In this document: piece by piece, positions 1 to 64,000 of the stretch | How positions within the stretch are numbered: the first letter of the stretch is position 1 | Layout of the letters: each line of letters opens with the position of its first letter | Source: Mycobacterium sp. | Lineage (GTDB): Bacteria; Actinomycetota; Actinomycetes; Mycobacteriales; Mycobacteriaceae | Reading direction: 5' to 3' | DNA length: 64,000 nucleotides | NCBI GenBank assembly: GCA_020438865.1 | Contig: JAGQTU010000009.1 | Location: 16,907-80,906 of the forward strand | The notes under the pieces: generated by a model | What the model saw: the letters and a program-made list of their open reading frames with translations, nothing else | The model's database searches: none | Told to the model about the DNA's origin: nothing | Made by a program: the position numbers and the translations under genes

Positions 1-796
1 TGAAGCCGCCCTGGTGCATCATGATCGACACGTCGGCCAGGCCGTCGGCGGACGCCTCCACCGCGCCGTGCTCGGCGTTCAACGGTTCGCGCAGCACCGT
101 CCAGCCGCCGTTGACCTCACCGAGGCGGTAGCGGTCGTCGACACGGACGTCGCTGTAGTAGACGATGTTGGTGCGGTCGCCGTCGACGGTCCGGATGCCC
201 TGGATCTCGATGCCCGGCGAGTCCAGCGGCACCAGGAACATGGTGAGGCTCTGGTGTTTCGGCGCATCCGGGTCGGTGTTGGTGATCAGGAAGACGTACT
301 GGCAGTTATGCGCGCCGGTGGTGAACATCTTCGAACCGTTGACGATCCAGCCCTCGCCGTCACGCACGGCGCGGGTCTTGCAGGTGGCGATGTCCGAGCC
401 ACCCTCGGGTTCGGTGTAGCCCAGGCACAGGCGGATGTGGCCGGTGAACACCCCGGGCAGCACTTCCTCTTTCAATTCCGGCGACCCGAAGCTCGCCACC
501 GACCGGGCGACCATCGCGGTGGTCCCCCACGTCACCCAGGGCACGTGGGCGCGGCGCTTCTCCAGTTCCCAGATACGCCGCCGAACACGGGTGAACCCGC
601 CGTCGGCGGTGGGCTTCCACTCCTTCTCCAGGAAGCCCCGGGCGCCCAGTGCCAGATGCACGCCCTCGTGGAAGTTGTCCCCGGTCTCGCGGTCGTGGCG
701 GATGACGTCCTCGGTGACCTGGGACCCTAGGAAGTCGCGCACCTCGTGCAGAAAGGCCTGGTCGTCGTCGGACAGTTCGACGCGTGAAAAGTCCAT
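1..796 (-). CDS. Acyl-CoA dehydrogenase, 3' part outside window
   Basis: FAD-dependent acyl-CoA dehydrogenase that would introduce an alpha,beta double bond into an acyl-CoA in a beta-oxidation-like pathway. About 265 N-terminal residues are visible. They include the flavin/substrate segment LGYTEPEGGSD followed by the beta-strand region (VNGSKMFTTGAHNC) typical of the family. The catalytic base region lies beyond base 1. The ATG at 796 has a good ribosome site (AGGAG, 9 nt upstream) that overlaps the stop of the preceding gene, so it is translated with the neighbouring dehydrogenase. It is the last gene visible of a leftward catabolic operon. Such mycobacterial pairs often form alpha2-beta2 heteromeric FadE enzymes. 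That pairing is inferred, not seen. Confidence 0.85.
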   Translation of the reverse strand, partial: MDFSRVELSDDDQAFLHEVRDFLGSQVTEDVIRHDRETGDNFHEGVHLALGARGFLEKEWKPTADGGFTRVRRRIWELEKRRAHVPWVTWGTTAMVARSVASFGSPELKEEVLPGVFTGHIRLCLGYTEPEGGSDIATCKTRAVRDGEGWIVNGSKMFTTGAHNCQYVFLITNTDPDAPKHQSLTMFLVPLDSPGIEIQGIRTVDGDRTNIVYYSDVRVDDRYRLGEVNGGWTVLREPLNAEHGAVEASADGLADVSIMMHQGGF

Positions 797-808
797 ACCC
801 GTTGTCTC

Positions 809-1861
809 CTAGGCTGTTTGGCTGGCTGATTCGCGGTCGGCGAGGATGTGGGCGATCCGTCTGGCGCTGGCCGCGGGGTCGCCGCCGGCCAGCGCCCAGC
901 CACGGGCCCGCACCAGGTAGGCGGTCGCGGCGGCTTCGGCCGACACTCCGAGGCCACCCTGGATGTGCACCGCCATCGTCGCCGCCTTGGACGCCTCCTC
1001 GGCCATGAACACGAACACCGACGGCGCCAACTCGGGTCGCTCGTCGGGTTCGTTGTCGAGAAACCAGGCGGCCCGCCGGGCGAGGTTGCGGCCACCCTCG
1101 ATGGTGATCACCATGTTGGCCAGCGGATGGGAGATGGCCTGCAACGTCGAGATCGGCACCCCCAGCGTGTAACGGGTCCTGGCGAACTCGGCGGCGATGG
1201 TCATGGTCTCCTCGACCAACCCGACCAGTGCGGACGCGGTCAGCAGCCGCCACTCGTCCAGCGCACGTTGGTATTCCGCGAGCGCGGCCGCTCCGGAGGC
1301 GAGGACGGTCCGGCTGTCCGCGGCGCCCGGGTCGACCCACGCCATCGGGAGCTTGCCGATGTTGTCGACCTTGACCGGCCGGGTGCCGAAGGTCAGCCGC
1401 ACCACATCGTCACCGTCGCGGACCACGATGTGATCGGCGATCGACCCGGTGGGGATCAGCCGCTGACCGGTGACGGCATCCTCCTGCGGGTCCAAGGCCA
1501 CCAGGCTCTTGCCCTCCACGATGTCGACGGAGTCCAGGGTGCCGAGCCGGGCGAGCAGCCGCGCCGCGCAGACGTGGTCGATCCACGGCACCGGGGCCAG
1601 CGAGCGTCCGATCTCCTCGGCCACCAGGGTGAGATCCACCAGGGTGGCGCCGTCGCCGCCGACCGACTCCGGCAGCGCCATCGTCGTCGCGCCCATGGCG
1701 CACAGGCGTTCCCAGAGGCTCTTGTCGAACCCGGACGGTTCGGCGGCGCGGACCGTCTCGATCGGGCAGTACGACTTGAAGAACTGCCGGTAGGCGTTCT
1801 GCAGGTCGGTGTGGTCGGCGGTCAGGCTGTAGTCCAGCCGCCGCAGTTCGTAGCGGTCCAT
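809..1861 (-). CDS. Acyl-CoA dehydrogenase (short, 350 aa)
   Basis: A second acyl-CoA dehydrogenase-fold protein of 350 residues, shorter than the usual 380-400. The N-terminal helical domain is recognisable (LWERLCAMGATTMALPESVGGDGA), as is the C-terminal helical bundle (HIQGGLGVSAEAAA). The middle FAD-binding strand region is poorly conserved and lacks the usual T-E-P-x-x-G-S-D segment. This is the signature of the non-catalytic or half-site partner of heteromeric mycobacterial FadE pairs such as FadE26-27 or FadE28-29 of sterol catabolism. Together with the downstream gene it may form one alpha2-beta2 enzyme (inference). The start ATG at 1861 directly abuts the stop of the upstream amidohydrolase, so the genes are co-transcribed. 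Confidence 0.82.
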   Translation of the reverse strand: MDRYELRRLDYSLTADHTDLQNAYRQFFKSYCPIETVRAAEPSGFDKSLWERLCAMGATTMALPESVGGDGATLVDLTLVAEEIGRSLAPVPWIDHVCAARLLARLGTLDSVDIVEGKSLVALDPQEDAVTGQRLIPTGSIADHIVVRDGDDVVRLTFGTRPVKVDNIGKLPMAWVDPGAADSRTVLASGAAALAEYQRALDEWRLLTASALVGLVEETMTIAAEFARTRYTLGVPISTLQAISHPLANMVITIEGGRNLARRAAWFLDNEPDERPELAPSVFVFMAEEASKAATMAVHIQGGLGVSAEAAATAYLVRARGWALAGGDPAASARRIAHILADRESASQTA

Positions 1862-2689
1862 TCAGCGCTCCTTGAAGAAGAAGTCGTGGGCGTTGTTGTA
1901 GAGGTAGTTCTCCAGCACGTCGGGCGGCAGGTCGAGGGCCAGCGCCTCGGGGACCAGCCGGCTCATCTTCAGTACCGGCCAGTCCGAGGCGAACATCACC
2001 TTGTTGCGGCCGCGGGTGCGCATGTAGTGCAGAAGGCTCTCCGGCAGCCGTTTCGGCGACCACGCCGATGTCATCAGGCGCAGGTTCTCGTACTTGATCA
2101 GCAGCCGGATCGCGATGTCCCACCACGGGTCCGCACCGTGGATCATGCACAGCCGCAACTCGGGAAACCGCACGCACACCCGGTCGAGGTGGATCGGGTT
2201 CTGCACCTCACCGGGGATCGGGGGTCCGGGCAGGCCGGTGTTGAGGCACAGCGGCAGGCCGATCTCGGCGCACTTGGTGTACAGCGGGTAGTAGACGGCA
2301 TCGCTCGGCGGGTACTGGGCGTCGCCCCAAAAGCTCGGTCCGACAGCGGCGTACACCACCGGCAGGTCGGCGACGACGGCGGTGAGCTCACGCAGCGTGG
2401 GCATCGGCCGCAGCAGGTTGAGCCCTCCCATGGCCAGTGCGAACCGGTCGGGTCGGGCCTGAGCGAAGCTGCGCGCGGTGACGTGCGGCTTGGTGATGTT
2501 GTCCATCAGGATCGCCTTCTGCACGCCGTGGGCGTCCATCTCGTCGAGCAACTGGTGCAGGTCCACCGGCGCGAACATCGACTCCGGGCCCTTGAAGTAG
2601 TCGTCGCGCACCTTCAACATCCAGGTGGGCTGTTGCTCCGTCTCACCGAAGTGCACATTGACCAAGCCGTCGATCACCTTCGGGCTCAT
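1862..2689 (-). CDS. Amidohydrolase-2 family protein (275 aa)
   Basis: TIM-barrel amidohydrolase of the ACMSD/gamma-resorcylate-decarboxylase-like family (PF04909). Members remove CO2 from, or hydrolyse, ring-derived acids. The barrel landmarks CMIHGADPWW (beta-strand histidine) and the C-terminal FASDWP with the metal/catalytic Asp are present. The N-terminal metal motif, normally H-x-H, reads VNVHFGE, so one of the two histidines is missing. Metal content and exact chemistry are therefore uncertain. It overlaps the upstream CoA ligase by 4 bp and abuts the next acyl-CoA dehydrogenase, so it belongs to the same transcript. Finding two such proteins beside a CoA ligase suggests a cyclic or ring-opened acyl-CoA substrate (inference). 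Confidence 0.75.
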   Translation of the reverse strand: MSPKVIDGLVNVHFGETEQQPTWMLKVRDDYFKGPESMFAPVDLHQLLDEMDAHGVQKAILMDNITKPHVTARSFAQARPDRFALAMGGLNLLRPMPTLRELTAVVADLPVVYAAVGPSFWGDAQYPPSDAVYYPLYTKCAEIGLPLCLNTGLPGPPIPGEVQNPIHLDRVCVRFPELRLCMIHGADPWWDIAIRLLIKYENLRLMTSAWSPKRLPESLLHYMRTRGRNKVMFASDWPVLKMSRLVPEALALDLPPDVLENYLYNNAHDFFFKER

Positions 2690-4305
2690 GACAGTGCGGC
2701 TCCCTGCTGTTGGGTGGCAACGGTTTTCGCCCAGCGGTAGTCGGCCTTGCCGTTGCCCAGCCGCTTGACCTGGTCGACGGTGATGAACTGCTTGGGGGCC
2801 TTGTAGCGGGCCAGTTCCGTGGTGCAGTGCGCGTGCAGTTCGTCATGCGTCACGTCGGCGCCGTGGAACGCCACCACCGCGACCAGTTCCTCACCCCACC
2901 GCTCACTGGGCCGCCCGACCACCAGCGCGTCGGCGACCCCCGGATGGGCCCGCAGCACCTCTTCGACCTCCTCGACGAAGACCTTCTCGCCGCCGGTGTT
3001 GACCACCAGGGAGTCTCGGCCGAACAGCCGCAGCGTGCCGTCGGCGGCCAGCGACCCGCGGTCACCGGAGATCACCACGCGCTGCCCGTCGACCTCGGGG
3101 AATGTCACGCGGGTGGCCTCGGCGTCGTCGAAGTAGCCCAACGGAATTCGCCCGGCCCTCGCCACCCAGCCGACCTGCTCCTCACCGGGGCCGAGGAACC
3201 GGCTGTAGTCGTCGGCCAAAACCAGTGCTCCCTCGCGCAGTTCGAAGGTGTCCTTGTGGTCGTCACGCATGCTGCGGCCGAATCCGACGTTGCCGGTCTC
3301 CGAGGACCCGTAGCCGTTGATCAGGATGATGTTGGGCAGCATCTCCAGCAGTGCGCGCTGGTGTCTGGGATTGGTCGCCGCTCCCCCGGTCGCCAGGGCG
3401 TACAGCGAGGACAGGTCGTAGCTGCCATCCCGAAGCGCCGCGACCAGCGGTGCGGCGTAGGCGTCACCGACCATCGTCATCATGCCGACCTTGTGACGCT
3501 GCGCCGTGGACAGCACCCGGTCGGGATCGAACTTCGTCGAGTCGTAGAGCACGACGGTCTGCCCGTTGAGCACCCCGGCGAAGGCGGTCCACATGCCGGC
3601 GGCGTGCATGAGCGGTGACACCGCGAACCATGGCGGTCCCGGGGTGCCCAGCTTGGCGTGGATCTCGGCGGCGGACTGGTGGTCGGCGCCGTTCATCGAG
3701 ATCGTGTAGGTGTCGGCCTGCCGCCACATCACGCCCTTGGGTCGTCCGGTGGTGCCGCCGGTGCAGATCATCAGGACGTCGTCCGGTGACGGGGTGATGT
3801 CCTGGTCGGTATCGCCCTGTGCCAGAGCGTCATCCAGGCTGACCGCACCGGGCAGGTCGGGTCCGTCGGCACCGTCGTCGATCGAGATCATCAGGGTGGC
3901 GCTGGCCGGCGGGAGCACGTCGGCGAACTTCGGGGCCAGTGAACGGTGACAGATCACCGCGGTCGGTCTGACGTAGTCGAGTAGCTCGGCGACCTCGCGC
4001 GGGGTGTAGTGATAGTTGACGTTGACCGGAACGGTGCGGGCCTTCAGGCAGCCGATGACCATGTCGGGGTACAGGTCGTTGTGCATGATCAGCGCGACGC
4101 GGTCCTGGCCGCACTCCCAGTTCTGGAGCTCGTCCCGCTCGCGGTGCGCCCCGAGACCCTGCGCGGCAAGAAAGTTGGCCAACCGACGGGTGCGGTCGGC
4201 GGACTCGGCGTAGGTGCTGACACGTTCCCCGCACACCGTCATCGGACGGTCGGGGATCACCTCGGCGATGGCGTCGAGGACTTCGCCGATCGTCCACTGC
4301 GCCAT
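2686..4305 (-). CDS. Acyl-CoA synthetase, FadD19-like (539 aa)
   Basis: ATP-dependent acyl-CoA ligase of the ANL superfamily, activating a carboxylic acid through an acyl-adenylate. The P-loop CTGGTTGRPKGVMWR lies near residue 183, the YGSSETGN acyl-AMP motif follows, and the C-terminal catalytic lysine segment is NGKADYRWAK. The GTTGRPKGVMWR and GKADYRWAK wording matches the mycobacterial FadD19/FadD17 type used for steroid side-chain acids, so a bulky or branched substrate is plausible. An insert of about 12 residues (HRERDELQNWECG) after the first helix is unusual. The gene lies between two amidohydrolase-like genes, with 2-bp and 4-bp junctions, in a leftward operon. The true substrate is not determined. 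Confidence 0.85.
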   Translation of the reverse strand: MAQWTIGEVLDAIAEVIPDRPMTVCGERVSTYAESADRTRRLANFLAAQGLGAHRERDELQNWECGQDRVALIMHNDLYPDMVIGCLKARTVPVNVNYHYTPREVAELLDYVRPTAVICHRSLAPKFADVLPPASATLMISIDDGADGPDLPGAVSLDDALAQGDTDQDITPSPDDVLMICTGGTTGRPKGVMWRQADTYTISMNGADHQSAAEIHAKLGTPGPPWFAVSPLMHAAGMWTAFAGVLNGQTVVLYDSTKFDPDRVLSTAQRHKVGMMTMVGDAYAAPLVAALRDGSYDLSSLYALATGGAATNPRHQRALLEMLPNIILINGYGSSETGNVGFGRSMRDDHKDTFELREGALVLADDYSRFLGPGEEQVGWVARAGRIPLGYFDDAEATRVTFPEVDGQRVVISGDRGSLAADGTLRLFGRDSLVVNTGGEKVFVEEVEEVLRAHPGVADALVVGRPSERWGEELVAVVAFHGADVTHDELHAHCTTELARYKAPKQFITVDQVKRLGNGKADYRWAKTVATQQQGAALS

Positions 4306-4307
4306 GG

Positions 4308-5501
4308 TCAGGCCGTCACCTTGACACCCAGCAGATCCAAGGCATTGTCGCGCATGATCTTTCGGACATCCGAGTCGCTGAACGCGGTCAGCTCCTTCGC
4401 GTAGTCGATGGGCGACTCGAGGCCTTCGCCGTGCGGCCAGTCCGACCCGAACAGAATCTTCTCGACTCCGATGATGCCGGCCAGCTCGGAGAGACCGTCC
4501 TCGTAATAGGGCGCGATCCAGACGTTGGTGATCAACTGCTCGACCGGATCCACGGTGTAGTGGCGCGGATGGTTGTTGGCTGACTTCTTCAGGCGCTTGA
4601 TCAGCCGGTGGACGAAGTACGAGCCGTTCTCGATGCTGACCGCCTTGAGCTTGGGGTGGCGGGTGAACACGCCGTGCACGATCATCGAGGCCATGGTGTC
4701 GTGGATCGCACGGTCGTCCATGAGTACCTGATCCAGCGGGTCACGGGCGCCGAACCCCTCGAATGTCGAGTTGCCGCCCCACCATCCGCGGATCTGCAGA
4801 TAGCCGCTGTCGCTGAGGTGGAAGCCCACCGGCACGCCGGCCTCGGCCAGTCGCGCCCACACCGGATCGTGCAGTGGGTCCCCCAGCGAGCGCGGCTTGA
4901 CCACCCCGGGCACCGGAGCCGGCCGCACCAGCACGATCCGCGCTCCCCGGGCAAGCACGAAGTCCACCTCTTCGACGGCCTGCTGCGGATCGGCGAGCGA
5001 GATGATCGGCGCGGCGATGACGCGATGGTCGGGCCGGTCGAATCCCCAGTCCTCGTCGAGCCACAGGTTGAACGCGTGCACCGACGCCATGGTCGCCTCG
5101 ACGTCGTGTTTGAGCGCCTCCTCCACGCCGCAGGCGAAAGTGGGCAGCATGAACACGGTTTCGAGGCCCTGGGCGTCCATCACGGCAACCCGGGCGTCCC
5201 GATTCTGGTACTCCGGGTGGTCGGCGAGACGCTCCACCTTCATCAAGGACGACGGGTCGACGCCGTCGGGAACGGTGCCACGGAAGAGCAGGTCCAGACA
5301 GCCGGGCACGATGATCGGGTCGAACGTCGGATTGGGGATGAAGTGGTTGACGCGGCCACCGATGACGACCTGGGTGTGTTTACCGTCCTGGAAGACCTGT
5401 ACCCCACGGCGTTTGAACTTCTTGTCGAGGTGACGGGTGAACGAGTCCAGCGGCTCGTAGTAGTGGTTGTCGACGTCGATGACTTTGTAGTCCAGTGCCA
5501 T
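4308..5501 (-). CDS. Amidohydrolase family protein (397 aa)
   Basis: A second TIM-barrel amidohydrolase (PF04909 type) in the same operon. The N-terminus reads VIDVDNHYYEP, the D-x-D-x-H-Y-Y-E variant common in actinobacterial members. Further landmarks are GFHLSDSG in mid-protein and FGSDWPHGEG near residue 365, carrying the conserved Asp and His. The start chosen is the ATG at 5501 because it has a strong ribosome site (GAGAGGA, 7 nt upstream) and begins exactly at the conserved domain. An open frame continues upstream but runs over the crotonase gene. Members of this family act in decarboxylation or C-C hydrolysis of activated ring or keto acids. The activity here is inferred only from fold and context. 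Confidence 0.78.
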   Translation of the reverse strand: MALDYKVIDVDNHYYEPLDSFTRHLDKKFKRRGVQVFQDGKHTQVVIGGRVNHFIPNPTFDPIIVPGCLDLLFRGTVPDGVDPSSLMKVERLADHPEYQNRDARVAVMDAQGLETVFMLPTFACGVEEALKHDVEATMASVHAFNLWLDEDWGFDRPDHRVIAAPIISLADPQQAVEEVDFVLARGARIVLVRPAPVPGVVKPRSLGDPLHDPVWARLAEAGVPVGFHLSDSGYLQIRGWWGGNSTFEGFGARDPLDQVLMDDRAIHDTMASMIVHGVFTRHPKLKAVSIENGSYFVHRLIKRLKKSANNHPRHYTVDPVEQLITNVWIAPYYEDGLSELAGIIGVEKILFGSDWPHGEGLESPIDYAKELTAFSDSDVRKIMRDNALDLLGVKVTA

Positions 5502-5518
5502 GATGGTGTCCTCTCGGC

Positions 5519-6361
5519 TCAGCTGAGCGGCGGAAAGCTCGGCGGGCGCTTCTCGAAGAAGGCGGTGATGCCCTCGATGAAGTCCGGGCGGCGCATTGAC
5601 TCGTGCATGAGCGTCTCGGCAAGGCCGCTGCTCTCGGCGATCTCCCGCAGTGCGTCGCCGTACACCTGTCGCTTGATCACCGCCAGCGAGCTCGGCGCGC
5701 AGTTGGCCGCGATGTCCTCGGCGTAGGCGATGGCGCGGGGCAGCAGGTCCTCGGGGGCGAGGACCTCCTTGACCATGCCGAGTTCGGCGGCCTCCTCGGC
5801 GAGGAAGACCCGGCCGCTCAGCAGCAGGTCCAGCGCCGCGCCCCAGCCGATGACGCGGGGCAGGATCCAGGAGATGCCGTACTCGGCGATCAGCCCGCGG
5901 CGGGCGAAGGACGTCGTGAACTTGGCTCCGGCGGCGGCGAATCGGACGTCGCACATCAGCGCCTGGGTCAGGCCGATGCCGGCGCAGGCGCCGTTGATCG
6001 CGGCGATGACGGGCTTGCGCAGGGTGGTCAGGAAGAACGCGTGCCGCTCCCCGACCATCGCGGACAGGTCGGCGTCCCCGGCGCTCTCGACGGTGGCCGA
6101 CCCGATGCTGTTCAGGTCGCCCATGTCGGCTCCGGCGCAGAAGGCGCGGCCGTTGCCGGTGATGACGATCGCCCGGACCGCCGGATCGGCCTCGGCCCGG
6201 TCCAGGCCGGCGTAGAAGCCCGCGGCCAGCCCGCCGCCCCAGCCGTTCATCCGCTCCGGCCGGTTGAGGGTCAGGATCGCCACCCCGCTCTCGCGCGCCT
6301 CGTACAGAACGGCTTGGGCCGCACCGGAATCCGCCGCGAGGTCAGCCTGGCCAGTCGTCAC
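5519..6361 (-). CDS. Enoyl-CoA hydratase/isomerase family protein (280 aa)
   Basis: Crotonase-fold protein. The oxyanion-hole segments are visible: GRAFCAGADM near residue 73 and INGACAGIGLTQALMCD near residue 128. The two glutamates that catalyse classical hydration (normally in GGGxELA and in PE) are absent: the first site reads GIGLTQAL and the second SFARRGLIAEYG. It may therefore be an isomerase, thioesterase or C-C lyase-type crotonase rather than a hydratase. It is the first gene after the promoter region at 6362-6439, which contains the island's shared operator motif. It probably heads the transcript that runs down through the amidohydrolases, CoA ligase and acyl-CoA dehydrogenases. 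Confidence 0.82.
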   Translation of the reverse strand: MTTGQADLAADSGAAQAVLYEARESGVAILTLNRPERMNGWGGGLAAGFYAGLDRAEADPAVRAIVITGNGRAFCAGADMGDLNSIGSATVESAGDADLSAMVGERHAFFLTTLRKPVIAAINGACAGIGLTQALMCDVRFAAAGAKFTTSFARRGLIAEYGISWILPRVIGWGAALDLLLSGRVFLAEEAAELGMVKEVLAPEDLLPRAIAYAEDIAANCAPSSLAVIKRQVYGDALREIAESSGLAETLMHESMRRPDFIEGITAFFEKRPPSFPPLS

Positions 6362-6391
6362 CTACGCGCACCCTCCCACCTCGGCATTTGT

Positions 6392-6416
6392 CTATACTGT
6401 ACACCTATCGGTATAG
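6392..6416. promoter_or_regulatory. Candidate operator with CTATAC/GTATAG arms
   Basis: Inverted repeat with perfect 6-bp arms CTATAC (6392-6397) and GTATAG (6411-6416), enclosing TACTGTA (6395-6401). It lies 31-55 bp upstream of the crotonase start at 6361, overlapping likely promoter elements on the minus strand. The 22 bp from 6395 align with 17 identities to 11655-11676, in front of another operon of the same island. Likely ligand-controlled repression by the local TetR protein (inference). Confidence 0.6.
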
Positions 6417-6439
6417 CCTTCCGCAATGGTGTTCCGGGC

Positions 6440-7237
6440 TCAGGTGAAATCGCTGCCGCCGTCGACGTTGATGTTGGCGCCGGTCATGTAGGAGTTGCGC
6501 CGGGACGCCAGAAACGCGACGACGGGACCGATCTCGTCGGGCAGGCCGGCGCGGGGCAGGTGCGCGGGATGCCCGAAGTGCTTGTCGATGGCGGTCATCA
6601 GGGCGTAGGGGTCGGAGCCGTCGACGCCGACCGAGTCCGCCCAGCCGACGAGCGCCTCGGAGGCGATGCTGCCGGGTGAGACGACGTTCACCATGATCTC
6701 GTCGGGCGCGAGCAGTTGCGAGAGGTTCTTGGAGATGCTGGTGACCATCGCCTTCGCCGCGGTGTAGGCCGCCAGGTTGGGGCTCTGCCGCTGGGTGGAC
6801 TGCGCGGAGAAGTTGACGATGCGCGCCCACTGCGCCCGGCGCAGCAGTGGCAGGGCCGATCGCACGCAGTGCACCATGCCCATCACGCCACCGTCGACCG
6901 CCTTGTGCCACTGCGCGTCGCTGAGTTGCTCGACGCTGCCCTGCACGGCGGGGCCGACGGTGTTGATGAGGATGTTCAGCTCGCCACCCCACCGCTCGGC
7001 GATCTCGTCGAACATCTGCTGAACCTGATCGGCGTCCTCGACGTCGGCGACCATCGCGACGGCGTCGGGGCTGCCCCGGGCGCTCAGATCGGCTGTGGCA
7101 CTGTCGAGTACGGCCTTCGTGCGGCCGACCAGGGCCACTCGGGCGCCGTCGTCGGCCAGGCACCGCGCGGCGGCCAGGCCCATCCCGCGTCCACCGCCGA
7201 CCACGACGGCGGTGGCGTCCCTCAGTCCGAGGTCCAC
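6440..7237 (-). CDS. Short-chain dehydrogenase/reductase (265 aa)
   Basis: Classical Rossmann-fold SDR. The dinucleotide-binding loop GGGRGMG is at residues 14-20, the acidic residue of VADVEDA near 65, and the catalytic residues are Ser144 (NFSAQS), Tyr158 and Lys162 (YTAAK). The usual NNAG motif is NTVG, a mild departure. The C-terminus NINVDGGSDFT is typical of the FabG-like group. It probably oxidises a hydroxyacyl-CoA or alcohol intermediate of the pathway. The start is a GTG with a weak ribosome site. It is divergent from the TetR gene with the operator at 7288-7310 in between, and is separated from the next leftward gene by a second promoter region. Confidence 0.85.
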   Translation of the reverse strand: MDLGLRDATAVVVGGGRGMGLAAARCLADDGARVALVGRTKAVLDSATADLSARGSPDAVAMVADVEDADQVQQMFDEIAERWGGELNILINTVGPAVQGSVEQLSDAQWHKAVDGGVMGMVHCVRSALPLLRRAQWARIVNFSAQSTQRQSPNLAAYTAAKAMVTSISKNLSQLLAPDEIMVNVVSPGSIASEALVGWADSVGVDGSDPYALMTAIDKHFGHPAHLPRAGLPDEIGPVVAFLASRRNSYMTGANINVDGGSDFT

Positions 7238-7287
7238 GACCCTGCGTCCGACACCAGGCAGCCTCCACGTCGTGTTCGCTGGTATCG

Positions 7288-7314
7288 GTAAAACCTACTA
7301 TAGGGTTTACAGTA
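7288..7314. promoter_or_regulatory. Candidate TetR operator in divergent promoter
   Basis: The 10-bp arms GTAAAACCTA (7288-7297) and TAGGGTTTAC (7301-7310) around CTA match at 9 of 10 positions. The right arm runs into TACAGTA (7308-7314), the core shared with the other promoters of the island. It sits between the SDR gene (start 7237) and the TetR gene (start 7329), where an autoregulatory operator is expected. Confidence 0.6.
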
Positions 7315-7328
7315 ACTGGAAGAGATCG

Positions 7329-8030
7329 ATGGAAGGTGGACCTGCAGTGGCCAAGCCAGCGACCGCGGCGAAGCGCCCTCGGCGCGAGCGTGGGTCGATC
7401 AACCCCGACGACATCATCGCCGGCGCATTCGAACTCGCCGAGCAGGTGTCGATCGACAACCTGAGCATGCCACTGCTCGGCAAGCACCTCGGGGTGGGTG
7501 TCACGAGCATCTACTGGTACTTCCGCAAGAAGGACGACCTGCTCAACGCGATGACGGACCGGGCGCTGCGCCAGTACGTGTTCGCCACCCCGTACGTCGA
7601 GGCCGACGACTGGCGCCAGACCCTGGCCAACCACGCGCGCTCGATGCGAAAAACGTTCATGGGCAACCCGATCCTGTGCGACCTGATCCTGATCCGCTCG
7701 GCGCTGAGCCCACGGGCGGCCAAGGTCGGCGAGCAGGAGGTGGAGAAGGCGATCGCCAGTCTGGTCGAGGCCGGCCTGTCCCCCGAGGATGCGTTCGACG
7801 TCTACTCGGCGGTGTCGCTGCACGTACGGGGTTCAGTTGTGCTGCACCGGCTTCACGAGAAGAACCAGGACGCCGACCGCGACTCGCACGCGCTGGAGGA
7901 CACCATCCGGGTCGGCGCCGCCGACGACCACAACTTCGAGTACGGGCTGCAGTGCATCCTCGAGCACGCCGAGCGTCTGATCGAGGACGGCAGGAAGTCC
8001 TCTCCCGCGAGCAGACGCAAACGTCCCTGA
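7329..8030 (+). CDS. TetR family transcriptional regulator (233 aa)
   Basis: TetR-type repressor. The N-terminal helix-turn-helix is seen at about residues 24-70 (IIAGAFELAEQ ... LLGKHLGVGVTSIYWYFRKKDDLL). The C-terminal helical ligand-binding domain resembles no family I can name. The ATG at 7329 was chosen because GGAAGAG lies just upstream. The GTG at 7347 has an equally good site and would give a protein 6 residues shorter. Being divergent from the SDR gene and flanked on both sides by operons carrying the same TACTGTA-containing elements, it is the best candidate for the pathway-specific regulator. An acyl-CoA intermediate as inducer is plausible by analogy with KstR and similar regulators. 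Confidence 0.85.
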   Translation: MEGGPAVAKPATAAKRPRRERGSINPDDIIAGAFELAEQVSIDNLSMPLLGKHLGVGVTSIYWYFRKKDDLLNAMTDRALRQYVFATPYVEADDWRQTLANHARSMRKTFMGNPILCDLILIRSALSPRAAKVGEQEVEKAIASLVEAGLSPEDAFDVYSAVSLHVRGSVVLHRLHEKNQDADRDSHALEDTIRVGAADDHNFEYGLQCILEHAERLIEDGRKSSPASRRKRP

Positions 8031-8066
8031 AACGGCGGCGTGTCGGGCGCCTTTGCGTCTGTTCGC
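8007..8066. terminator. Long inverted repeat between convergent genes
   Basis: The arms 8007-8021 and 8052-8066 (GCGA-G/A-CAGACGCAAA) match at 14 of 15 positions, with a 30-nt loop. The left arm lies inside the last codons of the TetR gene, and the right arm lies just before the thiolase stop at 8075. There is no long U-tract, as is common for mycobacterial intrinsic terminators. It could stop transcription from both sides. Confidence 0.6.
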
Positions 8067-8074
8067 CGGTAGGC

Positions 8075-9250
8075 CTAGACCTCGATGACGACCGCGCCGC
8101 CCTGACCGCCGCCGGCGCACATCGCGGCCACACCGATCCCGCCACCGCGCCGACGCAGTTCGTAGACCAGCGTGGTGACCATCCGCGCGCCGGAGGCTGC
8201 GATCGGATGGCCCAGGCTGCAGCCGCTGCCGGAGAAGTTCACCAGTTCCTCGTCAAGGCCGTACTTGCGGCAGGCCGCGATCGGCACCGACGCGAACGCC
8301 TCGTTGATCTCCCACAGCGCCACGTCGGATGGCGTGAGCCCGGCGCGGTCGAGCACCTTGCCGATCACCTCGACACCGCCCAGTCCGGTGTCGCGCGGCG
8401 GGACGCCGACCGCGGCCCATGCCTTGACCGTCGCCATGACGTCGAGATCCTTGTCCAGCGCGTACGCCCGGTCGACGAGAGCCACCGCCGCACAGGCGTC
8501 GTTGGTGCCGCTGCTGTTCCCCGCGGTGATCGAGAAGCCCTCGATCTCCGGGTGCAGCACCTTGAGCTGGGCCAGCTTCTCGGCGGTGGTGTCGCGGCGC
8601 GGATGCTCGTCGACGCTGAAGTCGACCACCGAGCCGTCCAGCTGCTGGATCTTCAGCGGCAGGATCTCGTCGAGGAACTTGCCGGCGTCGATCGCGGCGA
8701 TGGCCCGCTGGTGGGACCGCGCGGCCCAGGCGTCCATGTCCGCACGGCTGATGCCGGCCGCCTGCGCGGTGTTCCAGCCCACCGTGATCGACATGTCTTT
8801 GGTCGGGGCGTCCGGCGTCTCGACGTGGGTGGGCGGCATCCACCGCTCCTCGAACTTCAGCTCCGGGCCGATGATGCGCTGGCTCATCAGCGGGGTCATC
8901 GACAGCGACTGCACGCCGCCGGCGATCAGAACGCGCTCCATGCCCGAGCCGATCTGCGCCGAGGCGTTGCCGATCGCGGTCAGGCTGCCCGCGCAGTGCC
9001 GGTTGACCGACTGACCGGGAACGTGCTCGAGCCCGGTCGCATCTGCGGCATAACGGGCGAGATCTCCTCCACCGTAATGTGATTCGGCGAAGATCATGTC
9101 GTCGATATCGGCGGGATCGATGCCGGCGCGACGAATGACCTCGGGCACGATCGCGGTGATCAGCGTCTCGGGCGGAGTGTTGACCAGCGTCCCCTTGAAC
9201 GACCGGCCGATCGGGGTCCGGACTGCGCCGACGATGACTGGTTCGGGCAT
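8075..9250 (-). CDS. Thiolase / acetyl-CoA acetyltransferase (391 aa)
   Basis: Degradative-type thiolase that cleaves a 3-ketoacyl-CoA with CoA. The nucleophilic Cys86 is in VNRHCAGS, the histidine is in GHPIAASGARM near residue 348, and the second cysteine is Cys378 in CAGGGQGG. Length is normal for FadA/AtoB-type thiolases. The ATG at 9250 has an AGGAG ribosome site. Its own promoter region contains the palindrome GATACTGTATC at 9295-9305. In the pathway it would carry out the last, chain-shortening step after the crotonase and SDR reactions. It converges with the TetR gene across a long inverted repeat. Confidence 0.92.
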   Translation of the reverse strand: MPEPVIVGAVRTPIGRSFKGTLVNTPPETLITAIVPEVIRRAGIDPADIDDMIFAESHYGGGDLARYAADATGLEHVPGQSVNRHCAGSLTAIGNASAQIGSGMERVLIAGGVQSLSMTPLMSQRIIGPELKFEERWMPPTHVETPDAPTKDMSITVGWNTAQAAGISRADMDAWAARSHQRAIAAIDAGKFLDEILPLKIQQLDGSVVDFSVDEHPRRDTTAEKLAQLKVLHPEIEGFSITAGNSSGTNDACAAVALVDRAYALDKDLDVMATVKAWAAVGVPPRDTGLGGVEVIGKVLDRAGLTPSDVALWEINEAFASVPIAACRKYGLDEELVNFSGSGCSLGHPIAASGARMVTTLVYELRRRGGGIGVAAMCAGGGQGGAVVIEV

Positions 9251-9294
9251 GGTTCTCCTGTGGTCGACGCGTCAACAGCGTTACAAAACTAGCA

Positions 9295-9305
9295 GATACT
9301 GTATC
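9295..9305. promoter_or_regulatory. Palindrome GATACTGTATC upstream of thiolase
   Basis: Perfect 11-bp palindrome 45-55 bp upstream of the thiolase start at 9250, containing the TACTGTA core (9297-9303) found in the other promoters of the island and followed by TATCGGT, also present at 6406-6412 and 7283-7289. Probable operator for the pathway regulator. Confidence 0.5.
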
Positions 9306-9323
9306 GGTCCCGGCAGGGGGTGC

Positions 9324-10190
9324 TCAGCCCGGTTCGGGAACGTGGAAATGCTCGTCACGCAGCCGGAACGCTTCTTTGGTGCCGTGCTGGGCACGGGCCT
9401 TGACGAAGTTGAACTCCCCCGGCGCGAACTGCAGGTTGGTGCCGTAGGCGTGGAACAGGTAGCTGGCGACTTCCTCGCCCTGGTAGGCCTGGCTCTGCTC
9501 GACGAGCCGGAACGCCTCCTTGGCGATGACGACGCCGTCGGCCGGCATCTTCGCCGCCTTCTCGGCCCAGTACCGGGCGCGGGCGGTCACGGCCGTGGCC
9601 TCGCAGGTGTCGGTGAAGACACCGAGCTGCTCGACCTCGGCGGCGGTGATGATGTCGCCGGTGAGCAGCAGGCGCCGCGCCAGCACCGGGCCCAGTCGGT
9701 GGAAGAACAGGTGCAGGCTGCCCAGTGCGGGGCCGAGGAACCGGGTGGCCGGCATCCCGATCTTGGTGTCGCGGGCGATGACGGAGATGTCGGTCATCAG
9801 CGCCATCTCGAAGCCGCCGCCCAGGGCGTAGCCGCTGATCTCGCCGACGGTGACCTTCGGGAAGCCCATCAGGTTGTGGTAGAAGCCGAACGTCTTGCGG
9901 TCCACCGTCAGCCGGCGACGCTGACTCGGCCGGCTTCGGGGCTCCTTGTCCGCCTTGCCGTACCAGCCGTAGGCGTTGTTCATGTCCGCCCCGGTGGAGA
10001 ACACCCCCTCGGCTCCGCGCAGCAGCACGACGGTGATGTCGTCGTCCTCGGCGGCGGTGTCGAGATGACGGGCGAGCGTCTCGCGCATCGCGGCGTCATA
10101 GGAGTTGCGCTGGGCGGGGTTGTTGAGCGTGATGGTGGCGATGCGGCGGTCGGCGTCGACCTCGAACAGCACCCGATCGTCGGCGGTCAT
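9324..10190 (-). CDS. Enoyl-CoA hydratase/isomerase family protein (288 aa)
   Basis: Crotonase-fold protein with the oxyanion-hole motifs EGVFSTGADMNN (near residue 62) and ISGYALGGGFEMALMTD (near 120). Here the first catalytic glutamate is retained (GGGFEMAL), but the second position, normally PE, reads GMPATRF. It could be an isomerase or a hydratase with altered chemistry. The start overlaps the stop of the GntR regulator gene by 4 bp, so it is expressed with the regulator and the thioesterase. It is the only crotonase of the four in this island that keeps a canonical glutamate. Confidence 0.83.
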   Translation of the reverse strand: MTADDRVLFEVDADRRIATITLNNPAQRNSYDAAMRETLARHLDTAAEDDDITVVLLRGAEGVFSTGADMNNAYGWYGKADKEPRSRPSQRRRLTVDRKTFGFYHNLMGFPKVTVGEISGYALGGGFEMALMTDISVIARDTKIGMPATRFLGPALGSLHLFFHRLGPVLARRLLLTGDIITAAEVEQLGVFTDTCEATAVTARARYWAEKAAKMPADGVVIAKEAFRLVEQSQAYQGEEVASYLFHAYGTNLQFAPGEFNFVKARAQHGTKEAFRLRDEHFHVPEPG

Positions 10191-10954
10191 GGCATGCTCC
10201 TCGAAATCAGCTTGGCCTCAATGGTTCTGTCCCGGCCGAACGCCAGGGTGTTGCGTCGGGCCGCGGCCAGGTGGTCCTGCGCCAGCCGCACCGCCCGATC
10301 GGCGTTGCCGTCCCGGATCGCGTCGACCAGCCGCTGATGGTCGCGCAGTGCGGCCCGCATGGTCTTGTGCGCCATCGGGTCGCCCTCGTCGCCCCACACC
10401 GAGGACTCGTGCGCCGACCAGATCAGCTCCAAGGAGCCGATCAGCAGGATCATCGGCTCGTTGCCGCACCGCGACACCAGCGCCTCGTGAAACCGGCGCG
10501 CGTTGCGGACGTACTGCGAGGCGTCGCCGAACTGCTCTTCCTGCCGGTCGATTTCGACCTGCAGGTAGGGCACCACCTCGGTGAGGCGGTCTTCGCGGGC
10601 GGCGCACATGCCCGCGCAGATCGGTTCGAGGTGGATGAGCGCGCCGCTGACGTCGGCCGGCGTCGAGGACCGCGACTGCAGCACCATGCTGATCATGTGC
10701 GCGGTGCGTTCGGCCGACGGCAGGTGCACCACGGCGCCGCCCACGTTGCCGCGGCGCACCGAGACCAGGCCGTCGACCTCCAGGATGTGGATCGCCTCGC
10801 GCAACGCGGGCGGGCTCACGCCGAACTCGGTGAACAGGCTCTCCTGCGAGGGCAGGATGTCGCCCTCCTTGAGCCGGCCGGACAGGATGTCGTCACGCAG
10901 GCGCGCGGCCACGATGTCGGCGACCCGGGGCTGACGGATGCGGGGTGCGGCCAC
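10187..10954 (-). CDS. GntR family regulator, FadR-C (FCD) type (255 aa)
   Basis: Winged-helix regulator. The N-terminal GntR domain spans about residues 8-75 (LPSQESLFTEFGVSPPALREAIHILEVDGLV), followed by an all-helical FCD effector domain. The metal-site residues of that domain are suggested by RRFHEALVSRCGN and HQRLVDAI. FCD regulators respond to carboxylic or acyl compounds. It is the middle gene of a thioesterase-GntR-crotonase transcript and probably autoregulates through the 20-bp palindrome at 11633-11652. The island thus has two regulators, TetR and GntR, which may sense different intermediates. Confidence 0.87.
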   Translation of the reverse strand: MAAPRIRQPRVADIVAARLRDDILSGRLKEGDILPSQESLFTEFGVSPPALREAIHILEVDGLVSVRRGNVGGAVVHLPSAERTAHMISMVLQSRSSTPADVSGALIHLEPICAGMCAAREDRLTEVVPYLQVEIDRQEEQFGDASQYVRNARRFHEALVSRCGNEPMILLIGSLELIWSAHESSVWGDEGDPMAHKTMRAALRDHQRLVDAIRDGNADRAVRLAQDHLAAARRNTLAFGRDRTIEAKLISRSMP

Positions 10955-10957
10955 CGG

Positions 10958-11608
10958 TCAGGCCTCGCGCCGTCGGCCGAATCGGCTGGCGGACAGCCGT
11001 TCCGGGGGCAGGGCGGCGGTGTCGGCGGTCCCGGTGCATAGCACCTCGCCGTTGAGGGTGAGCCGGGCCGTGGCGGTGATACCGCGTGCGTCGTGGACCC
11101 GTTGGATGTCGAAGTGCAGTTCGGTGTCCAGCGGTGTCGGTCTGCGATAGGTGACCGTCAGCGTGCGGGTCTTGCCCGCGGCGCCGACCGTACAGCTCTG
11201 GTGCTGGATCACGCAGTCGAAGAACACCCCGAGGAAGCCGCCGTGTACCAGTCCCGGCGGGCCCTCGAAGACGAGCGGGAACGTCGCTGTCCCACTGGCC
11301 GTTTCGGGGCTGATCTCGTTGAAGTGATACTCGGGGAAGCACGGGTTGTACGCACCGAGATCGAACGCGTGCTGTAGATAGACGCGCCTGTCCTCGGTGT
11401 CGTCGACCATCCGCGGCCGCGGGTCCGACGGCAGCGCGGGGGCCAGCTCGTCTTCCCACTGCGCGAACTGGCCGAGCATCTCCTCCACCACCGGGTGTGG
11501 TTGCTCGAGTGAGAGCAGCATGCCGGTGAGCCTGCGGATAGCCGCAGCCGCGGCGACGGTCTGGGCGTGCGGCAGTTCACCGAACCGCCGATCCTCGCCG
11601 TCCGCCAT
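10958..11608 (-). CDS. PaaI-like hotdog-fold thioesterase (216 aa)
   Basis: Hotdog-fold acyl-CoA thioesterase, recognised by LVHGGFLGVFFDCVIQHQ near residue 117 followed by KTRTLTVTYRRPTPLDTEL. It is longer than stand-alone hotdog proteins because of a roughly 75-residue helical N-terminus. It may release CoA from dead-end intermediates. The ATG at 11608 has GAGGGGA just upstream and is preferred to the in-frame GTG at 11620, which forms part of that ribosome site. It is the first gene of the leftward thioesterase-GntR-crotonase transcript, divergent from the crotonase at 11699. The divergent region holds two candidate operators. Confidence 0.78.
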   Translation of the reverse strand: MADGEDRRFGELPHAQTVAAAAAIRRLTGMLLSLEQPHPVVEEMLGQFAQWEDELAPALPSDPRPRMVDDTEDRRVYLQHAFDLGAYNPCFPEYHFNEISPETASGTATFPLVFEGPPGLVHGGFLGVFFDCVIQHQSCTVGAAGKTRTLTVTYRRPTPLDTELHFDIQRVHDARGITATARLTLNGEVLCTGTADTAALPPERLSASRFGRRREA

Positions 11609-11632
11609 GCGTCCCCTCACCGGGCTATCCTT

Positions 11633-11652
11633 GCTATCTTGTACAAGATAGC
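11633..11652. promoter_or_regulatory. Perfect 20-bp palindrome, candidate GntR operator
   Basis: The arms GCTATCTTGT and ACAAGATAGC are perfectly symmetric with no spacer. The centre CTTGTACAAG fits the GT-N-AC type core of FadR-subfamily GntR sites. It lies 25-44 bp upstream of the thioesterase start, in the same operon as the GntR regulator gene. Confidence 0.65.
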
Positions 11653-11654
11653 AC

Positions 11655-11676
11655 TACTGTAGGTCCATCCGTATAG
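11655..11676. promoter_or_regulatory. Second copy of the island operator element
   Basis: TACTGTA (11655-11661), 9 bp, then GTATAG (11671-11676). It aligns without gaps to 6395-6416 with 17 of 22 identities. It lies 23-44 bp before the start codon at 11699 and next to the 20-bp palindrome, so the rightward operon could be under control of both local regulators. Confidence 0.5.
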
Positions 11677-11698
11677 CGGCGAAAGGGTGGATTCCGCG

Positions 11699-12523
11699 GT
11701 GGGTGACCACAGGCCGGCAGGCGAGTACCAGACCATCACCTACGAGGTCGACGGTCACACGGCCACGATCACCCTGAACCGCCCCGACGCGCTCAACGCC
11801 TTGAGCCCCTTCATGATCACCGAACTGCGGGCGGCCTATGACGCCGCCGAGAACGATGACGACGTGTGGTTGCTGATCGTCACAGCCACCGGCCGCGCCT
11901 TCTGCACCGGGGCCGACGTCAAGGAGATCCCCGAAGACGGCAAGGTGATCAACGAACGGCCCTACCTGTCCAGCTACGACCAGTGGGAGGCGCCGCAGGA
12001 GGGCACTCCCCCGTTCCGGCGGATGGCCAAGCCGGTGATCGTCGCGGTCAATGGGATCTGCTGCGGGGCAGGTCTGGACTGGGTGACCACCGGCGACATC
12101 GTGATCGCCTCCGACCAGGCGACATTCTTCGATCCGCACGTCTCGATCGGGCTGGTCGCCGGCCGGGAGATGGTGCGACTGGCGCGGGTGCTGCCGCGCT
12201 CGGTGGCACTGCGGATGGCGATCATGGGCAAGCATGAACGGATGAGCGCCGAACGCGCCTACGAACTGGGTCTGATCACCGAGATCGTCCCGCACGACCG
12301 GCTTCTCGCCCGGGCTCGCGAGATCGCCGACACCGTCAACCGCAATGCCCCACTGGCTGTGCGCGGCACCCGCCTGGCCGTCATCAAGGGCCGCGAGATC
12401 CCGATGCACGAGGCCGAGATGCTGGCCGAGGCATTCCGGGAACGCAACCTGCACACCGAGGACTCACTCGAGGGTCCGAAGGCGTTCGTCGAGAAGCGCG
12501 AACCGAACTGGCGGTGCCGATGA
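11699..12523 (+). CDS. Enoyl-CoA hydratase/isomerase family protein (274 aa)
   Basis: Crotonase-fold protein with ATGRAFCTGADVKE near residue 65 and VNGICCGAGLDWVTTGD near 115. Both classical hydratase glutamates are replaced (GAGLDWV and DPHVSIGLV), so plain hydratase activity is doubtful. The GTG at 11699 was chosen because AAAGGGTGG lies 8 nt upstream. The GTG at 11687 is too close to that site. It is the first gene of the rightward operon, overlaps the next crotonase by 4 bp (ATGA) and resembles it in the motif FFDPHVS versus FFDSHVS, suggesting a duplicated pair that may work as a heteromer. Confidence 0.82.
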   Translation: MGDHRPAGEYQTITYEVDGHTATITLNRPDALNALSPFMITELRAAYDAAENDDDVWLLIVTATGRAFCTGADVKEIPEDGKVINERPYLSSYDQWEAPQEGTPPFRRMAKPVIVAVNGICCGAGLDWVTTGDIVIASDQATFFDPHVSIGLVAGREMVRLARVLPRSVALRMAIMGKHERMSAERAYELGLITEIVPHDRLLARAREIADTVNRNAPLAVRGTRLAVIKGREIPMHEAEMLAEAFRERNLHTEDSLEGPKAFVEKREPNWRCR

Positions 12524-13311
12524 CCGCGGCGTTCGAGACCATCCTGCTCGACTTCGACCGGACCGACCACGTCGCGACCATCACACTGAACCGGCCGGAC
12601 CGGCTCAATGCCTTCAACCGCACGATGTGTGAGGAGATGGCGGCGGCGTGGCGGATCGTCAAGCACGACACCGCGATCCACGCGGTGGTGCTGCGGGCCG
12701 CCGGCGACCGCGCGTTCAGCGCGGGTCTGGACGTCACCACCCCCTACGGTCAGCCGCACAACGTGTGGAACCACGAGGACCCCGGTGAGCTGCTCAGCCC
12801 GAAGTGGCAGAAGATGTGGAAGCCAGTGGTGTGCGCGGTCCACGGGATGTGCACCGCCGGGGCGTTCTACTTCGTCAACGAGGCCGACGTGGTGATCTGC
12901 TCGTCGGATGCCACGTTCTTCGACTCCCATGTCAGCGCCGGACTGGTCTGCGCGCTGGAGCCGGTGGGGTTGATGCGCAAGATCGGATTGGGTGAGACGT
13001 TGCGCATGGCGCTGATGGGCAACGACGAACGGGTCAGCGCCGAGACCGCGATGCGGATCGGCCTGGTGTCGGAGGTCGTCGCGCCCGACGACCTGTGGAG
13101 CCGGGCACACGAGATCGCGGCCACCATCGCCGCCAAGCCGCCGTCGGCGACGCAGGGCACGGTCAAGGCGATCTGGGAGTCACTGGACAAGCCATACCGG
13201 GCCGCGATGGAGCAGAACCTGATCTACACCCGGTTGGGAAACCCGTTGGGGCAGGCCGAGCTTGCCGAGCAGGAGGACGACGGGACTCGGGCCGCTCCGA
13301 AGGTCCGGTAG
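12520..13311 (+). CDS. Enoyl-CoA hydratase/isomerase family protein (263 aa)
   Basis: Crotonase-fold protein with AGDRAFSAGLDVTT near residue 65 and VHGMCTAGAFYFVNEADVV near 108. The catalytic glutamate positions are again non-canonical (TAGAFYFV and DSHVSAGLV). The start is the ATG at 12520, whose ATGA overlaps the previous stop. This is preferred to the GTG two codons earlier. It is translationally coupled to its crotonase neighbour and to the following CoA ligase, whose GTG overlaps this stop (TAGTG). Function within the pathway is not determined. Confidence 0.82.
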   Translation: MTAAFETILLDFDRTDHVATITLNRPDRLNAFNRTMCEEMAAAWRIVKHDTAIHAVVLRAAGDRAFSAGLDVTTPYGQPHNVWNHEDPGELLSPKWQKMWKPVVCAVHGMCTAGAFYFVNEADVVICSSDATFFDSHVSAGLVCALEPVGLMRKIGLGETLRMALMGNDERVSAETAMRIGLVSEVVAPDDLWSRAHEIAATIAAKPPSATQGTVKAIWESLDKPYRAAMEQNLIYTRLGNPLGQAELAEQEDDGTRAAPKVR

Positions 13312-14762
13312 TGGACCACCCGCTGAGCCGGCGCATCTCGATCGCGCTCGAGCTGGACACCGACGGACCGGCGATCGAGTGCGAAGGCCGCTGGTCGTCC
13401 TGGCGGCAGCTCGGAATGCTGAGCCGGGCGGTCGCCGATGTCGTGACCCCCGGTGCCGAGGTGGGCATCCTGCTGCGCAACACCCCGGCGCACGTGGCGG
13501 CACTACTGGGTGTCCTGTTGGCCGGGGGATGCGTCGTCGTCGTCAACCCCTCCCGCGGGGATGATCGCACCAGGACCGACATCGCAGCGCTGAACCTGCC
13601 CGTGATCGTCGGCACCGCCGAGGACATCGCCGCGCTGGTCGACCCGTCGCCAGCGACGAGGGTGGTGACGATCGCGGACCTCGACACCGCACCGACGGTG
13701 GCGGGGGTGCCGACGCCGGTCGGCTCCCCGGGAGTAGCGGTGCGCATGCTGACCAGTGGCACCACCGGCCCGCCCAAGCGAGTCGATCTCAGCTACGACA
13801 TGCTGGCCGTGTCGGTCATGGGCGCCGACTTCGCGGATTCGGTTGCGCCGGCGGAGCTCTCCTCGGGGGTCGCGATCGTCAATGCGCCACTGGTGCACAT
13901 CGGCGGGGTGTACCGGGTGCTGCAGTGCGTCGCCGAGGCCCGGCCGTTCGTGCTGTTGCCGCGCTTCGACCTGGACACGTGGGCCGATGCGGTACGCCGC
14001 CACCGTCCGAAGGCCGTCTCGCTGGTGCCCGCCGCACTGCGCGCGGTGCTGCACTCTGATCTGGGGCCCGTGGATCTGACCGGCATTCGCGCCGTCACCT
14101 GCGGCACCGCACCACTGTCCGCCGACGATGCCGAGGCGTTCACCGAGAAGTTCGGCATTCCCGTGCTCACCTCGTATGCGGCCACCGAATTCGGTGGCGG
14201 CGTCGCGGGCTGGACACTGGCCGATCACCACAGGTACTGGAAAGCCAAGCGCGGCAGCGTGGGCCGGGCCAGCCTGGGCGCCCGGCTGCGGGTGGTGTCC
14301 GAGGACGGGACGGTCCTGGGTTCCGATGAGGCCGGCCTGCTGGAGGTCAAGCCGGGCCAGCTGGGGCCGGACGCCGACTGGGTGCGCACCACCGACCTGG
14401 CCCGCATCGACGCCGACGGGTTCCTGTGGATCCTGGGCCGCGCCGACCAGGCGATCATCCGCGGCGGCTTCAAGGTCCTGCCCGACGACGTGCGCGCCGC
14501 CCTCGAGTCTCACCCCGCCGTCCTGGGTGCGGCCGTGACGGGCCGGCCGGACTCGCGGCTGGGTGAGGTTCCCGTGGCGATGGTCGAACCACGTGAGCCG
14601 GTCACCGCCGCCGAACTCGTGGATTTCCTGCGAAATCGGCTGGCGCCATACGAGATTCCGGTGCAGATCGCGGTGGTGGATACCATCCCCCGCACCCCTT
14701 CGGGCAAGCCCGACCTGACCGCGGTCCGCGACTACTTCACCGTGGGTGACCGTGCCGTCTGA
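13311..14762 (+). CDS. Acyl-CoA synthetase / AMP-binding protein (483 aa)
   Basis: ANL-superfamily ligase. The P-loop at residues 148-157 reads LTSGTTGPPKRV, with arginine where nearly all members have glycine (PKG). The adenylate motif is YAATEFGGG and the C-terminal catalytic lysine segment is RTPSGKPDL. The start is the GTG at 13311, overlapping the previous stop. An open frame extends upstream but only through the crotonase gene. It is the first of three consecutive CoA ligases in one transcript. It is shorter than standard FadD proteins because it lacks an N-terminal extension. The substrate is unknown. The PKR change does not by itself rule out activity. Confidence 0.83.
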   Translation: MDHPLSRRISIALELDTDGPAIECEGRWSSWRQLGMLSRAVADVVTPGAEVGILLRNTPAHVAALLGVLLAGGCVVVVNPSRGDDRTRTDIAALNLPVIVGTAEDIAALVDPSPATRVVTIADLDTAPTVAGVPTPVGSPGVAVRMLTSGTTGPPKRVDLSYDMLAVSVMGADFADSVAPAELSSGVAIVNAPLVHIGGVYRVLQCVAEARPFVLLPRFDLDTWADAVRRHRPKAVSLVPAALRAVLHSDLGPVDLTGIRAVTCGTAPLSADDAEAFTEKFGIPVLTSYAATEFGGGVAGWTLADHHRYWKAKRGSVGRASLGARLRVVSEDGTVLGSDEAGLLEVKPGQLGPDADWVRTTDLARIDADGFLWILGRADQAIIRGGFKVLPDDVRAALESHPAVLGAAVTGRPDSRLGEVPVAMVEPREPVTAAELVDFLRNRLAPYEIPVQIAVVDTIPRTPSGKPDLTAVRDYFTVGDRAV

Positions 14763-16224
14763 CCACATCGACACCGTGGGGCGACTGCTCGCCGGGCAGG
14801 CGACCGCGCGCGGCGAGCATCCCCTGCTCGTCTGCGACCACGAGCGGCTGAGCTACCGCGACGCCGAGGAGCGCTCCGCCGATCTGGCCCGCGGACTGGT
14901 CGCCCTCGGCGCCGGCAAGGGCACCCATGTCGGTGTGCTTCACCCCAACGGCGCGGCGTTCGTCCTCGCCGCGCTGGCCGCGGCCCGCATCGGCGCCGTC
15001 GTCGTCCCGTTCTCGACGTTCGCCACCGACCCGGAACTGCGAGACCAACTGGTGCACAGCGACACCGAGATCCTGCTGACGGCAGAAGCGTTCCGCGGTC
15101 ACGACTACGCGGCGCGACTGGCGGACATCTCCGCACCCTCGCTGCGGCACGTGGTCGTCGACAACCGGATCACCGACAGCGCCGACGCGGCACTGGTGTC
15201 GGCACTGGAGCGCGACGTCGACGGCTGCGACCCGTTGGCCATCATCTACACCTCCGGGTCTACCGGGGTGCCGAAGGGCGCGGTGCACACGCACGAGTCG
15301 CTGCTCGGACATCAGCGCAACCTCAACGAGATTCGCGGGCTGACCGCGCAGGACCGGTTGTTCTGCAACTCGCCGTTCTTCTGGATCGGCGGGTTCGCGT
15401 TCGCCCTGCTGGCCGCGCTGACCGCCGGTAGCACCCTGGTGTGCTCCAACGCCACCGACCCCGCCGACACCCTCGACCTGCTCGAGGCCGTCCGCCCGAC
15501 CGTGACGAACGGATTCACCGCCGGCGTAGCGCATCTCGCGCGGCACCACAGCTTCGCCGGGCGCGACCTGTCGTCGATGCGACGGGGCAATCTCTACCCC
15601 ATCATGGCTCCCGAGACGCGGCCGGCCGACCCCGAGCTGCGGCACGCCATGCTGGGCATGACCGAAGGGGGCAGCGTCGTGCTGCTCAGCGGTGACGACG
15701 GCGACCAACCCGAACACCGGCGCGGGTCGTTCGGCAAACCCGCCCCCGGATTCCAGACCCGCGTCGTCGACGGCGAGCTGTGGTTACGTGGGCCGTTCCT
15801 GATGCAGCACTACCACAAGCGCAGCCGTGAAGAGAGTTTCGACGCCGACGGCTGGTTTCACACCGGCGATCTTGTCCGCGTGGACGAGGACGGCTTCGTC
15901 TACTTCCTCGGCCGGTTGGGATCGATGATCAAGACCGCCGGGGCCAACGTCTCCCCTGGCGAGGTGGAGAAGGCGATCGCCAACGTGGCCGGATTGGTCG
16001 CGCACGTCGTCGGTGTCCCGGATGCCGAGCGGGGACAGGTGGTCGCGGCGGCGGTGCTGGCGGACGAGGGACAGGAGTTCGACGAGGCCGACTTGCGGGA
16101 GCGGCTTCGGACCGAGCTGTCGGCCTATAAGATTCCGCGACGCTTCATCGTGCTGACGGAGCTGCCGTTGATGTCGAGCGGCAAAGTCGACGTGCGCCGG
16201 CTGGTGGGGCTGTTTGATGCCTGA
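14746..16224 (+). CDS. Acyl-CoA synthetase / AMP-binding protein (492 aa)
   Basis: ANL-superfamily ligase with the P-loop IYTSGSTGVPKGAVHTH near residue 167, the adenylate motif as LGMTEGG, the hinge TGDLVRVDEDGFVYFLGR near 376 and the catalytic lysine in SSGKVDVRRL at the C-terminus. It overlaps the previous ligase by 17 bp and the next by 8 bp. It is clearly related to the next gene: both share PFFWIGGF/PFFWVGGF, the LGMTE adenylate motif and GKVDVRRL, which points to tandem duplication. It may activate a different intermediate or stereoisomer from its neighbours (inference). Confidence 0.85.
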   Translation: MTVPSDHIDTVGRLLAGQATARGEHPLLVCDHERLSYRDAEERSADLARGLVALGAGKGTHVGVLHPNGAAFVLAALAAARIGAVVVPFSTFATDPELRDQLVHSDTEILLTAEAFRGHDYAARLADISAPSLRHVVVDNRITDSADAALVSALERDVDGCDPLAIIYTSGSTGVPKGAVHTHESLLGHQRNLNEIRGLTAQDRLFCNSPFFWIGGFAFALLAALTAGSTLVCSNATDPADTLDLLEAVRPTVTNGFTAGVAHLARHHSFAGRDLSSMRRGNLYPIMAPETRPADPELRHAMLGMTEGGSVVLLSGDDGDQPEHRRGSFGKPAPGFQTRVVDGELWLRGPFLMQHYHKRSREESFDADGWFHTGDLVRVDEDGFVYFLGRLGSMIKTAGANVSPGEVEKAIANVAGLVAHVVGVPDAERGQVVAAAVLADEGQEFDEADLRERLRTELSAYKIPRRFIVLTELPLMSSGKVDVRRLVGLFDA

Positions 16225-17719
16225 CACGATCGACGCACTGCTGCGCGCCCGGGCAGGCTTGGGCGACAAGCCTTTCCTGATCGACGCCACCGCACGCATC
16301 GGCTATGCGGAGCTGGATGAGACGAGCCGTGAACTGGCGGCGGGCTTGGTGTCGGCGGGTGTGACGAAGGGCAGCCGGGTCGGACTGATCATGCCGAACG
16401 GCGTGCGGTGGGCGCAGCTCGCGTTCGCGGTGACCCGGATCGGGGCGGTGCTGGTGCCGTTGAGCACGCTGCTGAGCGGACCGGAGCTCGTCGCGCAGCT
16501 CGACGCGGCCTCGGTGCGCTTCCTGATCTCGGTGGCGGAGTTCCGCGGTCATCGCTATCTCGACGACCTGCAGGCGCAGAACGCGAATCTGCCTGCATTG
16601 CGGCGAGTCTGGCTTGACGATGAGCTGCCGTCGGGAGGCAGCGGCGCCACGGTGGACGCGCTGGCCGACACGGTCGTCGCGGCCGACCCGCTGCTGGTGA
16701 TGTTCACCTCGGGTAGCAGTGGACCGCCCAAGGGCGTGATTCATTCGCACGGCAGCGCCTTAGCGGCGGTGCGCGCGGGGTTGTCGGCGCGACGCATCGA
16801 CACCGAGACCCGGCTGTACGTGCCGATGCCGTTCTTCTGGGTGGGCGGATTCGGTACCGGATTGCTGAGCGTGCTGATCGCGGGCGCGACGCTGGTGACC
16901 GAGGCGATCCCCGAGCCGGTGAGCACGCTGCGGTTGATGGAACGCGAGCGGGTGACGTCGTTTCGCGGCTGGCCCGCCCAGGCCGAGGCGCTCGCCCGTC
17001 ACGCCGCCGAACTCGGGGCCGACCTGTCCGCCCTGCAACCCAGCAGCCTTCAGGCTCTGCTGCCGCCGGACCAGCGCGCCGCGCCGGGCGCGCGGGCGAA
17101 CCTGCTGGGCATGACGGAGTCGTTCGGGCCGTACTGCGGTTACCCGATGGACACCGACATGCCGCACTCGGCGTGGGGGTCGTGCGGAAAGCCGTTCGAG
17201 GGGGTGGATGTCCGGATCGTCGACCCGGCTTCGGGTGAGCCGGTGCCGGCCGGTTCGGTCGGGGTGATCCAGATCCGCGGGCCGCAGACCCTGCGCGGTA
17301 TCTGCCGGCGTAGCCGTGAGGACCTGTTCACCGTCGACGGCTACTACCCCACCGGCGACCTCGGCCGGCTCGACGACGACGGGTTCCTGTTCTACCACGG
17401 CCGATCCGACGACATGTTCAAGGTCAGCGGGGCTTCGGTCTACCCGTCCGAGGTGGAGTCCGCGCTGCGCGAGATCGACGGGGTGCGCTCGGCATTCGTC
17501 ACCGAGGTGAACGGCACGGTCGGCGCGGCGGTGGTGGGCATCGTCGACCGCGAGGCCCTACGTGCCGAGGCGCGCACCCGGCTCAGCGCATTCAAGGTTC
17601 CGACGGTGTGGCTGTTGCTCGACTCCGTCGACGACGTGCCGCGCGGCGCCACCGGCAAGGTCGACGTTCGGCGGCTGCGCGAGATGCTGGCCGGCGACGA
17701 CGAGCGGCGCAGTTCATGA
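16217..17719 (+). CDS. Acyl-CoA synthetase / AMP-binding protein (500 aa)
   Basis: ANL-superfamily ligase with the P-loop MFTSGSSGPPKGVIHSH near residue 165, adenylate motif LGMTESFGPYC, hinge TGDLGRLDDDGFLFYHGR near 375 and C-terminal GATGKVDVRRL. The ATG at 16217 overlaps the stop of the previous ligase by 8 bp. A TTG codon directly before it is also in frame but has no advantage. This is the last gene of the rightward catabolic operon and converges with vapC, with only 5 bp between the stops. It is a close paralogue of the preceding ligase. Confidence 0.85.
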   Translation: MPDTIDALLRARAGLGDKPFLIDATARIGYAELDETSRELAAGLVSAGVTKGSRVGLIMPNGVRWAQLAFAVTRIGAVLVPLSTLLSGPELVAQLDAASVRFLISVAEFRGHRYLDDLQAQNANLPALRRVWLDDELPSGGSGATVDALADTVVAADPLLVMFTSGSSGPPKGVIHSHGSALAAVRAGLSARRIDTETRLYVPMPFFWVGGFGTGLLSVLIAGATLVTEAIPEPVSTLRLMERERVTSFRGWPAQAEALARHAAELGADLSALQPSSLQALLPPDQRAAPGARANLLGMTESFGPYCGYPMDTDMPHSAWGSCGKPFEGVDVRIVDPASGEPVPAGSVGVIQIRGPQTLRGICRRSREDLFTVDGYYPTGDLGRLDDDGFLFYHGRSDDMFKVSGASVYPSEVESALREIDGVRSAFVTEVNGTVGAAVVGIVDREALRAEARTRLSAFKVPTVWLLLDSVDDVPRGATGKVDVRRLREMLAGDDERRSS

Positions 17720-17724
17720 ACTTG

Positions 17725-18117
17725 TCAGCTGATGACCTCGACCGGACACCGTATTCCCGGCGAACGGGCAAGACGGCGGTCTGCGGTCAGCAGAGGGACT
17801 TTCAAGGCCTCAGCCAGCGCCACGTATGCCGCGTCATACGCCGTCACCGACGCTCGCAATTCCCAACACCGGGCGAGTAGGGGGCGGTGTGTGGCGCGCT
17901 TCATCGGCAGATCGGCCAGATCCACGAGAGCAAGCTCGGCGCGCCGGGGGGTCATAGCGCGGGCCCGCACCTGCCGGCGCAACACGGTTAGCACTTCGAG
18001 GTCGATCAGTTCCGGAGCGGCGAGCGCCTGCCCACTGAGCACTGTTCGTACTCTGACGCCGTCGGAACCGTCGTCGATCAGGGCAACCGTGACGACACTG
18101 GCATCAACGACGATCAC
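17725..18117 (-). CDS. vapC: PIN-domain toxin, VapC type (130 aa)
   Basis: PIN-domain ribonuclease toxin of a type II toxin-antitoxin pair. The acidic metal-binding residues are in place: Asp5 (IVVDASVV), Glu41 in the ELIDLEVL helix, Asp95 (TAYDAAYVALAE) and Asp113 (LLTADRRLA). Length is typical of VapC. The start is the GTG at 18117, just before the first catalytic strand and 14 bp inside the end of the antitoxin gene. VapC toxins cleave tRNA or rRNA when not held by VapB. The target here cannot be predicted. It lies tail-to-tail with the last CoA ligase of the catabolic island. Confidence 0.88.
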   Translation of the reverse strand: MIVVDASVVTVALIDDGSDGVRVRTVLSGQALAAPELIDLEVLTVLRRQVRARAMTPRRAELALVDLADLPMKRATHRPLLARCWELRASVTAYDAAYVALAEALKVPLLTADRRLARSPGIRCPVEVIS

Positions 18118-18343
18118 GGTCGTCTCGGATAGCCTCGACGGCCGCCGATAGGGACAACGACCCACCCGTTCTGTGGCCGGCCCGCTCCAATACCTCCTCC
18201 AGGGTGGGCATTGCCGCTTCTTCGATCAACTTGCTGCGCAGATACTCCTGGAGCGACTGGTGTGCACGGGCGGCTCGCTCACGCAATACCGCATGGGTCT
18301 CCTCGGGCACGTCTTTGATCTGCACACTGGGCATGACTCCCAT
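18104..18343 (-). CDS. vapB: VapB/FitA-type ribbon-helix-helix antitoxin (79 aa)
   Basis: Antitoxin. The N-terminal ribbon-helix-helix (SVQIKDVPEETHAVLRERAARA) is FitA-like, and a C-terminal tail would wrap the VapC active site. It overlaps vapC by 14 bp, as usual for these pairs. Two start codons are possible: ATG 18343, with no ribosome site (perhaps leaderless), and ATG 18334, with GGGAG close upstream. Both keep the DNA-binding strand. A palindrome directly upstream is a likely autoregulatory site. Confidence 0.85.
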   Translation of the reverse strand: MGVMPSVQIKDVPEETHAVLRERAARAHQSLQEYLRSKLIEEAAMPTLEEVLERAGHRTGGSLSLSAAVEAIRDDRDRR

Positions 18344-18345
18344 TT

Positions 18346-18362
18346 TGGCGCTAACAGCGCCA
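18346..18362. promoter_or_regulatory. Palindrome upstream of vapBC
   Basis: TGGCGC (18346-18351), 5-bp spacer, GCGCCA (18357-18362), ending 3 bp before the vapB ATG at 18343. The location fits an operator for autorepression by the VapB-VapC complex. Binding is inferred. Confidence 0.45.
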
Positions 18363-18427
18363 TACTGCAATGCCCTCACCGGACTGGCCCGTTGCGCCAC
18401 GACGAGCGATCGGGTGCAATCGGTCTC

Positions 18428-19045
18428 ATGGGTGCAAGCGGTCTCGACGACGAGGTGGCGGTCTACCGCCAGGCCGGTGACCACGTGATCGGGCTGATCG
18501 CCGGCATCACGGATGCCCAGTGGACCTCGCCCGCATTGGGCCCGTGGACCGTTCGGACGCTGGTCGGCCACATCGGCCGAGCATTCACCACCGTCACCGA
18601 ATACCTGGCCAGGCCGGCGAACACCCGCGATGTCCACAGCGCGGCCGACTACTACCTCGTCGCGCTGACGATGACCGACCCGGTGTCGATTCAGGCTCGC
18701 GCCGAGAAGGCCGCCCGCGATCTCGGCGAGGACCCGCTGGCGGCGATCCGCGCGTTCCGGGATGCGGCGCTCGACGCCCTGGCGAGCGAAGGTGATCCGC
18801 TGATCACCACCGTCGCCGGTGGCATGCTCCTGTCGGACTATCTGCCCACCCGGATCGTCGAGTTGGCCGTGCACAGCGTCGACCTGGCCCGGGCCACCGG
18901 CCAGGCAACGGAACTGCCGGCCGCGGTCTGCGACAGCGCACTGCAGGTGGCGGTCGCCGCGGCCGGACGGCGTGGCCAGGGACAGTCCGTACTGCTCGCC
19001 CTCACCGGACGCAAACCACTGCCGGACGGCTTCTCGGTGGTGTGA
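18428..19045 (+). CDS. Maleylpyruvate isomerase-family mycothiol-dependent (DinB-like) protein (205 aa)
   Basis: Member of the DinB/MDMPI four-helix-bundle family. The segment WTVRTLVGHIGRAFTTVTEYL near residue 40 carries the first metal histidine. SDYLPTRIVELAVHSVDLARATG near 140 carries the E-x3-H-x2-D motif. Such proteins use mycothiol as a thiol cofactor for isomerisation or detoxification. The ATG at 18428 is chosen at the start of the conserved domain. There is no clear ribosome site, and the start codon sits inside a 15-bp direct repeat (18413-18427 and 18431-18445, period 18). The gene is divergent from vapBC and converges with the GntR gene. Confidence 0.75.
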   Translation: MGASGLDDEVAVYRQAGDHVIGLIAGITDAQWTSPALGPWTVRTLVGHIGRAFTTVTEYLARPANTRDVHSAADYYLVALTMTDPVSIQARAEKAARDLGEDPLAAIRAFRDAALDALASEGDPLITTVAGGMLLSDYLPTRIVELAVHSVDLARATGQATELPAAVCDSALQVAVAAAGRRGQGQSVLLALTGRKPLPDGFSVV

Positions 19046-19048
19046 GCG

Positions 19049-19729
19049 CTATCGCCTGACCTGTTGGGCGACACCCTGTTTCACGAGGTGGTCGATCAAC
19101 GGCGTCGCCCCGGCTGCCAGGTGCTCGGACATCGCCGCCCGGGCGGCGTCCGCGTCGTGGGCCCGCAAGGCGGCGAGGATGCGCCCGTGGTCGGCCACCG
19201 ACTGTGCCGGCCAGCCCTCGATCGTCGGGAACACCGACTCCGGTGCGTACCGGGTGATCTGGGACATCAGCTGAGCCAGCTTCGCCGAGTCCGCGGCCAC
19301 ATTGATGGCGCGGTGGAACTCGTGGTTGAGCCGCACCGCCCGGTCGCCGTCGTCGGCGGCGTACGCCTCGGTGAGCTCGTCGTGGATCGCCGAAAGATCC
19401 TGCAGCTGTTCGTCGGTGATGCTGGCCGCGGCCCGGGCGGCCAGTTCGCCGCCGACGTGTGCCTGCAGGTTGGAGACGTCGGTGATGTCGCGGTCGGTGA
19501 ACGGCAGCACGACGAAGCCGCGCCGCGGCAGCTGGTCGAGCAGCCCTTCGCCGCGCAGTTCGAACAGCGCTTCGCGCACGGGCGTCACGCTGATCCCGAG
19601 CTCGGCCGCCAGCTGGTCGAGCCTGATGTACTCCCCGGCGGGATAGGTGCCGTTGAAGATGCGGCGACGCACGAAGCGTGCGACGTCCTCGGCCAGCTGC
19701 GGTCTGGGCGCGAAATCCGGTGCGCTCAT
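19049..19729 (-). CDS. GntR family regulator, FCD type (226 aa)
   Basis: GntR regulator with an N-terminal winged helix (YIRLDQLAAELGISVTPVREALFELRGEGLL, residues 36-66) and an FCD domain whose metal-site residues are suggested by RLNHEFHRAINVA and SVADHGRILAAL. It is the last gene of a leftward transcript after thiolase and acyl-CoA dehydrogenase (stop at 19731, 1 bp away). It therefore probably controls that module, with the 33-bp palindrome at 22909-22941 as the obvious candidate target. The ligand is likely an organic acid or acyl-CoA (family knowledge, not shown here). Confidence 0.87.
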   Translation of the reverse strand: MSAPDFAPRPQLAEDVARFVRRRIFNGTYPAGEYIRLDQLAAELGISVTPVREALFELRGEGLLDQLPRRGFVVLPFTDRDITDVSNLQAHVGGELAARAAASITDEQLQDLSAIHDELTEAYAADDGDRAVRLNHEFHRAINVAADSAKLAQLMSQITRYAPESVFPTIEGWPAQSVADHGRILAALRAHDADAARAAMSEHLAAGATPLIDHLVKQGVAQQVRR

Positions 19730-19730
19730 G

Positions 19731-20924
19731 TCAGATCCGGTAGTCGGCGAGAAGCCGCTTGCTGATGATGTTCTTCTGAATCTCGCTGGTGCCTTCCCCG
19801 ATGAGCAGGAACGGGGCGTCGCGCATCAGCCGTTCGATCTCGTACTCCTTGGAGTAGCCGTATCCACCGTGGATGCGGAAGCTCTGCTGGGTGACCTCCG
19901 AGCAGAACTCGCTGGCCAGGTATTTGGCCATGCCCGCGGCGACGTCGTTGCGCTCACCGGAGTCCTTCAGCCGGGCTGCGTTGACCATCATCAGATGTGC
20001 CGCTTCGACTTTGGTGGCCATCTCGGCGAGCTGGAAGGCAATGGCCTGGTGTTCGGCGATCGGCTTGCCGAAGGTGCTGCGCTGCTGGGCGTAGCGGACC
20101 GCCAGCTCGAACGCCCGGATACCGACGCCGCAGGCGCGGGCGGCGACGTTGACGCGGCCGACCTCCACGCCGTCCATCATCTGGAAGAAGCCCTGGCCCG
20201 GCTTGGCGCCGAGGATGTCGTCGGCGCCGGCGACGTAGCCGTCGAAGATCAGCTCGGTGGTGTCGATGCCCTTGTAGCCGAGTTTGTCGATCTTGCCGGG
20301 GATGGTCAGGCCGGGCGCGACTTCGCCGAAGCCGGTGGGCTTTTCGACGAGGAAGGCGGTCAGGTTGCGGTGCGGCTTGTCCGCGCCCTCGTCGGTGCGC
20401 ACCAGCGCGGCCACCAGGGTGGAGCTGCCGCCGTTGGTCAGCCACATCTTCTGGCCGTCGATGGTGTAGGTGCCGTCGCCGTTGTCGCGGGCCCGGGTGC
20501 GGATCGCGGCGACGTCCGAGCCGAGTTCGGGCTCCGACATGGAGAACGCGCCGCGGGTCTCCCCGGTCGCCATCCGCGGCAGGAAGCGCTGCTTCTGGTC
20601 GTCGGTGCCGTGCTGGCGGATCATGTAGGCGACGATGAAGTGGGTGTTGATCACCCCGGACACGCTCATCCACCCGCGAGCCAGTTCCTCGACACACAGC
20701 GCGTAGGTCAGCAGCGACTCACCGAGCCCGCCGTACTCCTCGGGCACCATCAGGCCGAACAGTCCCATCTCGCGCATCTGGTCGACGATGGCCTGCGGAT
20801 AGGTGTCGGAGTGCTCGAGCTCCTGGGCGTTGGGGATGATCTCCTTGTCGACGAATTGCCGCACGGTGGAGATGATTTCGGTCTGGAACTCCGTCAGTCC
20901 GAGCGTCTGCGCGAGTCTGGTCAT
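19731..20924 (-). CDS. Acyl-CoA dehydrogenase (397 aa)
   Basis: Full-length FAD-dependent acyl-CoA dehydrogenase. FSMSEPELGSDVAAI near residue 131 binds flavin and substrate, MWLTNGG follows, and the C-terminal helix IHGGYGYSKEYEIERLMRDAPFLLIGEGTSE includes the catalytic-base region and the GEGTSEIQ motif typical of medium/short-chain members. The start is the ATG at 20924, overlapping the thiolase stop by 4 bp. The open frame upstream of it is only the opposite frame of the thiolase. Part of a compact SDR-thiolase-dehydrogenase-GntR operon. Confidence 0.92.
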   Translation of the reverse strand: MTRLAQTLGLTEFQTEIISTVRQFVDKEIIPNAQELEHSDTYPQAIVDQMREMGLFGLMVPEEYGGLGESLLTYALCVEELARGWMSVSGVINTHFIVAYMIRQHGTDDQKQRFLPRMATGETRGAFSMSEPELGSDVAAIRTRARDNGDGTYTIDGQKMWLTNGGSSTLVAALVRTDEGADKPHRNLTAFLVEKPTGFGEVAPGLTIPGKIDKLGYKGIDTTELIFDGYVAGADDILGAKPGQGFFQMMDGVEVGRVNVAARACGVGIRAFELAVRYAQQRSTFGKPIAEHQAIAFQLAEMATKVEAAHLMMVNAARLKDSGERNDVAAGMAKYLASEFCSEVTQQSFRIHGGYGYSKEYEIERLMRDAPFLLIGEGTSEIQKNIISKRLLADYRI

Positions 20925-22135
20925 AGTGTCACCCTTTCGAACACGGCGGCCAGGCCCTGCCCGCCGCCGATGCACATGGTCTCCAGCCCGTAGCGGGCGT
21001 CGCGGCGGTGCAGTTCGCGCGCCAGCGTGGCCAGCATCCGTCCCCCGGTGGCACCCACCGGGTGACCCAGGGAGATACCGGAGCCGTGCACGTTGGTGCG
21101 CGCCAGGTCGGCCTCGGTGAAGTTCCACTCCCGCATGACGGCCAGGGCCTGCGCGGCGAACGCCTCGTTGAGTTCGATGAGGTCGATGTCTGTCAAACTC
21201 AGCCCCGCCTTGCGCAACGCGGCCTCGGTGGCCGGGACCGGGCCGATGCCCATCACCTCCGGGCCCACCCCGGCCGAACCCCAGGACACCAACCGCACGA
21301 GTGGCGTCAGGCCGAGTTCGGCGGCCCTTTCCGGCGTCGTCACCAGGCACATCGAGGCGGCGTCGTTCTGGCCCGAGGAGTTTCCGGCCGTCACGGTGGC
21401 CTCCGGATCCTGCTTGAGGAGAACCGGTTTCAGCTTGGCCAGTGACTCGGTGGAGGTGTCGGCGCGGGGGTGCTCGTCGGTGTCGATCACCTGCTCGCCC
21501 TGGCGAGTGGACACGGTGACGGGAATGATCTCCTCGGCCAGGATTCCGCGTTGCTGGGCCGAGACGGCCCGCTGGTGGGAGGCGACGGCCAGTTCGTCCT
21601 GTTCGTGCCGCGAGATGCCGTACTCGCGGCGCAGGTTCTCGGCGGTCTCCAGCATTCCGCCGGGCACGGGATGGAACTTTCCGCCCGCGGTGGTGCGGCC
21701 GCGAGCCAGCCCGTCGTGCACCCGCACTCCGTGCCGGGCCGCACCCCAGCGCATATCGGTGGAGTAGAACGCGACGTTGCTCATGCTCTCCGCACCGCCG
21801 GCGACCACGAGATCGTTGTCGCCCGAGGCTACTTGGAGGCAGGCCTGGATGACGGCCTGCAGTCCCGACCCGCAGCGCCGGTCGACCTGCATACCGGGCA
21901 CGGTCACCGGCAGGCCGGCGTCGAGGGCCACGACCCGCCCGATCGCCGGCGCCTCACTGTTGGGGTAGCAGTGTCCGAGGATGACATCGTCGACCGCCTC
22001 CGCGGCCACCCCGGTGCGCTCGAGCAGTCCCGTCAGCGCGGCGACGCCGAGGTCGACGGCCGTCAGTGAACCGAACATCCCGCCGTAGCGGCCGATCGGC
22101 GTGCGGACCGGCTCACAGATGACGGCGGTTCGCAT
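20921..22135 (-). CDS. Acetyl-CoA C-acyltransferase, thiolase (404 aa)
   Basis: Thiolase with the nucleophile Cys88 in VDRRCGSG, GHPVGATGGRM near residue 363 and the second cysteine Cys388 in MCIGGGQG. Length and motifs are those of biodegradative FadA-type enzymes. It sits between the SDR gene (1-bp overlap) and the acyl-CoA dehydrogenase gene (4-bp overlap), so the three products probably form consecutive steps of one beta-oxidation-like route. No hydratase is encoded in this module, so that step must come from elsewhere. Confidence 0.93.
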   Translation of the reverse strand: MRTAVICEPVRTPIGRYGGMFGSLTAVDLGVAALTGLLERTGVAAEAVDDVILGHCYPNSEAPAIGRVVALDAGLPVTVPGMQVDRRCGSGLQAVIQACLQVASGDNDLVVAGGAESMSNVAFYSTDMRWGAARHGVRVHDGLARGRTTAGGKFHPVPGGMLETAENLRREYGISRHEQDELAVASHQRAVSAQQRGILAEEIIPVTVSTRQGEQVIDTDEHPRADTSTESLAKLKPVLLKQDPEATVTAGNSSGQNDAASMCLVTTPERAAELGLTPLVRLVSWGSAGVGPEVMGIGPVPATEAALRKAGLSLTDIDLIELNEAFAAQALAVMREWNFTEADLARTNVHGSGISLGHPVGATGGRMLATLARELHRRDARYGLETMCIGGGQGLAAVFERVTL

Positions 22136-22875
22136 CAGAGGTGCCGCCCGCCGGTGACCTCCAGCACCGTGCCGGTCATGTACGACGAGAGGTCCGAGGC
22201 CAGGAACAATGCCACGTTGGCGACCTCGTAGGGCTCACCGGCGCGACCCAGCGGAACCTCGGCGACCTTCGAGTCCCAGATGCGTTGCGGCATGGCCTCG
22301 GTCATCGCCGACCGGATCAGGCCGGGCTGGATGGCGTTCACGCGCACCCCGAGGTGGGCGAGTTCCTTGGAGGCGGCCTTGGTCATGCCGACGATGCCGG
22401 CCTTGGCCGCCGAGTAGTTGGTCTGGCCGATCATGCCGACCTTGCCGGAGATCGACGACATGTTCACGATCGCGCCGCTCTTCTGCTCACGCATGATCGA
22501 TGCGGCCTTCTTCAATCCGTTCCAGGTGCCCTTCAGGTGTACCGAGATGACCTGATCGAACTCGTCCTCGGTCATCTTGCGCAGGGTTGCGTCCCGGGTG
22601 ATGCCGGCGTTGTTGACCATGATGTCGAAACGGCCGAACTCCCCGACCGCGGCGTCCACCAGCGCATCGACGTCCGCGTAGGAGGTGACGTCGCACGTCA
22701 CCGCCCGCGCGACGTCCGTGCCGCCGAGTTTCTCGACGGCCTCCCTGGTGGCCTCGAGGTTGAGGTCACCGAGGACCACCCGGGCGCCCTCGGCGACGAA
22801 CCGCTCCGCGATCGCGAAACCCAGTCCTTGCGCGCCCCCGGTGATCACCGCCACCCGGCCGTCCAACAACGCCAT
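22135..22875 (-). CDS. FabG-like SDR, 3-oxoacyl reductase type (246 aa)
   Basis: Classical SDR with TGGAQGLG (residues 12-19), NNAGIT (88-93), Ser141, Tyr154 and Lys158 (YSAAK) and a C-terminus of the FabG type. It would interconvert 3-hydroxyacyl-CoA and 3-ketoacyl-CoA for the adjacent thiolase. The ATG at 22875 is chosen because GAGAGG lies 9 nt upstream. The in-frame GTG at 22884 overlaps that site. First gene of the leftward operon, divergent from the acyl-CoA dehydrogenase at 22967, with a 33-bp palindrome between them. Confidence 0.9.
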
Positions 22876-22908
22876 CTGTTCCACCTCTCAGCTCGTACCC
22901 GCCACGTC

Positions 22909-22941
22909 GGAGGCGATCATATTTCATATATGATCGCCTCC
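22909..22941. promoter_or_regulatory. 33-bp palindrome in divergent promoter
   Basis: Two perfect 14-bp arms (22909-22922, GGAGGCGATCATAT, and 22928-22941) flank the 5-bp centre TTCAT. It begins 34 bp from the SDR start and ends 26 bp before the acyl-CoA dehydrogenase start, so one bound regulator could control both directions. The AT-rich core ATCATAT/ATATGAT stands out in this GC-rich DNA. The GntR protein at 19049 is the likely binder. Confidence 0.7.
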
Positions 22942-22966
22942 ATCCGTCGCCCCGGAGAGGACCCCG

Positions 22967-24141
<1,175 letters not shown>

Positions 24142-24145
<4 letters not shown>

Positions 24146-24963
24146 GCGGCCGGCTCACAGGCAAGGTCGCGTTCATCACCGGGGCCGCGCGCGGCCAGGG
24201 CCGGGCGCACGCCGTCAAGATGGCGGCCGAGGGCGCCGACATCATCGCCGTGGACATCGCGGGCAAGCTACCGGACTGCGTGCCCTATGACCCGGCCACT
24301 CCCGAGGATCTGGCCGAAACCGTCGCGCTGGTCGAGACAACCGGGCGCCGCATCGTTCCGGCCGTCGTCGACATCCGCGACCTCGACGGCCTGAAAGCGG
24401 CTGTCGTGCAGGGTGTTACGCAGCTGGGCCGGTTGGACGTCATCGTCGCCAACGCCGGGATCTCGCCGCCCGCGGCATGGGACGCCATCACACCGGAGGC
24501 GTTCCGGGACGTGCTGGACATCAACGTCACCGGGACCTGGAACACGGTGATGGCCGGCGCACCGACGATCATCGAGGGTGGCCGCGGCGGTTCGATCATC
24601 CTGATCAGCTCGGCGGCCGGTATCAAGATGCAGCCGTTCATGGTGCACTACACCACGAGCAAGCACGCCGTCACCGGGATGGCGCGGGCGTTCGCGGCCG
24701 AGCTGGGCAAGCACGACATCCGGGTCAATAGTGTGCATCCGGGACCGGTCAACACCGCTATGGGAACCGGTGACATGGTGGCCGAGCTGAACAAGGCGAT
24801 GGAAAGCAACCCGCAGCTGCATCACATGCTGACCCCGTTCCTGCCGACCTGGGTCGCCGAGCCGGAGGACATCGCCGACACCGTGTGCTGGCTGGCCAGC
24901 GACGAGGCGAAGTTGATTACCGCTGAGGCGATTTCCGTCGATCAGGGCTCGACGAAGTACTGA
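24142..24963 (+). CDS. Mycofactocin-coupled SDR family oxidoreductase (273 aa)
   Basis: SDR of the mycofactocin-associated subgroup, recognised by TGAARGQGRAHAV (residues 13-25), GADIIAVDIAGK (31-42) with its insert before the next helix, NAGIS (104-108) and the catalytic Ser157, Tyr170 and Lys174. Members hold NAD non-exchangeably and pass electrons to the peptide-derived cofactor mycofactocin when oxidising alcohols (family knowledge). The start is the GTG at 24142, overlapping the upstream stop. Its 3' end overlaps the convergent alpha/beta hydrolase gene by 47 bp. The presence of this enzyme suggests that the module handles an alcohol. Confidence 0.83.
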
Positions 24964-25849
24964 GCACGCGGCCCAGGAACGCGACCTGGTGGTCGGCGGC
25001 CTTGTCGAACCATCCGTTGCCCGGCCAGACGTCGAAATGATCACACGGATAGTGGTGTACCACGCCCCGGGCCAGCACCGCGGTCTTGGCCACCGAGTCG
25101 GCGGGCACGTAACGGTCGAAGTCGGCGATTTGGAACAGCGCCGGGCAGCGCACTCGCCTGGCGGCGTCGGCGGTTCGGATGCCGGCGATCTGCAGGCCCA
25201 CCGCTGAGTCGACCTCGTTGCGCCAGGTCGGGCCGGCCAGTGCGGTGTAGCTCTCGTAGGCGCCGTCCAGGGTCAGCCCACCGGGCTCGCCGGGATGGGC
25301 GACCAGTGGCATCATCGTGGGACGCCCACCGCGGGCGACGTCGACGCGGCTCTTCAGCCCGATCGCCGTCCACTTCAACGCCGTCCCGACGTCGCGGTGG
25401 GCGACGGCGGCGCGGCTCACGGCCGCACCACTGGTGAGCGGTGTCATCGCGATGACGGCGGCGATGTCGTCGCGACCCGAGGCCACCCGCAGCACGTGCC
25501 CACCCGACATCGATGAACCCCACAGCACGATCCGGTTCGGGTCGACACCGGGCAGTTGTTTGGCGGCGGCGACCGCGGATTCGAAGTCGTGGATCTGCCC
25601 GACCACCGAAACCGTCTGCCGCGGTTCGCCTTCCGAGGCACCGAAGCCGCGGTAGTCGAAGGCCAGCACGTCAAGGCCTGCTTGGCTGAGTCGCTGCGCG
25701 AACGGTTCGAGACCGGAGTCCTTGGTGCCCCCGAAGCCGTGGCCCATCACCACGACGGGCCGCTGCTCATAGCCGTCGCCCTCGCCGGGGAAGTGCCAGC
25801 CGCTGCAGGTTACTCCTGCCGAATCGAAGGCGATGTCGTAGCGCGTCAT
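24917..25849 (-). CDS. Alpha/beta hydrolase (310 aa)
   Basis: Alpha/beta-hydrolase-fold protein. HGFGGTKDSG near residue 37 forms the oxyanion-hole loop, the nucleophile elbow is WGSSMSGGH near 112, and a C-terminal histidine lies in HYPCDHFDVWPG. The dienelactone-hydrolase/acyl-peptidase-like architecture (DYRGFGASEGEPRQ) suggests an esterase or lactonase. It overlaps the monooxygenase gene by 4 bp at its start. This fits a Baeyer-Villiger-like sequence in which the flavin enzyme makes an ester or lactone that this enzyme opens (inference). The last 47 bp overlap the convergent SDR gene. Confidence 0.8.
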   Translation of the reverse strand: MTRYDIAFDSAGVTCSGWHFPGEGDGYEQRPVVVMGHGFGGTKDSGLEPFAQRLSQAGLDVLAFDYRGFGASEGEPRQTVSVVGQIHDFESAVAAAKQLPGVDPNRIVLWGSSMSGGHVLRVASGRDDIAAVIAMTPLTSGAAVSRAAVAHRDVGTALKWTAIGLKSRVDVARGGRPTMMPLVAHPGEPGGLTLDGAYESYTALAGPTWRNEVDSAVGLQIAGIRTADAARRVRCPALFQIADFDRYVPADSVAKTAVLARGVVHHYPCDHFDVWPGNGWFDKAADHQVAFLGRVLSTSSSPDRRKSPQR

Positions 25850-27195
25850 ACGGTTTCCTCAACGCGGCGGCGGCGCAACTCGGCCCGCTTGACACCGGCC
25901 GGGAGCTCCCGGGTCCGGATGTCGTGCTCGTAGTGGAAGTAGTCGACCTGTTGGGTGTGCCGCGGCCGGTCCACACAGTGCCCGACGTACTTCTGTTGGT
26001 CGGCGTCGATGACCCGTTCCATCTCGGCGACCGGTGGCAGGGCATAGCGGCCGATCGCGTAGGCGGCCATCAGCTTGGCCTGACACTCGATGAAGGGGAA
26101 CAGAGTCGGGATGGCCTGGGCGAAGCCGATGAACACCAGATTGTCGATGCCGGGGGAGAACATCCGCTTGTAGAGCCGGATGTCGTTGCCGGGGGCGCTG
26201 ACGAAATCGGGGTCGAAGAACGGGAAGGTGATGTTGTAGCCGGTGGCGTAGACGATGGCGTCGAACTCGGCGCTGGTGCCGTCCTCGAAATGAACGGTGT
26301 TGCCGTCCAGTCGGGCGACGTTGGGCTTGGGGATGACGTCGCCGGAGCCCAGGCGCAGCGGCAGCTCCACCGACTGCGTCGGATGTGCCTCGAACAGCTT
26401 GTGATTGGGTTCCGGCAACCCGTAGAGAGTGGGATCGACTCCCATGTACGGGGCCATCAGCTGAATGGCCTTGCGCTGCCAGGACAGCGGGAGGTACGGC
26501 GATGTCTTCCACACGGTGTCGCCGGGCCGGCCGGCGATGTACTTGGGCACGATCCAGGCGCTCGACCGGGTCGACAGGGTGACGGTGTTCTGCAGGGTCT
26601 TGGAGGACAGTTCGACGGTGATGTCGGCTGCACTGTTGCCGATGCCGACGACCAGGATGCGTTTGCCGGTCAGGTCCAGCGGGGTCTGCGGGTCGATGTA
26701 GTGGTGTGAGTGGATGGTCTCGCCGGTGAATTCGCCCGGAAAATCCGGATACCGGGCATCCCAGTGGTGCCCGTTGCCGACGACGAGCAGGTCGAACTCG
26801 CGGGTCTCACCGCGCTGGTCGGTGATCTCCCAGCCGCCGTCGGGACGCCGCGCGGCATGCTGCACGCCGTTGTTGAACTCGATGTCGTCCAGCAGGCCGA
26901 AGGCGTCGGCGTAGGAGTCGAGGTAGGCCTTGATCTCGCTGTGGTGCGGGAACGACGGAAAGTGCTCCGGGATCGGAAAGTCCTTGAACGACAACCGTTC
27001 TTTCGAGGTGTCGATGTGCAGTGAGCGGTACGCGCTGGACAGGCCGTTCGGGTTGCCGAACGCCCAGTTGCCGCCGATGCGGTCGGAGAGCTCGAACGTG
27101 GTGTACCCGACGCCGTAGTCCTTGAGCATCTTGCCGGACGTCAGCCCGCTGATTCCGGCGCCGATGATCGCTGTGCGGGGCGGGTTCTCGGCCAT
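25846..27195 (-). CDS. Flavin-containing monooxygenase (449 aa)
   Basis: Class B flavin monooxygenase with two dinucleotide-binding motifs, GAGISG (residues 12-17, FAD) and GIGNSAAD (near 180, NADPH). Between them is the fingerprint F-x-G-x3-H-x3-Y (FTGETIHSHHY), which is the FMO rather than the Baeyer-Villiger (W) form. The ATGYNITFPF segment is also conserved. The protein would hydroxylate N or S, or oxidise a carbonyl, of a small hydrophobic molecule. It is encoded between a phosphotransferase (9 bp upstream) and an alpha/beta hydrolase (4-bp overlap) in one minus-strand operon. Confidence 0.9.
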   Translation of the reverse strand: MAENPPRTAIIGAGISGLTSGKMLKDYGVGYTTFELSDRIGGNWAFGNPNGLSSAYRSLHIDTSKERLSFKDFPIPEHFPSFPHHSEIKAYLDSYADAFGLLDDIEFNNGVQHAARRPDGGWEITDQRGETREFDLLVVGNGHHWDARYPDFPGEFTGETIHSHHYIDPQTPLDLTGKRILVVGIGNSAADITVELSSKTLQNTVTLSTRSSAWIVPKYIAGRPGDTVWKTSPYLPLSWQRKAIQLMAPYMGVDPTLYGLPEPNHKLFEAHPTQSVELPLRLGSGDVIPKPNVARLDGNTVHFEDGTSAEFDAIVYATGYNITFPFFDPDFVSAPGNDIRLYKRMFSPGIDNLVFIGFAQAIPTLFPFIECQAKLMAAYAIGRYALPPVAEMERVIDADQQKYVGHCVDRPRHTQQVDYFHYEHDIRTRELPAGVKRAELRRRRVEETV

Positions 27196-27204
27196 GGGAT
27201 GCCC

Positions 27205-28281
27205 CTATTCGGATGCGACGAGGTCGAGGGTGCCCAGGTCGCGGATCGCCCGACAGCCCCGGCGCAGCATCGCGGCCATCATGTCGTCGCCGCGTTCGGT
27301 TTCCACGGAGAACGCGCATCCGAGCGCGGAGATCAGCGGGACCTGGATCATGCCGAGGCGGTAGTCGTGCCAGCAGGTGGACTGGTCGTAGCCGGTGACG
27401 CCCTGTTCGCACAGTGCCCGGTGGTAGTCGCTGACGAGTTCTGGTTCCACCTCGGCGCGCAGTTCGGGTTCCAGACTGGTGCCGGTGAAATAGGCGAGGT
27501 CGCGGCCGGCCAGCCCGACGCCGAGGGTCTGCCAGTCGACGACGGTGACCCGGTCACCATCGAACAGCAGGTTGTCCAGGCGATAGTCGCCGTGCAGCAG
27601 GGCATACCGGTCAGGTGCCTGGAGCAGCCAGGGCGTCACCAAACCCATTGATGCGACGAGGGTTTCGGCATCGACGTCGGTCAACTTGCCCTCGAGCTTC
27701 TCCACGGTGATATCGGCCGCCATCTTGGCGACCTCGCCCATACCGCGGACGGCGTCCTCGCCGGTGACGCTCATCGCCAGGCCCTCGAAGGTCTGCCAGT
27801 GTGGATCACACCAGGTGGGTCCGTGCAGTCCGGCGAGTGCACGCACCGCCAGGCGGGCCTCGTCGAGGCCGCAGCCGGCGATCTGGTCGCCCTGCACCGC
27901 GGGGGCCTGATCGGCCAGTAGCAGCGCGTAGCTGGCGCCCTCGTCGGTGATCTCGCAGCTGAAGCACTCCGGGATAGGGATGGTCACCCGGTCGGCGACC
28001 GAGGAGTAGAAGGCGCACTCGCTGCGATAGCCCAGCGACACCCGGTCACGAACGGCGTCGTCACCGGACGGCAGCTTGAGGATGAAGCTGTCCGGCAGTC
28101 CGTGCGGATTGCTTGCGTAGCCGGCTGTCACCCGGAAGGTGGCTCCGGTCTGCCCGGTGCCCACGGGGCGGACGTCGATGGCGACGACATCGGCCGCCGT
28201 CCCCCGGCGGCCGAGGACATCGGCGAGCCACGCGGCGGTGACATCGGAGGGATACCGGGGTATGGCGGACACGGCGCTCAT
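27205..28281 (-). CDS. Aminoglycoside phosphotransferase-fold kinase (358 aa)
   Basis: APH/ecdysteroid-kinase-like phosphotransferase. The catalytic loop is LLHGDYRLDNLLF near residue 228 (His-Gly-Asp ... Asn) and the metal Asp follows in VVDWQ. Actinobacterial relatives are often found beside FadE and CoA-ligase genes, where they may phosphorylate alcohols. The substrate here is unknown and antibiotic resistance should not be assumed. The ATG at 28281 has only a weak ribosome site. It overlaps, as ATGA, the stop of a 17-codon leader ORF with a very strong site, so translation is probably coupled. Confidence 0.8.
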   Translation of the reverse strand: MSAVSAIPRYPSDVTAAWLADVLGRRGTAADVVAIDVRPVGTGQTGATFRVTAGYASNPHGLPDSFILKLPSGDDAVRDRVSLGYRSECAFYSSVADRVTIPIPECFSCEITDEGASYALLLADQAPAVQGDQIAGCGLDEARLAVRALAGLHGPTWCDPHWQTFEGLAMSVTGEDAVRGMGEVAKMAADITVEKLEGKLTDVDAETLVASMGLVTPWLLQAPDRYALLHGDYRLDNLLFDGDRVTVVDWQTLGVGLAGRDLAYFTGTSLEPELRAEVEPELVSDYHRALCEQGVTGYDQSTCWHDYRLGMIQVPLISALGCAFSVETERGDDMMAAMLRRGCRAIRDLGTLDLVASE

Positions 28282-28331
28282 CGTGTCACCGACCTTGCCT
28301 CGACGGAATGTTGGTCACCGGCGAACGCCAC
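28278..28331 (-). CDS. Possible 17-residue leader peptide
   Basis: Short open frame starting GTG at 28331 with AAGGAGG 5 nt upstream, the best ribosome site in the region. It reads MAFAGDQHSVEARSVTR and ends in TGA overlapping the ATG of the phosphotransferase gene. The downstream start lacks a good site of its own. The arrangement suggests translational coupling or a control peptide. It is equally possible that only the ribosome landing matters. No homologue is recognised. Confidence 0.45.
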   Translation of the reverse strand: MAFAGDQHSVEARSVTR

Positions 28332-28429
28332 CGTAGCCTCCTTAGCGAAAATTCAACTGTAAGGCATACGGCAACCGCCGAGACGGGTGCCGGAGCACGG
28401 TGAGAGGAGTCGACGACGAATCGGAATCG

Positions 28430-28506
28430 TGGTGGCCAGGGCCGGGATCGAACCGGCGACCTTCCGCTTTTCAGGCGGACGCTCGTACCAACTGAGCTAC
28501 CTGGCC
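28430..28506 (-). tRNA. tRNA-Phe (GAA)
   Basis: Full cloverleaf on the minus strand. The acceptor GGCCAGG pairs with CCTGGCC, the D-arm contains AGCTCAGTTGG, the anticodon loop CTGAAAA gives GAA, the T-loop is GGTTCGATCC, and CCA is encoded (28430-28432). The first of three minus-strand tRNA genes, corresponding to the pheU-aspT-gltT cluster of mycobacteria. Confidence 0.95.
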
Positions 28507-28545
28507 GGAAGGCACTGTTGCCACCGAGTGCCTCACCGCAAGAAA

Positions 28546-28622
28546 TGGCGACCCTGACGGGACTCGAACCCGCGACCTCCGCCGTGACAGGGCGGCGCGC
28601 TAACCAACTGCGCCACAGGGCC
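28546..28622 (-). tRNA. tRNA-Asp (GTC)
   Basis: Cloverleaf on the minus strand with acceptor GGCCCTG/CAGGGTC (one G-U pair), D-arm GCGCAGTTGGTTAGCGC, anticodon loop CTGTCAC (GTC), T-loop GGTTCGAGTCC and encoded CCA at 28546-28548. It lies 39 bp upstream of tRNA-Phe, probably in one precursor. Confidence 0.95.
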
Positions 28623-28668
28623 TTGCTCTACTGCGCTGTACTGCCCGCTCCGCGTGCCGCGGTGCGTG

Positions 28669-28741
28669 TACCCCCTACGGGATTCGAACCCGCGCTACCG
28701 CCTTGAAAGGGCGGCGTCCTAGGCCGCTAGACGAAGGGGGC
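28669..28741 (-). tRNA. tRNA-Glu (TTC)
   Basis: Cloverleaf on the minus strand with acceptor GCCCCCT/AGGGGGT, D-arm CGTCTAGCGGCCTAGGACG, anticodon loop CTTTCAA (TTC) and T-loop GGTTCGAATCC. The 3' end continues with CAC, so CCA is not encoded and must be added after transcription. Confidence 0.94.
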
Positions 28742-28865
28742 CAGAGCCGAATCTCTCCGGGGTACTCGCAACTCAACCACGTTGGGAGCCTCGATAGCTT
28801 AGGCCACGGCCACCCGAATCCTCAAACGAGCCCCACTCGGCCACCCAGTATCCTGATCGCTGCCG

Positions 28866-28938
28866 GCCCCTATAGCTCAGTTGGTAGAGCTACGGACTTT
28901 TAATCCGCAGGTCCTAGGTTCGAGTCCTAGTGGGGGCA
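28866..28938 (+). tRNA. tRNA-Lys (TTT)
   Basis: Cloverleaf on the plus strand, divergent from tRNA-Glu, with acceptor GCCCCTA/TGGGGGC, D-arm AGCTCAGTTGGTAGAGC, anticodon loop CTTTTAA (TTT) and T-loop GGTTCGAGTCC. CCA is not encoded (CACCG follows). The 124 bp between it and tRNA-Glu must hold both promoters. Confidence 0.95.
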
Positions 28939-28998
28939 CCGACAACCCACAACGACCCGATCGCCGGGGACGAGTGGCGTATCCGCCATGGTCAGGCA

Positions 28999-29010
28999 TA
29001 GTCTTTGCGC
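28999..29010 (+). promoter_or_regulatory. -10 box of a leaderless transcript
   Basis: TAGTCT (28999-29004), then 6 nt, then the GTG at 29011. The spacing places the transcription start at the first base of the start codon, so the GAF-domain mRNA is probably leaderless. Confidence 0.55.
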
Positions 29011-29694
29011 GTGATCGAACCGACGCCGACCGACGCCGGCGCCGGGGACGGCGCGCCGGCGAGCAGCGACGCCGATTCCCCAGGGGGGCGAAGCTCCGTC
29101 GAGCCGGCCGCCGCCCAGCGGTTGGTCGCCACCTTCATCCACGCCGACGACCCCGCGGTCGGCGCCGTCGTCGACCAGTTGTCGGCCGAGGACGACCAGC
29201 GGGTGGCGACGCTGATGGACGTCGTGCTGTCCGATCCGGATCGGTTGCAGGCGCTGCACGACTCCGGCCTGATGGACGGTCTGCCCAACATCGCACTCGA
29301 CCAGATCGCCAGGATGACCACGGACGCCCTGGGAACCTCGCTGGCGTCGGTGACCCTGGTCGGTCAGGACCGGCAGTTCCTCGCCGGGTGCAACGTGCCG
29401 GAGACCGGCTTCCCCAGGTCGCGCCCGTTGACGCTGTCGTTCTCCAAATTCGTGGTCGCCAGCGGTCGCACGCTGATCGTTCACGACGCCACCAGGCACC
29501 GGTTGTTCGCCCAGCATCCGGCGGTGCAGGGCGGTGTGGTGGTCGCCTTCGTCGGTGTCCCGCTCATCGACAGCCGGGGCCACACCATCGGCACGTTGTC
29601 GACCTGGGATGACCATCCCCGGCACTGGACGACCGGCCAGATCCAGATCCTCACCGACCTCGCCCAGGTCGCCGCCACGAAGGTGTTCCGATGA
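29011..29694 (+). CDS. GAF-domain protein (227 aa)
   Basis: Protein with a disordered, Ala/Asp/Ser-rich N-terminus (about 30 residues) and one GAF domain in the C-terminal two-thirds (IARMTTDALGTSLASVTLVGQDRQFLAGCNVP ... VVAFVGVPLIDSRGHTIGTLSTWDD). No output domain follows, so it may be a small-molecule or redox sensor acting through a partner. The GTG start fits a leaderless mRNA. A TTG two codons earlier is also in frame. It precedes the glycosylphosphotransferase gene by 132 bp in the same orientation. Confidence 0.75.
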   Translation: MIEPTPTDAGAGDGAPASSDADSPGGRSSVEPAAAQRLVATFIHADDPAVGAVVDQLSAEDDQRVATLMDVVLSDPDRLQALHDSGLMDGLPNIALDQIARMTTDALGTSLASVTLVGQDRQFLAGCNVPETGFPRSRPLTLSFSKFVVASGRTLIVHDATRHRLFAQHPAVQGGVVVAFVGVPLIDSRGHTIGTLSTWDDHPRHWTTGQIQILTDLAQVAATKVFR

Positions 29695-29826
29695 GGTTTT
29701 CGCAAACCGCCTTGTGGGGAGTTGTACCCCCGCATTTCCAGGGAAAAAGTACAGATAAATCCCGGATGGCAACCTTGTGTTCCGGTAACCTGCGGTCTGT
29801 GTTTGTGCGGGGGTGAATCGAGACTG

Positions 29827-31320
29827 ATGGCGACGAAGACGCTCCGCCTGGACGAGCCGACGGACGCTCGGCTGCCGGTGTCGCCGTCGCGCGCGTCTTC
29901 TGGGAGCAGGTTCGCCCGCCTGATCCGTCTGGATCCGCTGAGCACAATCGTCACGATCGCCATCGACGTGCTGTCGGCGTCGGTGGCAACGTTCTTGGCC
30001 TACTGGTGGGTGTCGAAGTCGCACGAGGCCACCCCACCGCTGTGGATGATCCTGCTATACGTCCCCACCGTCATCGGGATGCTCGCGGCCCGACGGGTGT
30101 ACCGGCGCCGGCTCAACCGCAAGTTCCTCGACGAGATCGGACCGATCGAGGCGACCGTCGCCCTGGCGAGCATGTTCCTGCTCACCCTGATGACCCTTGG
30201 CCGCGTTCCCGGACAGACCGAGCAGACGGTACTGCGGGTGTGGATCTGCGCCGCAGTGCTGATGCCGACCGGCCGGCTGATCCGCGCGGCCATCCAGCGC
30301 AGCCTGCGCCGCCACCACCACCTGATGTCGCCCACCCTGATCGTCGGCAACGGACGGATCGCCACCCGCATCGTCGAGCGCCTCAAGTCGATGCCCGAAC
30401 TCGGCCTGGACCCGGTCGGCCTGATCGACGCCGAGGCCCCCTGGGCCGGCCCGGACGGCAGCACGATGCCCGCCCTACCCAACCTGGGCACCCCGGAGAC
30501 CATCGAGCAGGCCATTCTGCAGACCGGCGCCGAGGGTGTCGTCGTAGCGTTCTCGCGCACGGAGGACGAGCTGCTCACCCACGTGGTGCGGGTTGCCCAC
30601 CACCACGAGGCCCGGGTCTGGGTGGTGCCCCGGATGTTCGACGTGATCGGCTCGCACGCACGCTTCGAACACGTCGGTGGCCTGCCGCTGATCGCGCTCG
30701 CCCACACCAACCCGCGGGGCTGGCAGTTCGCGATCAAGCACTTCATCGACCGGGTGTGCTCGTCGCTCGGCCTGCTGTTGATTTCGCCGCTGTTCCTGAC
30801 CCTGATGCTGCTGGTCCGGCTGAGTTCGCCGGGTCCGATCTTCTTCCGGCAGCCGCGCGTCGGGCGCGACGGGAAGGTCTTCGACTGTCTGAAGTTCCGC
30901 ACCATGCGCCCGCCCCGGCCGTCCGATGCCGACTTCGAACTGAAGTCGGGCGCGGCGCCGGGCGGCGTCGAGGGGGTCGACCGGCGCACGGCGATCGGCA
31001 AGATCATGCGGGCGACGTCGATGGACGAACTGCCACAGCTGATCAACGTGATCAAGGGCGAGATGAGCCTGGTCGGCCCGCGGCCCGAGCGTCCGGAGTT
31101 CGTCGAGCTCTTCGAGATGCAGATCCGCCGGTACGGCGAACGGCATCGGGTGAAGGCCGGCATGACCGGTTGGGCGCAGGTGCACGGCCTGCGCGGGCAG
31201 ACCTCGATCGCCGACCGCGCGGAGTGGGACAACTACTACATCGAGAACTGGTCGTTGACCCTGGACTTCAAGATCCTGTTGCTGACGGTGCTGGCCGTCC
31301 TGCGCCGCGCCCCCGAGTAG
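29827..31320 (+). CDS. Polyprenyl glycosylphosphotransferase (497 aa)
   Basis: Membrane enzyme of the WbaP/exopolysaccharide glycosylphosphotransferase family. It transfers a sugar-1-phosphate to a polyprenyl phosphate carrier at the inner membrane and so starts a cell-surface glycan. Several N-terminal membrane helices (about residues 30-145) are followed by a Rossmann-like CoA-binding_3 domain (TLIVGNGRIATRIVERL). A membrane hairpin near 315 comes next, then the catalytic domain with KFRTM, DELPQLINVIKGEMSLVGPRPE and GWAQVHGLRG. The ATG at 29827 follows GGGGGTGA. The 132 bp upstream hold a small GGGG/CCCC hairpin but no gene I recognise. Confidence 0.88.
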   Translation: MATKTLRLDEPTDARLPVSPSRASSGSRFARLIRLDPLSTIVTIAIDVLSASVATFLAYWWVSKSHEATPPLWMILLYVPTVIGMLAARRVYRRRLNRKFLDEIGPIEATVALASMFLLTLMTLGRVPGQTEQTVLRVWICAAVLMPTGRLIRAAIQRSLRRHHHLMSPTLIVGNGRIATRIVERLKSMPELGLDPVGLIDAEAPWAGPDGSTMPALPNLGTPETIEQAILQTGAEGVVVAFSRTEDELLTHVVRVAHHHEARVWVVPRMFDVIGSHARFEHVGGLPLIALAHTNPRGWQFAIKHFIDRVCSSLGLLLISPLFLTLMLLVRLSSPGPIFFRQPRVGRDGKVFDCLKFRTMRPPRPSDADFELKSGAAPGGVEGVDRRTAIGKIMRATSMDELPQLINVIKGEMSLVGPRPERPEFVELFEMQIRRYGERHRVKAGMTGWAQVHGLRGQTSIADRAEWDNYYIENWSLTLDFKILLLTVLAVLRRAPE

Positions 31321-31328
31321 GGCGAACG

Positions 31329-32348
31329 TTACCGCGGCGAGCCCGCCGCACCCACGTAGTGAATCCCCTTGTCCCGCTCGGTGATCGGCGGCAGGTTGCG
31401 CGCCGGGGTGTGCACCAGCGGGGCATCGGCCGGGATCCGGCCCTCGGCGCGATCCCAACCCGCCCGGGCCCGCGGGTGCATGCGCCTGCGGCGCGGCAAC
31501 AACTTGAAGGCCAGGTTGACCCCCTGCCCGAACCTACGGTGCAGCCAGGCGTCGCGCGCCGACCAGGTGTAGCCCATCAACTCGCGCACCGGCTCGTCAT
31601 ACAGCCCGACCGTCACCCACACCGCGAACGGTTCCATCACCCTGAGGTAGGCCGACCACAAGCAATCCGGAATCCATTGCCCATCAAGCGGTTTGGGCAT
31701 CGACTTCAGGTTGAGCACCTCACGCGCCGCCCAGGTGTTCTCCAGCTCCTCGCGGCACATCCGGTTCCAGTAAACCCGAAAGTCCTCCCACGTCTGGGGA
31801 ACCGGCCGCATGCTCATGCCGTACATCCGGTACCAGGTGACGTGCTCGTCGAACAGCTGGCGCTTCTGCGCCTCGGTGAGGCCGTCACCGAAGTGCTCGG
31901 CCGTCAGGATCGTGCCCATGAAGAAGGTCGCGTGCGCCCAGTAGAAGACGTCCGGGTTCAGCGCGCTGTAGTGCCGGCCCTGCTCGTCGACCCCCTTGAT
32001 CGGGATGTGGTAGTCGCGTACCTCGGCGCCCGTGGCCGGGGCGCGCTCACCGTCGAACACCACGCCCCCGATCGGGTATAGCGAACGGAACAGCCGCGGG
32101 AGCCGCTCGGTGAAGAAGATCGAGTGATCCTTGACCGCGGCGCCGAGCTGCGGGTGCATGTTCTGCATCGACCCCGCCCACGGTCCCTGCAGCAGGCCGC
32201 GCCAGTCACCGAAGATCCTCCAGGTCAGTGAATCCGGTCCGAGGGGTCGGGCCGGGGCCCGGTAGCCGCCGCCCGTCACCGGGCAGCCGGCCTCCGCCGA
32301 GGCGCCGTCGCTGGTGGGCGGGTGCGTCTCGGAAGTATGTTGGCTCAA
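31329..32348 (-). CDS. DUF2236 / MpaB-family oxygenase-like protein (339 aa)
   Basis: Oxygenase MpaB/latex-clearing-protein-like family (DUF2236), whose characterised members bind haem and cleave C-C bonds. The family pattern is visible in FWAHATFF-type sequence near residue 135 (DVFYWAHATFFMG), the WYRMYGMSMRPVP segment and the RFGQGVNLAFKLLPRRRRMHPRARAGW C-terminal region. The start is TTG at 32348 with AAAGG 8 nt upstream. It is divergent from a TetR gene, as Rv0826 is from Rv0825c in M. tuberculosis, and an 18-bp palindrome lies between them. The substrate is unknown. Confidence 0.8.
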   Translation of the reverse strand: MSQHTSETHPPTSDGASAEAGCPVTGGGYRAPARPLGPDSLTWRIFGDWRGLLQGPWAGSMQNMHPQLGAAVKDHSIFFTERLPRLFRSLYPIGGVVFDGERAPATGAEVRDYHIPIKGVDEQGRHYSALNPDVFYWAHATFFMGTILTAEHFGDGLTEAQKRQLFDEHVTWYRMYGMSMRPVPQTWEDFRVYWNRMCREELENTWAAREVLNLKSMPKPLDGQWIPDCLWSAYLRVMEPFAVWVTVGLYDEPVRELMGYTWSARDAWLHRRFGQGVNLAFKLLPRRRRMHPRARAGWDRAEGRIPADAPLVHTPARNLPPITERDKGIHYVGAAGSPR

Positions 32349-32381
32349 CTGGTGACCTTTCCTCGGCGGCGGCCGACGACT

Positions 32382-32399
32382 TGACTACGCACGTTGTCA
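32382..32399. promoter_or_regulatory. Candidate TetR operator
   Basis: TGACTACG (32382-32389), CA, CGTTGTCA (32392-32399): the arms match at 7 of 8 positions. It lies midway in the 70-bp divergent region between the DUF2236 gene and the TetR gene, 20 bp before the TetR GTG. Confidence 0.55.
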
Positions 32400-32418
32400 C
32401 CTCGAGCCTAGGAGGGTT

Positions 32419-33000
32419 GTGACCTCGGGTCAACGACGGGGCCGCTGGTCGGGTGTTCCCCTCCGGGACCGCCAGGTGCGTCGCCGCGACGAATTGATCC
32501 TCGCGGGGGTCACGCTGCTCGGCGGAGCGGGCGGCCCCGCATTGACCGTTCGGGCGGTGTGCCGCGAAGCCGGCCTGACCGAGCGCTACTTCTACGAAAG
32601 CTTCAGCGACCGTGACGAATTCGTCCGGGCCGTATATGACGACGTCTGCAGCCGCGCGATGTCCGCACTGATGTCGGCGAGCACCCCGCGCGAGGCGGTG
32701 GAACAGTTCGTCGAGTTGATGGTCGACGATCCGGTGCGCGGCCGCGTCCTGCTGCTGGCCCCCGAGGTGGAGCCGGTGCTGGTGCGCTCCGGTGCGGAAT
32801 GGATGCCGACGTTCATCGGCCTGCTGCAGCGCAAACTGACCACCATCGGCGATCCGACGGTGCAGAACATGGTGGCCACCGGGCTGGTGGGGGCGTTGAC
32901 GGCGCTGTTCACCGCCTACCTGAACGGCCGACTTACGGCCTCCCGCGAGCAGTTCATCGACTACTGCGTGGATCTGTTGCTCAGCCGGGCGACGCGCTAG
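32419..33000 (+). CDS. TetR family transcriptional regulator (193 aa)
   Basis: TetR repressor with an N-terminal helix-turn-helix (LTVRAVCREAGLTERYFYESFSDRDEFVRAVYDD, about residues 42-76) and a short C-terminal domain. The GTG start follows AGGAGG closely. It is divergent from the DUF2236 oxygenase gene and very likely regulates it and itself through the palindrome at 32382-32399. Synteny matches Rv0825c. Its stop overlaps the stop of the convergent PASTA-like gene (32997-33000). Confidence 0.85.
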   Translation: MTSGQRRGRWSGVPLRDRQVRRRDELILAGVTLLGGAGGPALTVRAVCREAGLTERYFYESFSDRDEFVRAVYDDVCSRAMSALMSASTPREAVEQFVELMVDDPVRGRVLLLAPEVEPVLVRSGAEWMPTFIGLLQRKLTTIGDPTVQNMVATGLVGALTALFTAYLNGRLTASREQFIDYCVDLLLSRATR

Positions 33001-33434
33001 CCCTGCTCGCCCACGGCGGCCGCCTCGGCCTCGGCCTGCTCCTGCTCTTCGGCCGCCTTCGCGTCGGCGTCGGCCTTGGCCGCCCGACCCTCGGGGCTGC
33101 CCAGCGAGTTGCCCGGAATGCCGGCCTTGGCGTAGGTGTCGTTGCAGTTCAGGTAGAGCAGTACCCGGCCACCGCCGTTGATGCCGCTGGAGTCCAGGAA
33201 ATTGGCCGATCGCGAGCCGGTGACCCAGCACTCGTCGGTGGGCAGGAAGCTACCCACCCGCGTCGCGATGACGGCCGACTGCCCCGCGTCGCTGATCGCC
33301 TGAGTCGCGTCGGCGTAGGTCTGGCCGGCGTACTCGTTGATGGCGGCCGCGGTCCCGGTGCCGAAAGTCATCAGTGCCACCGCCGCGGTGCTCAGGGCAC
33401 CGGCGCCGACGATCATGATCCTGTTCAATGCCAC
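32997..33434 (-). CDS. Secreted PASTA-like protein (145 aa)
   Basis: Predicted exported protein. An N-terminal hydrophobic signal (IMIVGAGALSTAAVALMTFG) ends in TAAA, a likely signal-peptidase site near residue 31. The next 75 residues (AGQTYADATQAISDAGQSAVI ... ECWVTGSR) look like a PASTA-type domain with two cysteines that could form a disulfide. The C-terminus is an Ala/Glu-rich, probably helical tail of about 35 residues. The start is set at GTG 33434 after GGAGG. TTG and ATG codons 2 and 6 codons further in are alternatives. Function unknown, possibly cell-wall associated. Divergent from the desaturase gene. Confidence 0.65.
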   Translation of the reverse strand: MALNRIMIVGAGALSTAAVALMTFGTGTAAAINEYAGQTYADATQAISDAGQSAVIATRVGSFLPTDECWVTGSRSANFLDSSGINGGGRVLLYLNCNDTYAKAGIPGNSLGSPEGRAAKADADAKAAEEQEQAEAEAAAVGEQG

Positions 33435-33553
33435 CGACCTCCGGGTTTGCTGGGTAGTGGCTGCAGAATACCTCCGAACCGGGTACTCCGCAGAGGTCGG
33501 CGACATGCCGCCCGGAACGATGAACTTGAATGTCACCGGGATACACAGATATA

Positions 33554-33574
33554 TTGGTGCAACTACTAGGCACA
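33554..33574. promoter_or_regulatory. Possible operator upstream of desaturase
   Basis: Imperfect symmetry GTGC ... GCAC around ACTACTA, located just before the GGAGG ribosome site of the desaturase gene. The mycobacterial homologue desA1 is controlled by the TetR-like MadR. Whether this is such a site cannot be told from sequence alone. Confidence 0.25.
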
Positions 33575-33590
33575 GATAACTGGAGGGTCC

Positions 33591-34583
33591 ATGTCGAAAG
33601 ACCTGACCGACCTACAACTACTGCGCGAACTTGAACCCGTCGCGGAGGCTCTGACCAATCGACACATGTCGATGATGAAGGAGTGGAACCCGCACGACTA
33701 CATCCCGTGGTCGGACGGCAAGAACTACTACGCCCTGGGCGGCCAGGACTGGGATCCCGACCAGGCCAAGCTTTCCGAGGTCGCCCGGGTGGCCATGGTG
33801 CAGAACCTTCTCACCGAGGACAACCTGCCCGCGTACCACCGCGAGATCGCGATGAACTTCAGCCTTGACGGTCCCTGGGGCTACTGGGTGAACCGTTGGA
33901 CCGCCGAGGAGAACCGGCACGGCATCTCCATCCGGGACTACCTGGTGGTCACCCGCAACTGTGATCCCGTCGAGCTCGAAGAGCTGCGCATGGAGCAGAT
34001 GACCCGCGGCTTCTCGCCCGGCCAGAACCAGCAGGGTGACCTGTTCGCCGAGAGCCTGTTCGACTCGGTGATGTACGTCAGCTTCCAGGAACTGGCCACC
34101 CGCGTCTCGCACCGCAACACCGGCAAGGAGTGCAACGAGCCGGTCGCCGAGCAGCTGCTGGCACGGATCTCCAATGACGAGAACCTGCACATGATCTTCT
34201 ACCGCGACGTCAGCGCCGCCGGCCTGGACATCGCCCCCAACCAGGCGATCAAGTCGGTGCACCGCATCCTGCACAACTTCAAGATGCCCGGATACACCGT
34301 TCCGGAGTTCCGCCGCAAGGCCGTCATCATCGCCGTCGGCGGCGTCTACGACCCGCGCATCCACCTGGACGACGTGGTGATGCCGGTGCTCAAGAAGTGG
34401 CGCATCTTCGAGCGCGACGACTTCTCCGGCGAGGGCGCGCGGCTGCGTGACGAGCTGGGCAAGCTGGTCGAGGACCTCGAGGAGACCTGCGTGAAGTTCG
34501 AGGACGCCAAGGCCCGGCGGCTGGAGCGCGAGGCCAAGATGGCCGACAAGAAGAACGCGGTGCTGGCGGGAGCGTCGACGTAG
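33591..34583 (+). CDS. desA1: Acyl-ACP desaturase, DesA1 type (330 aa)
   Basis: Soluble di-iron acyl-ACP desaturase. The iron ligands are carried by E-E-N-R-H (TAEENRHG, Glu107/His110) and D-E-N-L-H (NDENLHM near residue 194), plus Glu76 in LLTEDN. The length equals mycobacterial DesA1 (Rv0824c), which introduces a double bond into meromycolic acid precursors and is essential in mycobacteria. The ATG follows CTGGAGGG. The C-terminal 40 residues are lysine/glutamate-rich and probably helical. Its stop leads directly into the tRNA-dihydrouridine synthase gene, as in M. tuberculosis. Confidence 0.93.
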   Translation: MSKDLTDLQLLRELEPVAEALTNRHMSMMKEWNPHDYIPWSDGKNYYALGGQDWDPDQAKLSEVARVAMVQNLLTEDNLPAYHREIAMNFSLDGPWGYWVNRWTAEENRHGISIRDYLVVTRNCDPVELEELRMEQMTRGFSPGQNQQGDLFAESLFDSVMYVSFQELATRVSHRNTGKECNEPVAEQLLARISNDENLHMIFYRDVSAAGLDIAPNQAIKSVHRILHNFKMPGYTVPEFRRKAVIIAVGGVYDPRIHLDDVVMPVLKKWRIFERDDFSGEGARLRDELGKLVEDLEETCVKFEDAKARRLEREAKMADKKNAVLAGAST

Positions 34584-34684
34584 CCGACACGACCCAGGCG
34601 AGCGTCGATACCCTCGACGACGCACCGGCACAACCGGCCACCACCGGGCTGCGGATCGGGCCTTTCGCCCTACGCAGCCCGGTC

Positions 34685-35782
34685 GTGTTGGCGCCCATGG
34701 CCGGGGTGACGAACGTCGCGTTCCGCACCCTGTGCCGTGAGCTCGAGGAGGCCCGGGTGGGCACCGTCAGCGGGCTCTACGTCTGCGAGATGGTGACCGC
34801 CCGCGCCCTGGTCGAGCGGCATCCGGTCACCATGCACATGACGGCGTTCGCGCCCCAGGAGTCGCCGCGCTCGCTGCAGCTGTACACCGTCGACCCGGCG
34901 ACCACCTACGACGCGGCGAGGATGATCGTCGAGGAGAACCTCGCCGACCACATCGACATGAACTTCGGCTGCCCGGTGCCGAAGGTCACCCGGCGCGGCG
35001 GCGGGGCCGCGCTGCCGTACAAGCGACGGCTGTTCGGCCAGATCGTCGCCGCCGCGGTCCGCGCCACCGAGGGCACGCCGGTGCCGGTGACGGTCAAGTT
35101 CCGGATCGGCATCGACGAGACCCATCACACCCACATCGACGCGGGCCGCATCGCCGAGCAGGAGGGCGCCGCCGCGGTGGCGCTGCACGCCCGCACCGCG
35201 GCCCAGCGTTATTCCGGGACCGCCGACTGGGATCAGATCGCCCGGCTGAAGGAGGCGGTCACGACCGTCCCGGTGCTGGGCAACGGCGACATCTTCGAGG
35301 CCAACGATGCGTTGGCGATGATGGCCGCCACCGGGTGTGACGGAGTCGTCATCGGCCGCGGGTGCCTGGGCAGGCCCTGGCTGTTCGCCGAGCTGTCCGC
35401 GGCGTTCACGGGCTCGCCGGCGCCCACCCCGCCGAGTCTGGGCGAGGTGGCCGATATCGTCCGCAGGCACGGCAGCCTGTTGGCCGACCATTTCGGTGAG
35501 GACAAGGGCATGCGGGACATCCGCAAGCACGTCGCCTGGTACCTGCACGGCTTCCCCGCCGGAGCTGACTTACGCCGGGCATTGGCGCTGGTCAAGACCC
35601 TCGACGAGCTCGACCGACTGCTGGGACTCCTCGACCGCGACGTACCCTTTCCGCCGGCGGCGGGCGGGCCGCGGGGCCGTCAGGGCTCGGCCGGTTCGGT
35701 CACCCTGCCCGAGGGGTGGCTCGACGACCCGGACGACTGCACGGTCCCGGCGGGAGCCGACGCCATGGTCTCGGGTGGCTGA
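34685..35782 (+). CDS. dus: tRNA-dihydrouridine synthase (at least 365 aa)
   Basis: FMN-dependent TIM-barrel enzyme reducing uridine in the tRNA D-loop. Motifs: LAPMAGVTNVAFRTLC (FMN site), DMNFGCPVPKVTRRGGG with the active-site cysteine, VTVKFRIGID, LHARTAAQRYSG and VLGNGDIF. Synteny matches Rv0823c. GTG 34685 is the first ATG, GTG or TTG in frame, yet the conserved first barrel strand (RIGPFALRSPVV) is encoded before it and the frame stays open from 34451. The true start must be upstream and non-standard, for example CTG 34649 or a codon overlapping the desaturase stop at 34581-34583. Confidence 0.9.
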   Translation: MLAPMAGVTNVAFRTLCRELEEARVGTVSGLYVCEMVTARALVERHPVTMHMTAFAPQESPRSLQLYTVDPATTYDAARMIVEENLADHIDMNFGCPVPKVTRRGGGAALPYKRRLFGQIVAAAVRATEGTPVPVTVKFRIGIDETHHTHIDAGRIAEQEGAAAVALHARTAAQRYSGTADWDQIARLKEAVTTVPVLGNGDIFEANDALAMMAATGCDGVVIGRGCLGRPWLFAELSAAFTGSPAPTPPSLGEVADIVRRHGSLLADHFGEDKGMRDIRKHVAWYLHGFPAGADLRRALALVKTLDELDRLLGLLDRDVPFPPAAGGPRGRQGSAGSVTLPEGWLDDPDDCTVPAGADAMVSGG

Positions 35783-36037
35783 ATCGAGACGGTCCCGAAA
35801 TCTCCTCGGACTCGCATGCTCTTAGATTGGCTCAGTACGATCTGACGTGGCTGGGAGACCGCTGAAGTGGCGGACCCCCACCGCGTGCTGCTAGAGACGT
35901 AGGAGCAGTTGTGTCGCCGCGAAGCGGCGGCCGGCCCCGGTGCCCAGAAATCCGCACCGCGGCCACGTCGCGCAGAGCCGCGCCAGCACCTCAACGAGCG
36001 GGTCCACCCGACCCGGACGGACACATGCGGAGGCACC

Positions 36038-38095
36038 ATGAGTGACGGCGACAACGCCACTCCTGGCGACCCCACCACGGCCGGTCCCGGTGACCACTAT
36101 CGGGTCACCCGCACGCCACCGCACGTTTCGCCGGCGGCCCCCTGGGAGCGCGCCGCCACGTCGGCACGGCCCGCAGCCGATCCCGACCGCTCCGGCAGCC
36201 ACACCGAGGGCCTGTCCGTCGCCGACCTGATCGCCAAGCTCGGCGGAACCACCCCGACCGTCCCACCGGCACGGCACCACAGTGCGGCCGAACCGGCGGC
36301 CCGCGACAACTCCCAGGACCGCACCGAACCCATTCCCGTCGTGCGCGGCGTCGCCGACGAGATTCCCAATCTGGCGGCCATCACCGGCAGGCGAGCACCC
36401 CTGGTCGCCCGGCGGGACCCAGAGCCCGATGACCGGGTGTCGCCGAAGCGCGTCGGCCGGCCGAAGGCCGGGAAGCCCGCGGAACCGAAACGCAAGAAGC
36501 GGCGGCCGATCATCCTGGCCGGGCGCTCGGCCGCGGTGCTGTTCGCGGTGTCCGCGCTCGCGCTGACCGGCGGGGCCTACCAGTGGCAGGCGTCCAAGAA
36601 CGACCTGCTGCGCAACGTCGCGGCGCTCGACCCGAACTCGCGCGACATCCTGGACCCGAACGCGCAGTTCGGTGACGAGAACTTCCTGATCGTCGGCGTG
36701 GACAGCCGTATCGGGGCGAACTCCGAGGTGGGGGCCGGGGACACGACCGACGCCGAAGGATCCCGATCGGACACCGTGATGCTGGTGAACATCCCGGCGA
36801 ACCGCAAGCGTGTGGTGGCGGTGTCCTTTCCTCGCGACCTGGCCATCACCCCGATGAGCTGTGAGGCCTGGGATCCCGAGACCGGCGACTACGGCCCGGT
36901 GTACGACAAGCACACCGGCGAGTGGAGCGACCAGTGGCGCTACACCGAGACCAAGCTGAACTCGGCCTACTCGCTCGGCGGGCCCAAGTGCCTGGTCAAG
37001 GCCATTCAGAAGATCTCCGGGCTGTCGATCAACCGGTTCATGGCGGTGGACTTCAATGGCTTCGCCAAGATGGTCGACGCCCTGGGTGGGGTCGACGTCT
37101 GCAGCACCACCCCGCTGGAGGACTACGAACTCGGAACGGTGCTGGCCACCGCCGGCCATCAGCGGCTGGACGGCCACAGTGCGCTCAACTACGTGCGGGC
37201 CCGGCAGGTCACCACCGAGGGCAACGGCGACTACGGCCGCATCAAGCGCCAGCAGCTGTTCCTGTCCTCGCTGCTGCGCTCGGTGATCTCCACCGACACC
37301 CTGTTCAGCCTCAACAAGCTGAACGATGTGGTGAACATGTTCGTCGGCGACACCTACGTCGACAACGTCAAGACCAAGGACCTCGTCGACCTCGGACAAT
37401 CGCTGCAGGGTGTGGCCGCCGGACGCATCACGTTCGTGACCGTGCCGACCACCGGCGTCACCGATGCCGACGGCAACGAGGAGCCGCGCAGCGAGGACAT
37501 CCGGGCGCTGTTCGACGCGATCATCAATGACGACCCGCTGCCGGGCGAGAACGACAAGAACGCGACGACCGGGCAGGTCGCCCAGGCCGACAAGACCTCG
37601 GAGGCCATCGCTGAGGCCGCCACCCCCTCGAGCACCGCCCCGGCGGTCCCCGACTCCCCGGACACCAAGGTGACGGAGCTCATCAACGCGGTGACCACCG
37701 ACCCGAAGGACGTCACGGTCCAGGTCTCCAATTCCACCGCCGACAGCGGTGTGGCCAACACCGCCAGCACCCAACTGGCCGAGCACGGCTTCCATGTGCT
37801 GAACCCCGACGACTACTCCGACACCGTCACGACCACGACGGTGCTGTTCTCCGCGGGCAACGAGCAGGCGGCGGCGACGGTCGCCGCGGCATTCCCGAAT
37901 GCGCAGATCGAGCGGGTCACCGGCCTCGGCGAGGTGGTTCAGGTTGTGCTCGGTCCGGACTTCACGGCCGTCAACGCGCCGCCCGCCAGTGGTTCAGCGG
38001 TCAAGGTTCCGGTCACCCACACCGGAAGCAGCACCCCCACCCAGCTGCCCGAGGATCTCACGGTGACCAACGCGGCTGACGTGACCTGCGAATAG
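36038..38095 (+). CDS. LytR-CpsA-Psr family ligase (685 aa)
   Basis: Membrane-anchored LCP protein that attaches polyprenyl-linked glycans, such as arabinogalactan, to peptidoglycan. The layout is a long acidic, disordered cytoplasmic N-terminus (about 150 residues), a basic stretch, a membrane helix (about 158-180) and the LCP catalytic domain (FLIVGVDSR, SDTVMLVNIP, VSFPRDLAI, MVDALGGVDVC, LNYVRARQVTTEGNGDYGRIKRQQ). A proline/threonine linker follows, then a LytR_C domain (VQVSNSTADSGVANTASTQLAE). The length matches Rv0822c. The ATG follows GCGGAGG. The 255 bp upstream hold a small hairpin (35913-35930) and promoter-like AT patches but no gene. Confidence 0.9.
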   Translation: MSDGDNATPGDPTTAGPGDHYRVTRTPPHVSPAAPWERAATSARPAADPDRSGSHTEGLSVADLIAKLGGTTPTVPPARHHSAAEPAARDNSQDRTEPIPVVRGVADEIPNLAAITGRRAPLVARRDPEPDDRVSPKRVGRPKAGKPAEPKRKKRRPIILAGRSAAVLFAVSALALTGGAYQWQASKNDLLRNVAALDPNSRDILDPNAQFGDENFLIVGVDSRIGANSEVGAGDTTDAEGSRSDTVMLVNIPANRKRVVAVSFPRDLAITPMSCEAWDPETGDYGPVYDKHTGEWSDQWRYTETKLNSAYSLGGPKCLVKAIQKISGLSINRFMAVDFNGFAKMVDALGGVDVCSTTPLEDYELGTVLATAGHQRLDGHSALNYVRARQVTTEGNGDYGRIKRQQLFLSSLLRSVISTDTLFSLNKLNDVVNMFVGDTYVDNVKTKDLVDLGQSLQGVAAGRITFVTVPTTGVTDADGNEEPRSEDIRALFDAIINDDPLPGENDKNATTGQVAQADKTSEAIAEAATPSSTAPAVPDSPDTKVTELINAVTTDPKDVTVQVSNSTADSGVANTASTQLAEHGFHVLNPDDYSDTVTTTTVLFSAGNEQAAATVAAAFPNAQIERVTGLGEVVQVVLGPDFTAVNAPPASGSAVKVPVTHTGSSTPTQLPEDLTVTNAADVTCE

Positions 38096-38188
38096 CGGTT
38101 GCCGCCCGCCGACTTGGGTAGGACTCATTCACCTGTCGTTCACCCCGTCGCGGCGCTGAGCCACGGTGTCGGGAAGTAGGCTTGGCCA

Positions 38189-38854
38189 ATGCGGACCGCG
38201 TACCACGACCAACTCGATGCGCTGACCCAGCAACTGGCCGAGATGTGCCGGATGGCGGGGGTCGCCATGGAGCGCGCCACCCAGGCCCTGCTGCAGGCCG
38301 ACCTGACGCTGGCCGAGCAGGTGATCAGTGACCACGAGCAGATCAGCGCCTCCAGCGCGCGCGCCGAGGAGGCCGCCTTCGTGCTGCTGGCGCTGCAGGC
38401 GCCCGTCGCCGGTGATCTGCGCGCGATCGTGAGCTCCATCCAGATCGTGGCCGACGTGGACCGGATGGGCGCACTGGCGCTGCATGTGGCCAAGATCGCC
38501 CGCCGCCGCCACCCCCAGCATGCGCTGCCCGAGGAGGTCAACGGCTACTTCGCCGAAATGGGCCGCGTCGCAGTCGAACTGGGTGAGAGCGCCCGCGAGG
38601 TGTTGATCTCACGCGATCCGGACAAGGCCCGCAGCATCCGCGAAGAAGACGACGCGATGGACGACCTGCACCGCCATCTGTTCACCGTGATGATGGATCG
38701 GGAGTGGAAGCACGGCGTCGCCGCCGCCGTGGACGTGACGCTGCTGGGCCGGTTCTACGAACGGTTCGCCGACCATGCCGTGGAGATCTCCCGGCGGGTC
38801 ATCTTCCAGGTGACCGGCCGGCTGCCGGACGAAGAGGAAATCGCCACCTACTGA
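38189..38854 (+). CDS. phoU: Phosphate signalling protein PhoU (PhoY2 type, 221 aa)
   Basis: Two-repeat helical-bundle protein linking the Pst transporter to the SenX3-RegX3 phosphate sensor system. The E/DxxxD metal-site helices are visible ([19 protein letters not shown] and [19 protein letters not shown]). Length and position match mycobacterial PhoY2 (Rv0821c). TAGGCT (38177-38182) lies 6 nt before the ATG, so the mRNA is probably leaderless. It converges with pstB, with 15 bp between the stops. In mycobacteria PhoY proteins restrain RegX3 in phosphate-rich conditions and affect persistence (known from M. tuberculosis). Confidence 0.93.
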
Positions 38855-38869
38855 GGTGGATCCGGCGAC

Positions 38870-39646
38870 CTAGCCGAACCGCCCGGAGATGTAATCCTCC
38901 GTGGCCCGCTGGGCAGGGTTGGAGAAGATCTTCTCGGTGTCGTCCACCTCGACGAGCTTGCCCGGCTTCCCGGTGGCCTCCAGGTTGAAGAACGCCGTCT
39001 GATCGCTGACGCGGGCCGCCTGCTGCATGTTGTGCGTGACGATGACGATCGTGAAGTCCTGCTTGAGTTCGGCGATCAGATCCTCGATGGCGAGCGTCGA
39101 GATCGGGTCCAGGGCCGAGCACGGCTCGTCCATGAGCAGCACATCGGGCTGCACGGCGATCGCGCGGGCGATGCACAGCCGCTGCTGCTGGCCGCCGGAG
39201 AGCCCACCGCCCGGCTTGTCGAGGCGGTCCTTGACCTCGTTCCACAGGTTTGCGCCCTTGAGGGAGCGCTCCGCGGTCTCGTCGATCACCTTCCGGTTGC
39301 GCACGCCCTGCAGCTTCAGCCCGGCGACCACGTTGTCCTTGATGGACATGGTGGGGAACGGGTTCGGCCGCTGGAAGACCATGCCGATGGTCTTGCGCAC
39401 ACTCACCGGGTCGACTCCCGAACCGTAGATGTCCTCCCCGTCGAGCAGCACCGAGCCTTCGACTCGGCCGCCCGGGATCACCTCGTGCATCCGGTTGAGG
39501 GCACGGAGCACCGTGGACTTGCCGCAGCCGGACGGTCCGATGAACGCCGTGACGCTGCGCGGCGGCACCGCCAGCGACACGTCGGCCACCGCGTGGAAGG
39601 AGCCGTAGTAGATGTTGACGTCTTTGAGGTCGATCCGCTTTGCCAT
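38870..39646 (-). CDS. pstB: Phosphate ABC transporter ATP-binding protein PstB/PhoT (258 aa)
   Basis: ATPase of the high-affinity phosphate importer. Walker [10 protein letters not shown] is at residues 37-45, the Q-loop VFQRPNPFP follows, the ABC signature is LSGGQQQR, Walker B is VLLMDEP and the switch histidine is in VTHNMQQ. Orthologue of PhoT (Rv0820). Here it is the last gene of a complete pstS-pstC-pstA-pstB operon, as in M. smegmatis, whereas in M. tuberculosis it stands apart from the pst genes. It lies tail-to-tail with phoU. Confidence 0.95.
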
Positions 39647-39666
39647 GTGTTCTCTCCTCGAGGCCG

Positions 39667-40572
39667 TCAGGTGCGATTTCGGGCCAGGTAGCGGTTGACG
39701 AACGCGGCGGCGATGTACAGGGCCGCAACCAGCAGGATCAGGGTCAGCGCGGCGCCCCAGACCCGCAGCCGGCCCGCCGCCTCCGGATTGGTCAGTTCGG
39801 TGTAGATCAACAGCGGCAGGGAGGCCATGTTGCCGTTGAGCGCGTCGTAGTTGATGGACCGGGCGTAGCCCACCAGCACCAGCACCGGTGCGGTCTCACC
39901 CATCACCCGCGCCAGCGCCAGCAGGATTCCGCTGATCATTCCGGGCAGCGCGGTCGGCACCACCACCCGCAGGATGGTCTTCCACTTGGGAATGCCCAAC
40001 GCGTATGAGGCTTCCCGCAATTCGTCGGGAACCAGCTTGAGCATCTCCTCGGTGTTGCGCACCACCACCGGCAGCATCAGCAACACCAGCGCCAGGGCGA
40101 CGGCGAATGCGCTCTGCGGAAACCCGAGGGTGGCGATCCACAACGCGAAGATGAAGAGCGCCGCGACGATCGACGGAACACCGGCGAGGATGTCGACCAT
40201 GAAGGTGGTGACCTTCGCGAAGCGGCCGCGGCCGTACTCCACCAGGTAGATGGCGGCCATGATGCCGAGCGGAACCGAGAGCACCGCAGCGATACCCGCC
40301 TGGATCAACGTCCCGTAGATCGCGTGGTAGACGCCGCCGGCGAACTGATCGGGCAGCACACCGGCCAGCGATCGGCTCCACCAACCCGGGCTGATGACCG
40401 CCTTGAATCCCCGCTCCAGGACGGTGTAGAGCACCCATACGAGCGGCACCATGGCGATCAGGAAAGCGGTGCCGAACAATGTGGTCGCAAGGGCGTTCTT
40501 GAACTTGCGACTGCGGCTGATGGGATGGAACGTCGGACCCTTGACCGGCGCGTCGAGCGTGGCTTGCGTCAT
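39667..40572 (-). CDS. pstA: Phosphate ABC transporter permease PstA (301 aa)
   Basis: Inner-membrane permease with six predicted helices. The EAA-type loop that contacts PstB is [28 protein letters not shown] near residue 200. Together with PstC it forms the phosphate channel. The start overlaps the pstC stop by 4 bp, and pstB follows after 20 bp. Confidence 0.94.
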
Positions 40573-41612
40573 CCTCCGCTCACCCTTCCTCCCGCGGCCG
40601 CGCGGGCCAGTGCATTGACGATGAACGTCAAGATGAACAAGACGAAGCCGGCGGCGATGTAGGCGCCGGTTGGCAGCGGCGAGCTGAATTCGGCTGCGGC
40701 GGAGGCGATCTTGGAGGCGAACGTGTAGCCGCCGTCGAACAGCGACCAGTGGCCGGCCTGGGCGGCCGAACGCAGGATGATCAACACGGCGACCGTCTCA
40801 CCGAGCGCGCGCCCCAGGCCTAGCATCGAACCGGCGATCATCCCGCTGCGGCCATAGGGGAACACCGTCATGCGGATGACTTCCCATTTGGTGGCCCCAA
40901 GGGCCTGGGCGGCCTCGACATGGCCGCGCGGCGTGAGGCTGAACACCTCCCTGGTCACCGAGGTGATGATCGGCAGAATCATCACGGCCAGAACGACTCC
41001 GGCGGTGAAGATCGTCCCGCCGCCGGCCAGGGAGACATTGCCCTTGGCGAAGAGGAAGAACCAGCCGAGGTGGTCGTTCAGGAACCGGGCGACCGGCTCG
41101 AGCCAGGGTGCCAGCACGAAGATCCCCCAGAGACCGAACACGATCGAGGGCACCGCGGCCAGCAGGTCGACCAGGATCGCGAACGGCCGGGCCAGCCGGC
41201 GCGGTGCGTAGTTCGTCAGGAACGCCGCGATGCCGATCGCGATCGGTACCGCGATCACGAGGGCGAACAGCGAACTCAGCACGGTGACCTGGAACAGTTC
41301 GGCGATGCCGAACCGCAGGTTCTCGGCGTCGTTCGTCACGAACTCGGAGCTGGTGAAGAAGTTGGCCTTGTTGACGCGCAGCGATGGCACCGCGCGAATG
41401 ATCAGGAACAGGGCCATCAAGGCGATAGCACCGATGATGGTGGCGCCCGCCGCCACCGCGATCGACCCGAAGATCCGATCGCCCCAGCGGTTGCCGCCGC
41501 GCAGGCCGGACTGGGGCGGGAGCTTCGGAGGCACGTTGTCAGTATTCCGCGACCGCTGTGGGCCTGCGGGGGTTCGCGGGCCCACGGCGGTCGGTTCGGG
41601 TTTGATCGTCAC
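40569..41612 (-). CDS. pstC: Phosphate ABC transporter permease PstC (347 aa)
   Basis: Second permease of the phosphate importer, with a roughly 40-residue cytoplasmic N-terminus, six membrane helices and the coupling loop [28 protein letters not shown] near residue 245. GTG start at 41612, 10 bp after pstS. Translation is probably coupled through the operon. Confidence 0.94.
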
Positions 41613-41622
41613 GGGTTACCAC

Positions 41623-42750
41623 TCATGCGATGGCGTCGATGGCGGCGCTTAGCTTGCCCTTGAACGAGTCCGGCACCGGGATGTAGCCGTTGTCGGTCAG
41701 GCCCTCCTGACCCTTGCCGAGCGCGATGGTCAGGAACGCCTTGACGGCCGGCGCGACCTGGCTGTCCGGGTACTTCGAGCAGACGACGGTGTAGGTGCCG
41801 AGCACGATCGGGTAGGCGCCGGGCGTGGTGGGGTTGTAGAACGACGAGGTGTCGAGCACCAGGTCGTTGCCCTGGCCCTTGATCTTCACGCCCTCGATGG
41901 ACTTGCCCACCGACTCAACGCTGAGCACCACCGGATCCGGTCCGGCCGAGGTGATGACGTTGGCGATCTGCAGCCCCTGGTTCTTGGCGAACGACCACTC
42001 GTTGTAGGTGATCGAGCCGGGGGTGCTCTTGATCGCCGCCGAGGTGCCCTCGTTGCCCTTGGCCCCCTCGCCGGTGCCGCCGTTGAAGGTCTTGCCGGCC
42101 CCCTTGCCCCACGCCCCGTTGGACGCGGCGTCGAGGTACTTCTGGAAGTTGTCGGTGGTTCCCGACTCGTCACTGCGGAAGATGACGACGATCGGGGTCG
42201 CCGGCAGGGCCTTGCCCTGGTTCAGCGCCGCGATCTCGGGGGCGTCCCAGCTCTTCACGGTGCCGTTGAAGATCTTGGCCGCCGTCGGACCGTCGAGCGC
42301 GATGCCGTCGACGCCGGGAACGTTGTAGGTGATCGCGATCGGGCCGAACACCATCGGCAGGTTCCACGCGTCGCTACCGCCGCAGCGCGCCTTGGCCTTC
42401 TCCACCTCGCCCTTGTCCGGGTTCAGCGGTGAGTCGGTGCCGCCGAAATCGGTTTGGCCGCCGATGAATTCGGACACGCCTGCGCCGGACCCGCTGGAGG
42501 TGTAGTTGACGGTGAAGCCGGGGCAGGCCGCCTCGTAGGCGGTGACAAAGCGCGTCATGGCGTTCGCCTGCGCCGAGGAGCCGCTGGCCTTGAGCGACTT
42601 CTTACCCGCGCAGTTCGACGACGAACCGCCATCCGAGCCGGACGATGACGTGGCGTTGTTGTCGCTACCGCACGCCGACAGCGACACGGTCGCGATCGCC
42701 GCGACAGCCACGGTGGTGCCGAACGCCTTGCCAATCCTCTTGAAGCTCAC
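41623..42750 (-). CDS. pstS: Phosphate-binding lipoprotein PstS (375 aa)
   Basis: Periplasmic phosphate receptor of the ABC importer. The signal peptide ends in the lipobox LSAC with Cys27 as the lipid-anchor residue, followed by a Ser/Gly-rich linker. Phosphate-binding landmarks are [33 protein letters not shown] and [15 protein letters not shown]. The GTG at 42750 is chosen because it gives a normal signal peptide and has GTGGGA upstream. The open frame before it adds 24 residues without a signal. First gene of the operon, preceded by a PHO-box-like triple repeat at 42827-42856. Confidence 0.95.
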
Positions 42751-42826
42751 TGATCCCACTTTCGTTCGTCGGCTTGCAGACTCCCGGGAAACGTAAGCGG
42801 TGGCGGTGCACGGAACGGACATGGCA

Positions 42827-42856
42827 GGTGAACGACGGGTGAACAGGTCGGTGAAC
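42827..42856 (-). promoter_or_regulatory. PHO-box-like triple direct repeat (RegX3/PhoP site)
   Basis: Three copies of GGTGAAC (42827-42833, 42838-42844, 42850-42856) at 11- and 12-bp spacing. On the strand of pstS they read GTTCACC. Direct repeats of GTTCACC at 11-bp intervals are the known binding pattern of Streptomyces PhoP and its mycobacterial counterpart RegX3. The array lies 77-106 bp upstream of the pstS start, so it should drive phosphate-starvation induction of pstSCAB. Confidence 0.8.
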
Positions 42857-42879
42857 GGGGCCTTACCAGCAGCAGGTAG

Positions 42880-44718
<1,839 letters not shown>

Positions 44719-44750
44719 TTAACCCGCGACCTGCTATTTAGCCGATCTCA

Positions 44751-45617
44751 GTGATCCAGTCGGCATTCCCGGAACCCGTGACCGCGCCGTCATCGGCGCC
44801 GGTGGGCCAGAATGTCCGGGTGCGCAAGGTGCTGATCGCCGTGGCCGCCGCGGTCTTCGCGGTGGTGGTCGGGGCGATCGGTGCAGACTTCGGCGCCACC
44901 ATCTATGCCGAGTATCGGCTGGCCCGTACCGTCCGCGAGGCCGCCGGTCTGTCGTTCGACCCCTCGGTGGCGATCCTGGGCTTTCCGTTCATCCAGCAGG
45001 CGGTCAACCATCACTACGACGAGATCGAGATCAAGGCCAACGGGGTCGACCACGCGGTGGTCGGCCGGGCCGGCCTGGAGGCCACCCTGCATGCCGTCGA
45101 CCTGACCAAAGCCTCGTGGCTGATCAGGCCGGATGCCCCACTGCCCGTCGGCAAGCTGGAGAGCCGGATCATCATCGACTCCGGACACCTCGGCCGGTTC
45201 ATGGGGATCAAGGACCTGATGGTCGAGGCCCCCGCGAAGGACACCAACGACGCCACCGGGGGCACCACCGAGTCCGGCATCTCCGGCAACAAGGGCCTGG
45301 TTTTCACCGGCACCCCGCGCAAGGCCGGTTTCGACAAGCCGGTCAGCGTGACCGTCGACCTTGCGGTCGCGGGCCAGGACCAGACGACACTGGTGTTCAC
45401 CGCCACCGGTGTGGCGACCGGGCCCGGCACCGCCAACCAGGTCGTGCCGGATGAGAAGAAGGCGGCCGTGCTTGACGCTTTCAGCGTCGACCTACCCGGC
45501 CAGCGCCTTCCGTTCGGGGTCCGCCCGACCACCGAGGGGGCCCGCGGGTCCGACGTCATCATCGAGGGCATCACCGAGGGAGTAACCATCCGTCTCGATG
45601 CGTTCAGGCAGTCATGA
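44751..45617 (+). CDS. lmeA: DUF2993 protein, LmeA homologue (288 aa)
   Basis: Envelope protein of the DUF2993 family. Its M. smegmatis orthologue LmeA (MSMEG_5785, Rv0817c) is needed for mannan-core elongation of lipomannan/lipoarabinomannan and binds phosphoinositides. A signal or anchor helix (VLIAVAAAVFAVVVGAIGA, about residues 27-45) is followed by the lipid-binding domain (GLSFDPSVAILGFPFIQQAVNHHYDEIEI). GTG 44751 is the first start. A GTG at 44820 just before the helix would give a more conventional signal peptide. A TATTTA box 10 nt upstream suggests a very short leader. Overlaps thiX by 4 bp. Confidence 0.85.
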   Translation: MIQSAFPEPVTAPSSAPVGQNVRVRKVLIAVAAAVFAVVVGAIGADFGATIYAEYRLARTVREAAGLSFDPSVAILGFPFIQQAVNHHYDEIEIKANGVDHAVVGRAGLEATLHAVDLTKASWLIRPDAPLPVGKLESRIIIDSGHLGRFMGIKDLMVEAPAKDTNDATGGTTESGISGNKGLVFTGTPRKAGFDKPVSVTVDLAVAGQDQTTLVFTATGVATGPGTANQVVPDEKKAAVLDAFSVDLPGQRLPFGVRPTTEGARGSDVIIEGITEGVTIRLDAFRQS

Positions 45618-46036
45618 CTCCCGCGCTGATCACCGCGATCGCGGCCATCGCCGCCGCGCTGGGCGTGGCCGCCATCGCCGGTGTGCTGCACAACCGGCGC
45701 TCCGGCGTGCTGCGCGACACCGCCACTCCGACGGCCGTCGACACCAGTGATCTGGGCCTGTCCCGCACCGGGCCGACCATCGTGCACTTCAGCGCGGTGT
45801 GGTGCGGACCCTGCGCCGGGGTGCGGCGGGTGGTGGATCAGGTCTGCGCCGACCTGCCCGAGGTCGCCCACATCGAGATCGACATGGACGCCAATCCGGT
45901 TGCGGCCCGCAACCTTTCGGTGCTGTCGCTGCCGACCACGTTCATCTTCGACGCCGACGGCAATCAGCGCTACCGGACGTCCGGGGTGCCGAAGGCCGCC
46001 GATCTGCGGTCGGCCCTCGAACCTCTGTTGGCCTGA
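45614..46036 (+). CDS. thiX: Thioredoxin-fold protein ThiX (140 aa)
   Basis: Membrane-anchored thioredoxin. An N-terminal helix (about residues 2-24) is followed by a thioredoxin domain with the active site Trp63-Cys-Gly-Pro-Cys67 and the cis-proline in LSLPTTFIFDADG. It probably acts on the outer face of the membrane in disulfide reduction. Orthologue of Rv0816c. Its ATG overlaps the lmeA stop (ATGA). The sulfur-metabolism leader starts 30 bp after its end. Confidence 0.88.
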   Translation: MTPALITAIAAIAAALGVAAIAGVLHNRRSGVLRDTATPTAVDTSDLGLSRTGPTIVHFSAVWCGPCAGVRRVVDQVCADLPEVAHIEIDMDANPVAARNLSVLSLPTTFIFDADGNQRYRTSGVPKAADLRSALEPLLA

Positions 46037-46052
46037 GACCGGGTTCATTGGG

Positions 46053-46065
46053 TAGCATGTCTGCC
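46053..46065 (+). promoter_or_regulatory. -10 box of the sulfur operon leader
   Basis: TAGCAT (46053-46058) lies 7 nt before GTG 46066, the spacing expected for a leaderless mRNA. It would start the transcript carrying the poly-cysteine leader, DUF4395, cysA2 and sseC. Confidence 0.6.
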
Positions 46066-46158
46066 GTGTCCGCCCGCCTCGAGCTGCTGCTCACCAAGCG
46101 CCGCGCAGTCGATCTGTGCCGCGTCGCGGGTTGTTGCTGTTGTTGCTGTAGCTGCTGA
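46066..46158 (+). CDS. Poly-cysteine leader peptide (cysteine-responsive attenuator, 30 aa)
   Basis: Leaderless sORF whose peptide begins MSARLELLLTKRRAVDLCR and ends AGCCCCCCSC: six consecutive Cys codons, then Ser-Cys and stop. It is the sensing element of the mycobacterial cysteine-responsive attenuator known upstream of this same operon (Ms5788A in M. smegmatis). Ribosomes slowed at Cys codons when cysteine is scarce would remodel the mRNA and allow downstream expression. ATG 46057 is in frame but is part of the -10 box. The peptide itself probably has no function. Confidence 0.85.
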   Translation: MSARLELLLTKRRAVDLCRVAGCCCCCCSC

Positions 46159-46250
46159 GTAGCTGCGCGACCTCTTCGTATCCCCTTTTTTCGCGTAAGC
46201 GCTCGGAGTAGCCCGTTGTGGCGTGCCTCCATCAACCCCGGCAACAGGAG
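46123..46250 (+). promoter_or_regulatory. Attenuator region of the sulfur operon
   Basis: GTCGCG (46123-46128) can pair with CGCGAC (46166-46171), enclosing the Cys codons and stop of the leader. The Cys-codon hexamers TGTTGC (46132-46137, 46141-46146) are complementary to GCAACA (46241-46246), which directly precedes the GGAG ribosome site of the DUF4395 gene. This offers a way for the leader to hide that site unless a ribosome stalls on it. Pairings are read by eye, not computed. Confidence 0.55.
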
Positions 46251-46257
46251 TAGACCC

Positions 46258-46731
46258 ATGTCGACCACCAACACCACCCCCGAAGTCGCCGCACCGGCCC
46301 AGGTGGACGTCCGCGGTCCGCGCTTCGCGGCCTGGATCACCACCGTCGTGCTGCTCGCGGTGCTCGTCCTCTCGGCCATCAGCTCGGCCGGCGCGACGAT
46401 CCTGCTGGCCGTGCAGGCCGTCGTGTTCGCGATAGGGGCGCTGCGCGGGCCCCGCCAGCACCCGTACGGCCTGATCTTCGCCAATTTCGTGGCACCGCGG
46501 CTGAGCCCGGTCACCGAGCGAGAACCCGTGCCGCCCCTGCAGTTCGCCCAGCTGGTCGGGCTGATCTTCGCCGTCGTCGGGGTCGCCGGCTTCGTCTTCG
46601 GCGCGCCACTGCTCGGCGTGGTCGCCACGGCCTTCGCCCTTTTCGCCGCCTTCCTCAACGCGGCGTTCGGCATCTGCCTGGGCTGCCAGCTCTACCCGCT
46701 GGTGCACCGGGTGCGCCGCATCTCGACCTAG
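46258..46731 (+). CDS. DUF4395 membrane protein (157 aa)
   Basis: Small inner-membrane protein with about four hydrophobic helices (residues 24-60 and 100-145) and a C-terminal C-x2-C pair (GICLGCQLYP), a feature of DUF4395. It is found with thiosulfate sulfurtransferase genes and may take part in sulfur import or transfer (inference from context). The ATG follows ACAGGAG. First structural gene after the poly-cysteine leader. Confidence 0.82.
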   Translation: MSTTNTTPEVAAPAQVDVRGPRFAAWITTVVLLAVLVLSAISSAGATILLAVQAVVFAIGALRGPRQHPYGLIFANFVAPRLSPVTEREPVPPLQFAQLVGLIFAVVGVAGFVFGAPLLGVVATAFALFAAFLNAAFGICLGCQLYPLVHRVRRIST

Positions 46732-46765
46732 AGCCGTCAGACCCGCACTCGAAAGGATCGCCGCC

Positions 46766-47599
46766 ATGGCTCGCTCCGACGTCCTGGTCTCCGCCGACTG
46801 GGCCGAGAGCAATCTCGAGACACCTGACGTCGTCTTCGTCGAAGTCGACGAGGACGCCAGCGCCTACGACGGCGGACACATCGCCGGGGCGGTGAAACTG
46901 GATTGGAAGACCGATCTGCAGGACCCGGTGAAGCGGGACTTCGTCGACGCCCAACAGTTCTCGAAGCTGTTGAGCGACAAGGGCATCGCCAATGACGACA
47001 CCGTGGTGCTCTACGGCGGGAACAACAACTGGTTCGCCGCGTACGCGTACTGGTACTTCAAGCTGTACGGGCACGAGGACGTCAAGCTTCTCGACGGCGG
47101 GCGCAAGAAGTGGGAACTCGACGGCCGTCCGCTGTCGAGCGACACCGTCGACCGTCCGGCCACCAGCTATTCCGCCAAGGCACCCGACAACACCATCCGC
47201 GCTTTTCGCGACGAGGTGATCGCGGCCATCAACACCAAGAACCTCGTCGACGTGCGCTCCCCCGACGAGTTCTCCGGCAAGATCCTGGCGCCGGCCCACC
47301 TGCCCCAGGAACAGAGCCAGCGGCCCGGCCACATCCCCGGCGCGATCAACGTGCCGTGGAGCAGGGCCGCCAACGAGGACGGCACGTTCAAGTCCGACGA
47401 GGACCTGGCCAAGCTCTACTCCGAGGCCGGCCTGGACGGCGACCGCGAGACCATCGCGTACTGCCGAATCGGTGAGCGCTCGTCGCATACCTGGTTCGTG
47501 CTGCGGGAACTTCTGGGCCACCGGAATGTGAAGAACTACGACGGCAGTTGGACGGAATACGGCTCCCTGGTGGGTGCCCCGATCGAGTTGGGAAGTTGA
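46766..47599 (+). CDS. cysA2: Thiosulfate sulfurtransferase CysA2/SseA-type (277 aa)
   Basis: Two-domain rhodanese moving sulfane sulfur from thiosulfate to an acceptor. The N-terminal domain is inactive, and the C-terminal domain carries the catalytic loop C-R-I-G-E-R-S with Cys233. The LVDVRSPDEFSGK and GHIPGAINVPWS motifs are conserved. Orthologue of Rv0815c/Rv3117. Length is normal. Operon with the poly-cysteine leader, DUF4395 and sseC indicates cysteine-dependent control of sulfur metabolism. Confidence 0.93.
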   Translation: MARSDVLVSADWAESNLETPDVVFVEVDEDASAYDGGHIAGAVKLDWKTDLQDPVKRDFVDAQQFSKLLSDKGIANDDTVVLYGGNNNWFAAYAYWYFKLYGHEDVKLLDGGRKKWELDGRPLSSDTVDRPATSYSAKAPDNTIRAFRDEVIAAINTKNLVDVRSPDEFSGKILAPAHLPQEQSQRPGHIPGAINVPWSRAANEDGTFKSDEDLAKLYSEAGLDGDRETIAYCRIGERSSHTWFVLRELLGHRNVKNYDGSWTEYGSLVGAPIELGS

Positions 47600-47601
47600 T
47601 C

Positions 47602-47904
47602 ATGTGCTCAGCACCTAGGCAAGGCCAGACGTTGCCCGCCGGAGTCGACCTGGAGAAGGAGACCGTCATCACCGGCCGGGTCGTCGACGGGTCCGGACAG
47701 TCGGTCGGTGGCGCGTTCGTCCGACTGCTGGACGGGTCCGACGAGTTCACCGCCGAAGTCGTGGCCTCGGCGACGGGCGACTTCCGGTTCTTCGCCGCCC
47801 CCGGCACCTGGAAGGTCCGGGCGCTGTCCACGGTCGGCAACGGTGATGTCACCGTGGCCCCGACCGGGGCCGGCCTCCACGAGGTCGACGTCAAGGTCGC
47901 GTGA
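47602..47904 (+). CDS. sseC: SseC family protein (DUF1416, 100 aa)
   Basis: Small protein always next to cysA2 in mycobacteria (Rv0814c). A cysteine follows the start (MCSAPRQGQTLPAGV), then a beta-sandwich, carboxypeptidase-regulatory-like fold (TVITGRVVDGSGQSVGGAFVRLLD). Probably a sulfur-transfer accessory, with function not established. The ATG at 47602 is 2 bp after the cysA2 stop. The last codons fall inside a 32-bp direct repeat. Confidence 0.88.
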   Translation: MCSAPRQGQTLPAGVDLEKETVITGRVVDGSGQSVGGAFVRLLDGSDEFTAEVVASATGDFRFFAAPGTWKVRALSTVGNGDVTVAPTGAGLHEVDVKVA

Positions 47905-47985
47905 CGACGACGCCGGCGCGGTAGCGCGGGCGAGGAATCACGCTATCGGGGCGCGCGTGACGACGACGCCGGTGCGATAGCGCGG
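47898..47985. repeat. 32-bp direct repeat after sseC
   Basis: Two copies (47898-47929 and 47954-47985, period 56) differ at 2 of 32 positions. The first copy spans the sseC stop codon. Between them CGCTATCG (47941-47948) is the inverse of CGATAGCG inside copy 2, so a hairpin can form. Probably a duplicated terminator-like segment. Confidence 0.7.
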
Positions 47986-48032
47986 CCGTCGGCGTGACTC
48001 AGCCCATACCGCCGCCGGGGCAACCCCGGAGA

Positions 48033-48044
48033 TAGACTGGCGCC
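48033..48044 (+). promoter_or_regulatory. -10 box of a leaderless transcript
   Basis: TAGACT (48033-48038), 6 nt, then GTG 48045. Predicts a leaderless mRNA for the 32-residue membrane peptide and the nitrobindin-like gene. Confidence 0.6.
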
Positions 48045-48143
48045 GTGGTGCTCTTCTACGAGATCCTGCTGGTGGCCACGGTCGTCGTCATCACCTGGTT
48101 CGCGCTGTACGCGCTCTACCGCCTGATCACCGACGAGTCGTGA
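48045..48143 (+). CDS. Small single-helix membrane protein (32 aa)
   Basis: Begins [16 protein letters not shown], continues with [10 protein letters not shown] and ends LITDES: one membrane helix of about 22 residues with a short acidic tail. GTG start with a -10 box at leaderless spacing. The stop overlaps the GTG of the next gene (GTGA), so the two are translationally coupled. No known function. It could be a membrane tether or modulator of the neighbouring nitrobindin-like protein (speculative). Confidence 0.7.
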
Positions 48144-48784
48144 CCGATGGCATCGCGGGCAGCGGCGACCGCGCCGTAGCCGCCGCAATCGAACGGGCCA
48201 AGGAGACGGCGGGGCGCAACATCCCCGTCTTCGAGGACCTGCCGGTCCCGCCGGACACCGCGAACCTGCGACTGGGCGCCAACCTGCACGACGCCTTGCT
48301 GGCCCTGCTACCGCTGGTCGGGGTGTGGCGCGGCGAGGGCGAGGGCCGCGGCCCGCACGGCGACTACCGCTTCGGTCAGCAGATCATCGTCTCGCACGAC
48401 GGCGGTGACTACCTGAACTGGGAGGCCCGCTCCTGGCGACTCGACGAGGGCGGTGAGTACGAGTCGCCCGGCCTGCGCGAGACCGGCTTCTGGCGGTTCG
48501 TCGACGACCCCAACGACGCCGGCGAGTCCCAGGCCATCGAACTGCTGCTGGCGCACTCCGCCGGCTACATCGAACTCTTCTACGGCCAGCCGCTGACCCA
48601 GTCCTCCTGGGAACTGGTTACCGATGCGCTGGCCCGCAGCAAGTCCGGAATGCTCGTCGGCGGCGCCAAGCGGTTGTACGGGATCGTCGATGGCGGCGAT
48701 CTGGCCTACGTCGAAGAACGGGTCGACGCCGACGGCGGCCTGGTCCCGCACCTGTCCGCCCGGCTGTCACGGCACGTGGGCTGA
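48140..48784 (+). CDS. Nitrobindin-like / FABP-like haem-binding protein (214 aa)
   Basis: Beta-barrel protein of the THAP4-type nitrobindin family, orthologue of Rv0813c. The barrel starts with the family signature GVWRGEGEG near residue 61. The C-terminal [10 protein letters not shown] includes the histidine that ligates haem iron in relatives. In Rv0813c and plant nitrobindins a ferric haem isomerises peroxynitrite or binds NO (family knowledge). The N-terminal 45 residues are a helical extension. GTG start overlapping the small membrane gene. Confidence 0.85.
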
Positions 48785-49072
48785 ATGCGCGCACTCATCC
48801 TCGGGACGGCCGCTGCGGCCGTACTGCTCGCGGGCTGCACGTCGAGCCCCACGCCGTCGGGACCGCCCACCACCATCAGCCCCGCACCCACCGCCGCGAC
48901 CGTCACCCCGGCCGAACACGGGTCGCTGGCGACTTGCCTGCGCGAACACGGGGTGGCCGAGACCGGGGGTTCGGTTGTCCTCGGGCCACCGGCCGGCGTC
49001 GACCCGGCCACCTGGGACAAGGCGATGAAAGCCTGTTCGACACTCGCGCCGGGCCCCGGGCCGGGCAACTAG
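48785..49072 (+). CDS. Small lipoprotein (95 aa)
   Basis: Signal peptide with lipobox LLAGC (Cys18) followed by a Thr/Pro/Ser-rich linker and a small domain with two cysteines (ATCLREHG and MKACSTL) that could form a disulfide. It starts directly after the stop of the preceding gene. Anchored on the outer face of the cytoplasmic membrane. Function unknown. Confidence 0.75.
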   Translation: MRALILGTAAAAVLLAGCTSSPTPSGPPTTISPAPTAATVTPAEHGSLATCLREHGVAETGGSVVLGPPAGVDPATWDKAMKACSTLAPGPGPGN

Positions 49073-49087
49073 GCCGCGTTCTCGCCG

Positions 49088-49107
49088 CATCCTCCGATCG
49101 GAGGATG
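49088..49107. promoter_or_regulatory. Perfect 20-bp palindrome
   Basis: CATCCTCCGA followed by its exact reverse complement TCGGAGGATG, with no spacer. It lies between the lipoprotein gene and the secreted-peptide gene, 110-130 bp before the latter. It is more likely an operator for an unknown regulator than a terminator, since there is no loop. Confidence 0.45.
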
Positions 49108-49217
49108 ACAAATCATCAACAAGATCCTGGATCTGCTCGATTTCGCGCGGCCGCCCATTCCGGCAACGTGGATGTCAGCAAGCCGGAGACACCGGCGACT
49201 GACTGAAAGAGAAGATC

Positions 49218-49385
49218 ATGAAGCGTTTCGCGGTTTCCACCATCCTGGCCGGCGGACTTTTCGCGGGGCTGCTGGGAACAGCCGGCGCCGCGCACGCCGA
49301 TCTCAGCGACGTCCTGTGGAACCAGCAGCATCAGCAGCACGTCTACGTCCCGCACGTCGACACCACCGTCCGGCACAGCCGCTGA
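49218..49385 (+). CDS. Small secreted His-rich peptide (55 aa)
   Basis: Begins MKRFAVSTILAGGLFAG with a normal signal peptide ending in AHA (cleavage near residue 27). The mature part is about 28 residues (DLSDVLWNQQHQQH followed by VYVPHVDTTVRHSR) with five His in total, suggesting metal binding. The ATG follows AGAGAAG. No known relative is recalled. Convergent with pabC across a strong hairpin. Confidence 0.6.
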   Translation: MKRFAVSTILAGGLFAGLLGTAGAAHADLSDVLWNQQHQQHVYVPHVDTTVRHSR

Positions 49386-49440
49386 TACGCGCTCCACTCT
49401 GCATCGGCCCGTCGCCAAGACACTAGATCCGGAAATGGGT

Positions 49441-49492
49441 CGGCCCCCGAGCTTTTAGATCCTGGTTGGACGGACCGGGAGCTCGGGGGCCG
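49441..49492. terminator. Strong hairpin between secreted peptide and pabC
   Basis: The arms 49441-49453 (CGGCCCCCGAGCT) and 49480-49492 are perfectly complementary over 13 bp, with a 26-nt loop. It lies in the 283-bp gap between convergent genes. A second possible hairpin (GGTGCTGC/GCAGCCACC) lies at about 49544-49568. Likely a bidirectional terminator. A structured RNA is possible. Confidence 0.6.
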
Positions 49493-49668
49493 GGTAGCTG
49501 CCTGGAATTCGCCAGCGCGCCGAGGCGCAGGTGATTCCGGCACCTGGTGCTGCTAGCGGGCAGCCACCTCACATGTCCAAGAAGCTATCAATTTTCCGGA
49601 CCACCTCCTTCCCTGTGTACGGCTGAAGGTACCCGCGTCGGCGCGCACCTGCCAACCGTTTTTCGCGA

Positions 49669-50550
49669 TCAGCGATCGCTGAGGATCGCGGTGTCGACCA
49701 GTTCGGCCATCTCGGTAGCCAGGTCGGGCGGCATCAGCAGGCGCCCGTCGATGGTGTGCACCCGGGCCGCCAGTGTAATGCTCGACACCAACCAAACACC
49801 CTGGGCGGCAAACAGATCCGCAGGCCGCAGCGCGCGGTAGTCGCAGTCGTAGCCCTTGTCGCGCGCGACGTCGAACAGCGCCTGCTGGGTGGTGCCGCGC
49901 AGGATCGGGTACCACGGCGGGGGCGTCAGCAGACACACCCGGCCGCGGTCGCCCTCGGTGGCGATCACCACCGTCGAACGGGGACCCTCGAGGATGTGCC
50001 CGTCGGAACTGACGAAGATGACGTCACCCGCACCCTTGCCGGCGGCGTGCCGCAACGCGGCCATGTTCACGGCGTAGGACAGCGTCTTGGCCCCGGCCAA
50101 CAGCCAGGGCATGGCGTCGACGCCGGACGCCGGCAGGCCACGCTCGAGCAGCAGGGCGGCCACCCCGTCGCGGCGGGCCGCGAGCACCCGTTCCGGAAGG
50201 GGGTTGACCGTCAGGTAGGCCGTCGGTTCGGAGCCGCTCTCCCGGCCGCGGCTGTAGACCAGGCGCAGCGCACCGTCCTGGTCGGTCGCCGCCGTCCAGC
50301 GCTGGACGGCGGTCTCGATGGCCCGCCGCCACGCCTCGAGGTCGGGCGCGGGCAGGTTCATCATCTCGGCCGACTGGGCGAGTCGGCGCAGATGCGACTC
50401 CACCAGACAGGCGGCGCCGGCGCGCACCAGCAGTGTCTCGAATACGCCGTCGCCCCGAACCGCCGCGAGGTCGTCGGCGAACAGCAGCGGCTTCCCCGGA
50501 TCATGAACCTCGCCGTCGAGCGTGACGACCACCGATGACTGCCGGGACAT
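49669..50550 (-). CDS. pabC: Aminodeoxychorismate lyase PabC / class IV aminotransferase (293 aa)
   Basis: PLP-dependent fold-type IV enzyme that releases 4-aminobenzoate for folate synthesis. The PLP lysine is in GAKTLSYAVNMAALR near residue 158, and the second half shows DGHILEGPRSTVVI and GTTQQALFDVA. Orthologue of Rv0812. A D-amino-acid or branched-chain aminotransferase role cannot be excluded by fold. The ATG at 50550 begins the conserved region. The open frame upstream adds 23 residues over the divergent promoter. Divergent from the YgfZ-type gene (38 bp between). Confidence 0.87.
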   Translation of the reverse strand: MSRQSSVVVTLDGEVHDPGKPLLFADDLAAVRGDGVFETLLVRAGAACLVESHLRRLAQSAEMMNLPAPDLEAWRRAIETAVQRWTAATDQDGALRLVYSRGRESGSEPTAYLTVNPLPERVLAARRDGVAALLLERGLPASGVDAMPWLLAGAKTLSYAVNMAALRHAAGKGAGDVIFVSSDGHILEGPRSTVVIATEGDRGRVCLLTPPPWYPILRGTTQQALFDVARDKGYDCDYRALRPADLFAAQGVWLVSSITLAARVHTIDGRLLMPPDLATEMAELVDTAILSDR

Positions 50551-50588
50551 GAACTCACAGCGTACTGGCGCTCCGTAGAGTTGAGGTT

Positions 50589-51674
50589 GTGTCAGCCGTC
50601 CCCGCCCCCGGTGGTTCACCCGACGCCGGCGCCGTCTGGCACTACGGCGATCCCCTCGGCGAGCAGCGCGCGGCCGAGCACGATGCCGTGGTGGTCGACC
50701 GCTCGCACCGCTTCGTCATAGCGGTCACCGGGACCGAGCGGCTCAACTGGCTGCACTCGCTGTCCACCCAGCACGTCGCCGTGCAGCCCGACGGCACCTG
50801 TACCCAGAATCTGAGCCTAGACGGTCAGGGTCGGGTGGAGGACCACTGGATCCAGACCGAGTTGGGCGGTGTCACGTACCTCGACACCGAGCCCTGGCGC
50901 GGAGAACCGCTGCTGGCGTACCTGCGCAAGATGGTTTTCTGGGCCGACGTTCGGCTCGAGGAGGCCGACTTGGCGGTGTTGTCGCTGCTCGGCCCCGGGG
51001 TTGGCCGTCCGGAGGTGTTGGCGGCCCTGGGCATGGACGGGCTGCCCGCGGACGCGACAGCGGTCGCGCTACCGGGGGGCGGGTTCGCCCGGCGGCTGCC
51101 TTCGGCGCAGCCCGGCCGAATCGAGCTTGACCTGCTGGTTCCGCGCGCCGACGTCGACGACTGGCTGGCTCGGCTGACCGCCGCCGGGGTGCGTCGCGCG
51201 GGCGTCTGGGCCTACGAGGCGCACCGGGTGGCGGCACTGCGACCCCGGCTCGGGGCGGATACCGACGACCGGACGATCCCCCACGAGGTCGGCTGGATCG
51301 GCCCCGCGGTGCATCTGGACAAGGGCTGCTACCGCGGCCAGGAGACCGTGGCGCGCGTCCACAACCTGGGCAAACCGCCCCGGATGCTGGTGCTGCTACA
51401 TCTCGACGGGTCCGGGGAGCGGCCGGTCACCGGTGATCCGGTGCTGGCCGGCGGCCGGACGGTCGGCCGGGTGGGGACGGTCGTCGAGCACGTCGACTTC
51501 GGCCCGATCGCGTTGGCCCTGGTCAAGCGTGGGATTCCCGCCGATACAGCGCTGCTGACCGGCGGAGAGCACCAGGTCGCGGCCGAGATCGACCCCGATT
51601 CGCTGCCACCGGCCGAGGTCACGGGCGCGGGCCGGCTGGCCGTGGAGCGACTGCGGGGCGGCGGCACACGATGA
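50589..51674 (+). CDS. YgfZ/GcvT-like folate-binding protein (361 aa)
   Basis: Folate-binding protein of the YgfZ (COG0354) family, which helps keep Fe-S enzymes active. The diagnostic motif K-G-C-Y-x-G-Q-E (DKGCYRGQETVARV) is near residue 243 and the GcvT-like N-domain precedes it. Orthologue of Rv0811c. TAGAGT (50576-50581) lies 7 nt before GTG 50589, so the mRNA is probably leaderless. Divergent from pabC, a meaningful pairing of folate synthesis and folate use. Confidence 0.9.
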   Translation: MSAVPAPGGSPDAGAVWHYGDPLGEQRAAEHDAVVVDRSHRFVIAVTGTERLNWLHSLSTQHVAVQPDGTCTQNLSLDGQGRVEDHWIQTELGGVTYLDTEPWRGEPLLAYLRKMVFWADVRLEEADLAVLSLLGPGVGRPEVLAALGMDGLPADATAVALPGGGFARRLPSAQPGRIELDLLVPRADVDDWLARLTAAGVRRAGVWAYEAHRVAALRPRLGADTDDRTIPHEVGWIGPAVHLDKGCYRGQETVARVHNLGKPPRMLVLLHLDGSGERPVTGDPVLAGGRTVGRVGTVVEHVDFGPIALALVKRGIPADTALLTGGEHQVAAEIDPDSLPPAEVTGAGRLAVERLRGGGTR

Positions 51675-51760
51675 TGTTCACCTTCAGCGCACCGGGCCTG
51701 CCAGCGGATCGCGGTGGGGCGCGGTAAAGTGATGCCAGGACAATAACCAACACACAGATC

Positions 51761-51787
51761 GGAGCCGCCTGAACTTCGGGCCGCTCC
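51761..51787 (+). promoter_or_regulatory. 5'-UTR hairpin upstream of DUF3073 gene
   Basis: An 11-bp stem (51761-51771 with 51777-51787, one mismatch and one G-U) closes a 5-nt loop, 25 nt before the ATG. The ribosome site region (GAGGGGG) follows. It could modulate translation or be the remnant of a processing site. Confidence 0.45.
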
Positions 51788-51811
51788 GTTATTGCGCGAG
51801 GGGGTTCCCCC

Positions 51812-51997
51812 ATGGGCCGCGGCCGGGCGAAGGCAAAGCAGACCAAGGTTGCTCGAGAGCTGAAGTACAGCTCTCCGCAGATTGATGTCGATCGGCTCCG
51901 CAAGGAGCTGGCCGGTTCGGGCGGGGGGGAAGCCGACTCAGTGGACAACGGGTTCGCCGAGGAATCCTGGGCCGACGAGGACGAATGGCGGCGCTGA
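51812..51997 (+). CDS. DUF3073 protein (61 aa)
   Basis: Small, highly charged protein conserved in actinobacteria (Rv0810c). The basic N-terminus GRGRAKAKQTKVARELKYSS is the family signature, and the C-terminus is acidic (EESWADEDEWRR). Cytoplasmic and of unknown function; nucleic-acid binding is plausible from the basic N-terminus. The ATG follows a G-rich ribosome site after a hairpin. Convergent with purM. Confidence 0.88.
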   Translation: MGRGRAKAKQTKVARELKYSSPQIDVDRLRKELAGSGGGEADSVDNGFAEESWADEDEWRR

Positions 51998-52016
51998 GCC
52001 GCTCCCCTTACTTCTC

Positions 52017-53090
52017 CTAGAACCGTGGGTGCTGGCCCACGAGCTTGGCTCGCGGGCCGTTCTTCCCCTTGGCCACCGTGCCGAGTGTCCAGCAGCTGAG
52101 GTGCCGCGCGGTCAGGATCGCCAGCGCCCGGTCGGTGTCCTCCGGCGCCACCACGGCCACCATGCCGACCCCCATGTTGAAGGTCTTCTCCATCTCGGCG
52201 CGCTCGATGCGGCCGCGCTGGGCGATCATCGTGAAAACCGGTGCGGGAGTCCAGGTTCCGCGGTCAAGCTCGGCAACCAGGCCGCGCGGGACGACCCGTT
52301 CGAGGTTGCCCGCCAAACCGCCGCCGGTGACGTGGCAGAAGGTGCGGACCTGGGTTTCGGCGGCCAGCGCCAGGCAGTCCTTGGCGTAGATGCGGGTGGG
52401 CTCGAGCAGTTCCTCGCCGAGGGTGCGGCCGAACTCCTCTACGTGTCCGCTCAGGCTCATCCGGTCGATCTCAAGCAGCACCTTGCGCGCCAGTGAGTAG
52501 CCGTTGGAGTGCAGACCCGAGGACCCCATCGCGATGATCACGTCACCGGGCCGGACCCGGTCGGGTCCGAGCACGTCGTCGGCCTCGACGACGCCGACAC
52601 CGGTGGCCGAGATGTCGTAGTGGTCGGGTTCCATCAGCCCGGGATGTTCCGCGGTCTCCCCGCCCAGCAGGGCACAGCCGGCGATCACGCAGCCGTCGGC
52701 GATTCCGCCGACGATCGCGCTGACCCGCTCGGGCACGGTGCGCCCAACGGCGATGTAGTCCTGCAAGAACAGCGGCTCGGCGCCGCATACCACCAGGTCG
52801 TCGACGACCATCGCGACCAGGTCGAGCCCGACCGTGTCGTGCTTGTCCATCGCCTGCGCGACGGCCAGCTTGGTGCCCACCCCGTCGGTGGAGGCCGCCA
52901 GCACCGGCTCGCGATAGCCCCCACGCAGGGCGAACAGGCCCGCGAAGCCGCCGAGACCACCGCGCACCTCGGCCCGGGTGGCCCGCTTGGCCAGCGGCTT
53001 GAACAGCTCGACGGCGCGGTCACCGGCCTCGATATCCACCCCGGCCGATGCGTAGGAGATGCCGCTGTCTTCTTTTCCGCGACGCGTCAT
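52017..53090 (-). CDS. purM: Phosphoribosylformylglycinamidine cyclo-ligase PurM (357 aa)
   Basis: AIR synthetase, fifth step of purine synthesis. The family motifs SYASAGVDI at the N-terminus, ASTDGVGTKL near residue 66, LLGGETAEHPG near 142, SSGLHSNGYSL and HVTGGGLAGNLERV are all present. The length is normal. Orthologue of Rv0809. In M. tuberculosis it follows purF directly. Here about 4.3 kb of other genes intervene, and the 84 bp before its ATG contain TAGCCT-type boxes that may be its own promoter. Confidence 0.96.
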   Translation of the reverse strand: MTRRGKEDSGISYASAGVDIEAGDRAVELFKPLAKRATRAEVRGGLGGFAGLFALRGGYREPVLAASTDGVGTKLAVAQAMDKHDTVGLDLVAMVVDDLVVCGAEPLFLQDYIAVGRTVPERVSAIVGGIADGCVIAGCALLGGETAEHPGLMEPDHYDISATGVGVVEADDVLGPDRVRPGDVIIAMGSSGLHSNGYSLARKVLLEIDRMSLSGHVEEFGRTLGEELLEPTRIYAKDCLALAAETQVRTFCHVTGGGLAGNLERVVPRGLVAELDRGTWTPAPVFTMIAQRGRIERAEMEKTFNMGVGMVAVVAPEDTDRALAILTARHLSCWTLGTVAKGKNGPRAKLVGQHPRF

Positions 53091-53174
53091 GGTTGGTTCG
53101 CCCGCTGCGACTCGCTCATCGGGGCTAAGGCTACCGGTCGCCGTCGGTCGCCGGTACGTGCCCGCGACTGTGGA

Positions 53175-53792
53175 TCAGCCGACGTTCCGCAGCAGCCACT
53201 GGTTCAGCGGCACCCCGGCCCGCAACGTGGTGACCACCCGGTCCTTGGCCTTGCGGGTGCCCATCCACGCCCCGACCGGCCAGGTCTTCATCATCGCTAT
53301 GCCCTTGTACCGAAGCAGCTCGATCCGGGGGTGGTCCTTCGGGTAGCCCTTGGGGGCGGTCTTGAGCACCTCGTGGGCCATCGTGTCGTAACCCTCCTTG
53401 CGCAGGGCAGCCACGATCTTCACCAGCTCGACGCCGGACTTCTCGTTGTCGACGGCCTCGCGGTAGCGCGCCAGCGCCTTCGGGTCGGGCATGTAGAGCC
53501 CACCGCCCACCGACAGGCCGTCGGCGGAGAACGAGATGTATCCCGAGCCGATCGTCGCCGCGCAGTTGGTCTTGTAAGGCGTCTTGTCGGCGCTGAACCG
53601 GACGTCGCGGTAGGGCCGGAAGACCTTGCCGGCGCCGAACTCGTCGGCCAGCTCGGCCAGCAACTCCTCCATCGGCGCCTTCACGTGCCGGTCGTAGACC
53701 GCCTTGTGGTCCTGCCAGTAGACCTTGGAGTTGTCGGCCTCCAGGCCCTCGTAGAATTCGATCGCCTCGATCGGCCAGCCCGCAAACACCAT
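53175..53792 (-). CDS. DUF2461 family protein (205 aa)
   Basis: DUF2461 (TIGR02453) protein. The family signature is PYRDVRFSADKTPYKTNCAATIG near residue 61, with GGGLYMPDPKALARYREAV downstream. Widespread but functionally uncharacterised, cytoplasmic. It lies in the segment inserted between purF and purM, 19 bp after the amidohydrolase gene and in the same direction, so it may be co-transcribed with it. Confidence 0.85.
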   Translation of the reverse strand: MVFAGWPIEAIEFYEGLEADNSKVYWQDHKAVYDRHVKAPMEELLAELADEFGAGKVFRPYRDVRFSADKTPYKTNCAATIGSGYISFSADGLSVGGGLYMPDPKALARYREAVDNEKSGVELVKIVAALRKEGYDTMAHEVLKTAPKGYPKDHPRIELLRYKGIAMMKTWPVGAWMGTRKAKDRVVTTLRAGVPLNQWLLRNVG

Positions 53793-53811
53793 GGGGCCAT
53801 TGTGGATCCTC

Positions 53812-55482
53812 TCAGCGGGCGTCGTGGGTGATCCGGCCGTCCATCATCGTCAGCACGACCGGCACGGCGTGGATCTCGTGCGGGGCGACGCGGAACAGGT
53901 CGGCGCCGAGGACGGTCAGGTCGGCGGCCTTGCCGGTGGTCAGCGTGCCGGTGCGGTGGTCCAACCGCAGCTGATAGGCGCCGTTGGCGGTGTAGCCGCG
54001 CAGCGCGTCGTGCAGCCCGATGCGCTGGCGGGCCACCAGCGGGAGGTCGTCGGGATGCCCCGGGCGCTGCCGGGTGAGCAGCGCCTCGATCTGGATCAGT
54101 GGCGGGATCTCCGGTATGTCGACGCCGGGAATGTCGCTGCCGTAGGTGACGGTCGCGCCGGAGCGGACCAGGTCGCCGTACGGGAACAGCCGTTCCTCCA
54201 CCCGCTCGGCGCCGAGCATCGCGGTGTAGATGTCGCGGTACTGGCCGTTGTAGTCGGTCCCCCACAGCGGGGTGCAGTTGGCGATGAGGCCGAGCTGCGC
54301 GTACCGGTCGACATCGGCCGGGTCCACCATCGAGTTGTGCGCCAGCACATGCCGACGGCCCGCACTACCGGGCGCCTGCCGCGCGGCGGTGTAGGCGTCC
54401 AGCACCACCCGCGCCGAACCGTCGCCGTCGATGTGGATGTGCATGTCGAAACCGGCGGCCTGTACCGCCTCGATCTGGGCGGTGATCGCCTCCGGCGGAA
54501 AGGTCATCGTTCCGAGGTCATCGGCGGCGTGGCCGCAGCACGGCGACAGCAGCGCCGCCCCGCCGCTCATGAACGTCCCGTCCGCCCACAACTTGCAGGT
54601 GCCGATCTGCACATGTTCCGAGCGCAGCTCGCGATGCCAGCGGGTCAGACCCTCGGCGATGGTTTGCGGGTCGTCGGTCGGGGTGCGGGTCCAGTAGGAG
54701 CCGGCCACCCGCACCGGAAGGCCGCCCGCCTCGTCCTGGTCGATGAGGTCGGCGAACACCCAGCGCGAGTCGTCGCTCGTCGCGCCGACGATCGTGCCCG
54801 CCTCGAAGTAGGCCGTCATCCCCCACGAGGCCGCCGGCTGCAGGGTGAGTTGCTGTGCGGCACGGACATTCGCAACCGAGAAAAGGTCCTGGGCGACCAG
54901 GATCGGGATCGTCGCGGCGGCCTCCACCGCGTGGCCGGTGGGAGTGCCGTCGGGGTCGCGCACCCAGTACTGCGAACCGGGGTCGGGATCGGGGGTTTCG
55001 GGCCCGATGCCGGCGCCGCGCATGGCCGCGGTGTTGAACCACGAGTCGTGCGCGTCGGCGGAGAAGAGGTACATCGGCCGATCGCCGGTGATCTCGTCGA
55101 GCCACTCCCGGCGCGGGGATCGCTCCTCGAAGGAGTCCGGCATCCAGGCGTGGCCGCGCAGTGGCGCGTCCGGGGGCTGCTCCGCCACCCAGTCGCGGAT
55201 CACTGCCAGCACCGCGTCGCGCCCGACGATGCCGGCGAGGTTGACGCCCAACTTGGACAGCGCCATCGAGGCCAGATGGTTGTGCGCATCGATGAAGCCG
55301 GGCAGGCACATCCGGCCGCGCAGGTCGATCTGTTCGGTGCCGGCGTCGATGAAGTCGTCGGCGGCGTCGCGGGTGCCCACGTGCACCAGGTCGCCGCCGC
55401 GCACCACCACCGCCTGTGCCCACGGTTGCGCCGGGTCGCCGGTCCAGATCGGGCCCCCGGTGAGCAGGTAGGACTTCGTCAC
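53812..55482 (-). CDS. Amidohydrolase family 3 protein (YtcJ-like, 556 aa)
   Basis: Metal-dependent hydrolase of the Amidohydrolase_3 family. The metal motif is D-A-H-N-H-L (GFIDAHNHL near residue 66). The bridging-lysine region is KLWADGTFMSGG near 298, then HIHIDGDGSA (metal histidines), LAHNSMVDP and the catalytic Asp in GSDIPGVDIP. The C-terminal beta domain is GTLTTGKAADLTVLG. Substrates of such enzymes include N-acyl and formyl amides. The actual one is unknown. Cytoplasmic. Part of the purF-purM insertion, divergent from the cupin gene. Confidence 0.87.
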   Translation of the reverse strand: MTKSYLLTGGPIWTGDPAQPWAQAVVVRGGDLVHVGTRDAADDFIDAGTEQIDLRGRMCLPGFIDAHNHLASMALSKLGVNLAGIVGRDAVLAVIRDWVAEQPPDAPLRGHAWMPDSFEERSPRREWLDEITGDRPMYLFSADAHDSWFNTAAMRGAGIGPETPDPDPGSQYWVRDPDGTPTGHAVEAAATIPILVAQDLFSVANVRAAQQLTLQPAASWGMTAYFEAGTIVGATSDDSRWVFADLIDQDEAGGLPVRVAGSYWTRTPTDDPQTIAEGLTRWHRELRSEHVQIGTCKLWADGTFMSGGAALLSPCCGHAADDLGTMTFPPEAITAQIEAVQAAGFDMHIHIDGDGSARVVLDAYTAARQAPGSAGRRHVLAHNSMVDPADVDRYAQLGLIANCTPLWGTDYNGQYRDIYTAMLGAERVEERLFPYGDLVRSGATVTYGSDIPGVDIPEIPPLIQIEALLTRQRPGHPDDLPLVARQRIGLHDALRGYTANGAYQLRLDHRTGTLTTGKAADLTVLGADLFRVAPHEIHAVPVVLTMMDGRITHDAR

Positions 55483-55547
55483 ATCGGCGACGCTATCCCG
55501 GCGGGTTTGGCCACGGTGCCGCTTGCCGCTGTGTCACCCTGACAGCC

Positions 55548-55985
55548 ATGAAAACACCCCGGAAAACTCTGTCCGCAGGACTGGGCACCGCCGCGTTGGC
55601 TCTGCTGCTCGCCGGCCCCGCATCGGCGACGCCGGGCACCGGGGTGCAGGTGGAGACGCTGTCGAAGAACACGGTCAACGGGGTGGACTACATCGTCACC
55701 CAGATCACCGTCGCCCCCGGCGGCGGCACCGGGTGGCACTACCACCCCGGCGAGGTGTTCGGCTTCATCAAGGAGGGCACGATGACGCACTACGGACCCA
55801 ACTGCCTGGTCGACGACGTCTTCGCCACCGGGGTTCCGGTGAAGGAGGGCGTCGGCCCGGGCTTCGTGCACAACGGTCGCAACGAGGGCTCCACCCCGCT
55901 GGTGATGGAGGTGGTCTACATCAACCCGGTCGGCACGCCGCTGTCGGTGGAGGTTCCCGAACCGGAGAACTGCACCATCCCCTGA
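55548..55985 (+). CDS. Secreted cupin protein (145 aa)
   Basis: Exported single-domain cupin. The signal peptide ends in ASA (cleavage near residue 27). The cupin motif GGGTGWHYHPGEVFGFIKEG (metal ligands His, His, Glu) is at about 58-77, and the second motif GPGFVHNGRNEG gives the last His. Two cysteines (NCLVDD and ENCTIP) may form a disulfide. Function unknown. Possibly a small-molecule-binding or redox enzyme of the envelope. Divergent from the amidohydrolase gene. Confidence 0.8.
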   Translation: MKTPRKTLSAGLGTAALALLLAGPASATPGTGVQVETLSKNTVNGVDYIVTQITVAPGGGTGWHYHPGEVFGFIKEGTMTHYGPNCLVDDVFATGVPVKEGVGPGFVHNGRNEGSTPLVMEVVYINPVGTPLSVEVPEPENCTIP

Positions 55986-56071
55986 CGACGTTGTGACGGC
56001 GCACCGGCCTCGGGTGCGCGAGCTGGCGGCTGCGGGGTTCAATGTCAGCAGGGAGAGGAACGGAGGCGCGC

Positions 56072-57394
56072 GTGGCGGGTGAGCAGATCCGATGCTTGGT
56101 GACGGGCGCCACCGGCTACATCGGTGGGCGGCTGGTACCGCGACTGCTGGACGGCGGGTTCGCCGTTCGCGCCCTGGCCCGCAATCCCGACAAGCTTTCG
56201 GCCGTGCCGTGGCGTAAGGACGTCGAGGTGGCCCGCGGCGATCTCAACGACCGGGCCTCGCTGGAGGCGGCGTTCGACGATGTCGACGTCGTCTACTACC
56301 TGGTGCACTCGATGGGGTTCGAAAAGGACTTCGCCGCGGAGGAGCGTCGCGCGGCCGAGAACGTCGTCGCGGCCGCCCGCAAGGCGGGGGTGCGCCGCAT
56401 CATCTACCTGAGCGGATTGCACCCGGCGGGGGCGGAACTGTCGACGCACCTGTCGTCGCGCACCAGGGTCGGCGAGATTCTGATCGCCTCCGGTATCGAG
56501 ACCATCGTGCTGCAGGCCGGGGTGGTGGTCGGTTCCGGCTCGGCGTCGTTCGAGATGATCCGCCACCTCACCGACCGGCTGCCCGTGATGACCACACCGA
56601 AGTGGGTGCACAACAAGATTCAGCCGATCGCCATTCGCGATGTGCTGCATTACCTGGTGGCCGCAGCCACCGCCCAGGTGCCGACCTCGCGGGAGTGGGA
56701 CATCGGCGGCCCCGACATCCTCGAGTACGGCGACATGATGCAGATCTACGCCGAGGTCGCCGGTCTGCGGCCCAGGCACATGCTGGTGCTGCCGGTGTTG
56801 ACACCCCGCATCGCGGCGCTGTGGGTGGGCCTGGTGACCCCGATCCCGTCCGGGCTGGCGCGCCCGCTCGTCGAGTCGCTGCACTGCGACGCGGTGATGG
56901 ACAACCACGACATCGACACGATCATCCCGCCGCCGCCCGGTGGGTTGACCCCCTACCGGAAGTCGGTGTCGCTGGCGCTGGCGCGCATCCCGAGCGGCGA
57001 CGTCGAGTCGGCGTGGCACACCGGCACCGCGGCGCAACTGCCGAGCGACCCGGAGTGGGCGGGCGAGGTGGTGTTCGTCGACACCCGGTCCCGGCACAGC
57101 AATGCCAGCCCGACCGACTTGTGGAAGGCCGTCGAGGACAGCGTCCCGGAGCGCTGGCAGGTCGAGGAACACGAACCGGGCAACGTCCTTCGCCTGCGCG
57201 CCCAGAACGGGGGACCCGGCGAGCGCTGGCTGGAGATGCGGGTCATCCCGGAGGGCAGCGGCAGCCGCTACGAACAGCGCACCCTGTTTTATCCGCGCGG
57301 ATTATTGGGCCGGGTGTTCTGGTACGCCGGGCGGCCGGTGCAGACGCTCGCCTCCCGGGCGCGGGCGCGGCGGGTGACGTCGGCGGCTCGCTGA
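56072..57394 (+). CDS. NAD(P)-binding extended SDR with DUF2867 domain (440 aa)
   Basis: Two-part protein. The N-terminal atypical SDR/NmrA-like domain has the nucleotide motif TGATGYIGG near residue 9, YYLVHSMG near 72, and YLSGLHPAGAELSTHLSSR replacing the YxxxK active site. The C-terminal DUF2867 domain starts near 290 (START-like). Related proteins are often called ubiquinone-binding or epimerase-like, with no firm reaction. The GTG at 56072 is preferred (CGGAGG 5 nt upstream). The ATG at 56042 has no ribosome site. Its stop is 12 bp from the convergent purF stop. Confidence 0.78.
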   Translation: MAGEQIRCLVTGATGYIGGRLVPRLLDGGFAVRALARNPDKLSAVPWRKDVEVARGDLNDRASLEAAFDDVDVVYYLVHSMGFEKDFAAEERRAAENVVAAARKAGVRRIIYLSGLHPAGAELSTHLSSRTRVGEILIASGIETIVLQAGVVVGSGSASFEMIRHLTDRLPVMTTPKWVHNKIQPIAIRDVLHYLVAAATAQVPTSREWDIGGPDILEYGDMMQIYAEVAGLRPRHMLVLPVLTPRIAALWVGLVTPIPSGLARPLVESLHCDAVMDNHDIDTIIPPPPGGLTPYRKSVSLALARIPSGDVESAWHTGTAAQLPSDPEWAGEVVFVDTRSRHSNASPTDLWKAVEDSVPERWQVEEHEPGNVLRLRAQNGGPGERWLEMRVIPEGSGSRYEQRTLFYPRGLLGRVFWYAGRPVQTLASRARARRVTSAAR

Positions 57395-57406
57395 CCCGCG
57401 GCCACC

Positions 57407-58957
57407 CTAGGGCCGACGCAGCGCCGAGACGTTGTCGTTGTCGGCCTGGACCGGATGTCGCCGGCCTTCCGGCTCCTGGATGGGCACGCCCGTCCGGGCG
57501 GCCGTGGCCAGCATGTGCTCGACGACGTTCTTGCCCAGCTGGGTCTCGCCGGGCAACTCGATCGGGTAGCTACCGTCGAAACACGCGCAGCACAACCGGG
57601 TTGCGGGCTGGTCGGTGGCGGCGATCATGCCCTGTTGAGAGATGTAGCCCAGGGTGTCCGCGCCGATCGCATGGCGCACCGCCTCGAGCATCTCGCCCTG
57701 ATTGTCGACGGCGTTGGCGATGAGTTCGGCCGGTGTGGCGAAGTCGATGCCGTAGAAGCACGGCCATTTCACCGGCGGCGAGGCGATGCGGACGTGCACC
57801 TCGACGGCGCCGGCCTCGCGCAACATCCGGATCAGGGCACGCTGGGTATTGCCGCGCACGATCGAGTCGTCGACCACGATGAGCCGCTTGCCGCGGATCA
57901 CTTCCTTGAGCGGGTTCAGCTTGAGGCGGATACCGAGTTGCCGGATGGTCTGCGACGGCTGGATGAACGTGCGCCCGACGTAGGCGTTCTTCATCAGCCC
58001 CTGCCCGAACGGAATCCCGGACTCCTGGGCGTAGCCGACGGCGGCCGGGGTGCCGGATTCCGGTACGCCGATCACCAGGTCGGCGTCCACCGGCTTCTCC
58101 CGGGCCAGCCGGCGCCCGATGTCGACGCGCGCGGCGTGCACGGAGCGGCCGGCGATGGTGCTGTCGGGCCGGGCGAGGTAGACGTACTCGAATACGCAAC
58201 CCTTCGGCGTCGGGTTGGCGAACCGACTGGAGCGCACGCCGTCGGCGTCGATGGCCAGCAGCTCGCCCGGTTCGATGTCGCGGACGAAGGACGCGCCGAC
58301 GATGTCCAGGGCGGCGGTTTCGGAGGCGACCACCCAGCCGCGGTCCAGCCGACCCAGCGACAGTGGACGGACGCCGAAGGGGTCACGCGCCGCGTAGAGG
58401 GTGTTCTCGTCCATGAAGATCAGGCAGAAGGCGCCGCGCACGGTGGGCAGCAGTTCCAGGGCGGCCTGCTCGACCGAGGAGTCGGCCGCGCCGTGGGCGA
58501 GCAGCGCGCCGAGGATGTCCGAGTCGGTGGTCGCCGTGCCGGGCATGTTCGGATTGATCAGACCCGCCTCGCGGGCGCGCCCCGCGAGTTCGGTGGTGTT
58601 GACCAGATTTCCGTTGTGGCCCAACGCAACTCCGGTACCGGCGGCGGTATTTCGGAAGACCGGCTGGGCGTTCTCCCAGGTGGTCGAACCGGTCGTGGAG
58701 TAACGGCAGTGCCCGATGGCGACGTGGCCCTCCATGGCGGCCAGGGTCTGCTCGTCGAATACCTGGCTGACCAGGCCGAGATCCTTGAAGACCAGCACCT
58801 GTGATCCGTCGGCGACGGCGATGCCCGCGGCCTCCTGGCCCCTGTGTTGCAGCGCATAGAGGCCGTAATAGGTGAGTTTGGCAACATCTTCGCCCGGAGC
58901 CCAGACGCCGAAGACGCCGCACTCTTCGCGAGGCTCGTTTTCCAGTTGGCCGGTCAC
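57407..58957 (-). CDS. purF: Amidophosphoribosyltransferase PurF (516 aa)
   Basis: First committed enzyme of purine synthesis. A 12-residue propeptide precedes the N-terminal-nucleophile Cys13 (EECGVFGVWAPGE). The glutaminase domain shows GLYALQHRGQEAAGI and GHCRYSTTGS. The phosphoribosyltransferase domain has the PRPP loop LIVVDDSIVRGNT near residue 350. Four cysteines (FYGIDFATP region, CCACF and others) fit the Fe-S-type PurF of Bacillus and actinobacteria. Orthologue of Rv0808. Preceded by the sterol-carrier-like gene as in M. tuberculosis. Confidence 0.96.
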   Translation of the reverse strand: MTGQLENEPREECGVFGVWAPGEDVAKLTYYGLYALQHRGQEAAGIAVADGSQVLVFKDLGLVSQVFDEQTLAAMEGHVAIGHCRYSTTGSTTWENAQPVFRNTAAGTGVALGHNGNLVNTTELAGRAREAGLINPNMPGTATTDSDILGALLAHGAADSSVEQAALELLPTVRGAFCLIFMDENTLYAARDPFGVRPLSLGRLDRGWVVASETAALDIVGASFVRDIEPGELLAIDADGVRSSRFANPTPKGCVFEYVYLARPDSTIAGRSVHAARVDIGRRLAREKPVDADLVIGVPESGTPAAVGYAQESGIPFGQGLMKNAYVGRTFIQPSQTIRQLGIRLKLNPLKEVIRGKRLIVVDDSIVRGNTQRALIRMLREAGAVEVHVRIASPPVKWPCFYGIDFATPAELIANAVDNQGEMLEAVRHAIGADTLGYISQQGMIAATDQPATRLCCACFDGSYPIELPGETQLGKNVVEHMLATAARTGVPIQEPEGRRHPVQADNDNVSALRRP

Positions 58958-59054
58958 GATATGGGCTGCTCCCTGGCGGAGGTCGGTGACGTAGGCCAGT
59001 CTACGGTGATCGGCGGAAAACGCGGAATCGAACGGCGAGTGTCGGCGCAGGCAT

Positions 59055-59444
59055 TCAGTCGGTTTTCACCAGCGGCAGAAGCCCGGCCAACTCGCCGGCG
59101 CGGGAACCGGACAGCCGCAGCGCACCGCTCGCGGTGGCGTCGGACAACTCGAGCAGACCGGTCGCCAGCAACAGCCAGGTCCGCGGATCGGTCTCGGCCA
59201 CGTTGGGCGGGGTGCCGCGGGTGTGCCGAGGTCCCGAAATGCATTGGACCGCAGCGAACGGCGGGATCCGAACCTCGACGCTGGCGCCGGGCGCTACCAG
59301 GGCCAGGGTGCGGACGGTCAGCCGGACCGCCGTCGCGATCGCGGCCCGTTCCGGGGCCGGCTCGGACTCGTCGCGCAGCCAGCCGGCCACGGCGCGCACC
59401 GCGGCCAGCGTGGCCTGCGGGTCGGCGGCGCGGCGGGACGGCAT
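59055..59444 (-). CDS. Sterol-carrier-like protein (129 aa)
   Basis: Small cytoplasmic protein of the actinobacterial sterol-carrier-related family found beside purF (Rv0807). The MDMPI_C/SCP2-like segment includes VRIPPFAAVQCISGPRHTRGTPPNVAETDPRTWLLLATG, followed by SGALRLSGSRAGELAGLLPL. Role unknown. The ATG at 59444 begins the conserved region. Divergent from the PPOX-family gene, with 68 bp between. Confidence 0.82.
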   Translation of the reverse strand: MPSRRAADPQATLAAVRAVAGWLRDESEPAPERAAIATAVRLTVRTLALVAPGASVEVRIPPFAAVQCISGPRHTRGTPPNVAETDPRTWLLLATGLLELSDATASGALRLSGSRAGELAGLLPLVKTD

Positions 59445-59475
59445 GGGTCGAGTATTCCAATTCCGACACCCGGCG

Positions 59476-59512
59476 TTGACATCAACCGAAGTTGAGGTCC
59501 TAGCGTGGTCGC
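59476..59512 (+). promoter_or_regulatory. Promoter of PPOX-family gene (leaderless)
   Basis: The -35 TTGACA (59476-59481), 19-bp spacer and -10 TAGCGT (59501-59506) lie 6 nt before the ATG at 59513. This is the clearest complete promoter seen in the window and predicts a leaderless mRNA. Confidence 0.65.
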
Positions 59513-59923
59513 ATGGCCTTCAAACCGCACGAAATCGCCTACCTGAACTCGGCCGACCTCGGCAGGCTGGCCACCATCCAGCCGAACGGGACGCTGCAGA
59601 ACAGTCCGGTCGGCTTCAGCTACAACGAGCCGCTCGGCACCATCGACGTGTACGGCTACAACCTGGCGAACAGCCAGAAGTTCCGCAATGTGGCCACAAA
59701 CAACACCGTCGCGTTCGTGGTGGACGACATCTTCTCGCACGACCCGTGGCGGGTGCGCTGCCTGGAGATCCGCGGCACCGCTGAGCAGGCCGAGAACGCC
59801 GAGGGCGAGCCGCTGATCCGGATCACCCCGACACGCATCATCAGCTTCGGCATCGACGCCACCGACACCGAGGCGCACGACCTGGTGCCGGACAGCCGAG
59901 ACGTGCCGACCACCGCGAGTTAG
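59513..59923 (+). CDS. PPOX-class F420-dependent oxidoreductase (136 aa)
   Basis: Split-barrel flavin/deazaflavin oxidoreductase family (TIGR03618-like). Signatures are LGRLATIQPNGTLQNSPVGF near residue 16, the KFRNVATNNTVAFVVDD strand, and RCLEIRGTAEQ. In mycobacteria such proteins reduce enoates or quinone-like compounds with F420H2. FMN use is also possible. ATG start directly after a leaderless promoter. It ends beside a tandem hairpin repeat and converges with the CPBP protease gene. Confidence 0.85.
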   Translation: MAFKPHEIAYLNSADLGRLATIQPNGTLQNSPVGFSYNEPLGTIDVYGYNLANSQKFRNVATNNTVAFVVDDIFSHDPWRVRCLEIRGTAEQAENAEGEPLIRITPTRIISFGIDATDTEAHDLVPDSRDVPTTAS

Positions 59924-60039
59924 GTCGAGTCGACGATGCCGCCGCGTCGAGCGGCGGAGGACGAGCGAGACGGTTCGGCCAGGTCGAGTCGACGATGCCG
60001 CCGCGCCGAGCGGCGGAGGAGGAGCGAGACGTTTCGGGC
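59922..60039. repeat. 59-bp tandem repeat with internal hairpins
   Basis: Two copies (59922-59980 and 59981-60039) with only a few differences, filling the whole gap between two convergent genes. Each contains the perfect 7-bp stem CCGCCGC/GCGGCGG with a 5-nt loop, followed by GGAGGA(C/G)GAGCGAGACG. It probably acts as a double terminator. It could also belong to a dispersed family in this genome. Confidence 0.8.
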
Positions 60040-60593
60040 TAGGTCCGTCGCTGCACCGCGAGGGCCGCCACCGCGCCGGCTTCGTTGATCGCCAGGTGCG
60101 CCAGGACCGGGGCCAACAGGCTTCCGGAGCGCTCGGCCAACCAGCCGAACGCCCAGCCGGCCAGGGCGGTGACCACGACGGTCCCGATGATCGACTCGCC
60201 CTCGTTGCGCGCGTCAGGGATGTGCCACAGCCCGAACACGGCGGCCTGCAGCAGCCGCCCGCCGCTGCGGCCGACGGCTCGCGCCGCGACTGCCTGCACG
60301 GCGCCGCGAAAGACCGCCTCCTCCGCCCAGACCGTTCCGGCCGGGATCTCGAGCGCCAGCCATCGGGCCGGACTGTCGGGAAGATCGCGCTCCACCATCG
60401 CGCTGCGGACCCGGGGCACCGCGGTCGTCGCGGCCACCCCAGCGGCCACCACCGCCGCAGCGGCGCCGCCGACTCTCAGCCCGGACCACAGCACGGGCGG
60501 TCGCAGCCCGAGCGGCGCCCGCACCGCCGCGGCCAGCACGGTGCCGAGAATCGCCCGAGCGGCGGGGTGACCACGAAACTTGATACCCGTCAC
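60039..60593 (-). CDS. CPBP (CAAX-like) intramembrane metalloprotease (184 aa)
   Basis: Membrane protease of the Abi/CPBP family. The three signature motifs are present: EEAVFR (Glu91, Glu92, Arg96), FGLWH with His124, and HLAIN with His166 and Asn170. About four to five hydrophobic helices. Substrate unknown. Family members process small proteins or peptides. The GTG at 60593 overlaps the stop of the upstream hydrolase gene (GTGA). The open frame before it adds 25 residues lacking hydrophobicity. Third gene after purL in one transcript. Confidence 0.85.
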   Translation of the reverse strand: MTGIKFRGHPAARAILGTVLAAAVRAPLGLRPPVLWSGLRVGGAAAAVVAAGVAATTAVPRVRSAMVERDLPDSPARWLALEIPAGTVWAEEAVFRGAVQAVAARAVGRSGGRLLQAAVFGLWHIPDARNEGESIIGTVVVTALAGWAFGWLAERSGSLLAPVLAHLAINEAGAVAALAVQRRT

Positions 60594-62374
60594 TGGAATT
60601 CGGGGCCGCCGGCTGCGATCAACTCTTTCAGTGCGCGCCGGACCCGTTCGGTGTCCTCGACCGTCCACCCAGCGGGCGCCGCCACCGCCACCCAGCCGTC
60701 GAGCTGCCCGTCACCGTAATTGTGGCCGTGCCCGGTGGGGGTGCCCTGGGAGTTGGTCACGTTGCCCGCCATGTCGGCGCTCACCTGCAGGAAGGTGACG
60801 ATCGGATACCACCGCATGGCGGCGCTGCGGTCAAAGCCGGGCGGTTCCTTCAACCAGTCCGGCTTCTCGAACAGCAGGTCCGGTGTCCACCACACCACCG
60901 GGTCGGACGGGTGCTGCAGATAGAGCACGCGCGGCCCCTCCCACGGCGGCGCCGCCGCCACCCCGGCGATCTCGGCCGGGCCGGCCGCCTGCGCGAAGCG
61001 CACCGTACGGCCATTGTCGTAGCGCGGCTGAATCTCCGGAGTGTCCGGATCACGCCTTGCCGTCAACGCCCGCCACAGCGTGCTGGCGTTCGGCGGACCC
61101 ACCCACAACACCGAGGAGAAGTTCATGTCGACGACGTCGGGCAGGTACCCGAACGCGCCCTGTCCCGCCATCGAGCCGAGGCTCTCGCCGTAAAGGGCCA
61201 ATCGGGGTCGACGATCGGCGGGCCACTGCTGCCAGCGACCGTGGATGGCCTCGACCATCGCCTTGCCGGCCTCCACCGACTTCTGCTGATCGGCGAGGAA
61301 CGAGATCCAGCTCGGCAGATACGAATACTGCATGGCCACCAGCGCGGTGTCGCCGTTGTACATCGACTCGATGGAACGTGCGGCGACGGGATCCACCCAC
61401 CCCGTGCCGGTGGTCGGGATGATCACGAGCAGCCTGCGCTCGAACGCCCTGGTGCGCTGCAACTCCGAGAGCAGCACCGCGATGCGGCCCTCATCGGTGT
61501 CGGCGGACTGCAGACCGGCGTAGATGCGGATCGGCTCCTTGGCCGGGCGGCCGTTGAGTTGGGTCAGCTCCGCCGCATGCGGCCCGGTCGCCACGAAGTT
61601 GCGTCCCTGGAAACCCAGGGTGTCCCACCGCGCGAACGAGCCCCGGCTGCCCGACCTTTCGGGTTCGACGGGCTGCTCGATGCCGGGCCGGGTGCTGGCG
61701 TTCTGCGGTTGAAACACGGTTCTGGCACCGGCGATGAAGCCGCGCACCAGCACACCGTTGACGAGCATGATGATGAGCACCACCACGATCGCGGTGCCGA
61801 CGAACATGGCCACCTCGTCGTTGACATCCCAGCGCCGGATCATCACCCGCGCCAGGAACTTGATGGCGTCCTTGATAACCCGAGCGACACCCACCAGCAG
61901 CCCGCCGGTGACCAGCGCGACGGCGAGGGTGCGCAGGTAACCGAGTGTGCCCGGGCCTTCGATCGCCATCACCGCCGACAGCTGGCGCTGCCAGGCTGCG
62001 GCCGGGACCAGCATGAGCACGCTGGCGCCGATCGAGACGACGACGGTGGCCGCCTTGAGCCCGTAGAGCGCCTTCGGGCCCGGGGGCCACCAGTCCCGGT
62101 GGGACAGGAACAACCGCCGAAACAGCCTGCCCGCCAACACCCCGACGCCGTAGCCGATCGCGGCGTTGATACCGCCGATCACCCCACCGTTGACCCAGTC
62201 GCGCGGCAGCAGCGACGGGGTCAACGACAAGCAGAAGAACAGTGCACCGAACGCGACCCCGACGAAATCCAGCCGCACCAGGCTCCACGCCCACGCCACC
62301 AGCGATTCGCGCCGCCGCCGACGTTCGGGCGGGGCCTGGGCCTCACCGGTGACGTCGTCGACCGCACTGGTCAT
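60590..62374 (-). CDS. Membrane alpha/beta hydrolase (DUF2319 type, 594 aa)
   Basis: Large membrane protein. Four to five N-terminal helices (about residues 35-230) are followed by an extracytoplasmic alpha/beta-hydrolase domain with the nucleophile elbow [14 protein letters not shown] near residue 395. The pairing of an Abhydrolase_9_N membrane part with a hydrolase domain is typical of actinobacterial DUF2319 proteins. Probable lipase or esterase of the envelope, substrate unknown. The ATG overlaps the purL stop by 4 bp, so its expression is coupled to purine synthesis. Confidence 0.83.
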
Positions 62375-64000
62375 CCGAACAGCCCGGGCAGCACTTTCTC
62401 CGAAGTGGTGCGCAACTCGTCGAGTGTCACCGTGAAAAGGTCTTGTACTTCAACGGAGTCCGAACCGTCGTCGGAGACACCGATACGCGTCACGGGCAGC
62501 CCGCGGGCCTCGCACATCGACCGGAACCGGCTCTCTTCGGTGCGCGGCACGGCGACCAACACCCGGCCGGCCGATTCGGAGAACAGGAAGACGAACGGGT
62601 CCACGTTCTCGGGAAGCACGATGCGGCAACCGGTTTCACCGGCCAGTGCCGATTCGACCACCGCCTGGATCAATCCGCCCTCGCTCAGGTCGTGGGCCGC
62701 CGACACCAGGCCGTCGCGCGACGCCGCGGTCAGCACCTCGGCCAGCAGCTTCTCTCGCGCCAGGTCCACCCGCGGCGGCAGGCCGCCGAGATGATCGCCG
62801 GTGACCTGCGCCCAGATCGAACCGTCGAACTCGTCGTGGGTGTCGCCGAGCAGCAGCAGGGTCTCGCCGGGCTCGCCACCCAACCCGGTGGGCAGCCGCC
62901 GGCTGACGTCGTCGATCACCCCGAGCACACCGACGACGGGGGTCGGCAGGATGGCGGTCGAACCGGTCTGGTTGTAGAAGCTGACATTGCCGCCGGTGAC
63001 CGGGATGCCAAGGGCTGCACAACCATCCGCCAGTCCGCGCACCGCCTGGGCGAACTGCCACATGACGGCGGGATCCTCCGGTGAGCCGAAGTTGAGACAG
63101 TTCGTCACCGCGATCGGGGTGGCGCCGGTGACGGCGACGTTGCGGTAGGCCTCGGCCAGGGCGAGTTGCGCCCCGCGGTAGGGGTCGAGCTTGGTGTAGC
63201 GCCCGGACGCGTCGGTCGAGACCGCGATACCGCGGCCGGTGGTCTCGTCGATGCGCAGGACGCCGCCGTCGGCATGCTCGGCCAGCACGGTGTTGCCCCG
63301 CACATACCGGTCGTACTGCTCGGTGATGAAGGCGCGGCTGCACAGGTGCGGGCTGCCGACCAGCGCGAGCAGGGTCGCGCGCAGTTCCTCGCCGGTGGCC
63401 GGGCGGGGCAGTCGGCCGGAGGTGTCGGCGTTCAGTTCGTCCTGCCAGTCCGGACGGGCCACCGGACGCTGGTAGACCGGGCCCTCGTGGGCGACGGTGC
63501 GGGGTGGGACGTCGACGACGGTCTCGCCGTTCCAGGTGATCCGCAGCCGGTCACCCTCGGTGACCTCGCCGATCACCGTCGCGATGACATCCCACTTGCG
63601 GCACACCGCCATGAACTTCTCGACGTTCTCGGGAGCGACCACCGCGCACATGCGTTCCTGGGACTCGCTGGAGAGCACCTCCGCCGGCGTCATGTTCGTC
63701 GCGCGCAGCGGTACCCGGTCGAGCTCGATGGCCATGCCACCGTCGCCGGCGGACGCGAGTTCCGAAGTGGCGCAGGATAATCCGGCGCCACCGAGATCCT
63801 GGATGCCGATCACCAGACCGGCGGCGTAGAGCTCCAGGCAGCACTCGATGAGCACCTTCTCCATGAAGGGGTCACCGACCTGGACCGAGGGCAGCTTCTT
63901 GCGGCCCGCCCCGGAGCCTTCGTCCCCGCCGAAGGTGTCGCTGGCCAGCACCGACACCCCGCCGATTCCGTCGAGCCCGGTGCGGGCGCCGAACAGGATG
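62371..64000 (-). CDS. purL: Phosphoribosylformylglycinamidine synthase PurL, 5' part outside window
   Basis: Large subunit of FGAM synthase (fourth purine step). About 540 C-terminal residues are visible. [13 protein letters not shown] is followed by the [17 protein letters not shown] and [15 protein letters not shown] segments (first ATP-binding half), then the second AIRS-like half with [32 protein letters not shown] and [11 protein letters not shown]. Works with PurS and PurQ. Orthologue of Rv0803. The start lies beyond base 64000. The stop overlaps the membrane hydrolase gene by 4 bp. Confidence 0.95.

Follow-up and report, generated by a model that had tools for sequence, protein, structure and literature searches.

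A conserved 19-bp inverted repeat suggests an autoregulated TetR regulon in a mycobacterial catabolic gene island

Results

Gene content of the island

The window, i.e. the whole 64,000-nucleotide stretch under analysis (C366:16907-80906), contains a catabolic island that reaches beyond its upstream edge by about 13.5 kb. The tetR gene (7329-8030, plus strand, 233 amino acids) encodes a protein with the domains TetR_N (PF00440; 45.7 bits, cut-off 24) and TetR_C_1 (PF02909; 38.3 bits, cut-off 21). It is divergent from a short-chain dehydrogenase (SDR) gene (6440-7237, minus strand), beyond which lies the operon Ech1-AH2b-FadD1-AH2a-FadE_b (809-6361, minus strand), which extends upstream of this interval. 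On the other side of tetR are the thiolase gene (8075-9250, minus strand), an operon of a 220-amino-acid gene (10958-11620), a GntR/FCD-family regulator gene (10187-10954; PF00392, PF07729) and Ech2 (9324-11620, minus strand), and, on the plus strand, Ech3, Ech4 and three acyl-CoA-ligase-like genes (11687-17719), which have family matches under curated cut-offs. The 10958-11620 product had no Pfam or NCBIfam match, and calling it a thioesterase is a guess. In a search for pathway clues, the P450 had no PDB match at 1e-60, the amidohydrolase matched one PDB entry, an uncharacterised protein, and the thiolase retrieved only general relatives; these three comparisons revealed no pathway substrate.

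From a heptamer to a 19-bp operator

The heptamer TACWGTA occurs four times in the window, at 6395-6401, 7308-7314, 9297-9303 and 11655-11661, as a preliminary description of this DNA had reported, and nowhere else in it. All four copies lie within intergenic gaps (6362-6439, 7238-7328, 9251-9323 and 11621-11686), a gap being the space between ORFs taken as genes. Because TACWGTA, with W, is its own reverse complement, the strand of a heptamer is uninformative. About one chance copy had been estimated at an assumed G+C content of about 70% (measured: 68.4%); the computed expectation is 0.35 (sd 0.54), and four or more copies appeared in none of 100 shuffles of the window. The observation was correct and had been understated. 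Genome-wide the heptamer is not frequent either, with 16 copies in the 4.96 Mb assembly, eight of them clustered within 25 kb (C366:3424-28567), either in the island or upstream of it. The copies at 6395-6416 and 11655-11676 align over 22 bp with exactly the 17 identities reported. TATCGGT, also described as recurrent, is indeed found at 6406, 7283 and 9302, but further copies lie at 21754 and, on the opposite strand, at 62479. It was rejected as a separate motif: the copy at 6406 is the distal part of operator A, the one at 7283 is preserved in some close relatives only, and the one at 9302 is absent from five relatives compared (the latter two judged by eye).

After genome scans, the heptamer alone was given up as operator for a 19-bp unit. 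The conserved unit is TACWGTA-N5-TACWGTA, with its two heptamer arms 12 bp apart, and three of the four heptamers belong to such operators (6395-6413, 7296-7314 and 11655-11673). Allowing 0-2 mismatches, TACTGTA-N5-TACAGTA has four matches in the assembly, all within this island; allowing up to three, it has 15, of which six are island operators. When the spacer was varied across 80 loci, N5 gave 143 sites, as compared to 11 for N4, 14 for N6 and 48 for N10, and several operators are perfect palindromes. There was no need to assign the perfect palindromes found upstream and the asymmetric sites of the window to separate operator classes with a different regulator each, and this division was dropped: the distance of 12 bp between arms is common to all of them, and genomes with one TetR match have them too.

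Operator A (6395-6413, minus strand; TACTGTACACCTATCGGTA on the plus strand) lies in the promoter of the Ech1-AH2b-FadD1-AH2a-FadE_b operon and is asymmetric and strongly conserved. Its form TACTGTANNCCTATCGGTA was found with at most one mismatch in 135 of 198 genus genomes, while the reversed control gave a single match. Operator B (7296-7314; TACTATAGGGTTTACAGTA), one mismatch away from TACTGTA-N5-TACAGTA, is the only operator in the gap separating SDR from the divergently transcribed tetR, and the predicted autoregulatory site. Operator D (11655-11673, minus strand; TACTGTAGGTCCATCCGTA on the plus strand) is located between the 10958-11620 gene and Ech3. It adjoins a perfect 22-bp palindrome, TGCTATCTTGTACAAGATAGCA (11632-11653), which the preliminary description had overlooked. 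Site C (9297-9303, minus strand), a lone TACAGTA upstream of the thiolase gene, is not a conserved operator: it was rejected as a full operator as its second arm carries three mismatches and a site is present in only 4 of 22 mapped thiolase promoters, which makes control of this gene by the 19-bp operator doubtful.

Conservation of the operator and its targets

Column conservation was computed on dereplicated promoter rows picked for containing a site. With rows anchored on exact TACAGTA, the 12 columns of operator A outside the anchor reached 1.84 bits versus 0.69 and 0.48 in the flanks (24 rows), and the 12 unanchored columns of operator D reached 1.48 bits versus 0.51 and 0.97 (13 rows); the corresponding figures for all 19 columns, 1.90 and 1.67 bits, are inflated by the anchoring. 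Exact TACAGTA could serve as an anchor in 64 of 73 promoters for Ech1 and, for the 10958-11620 gene, in 60 of 62 mapped ones. For operator B the values were 1.80 bits inside and 0.65 and 0.43 in the flanks (25 rows).

Ahead of tetR, 76 of 79 loci had an operator with at most two mismatches (one of 80 loci, with less than 300 bp available, was left out), whereas each of 11 composition-matched control palindromes was found there in none of the 79. Promoters were then counted in 91 stretches, a site being defined as one exact arm plus up to three mismatches in the other, or as two mismatches in total at most. These stretches contain some genomes twice (at least G024 = L071 and G018 = L074), and related species are not independent. 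A site was present in front of Ech1 (77/83), tetR (86/89), SDR (52/69), the 10958-11620 gene (62/65), the carboxyltransferase (4/4), the P450 (3/3) and ALDH (3/3), so counted; coverage was partial for CaiB (9/16), the SCP-thiolase (4/9) and GntR (5/23). The operon-internal genes FadE_a, FadE_b, AH2a, FadD1 and AH2b, which served as the control for this looser definition in place of a separate palindrome control, lacked an own site in every promoter counted (0 of 73-79 per gene). Among 343 sites, only one lay inside mapped coding sequence when end margins were applied, and four without margins. In addition to tetR itself, the Ech1 operon, SDR and the operon beginning with the 10958-11620 gene are the predicted targets in the window. 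Operator D may also control the Ech3 operon on its opposite side; among 77 Ech3 promoters, the window's own is the only one with a site no more than 250 bp away.

Most of the sampled mycobacterial species with this gene cluster have retained the operator. An orthologue of TetR was detected in 152 of 198 sampled genus genomes, and the 28-residue helix-turn-helix stretch was identical in 75 of 80 orthologues. A site with at most one mismatch was present in 133 of the 152 carriers versus 3 of the 46 other genomes, and the operator-A form in 135 versus none. Seven genomes with borderline best matches (E 4e-45 to 5e-56) were scored as lacking the orthologue; counting them as carriers changes the comparison to 133/159 versus 3/39. 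Nineteen of the 152 tetR genomes had no site at one mismatch, and nine had neither form. Seven genomes carried tetR without AH2a, two of them with a site, and AH2a without a TetR match occurred in none of 145 AH2a genomes; as tetR and AH2a never separate in this way, co-occurrence cannot distinguish TetR from the whole island. Among the matches listed, 67 of 75 sites sit within 50 kb of tetR. A single TetR match (1e-20) was found in G004, G018 and the present assembly, which have 5, 5 and 3 sites, and the operators are kept in G006, G012, G029 and G031, where GntR was not mapped.

GntR palindrome and TetR paralogues

A 24-bp form of the palindrome at 11632-11653 (at most one mismatch) was present in 18 of 23 stretches with mapped GntR versus 0 of 54 without, and the palindrome, a probable GntR operator, is largely found together with the GntR gene of the island. 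Regarding further TetR homologues, 7 of 11 had no site within 1.5 kb upstream, including L146 and L152 despite their nearly identical helix. In four genomes (L063, L049, L147 and L148), an island-linked TetR paralogue with a nearly unchanged recognition helix follows an operator (0-1 mismatch) about 1.25-1.29 kb downstream, and a second TetR may therefore bind the operator there. Paralogues with an altered helix (L149-L151) had no site.

Operator arms and the -10 region

In the Ech1 promoter, a putative -10 hexamer TACAGT (6396-6401, minus strand) falls within the gene-proximal arm of operator A, 19 nt from a putative -35 hexamer TTGCGG (6421-6426, minus strand); TTG(C/T)GG is mostly preserved across 24 Ech1 promoter rows. 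The -10 pattern is TANNNT, which both operator arms tend to fit anyway. The proximal arm is exactly TACAGTA at 73 of 77 Ech1, 84 of 86 tetR and 56 of 62 10958-11620 gene sites, and the distal arm is exact in 3 of 77 Ech1 sites; of 52 SDR sites, 51 have their exact match in the distal arm. At the carboxyltransferase, TANNNT is fitted by 0 of 4 proximal arms, indicating that the -10 overlap is not general. A scan with a general consensus promoter found no promoter.

Discussion

What the sequences show directly is that the sites exist, where they lie, how they are spaced and conserved, and that they co-occur with tetR. We consider it likely that they mark a local, autoregulated regulon in which TetR (7329-8030) acts on 19-bp operators and represses the catabolic operons, an interpretation drawn from sequence comparison. 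TetR would bind, probably as a dimer, to the inverted repeat TACWGTA-N5-TACWGTA at its own divergent promoter and at the promoters heading the surrounding acyl-CoA-type catabolic operons, the predicted targets lie in the window and in the roughly 13.5 kb preceding it, and the inclusion of operons upstream of the window in the predicted regulon is supported. Since the proximal arm fits TANNNT at most target promoters, bound TetR would block RNA polymerase, and a pathway intermediate would release it from the DNA. With an operator before several gene blocks as well as before tetR itself, the genes of the cluster are very probably turned on and off jointly. At 11.65 kb, the GntR/FCD regulator probably adds a second, lineage-specific control via the adjoining palindrome. 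The single regulon under TetR suggested in the preliminary description is thus supported, but not the 7-mer as its operator or site 9297 as a member.

That the heptamer copies are due to chance is practically out of the question: a lone 7-mer is weak evidence, but the shuffles, the genome scans, the conservation in relatives and the co-occurrence contradict this explanation. Likewise, we regard it as very improbable that the heptamers are merely conserved -10 boxes belonging to one common type of promoter, without any specific regulator. TACWGT does fit TANNNT and the proximal arm is nearly always exact at the Ech1, tetR and 10958-11620 gene promoters, but half of the genome's mere 16 heptamers fall into 25 kb, the N5 spacer is preferred, several sites are perfect palindromes, the unanchored distal-arm and spacer columns are conserved too (as at Ech1), and before SDR it is the distal arm that is exact.

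Slightly less remote is TetR acting as an activator, at all or some promoters. The distance from the site centre to the start varies, by predicted starts only, and the carboxyltransferase arms misfit the -10 pattern; against this, the best -10 candidate of Ech1 is overlapped by the operator, which also occupies the tetR promoter itself, and the mycobacterial precedents KstR and BkaR are repressors according to PMC1995591 and PMC3920632. An unlikely explanation, though the least so of these, is that another regulator binds the 19-bp operator, be it the island's GntR, a second TetR paralogue or an unlinked factor. It draws on the paralogues with near-identical helix close to operators in four genomes and on the inseparability of tetR and island. 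However, GntR tracks a different palindrome and operators are retained in four genomes where it was not mapped, the three assemblies with one TetR match still have sites, and the altered-helix paralogues have none.

TetR repression of the cluster could be part of a richer arrangement, which we put forward tentatively and rate as rather doubtful: the arms would double as promoter -10 elements, in some species two TetR paralogues with a nearly identical recognition helix would share the operators, and GntR would act on top. If so, one 19-bp site at tetR/SDR would supply the -10 in both directions and switch both together, the paralogues (one beside SDR, one behind the P450) would let two ligands report different pathway stages, and GntR would be a third layer that is gained or lost.

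A likely operator and a gene list are now defined for a catabolic regulon retained in much of the genus (152/198 genomes), with carriers including M. gordonae, M. scrofulaceum, M. szulgai and M. sphagni, and the genes behind the operator form a set to be studied jointly in the search for the substrate. The case also illustrates that a four-copy 7-mer read from raw sequence can lead to a real regulon.

Comparison with known systems

The tetracycline repressor TetR (5mru) is the top-scoring solved structure by sequence (E 1.3e-14) and shares the PF02909 C-terminal domain; its operator is of similar length. The window's TetR scored 81.7 with NCBIfam PRK13756, below the equivalog cut-off of 265, and hence is not of the tetracycline-resistance type. 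The enterobacterial LexA box, CTGT-N8-ACAG, has arms resembling those of the operator, but the operator spacing is CTGT-N7-ACAG, the sites found here are concentrated in a catabolic island, and the 6-base spacer that N8 corresponds to gave 14 sites versus 143 for N5; mycobacteria themselves use a different type of SOS box.

Judged by title and abstract start, none of the open-licence papers among the matches listed deals with this TetR or motif, and the regulator of this cluster appears to be undescribed so far; PMC11980582 contains both heptamers, but they flank an unrelated palindrome. Parallels are found among mycobacterial TetR proteins. KstR (Rv3574 / MSMEG_6042) is described in PMC1995591 as an autoregulated repressor with a conserved palindrome, TnnAACnnGTTnnA, present both in the divergent promoter of its own gene and in front of genes for lipid catabolism; this motif overlaps part of the -10 region and has another 16 and 31 copies in the two genomes. 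The motif of the present island is TACWGTA-N5-TACWGTA instead, with its best matches confined to one island; C366:1-34625 contains no match to the full KstR motif and eight bare AACnnGTT cores, none at the operators. BkaR (Rv2506 / MSMEG_4718), according to PMC3920632, is an autoregulated repressor of neighbouring acyl-CoA genes that acts as a dimer on a palindrome identified via cross-species conservation. Its core motif, GTTA(N)T(N4)A(N)TAAC, and its genes are different ones, and the motif has no exact match in C366:1-34625. The near-palindrome in the tetR promoter (76/79 loci), as read from sequence, agrees with the palindromic operator that TetR-family regulators have in their own promoters. 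The type of control is already known, namely a mycobacterial catabolic regulon under an autoregulated TetR protein, as with KstR and BkaR, with a motif that differs from both.

A probable double-arm operator in the catabolic island

As given in the preliminary description, the 64-kb window has copies of the heptamer TACWGTA at 6395, 7308, 9297 and 11655; there is no fifth copy in it. All four copies lie between ORFs taken as genes (gaps 6362-6439, 7238-7328, 9251-9323 and 11621-11686). Dinucleotide shuffles yielded a mean of 0.35 copies per window, and at least four copies in 0 of 100. The G+C content, assumed to be about 70%, is 68.4%, and the 17 identities over 22 bp between the 6395 and 11655 copies were reproduced exactly. 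A genome-wide search with the heptamer returned only 16 places in the assembly, which has 366 contigs totalling 4.96 Mb and is 90.9% complete. Eight of these places are at C366:3424-28567, on the contig that holds the window (C366:16907-80906), and four of the eight are upstream of it. A mirrored-string control gave 203 matches for the heptamer and 105 for the 19-mer, both exceeding the motif's own count; since the mirrored string differs in dinucleotide make-up, shuffles and palindromic controls were relied on.

Two of the upstream heptamers start 12 bp from each other, giving TACTGTA-ATCTT-TACAGTA; this pair suggested that the real unit is a double-arm element. TACTGTA-N5-TACAGTA was found with up to 3 mismatches at 15 places in the assembly: the best were C366:11301 (0 mismatches), 14097 (1), 24202 (1) and 3424 (2), and the 11 places with 3 mismatches include the window sites at 6395 and 11655. 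Double-arm sites in the window are operators A (6395-6413), B (7296-7314) and D (11655-11673); the heptamer at 9297 has no second arm. Upstream of the window, operators lie near a carboxyltransferase/luciferase-like pair (C366:3424-3442), a P450 gene (C366:11301-11319) and an aldehyde dehydrogenase (ALDH)/CoA-transferase pair (C366:14097-14115). Another of the 11 places with 3 mismatches, AACTGTAAGGCATACGGCA at window 28355-28373, lies outside the island.

The island is nearly twice the length visible in the window. The window part encodes acyl-CoA dehydrogenases, two amidohydrolases, enoyl-CoA hydratase-like and acyl-CoA-ligase-like proteins, an SDR, a thiolase, the TetR protein and a GntR/FCD regulator; a family search with the gene at 10958-11620 gave no match. 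The upstream part encodes luciferase-like monooxygenases, the carboxyltransferase, a monooxygenase-like flavoprotein, an isochorismatase-like protein, the P450, the aldehyde dehydrogenase, a family III CoA-transferase (CaiB), a further thiolase and an acyl-CoA dehydrogenase. The listed ORFs 4308-5954 and 13095-14762 overlap their upstream genes. For the 4308-5954 protein, alignments in 7 of 10 relatives reach a coverage of just 0.72-0.84, suggesting that the real start codon probably lies farther inside this ORF. At the island edge (17725-18874), a PIN-domain protein and a neighbouring ORF matching FitA-like ribbon-helix-helix proteins form a probable VapBC-type toxin-antitoxin pair.

Conservation of the operator

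The comparison of tetR promoters used named loci, the best 80 of 286, each with flanks of up to 10 kb. With no motif assumed, the commonest 7-mer in the 300 bp before tetR was TACTGTA/TACAGTA (76/79); with 2 mismatches allowed, the double-arm form was likewise present upstream of tetR in 76 of 79 loci, against 0/79 for every one of 11 control palindromes matched in composition. When the spacer was varied over the 80 loci, 5 bases gave 143 sites, 4 gave 11, 6 gave 14, 10 gave 48 and all others within 0-15 gave 0 to 8 each; the peak at 10 may stem from operator A, where downstream bases resemble a third arm. Mean information was 1.80 bits over the 19 operator positions versus 0.65 and 0.43 in the flanks (25 dereplicated rows, selected for the site).

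Island genes were then placed by tblastn on 80 loci and 11 longer stretches, using a looser site definition (an exact arm paired with one carrying at most 3 mismatches, or no more than 2 mismatches overall) and 250 bp upstream as the promoter. Only 1 of 343 sites (alignment ends given margins) or 4 (no margins) fell within mapped coding sequence, which makes up 1.37 of 1.97 Mb. Because this set includes some genomes twice as well as related species, the promoter counts describe conservation and not independent events: a site precedes tetR in 86/89, the enoyl-CoA hydratase-like gene Ech1 in 77/83, the SDR gene in 52/69, the 10958-11620 gene in 62/65, and the carboxyltransferase (4/4), P450 (3/3) and ALDH (3/3) genes throughout. 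Sites were present at a fraction of promoters for CaiB (9/16), SCP-thiolase (4/9), GntR (5/23) and thiolase (4/22), and nearly nil for Ech2 (1/78) and Ech3 (1/77). No site was found before FadE_a, FadE_b, AH2a, FadD1 or AH2b (0 of 73-79 each), Ech4 and three ligase-like genes (0 of 68-77), GntR2 (0/22) or FadE_c (0/17). When rows were aligned on TACAGTA, the remaining 12 columns of the operator held 1.84 bits for Ech1 (flanks 0.69 and 0.48) and 1.48 bits for the 10958-11620 gene (flanks 0.51 and 0.97).

Association with TetR and the island

Of 198 genomes of the genus, 152 carry a TetR orthologue and 46 do not. A site with up to 1 mismatch was present in 133 of the 152 carriers (2.5 sites on average) versus 3 of the 46 others, and the operator-A form in 135/152 versus 0/46. 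Among the matches listed for 25 genomes, 67 of 75 sites share a contig with tetR and are no more than 50 kb away from it. None of 145 genomes with the amidohydrolase gene AH2a lacked a TetR match, and only 2 of the 7 with tetR and no AH2a had a site, which ties the operator to the island plus tetR and not to TetR alone.

Sites are kept in G006, G012, G029 and G031, relatives in which GntR was not mapped. A single TetR match (cut-off 1e-20) alongside several sites was seen in each of G004, G018 and this assembly. Some species carry a second island-linked TetR, 48-56% identical and with nearly the same recognition helix. Of 11 further homologues, four (in L063, L049, L147 and L148) have an operator about 1.25-1.29 kb upstream; the other seven have no operator within 1.5 kb, three having a changed helix, two being distant and two (L146, L152) having nearly the same helix. 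The second paralogue lies directly behind the P450 gene in L063 and L049; the L049 copy has stop codons within the aligned match. Judged from sequence, the TetR protein encoded at 7329-8030 (+) would be the most economical candidate for the binder. The single regulon under this protein, as originally described, stands and is larger, while its 7-base unit is replaced by the longer motif and the 9297 site is dropped. We consider an operator regulon under this TetR very probable.

A second palindrome at operator D

A perfect 22-bp palindrome, TGCTATCTTGTACAAGATAGCA (11632-11653), adjoins operator D and was missed in the preliminary description. Its 24-bp form with up to 1 mismatch occurs in 18 of 23 stretches with a mapped GntR gene versus 0 of 54 without; allowing up to 5 mismatches raises these to 19/23 and 11/54, and most of the 11 are variants such as TTGCTAACTTATACACCGTAGCAA. 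By this distribution it is probably the operator of the GntR protein (10187-10954, minus strand). In L079, L080, L103 and L106, where GntR is mapped, the palindrome is altered beyond 5 of 24 positions, and GntR may use another operator there.

Arm asymmetry and overlap with the -10 region

The arm nearer the gene is exactly TACAGTA at 73/77 Ech1, 84/86 tetR and 56/62 10958-11620 gene sites, the distal arm at 3/77, 0/86 and 6/62. For SDR the order is reversed (proximal 0/52, distal 51/52), as expected since SDR and tetR share one operator. The mycobacterial -10 pattern is TANNNT, and TACAGT fits it. Before Ech1, a largely conserved TTG(C/T)GG, a putative -35, lies 19 nt from TACAGT, so that operator A would take up the spacer and also cover the -10; a generic promoter scan found no promoter.

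The same fit would be expected if the heptamers were conserved -10 boxes and nothing else. We regard this explanation as very improbable. The proximal arm matches TANNNT at 50 of 52 SDR sites, but the fit is not general across promoters (CaiB 6/9, carboxyltransferase 0/4), and distal arms also match frequently. A more elaborate scheme, in which the arms serve as -10 elements in both directions at tetR/SDR, two TetR paralogues share the operators in some species and GntR adds a third layer, is speculative and rather unlikely as a whole. The limited generality of the fit slightly lowered our confidence in both the operator regulon and this scheme, and slightly raised that in the -10-only explanation.

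The shared motif is genuine and conserved, and the type of control it points to is a familiar one. The KstR motif also overlaps a -10 (PMC1995591), which makes KstR a precedent for the arrangement proposed at operator A.
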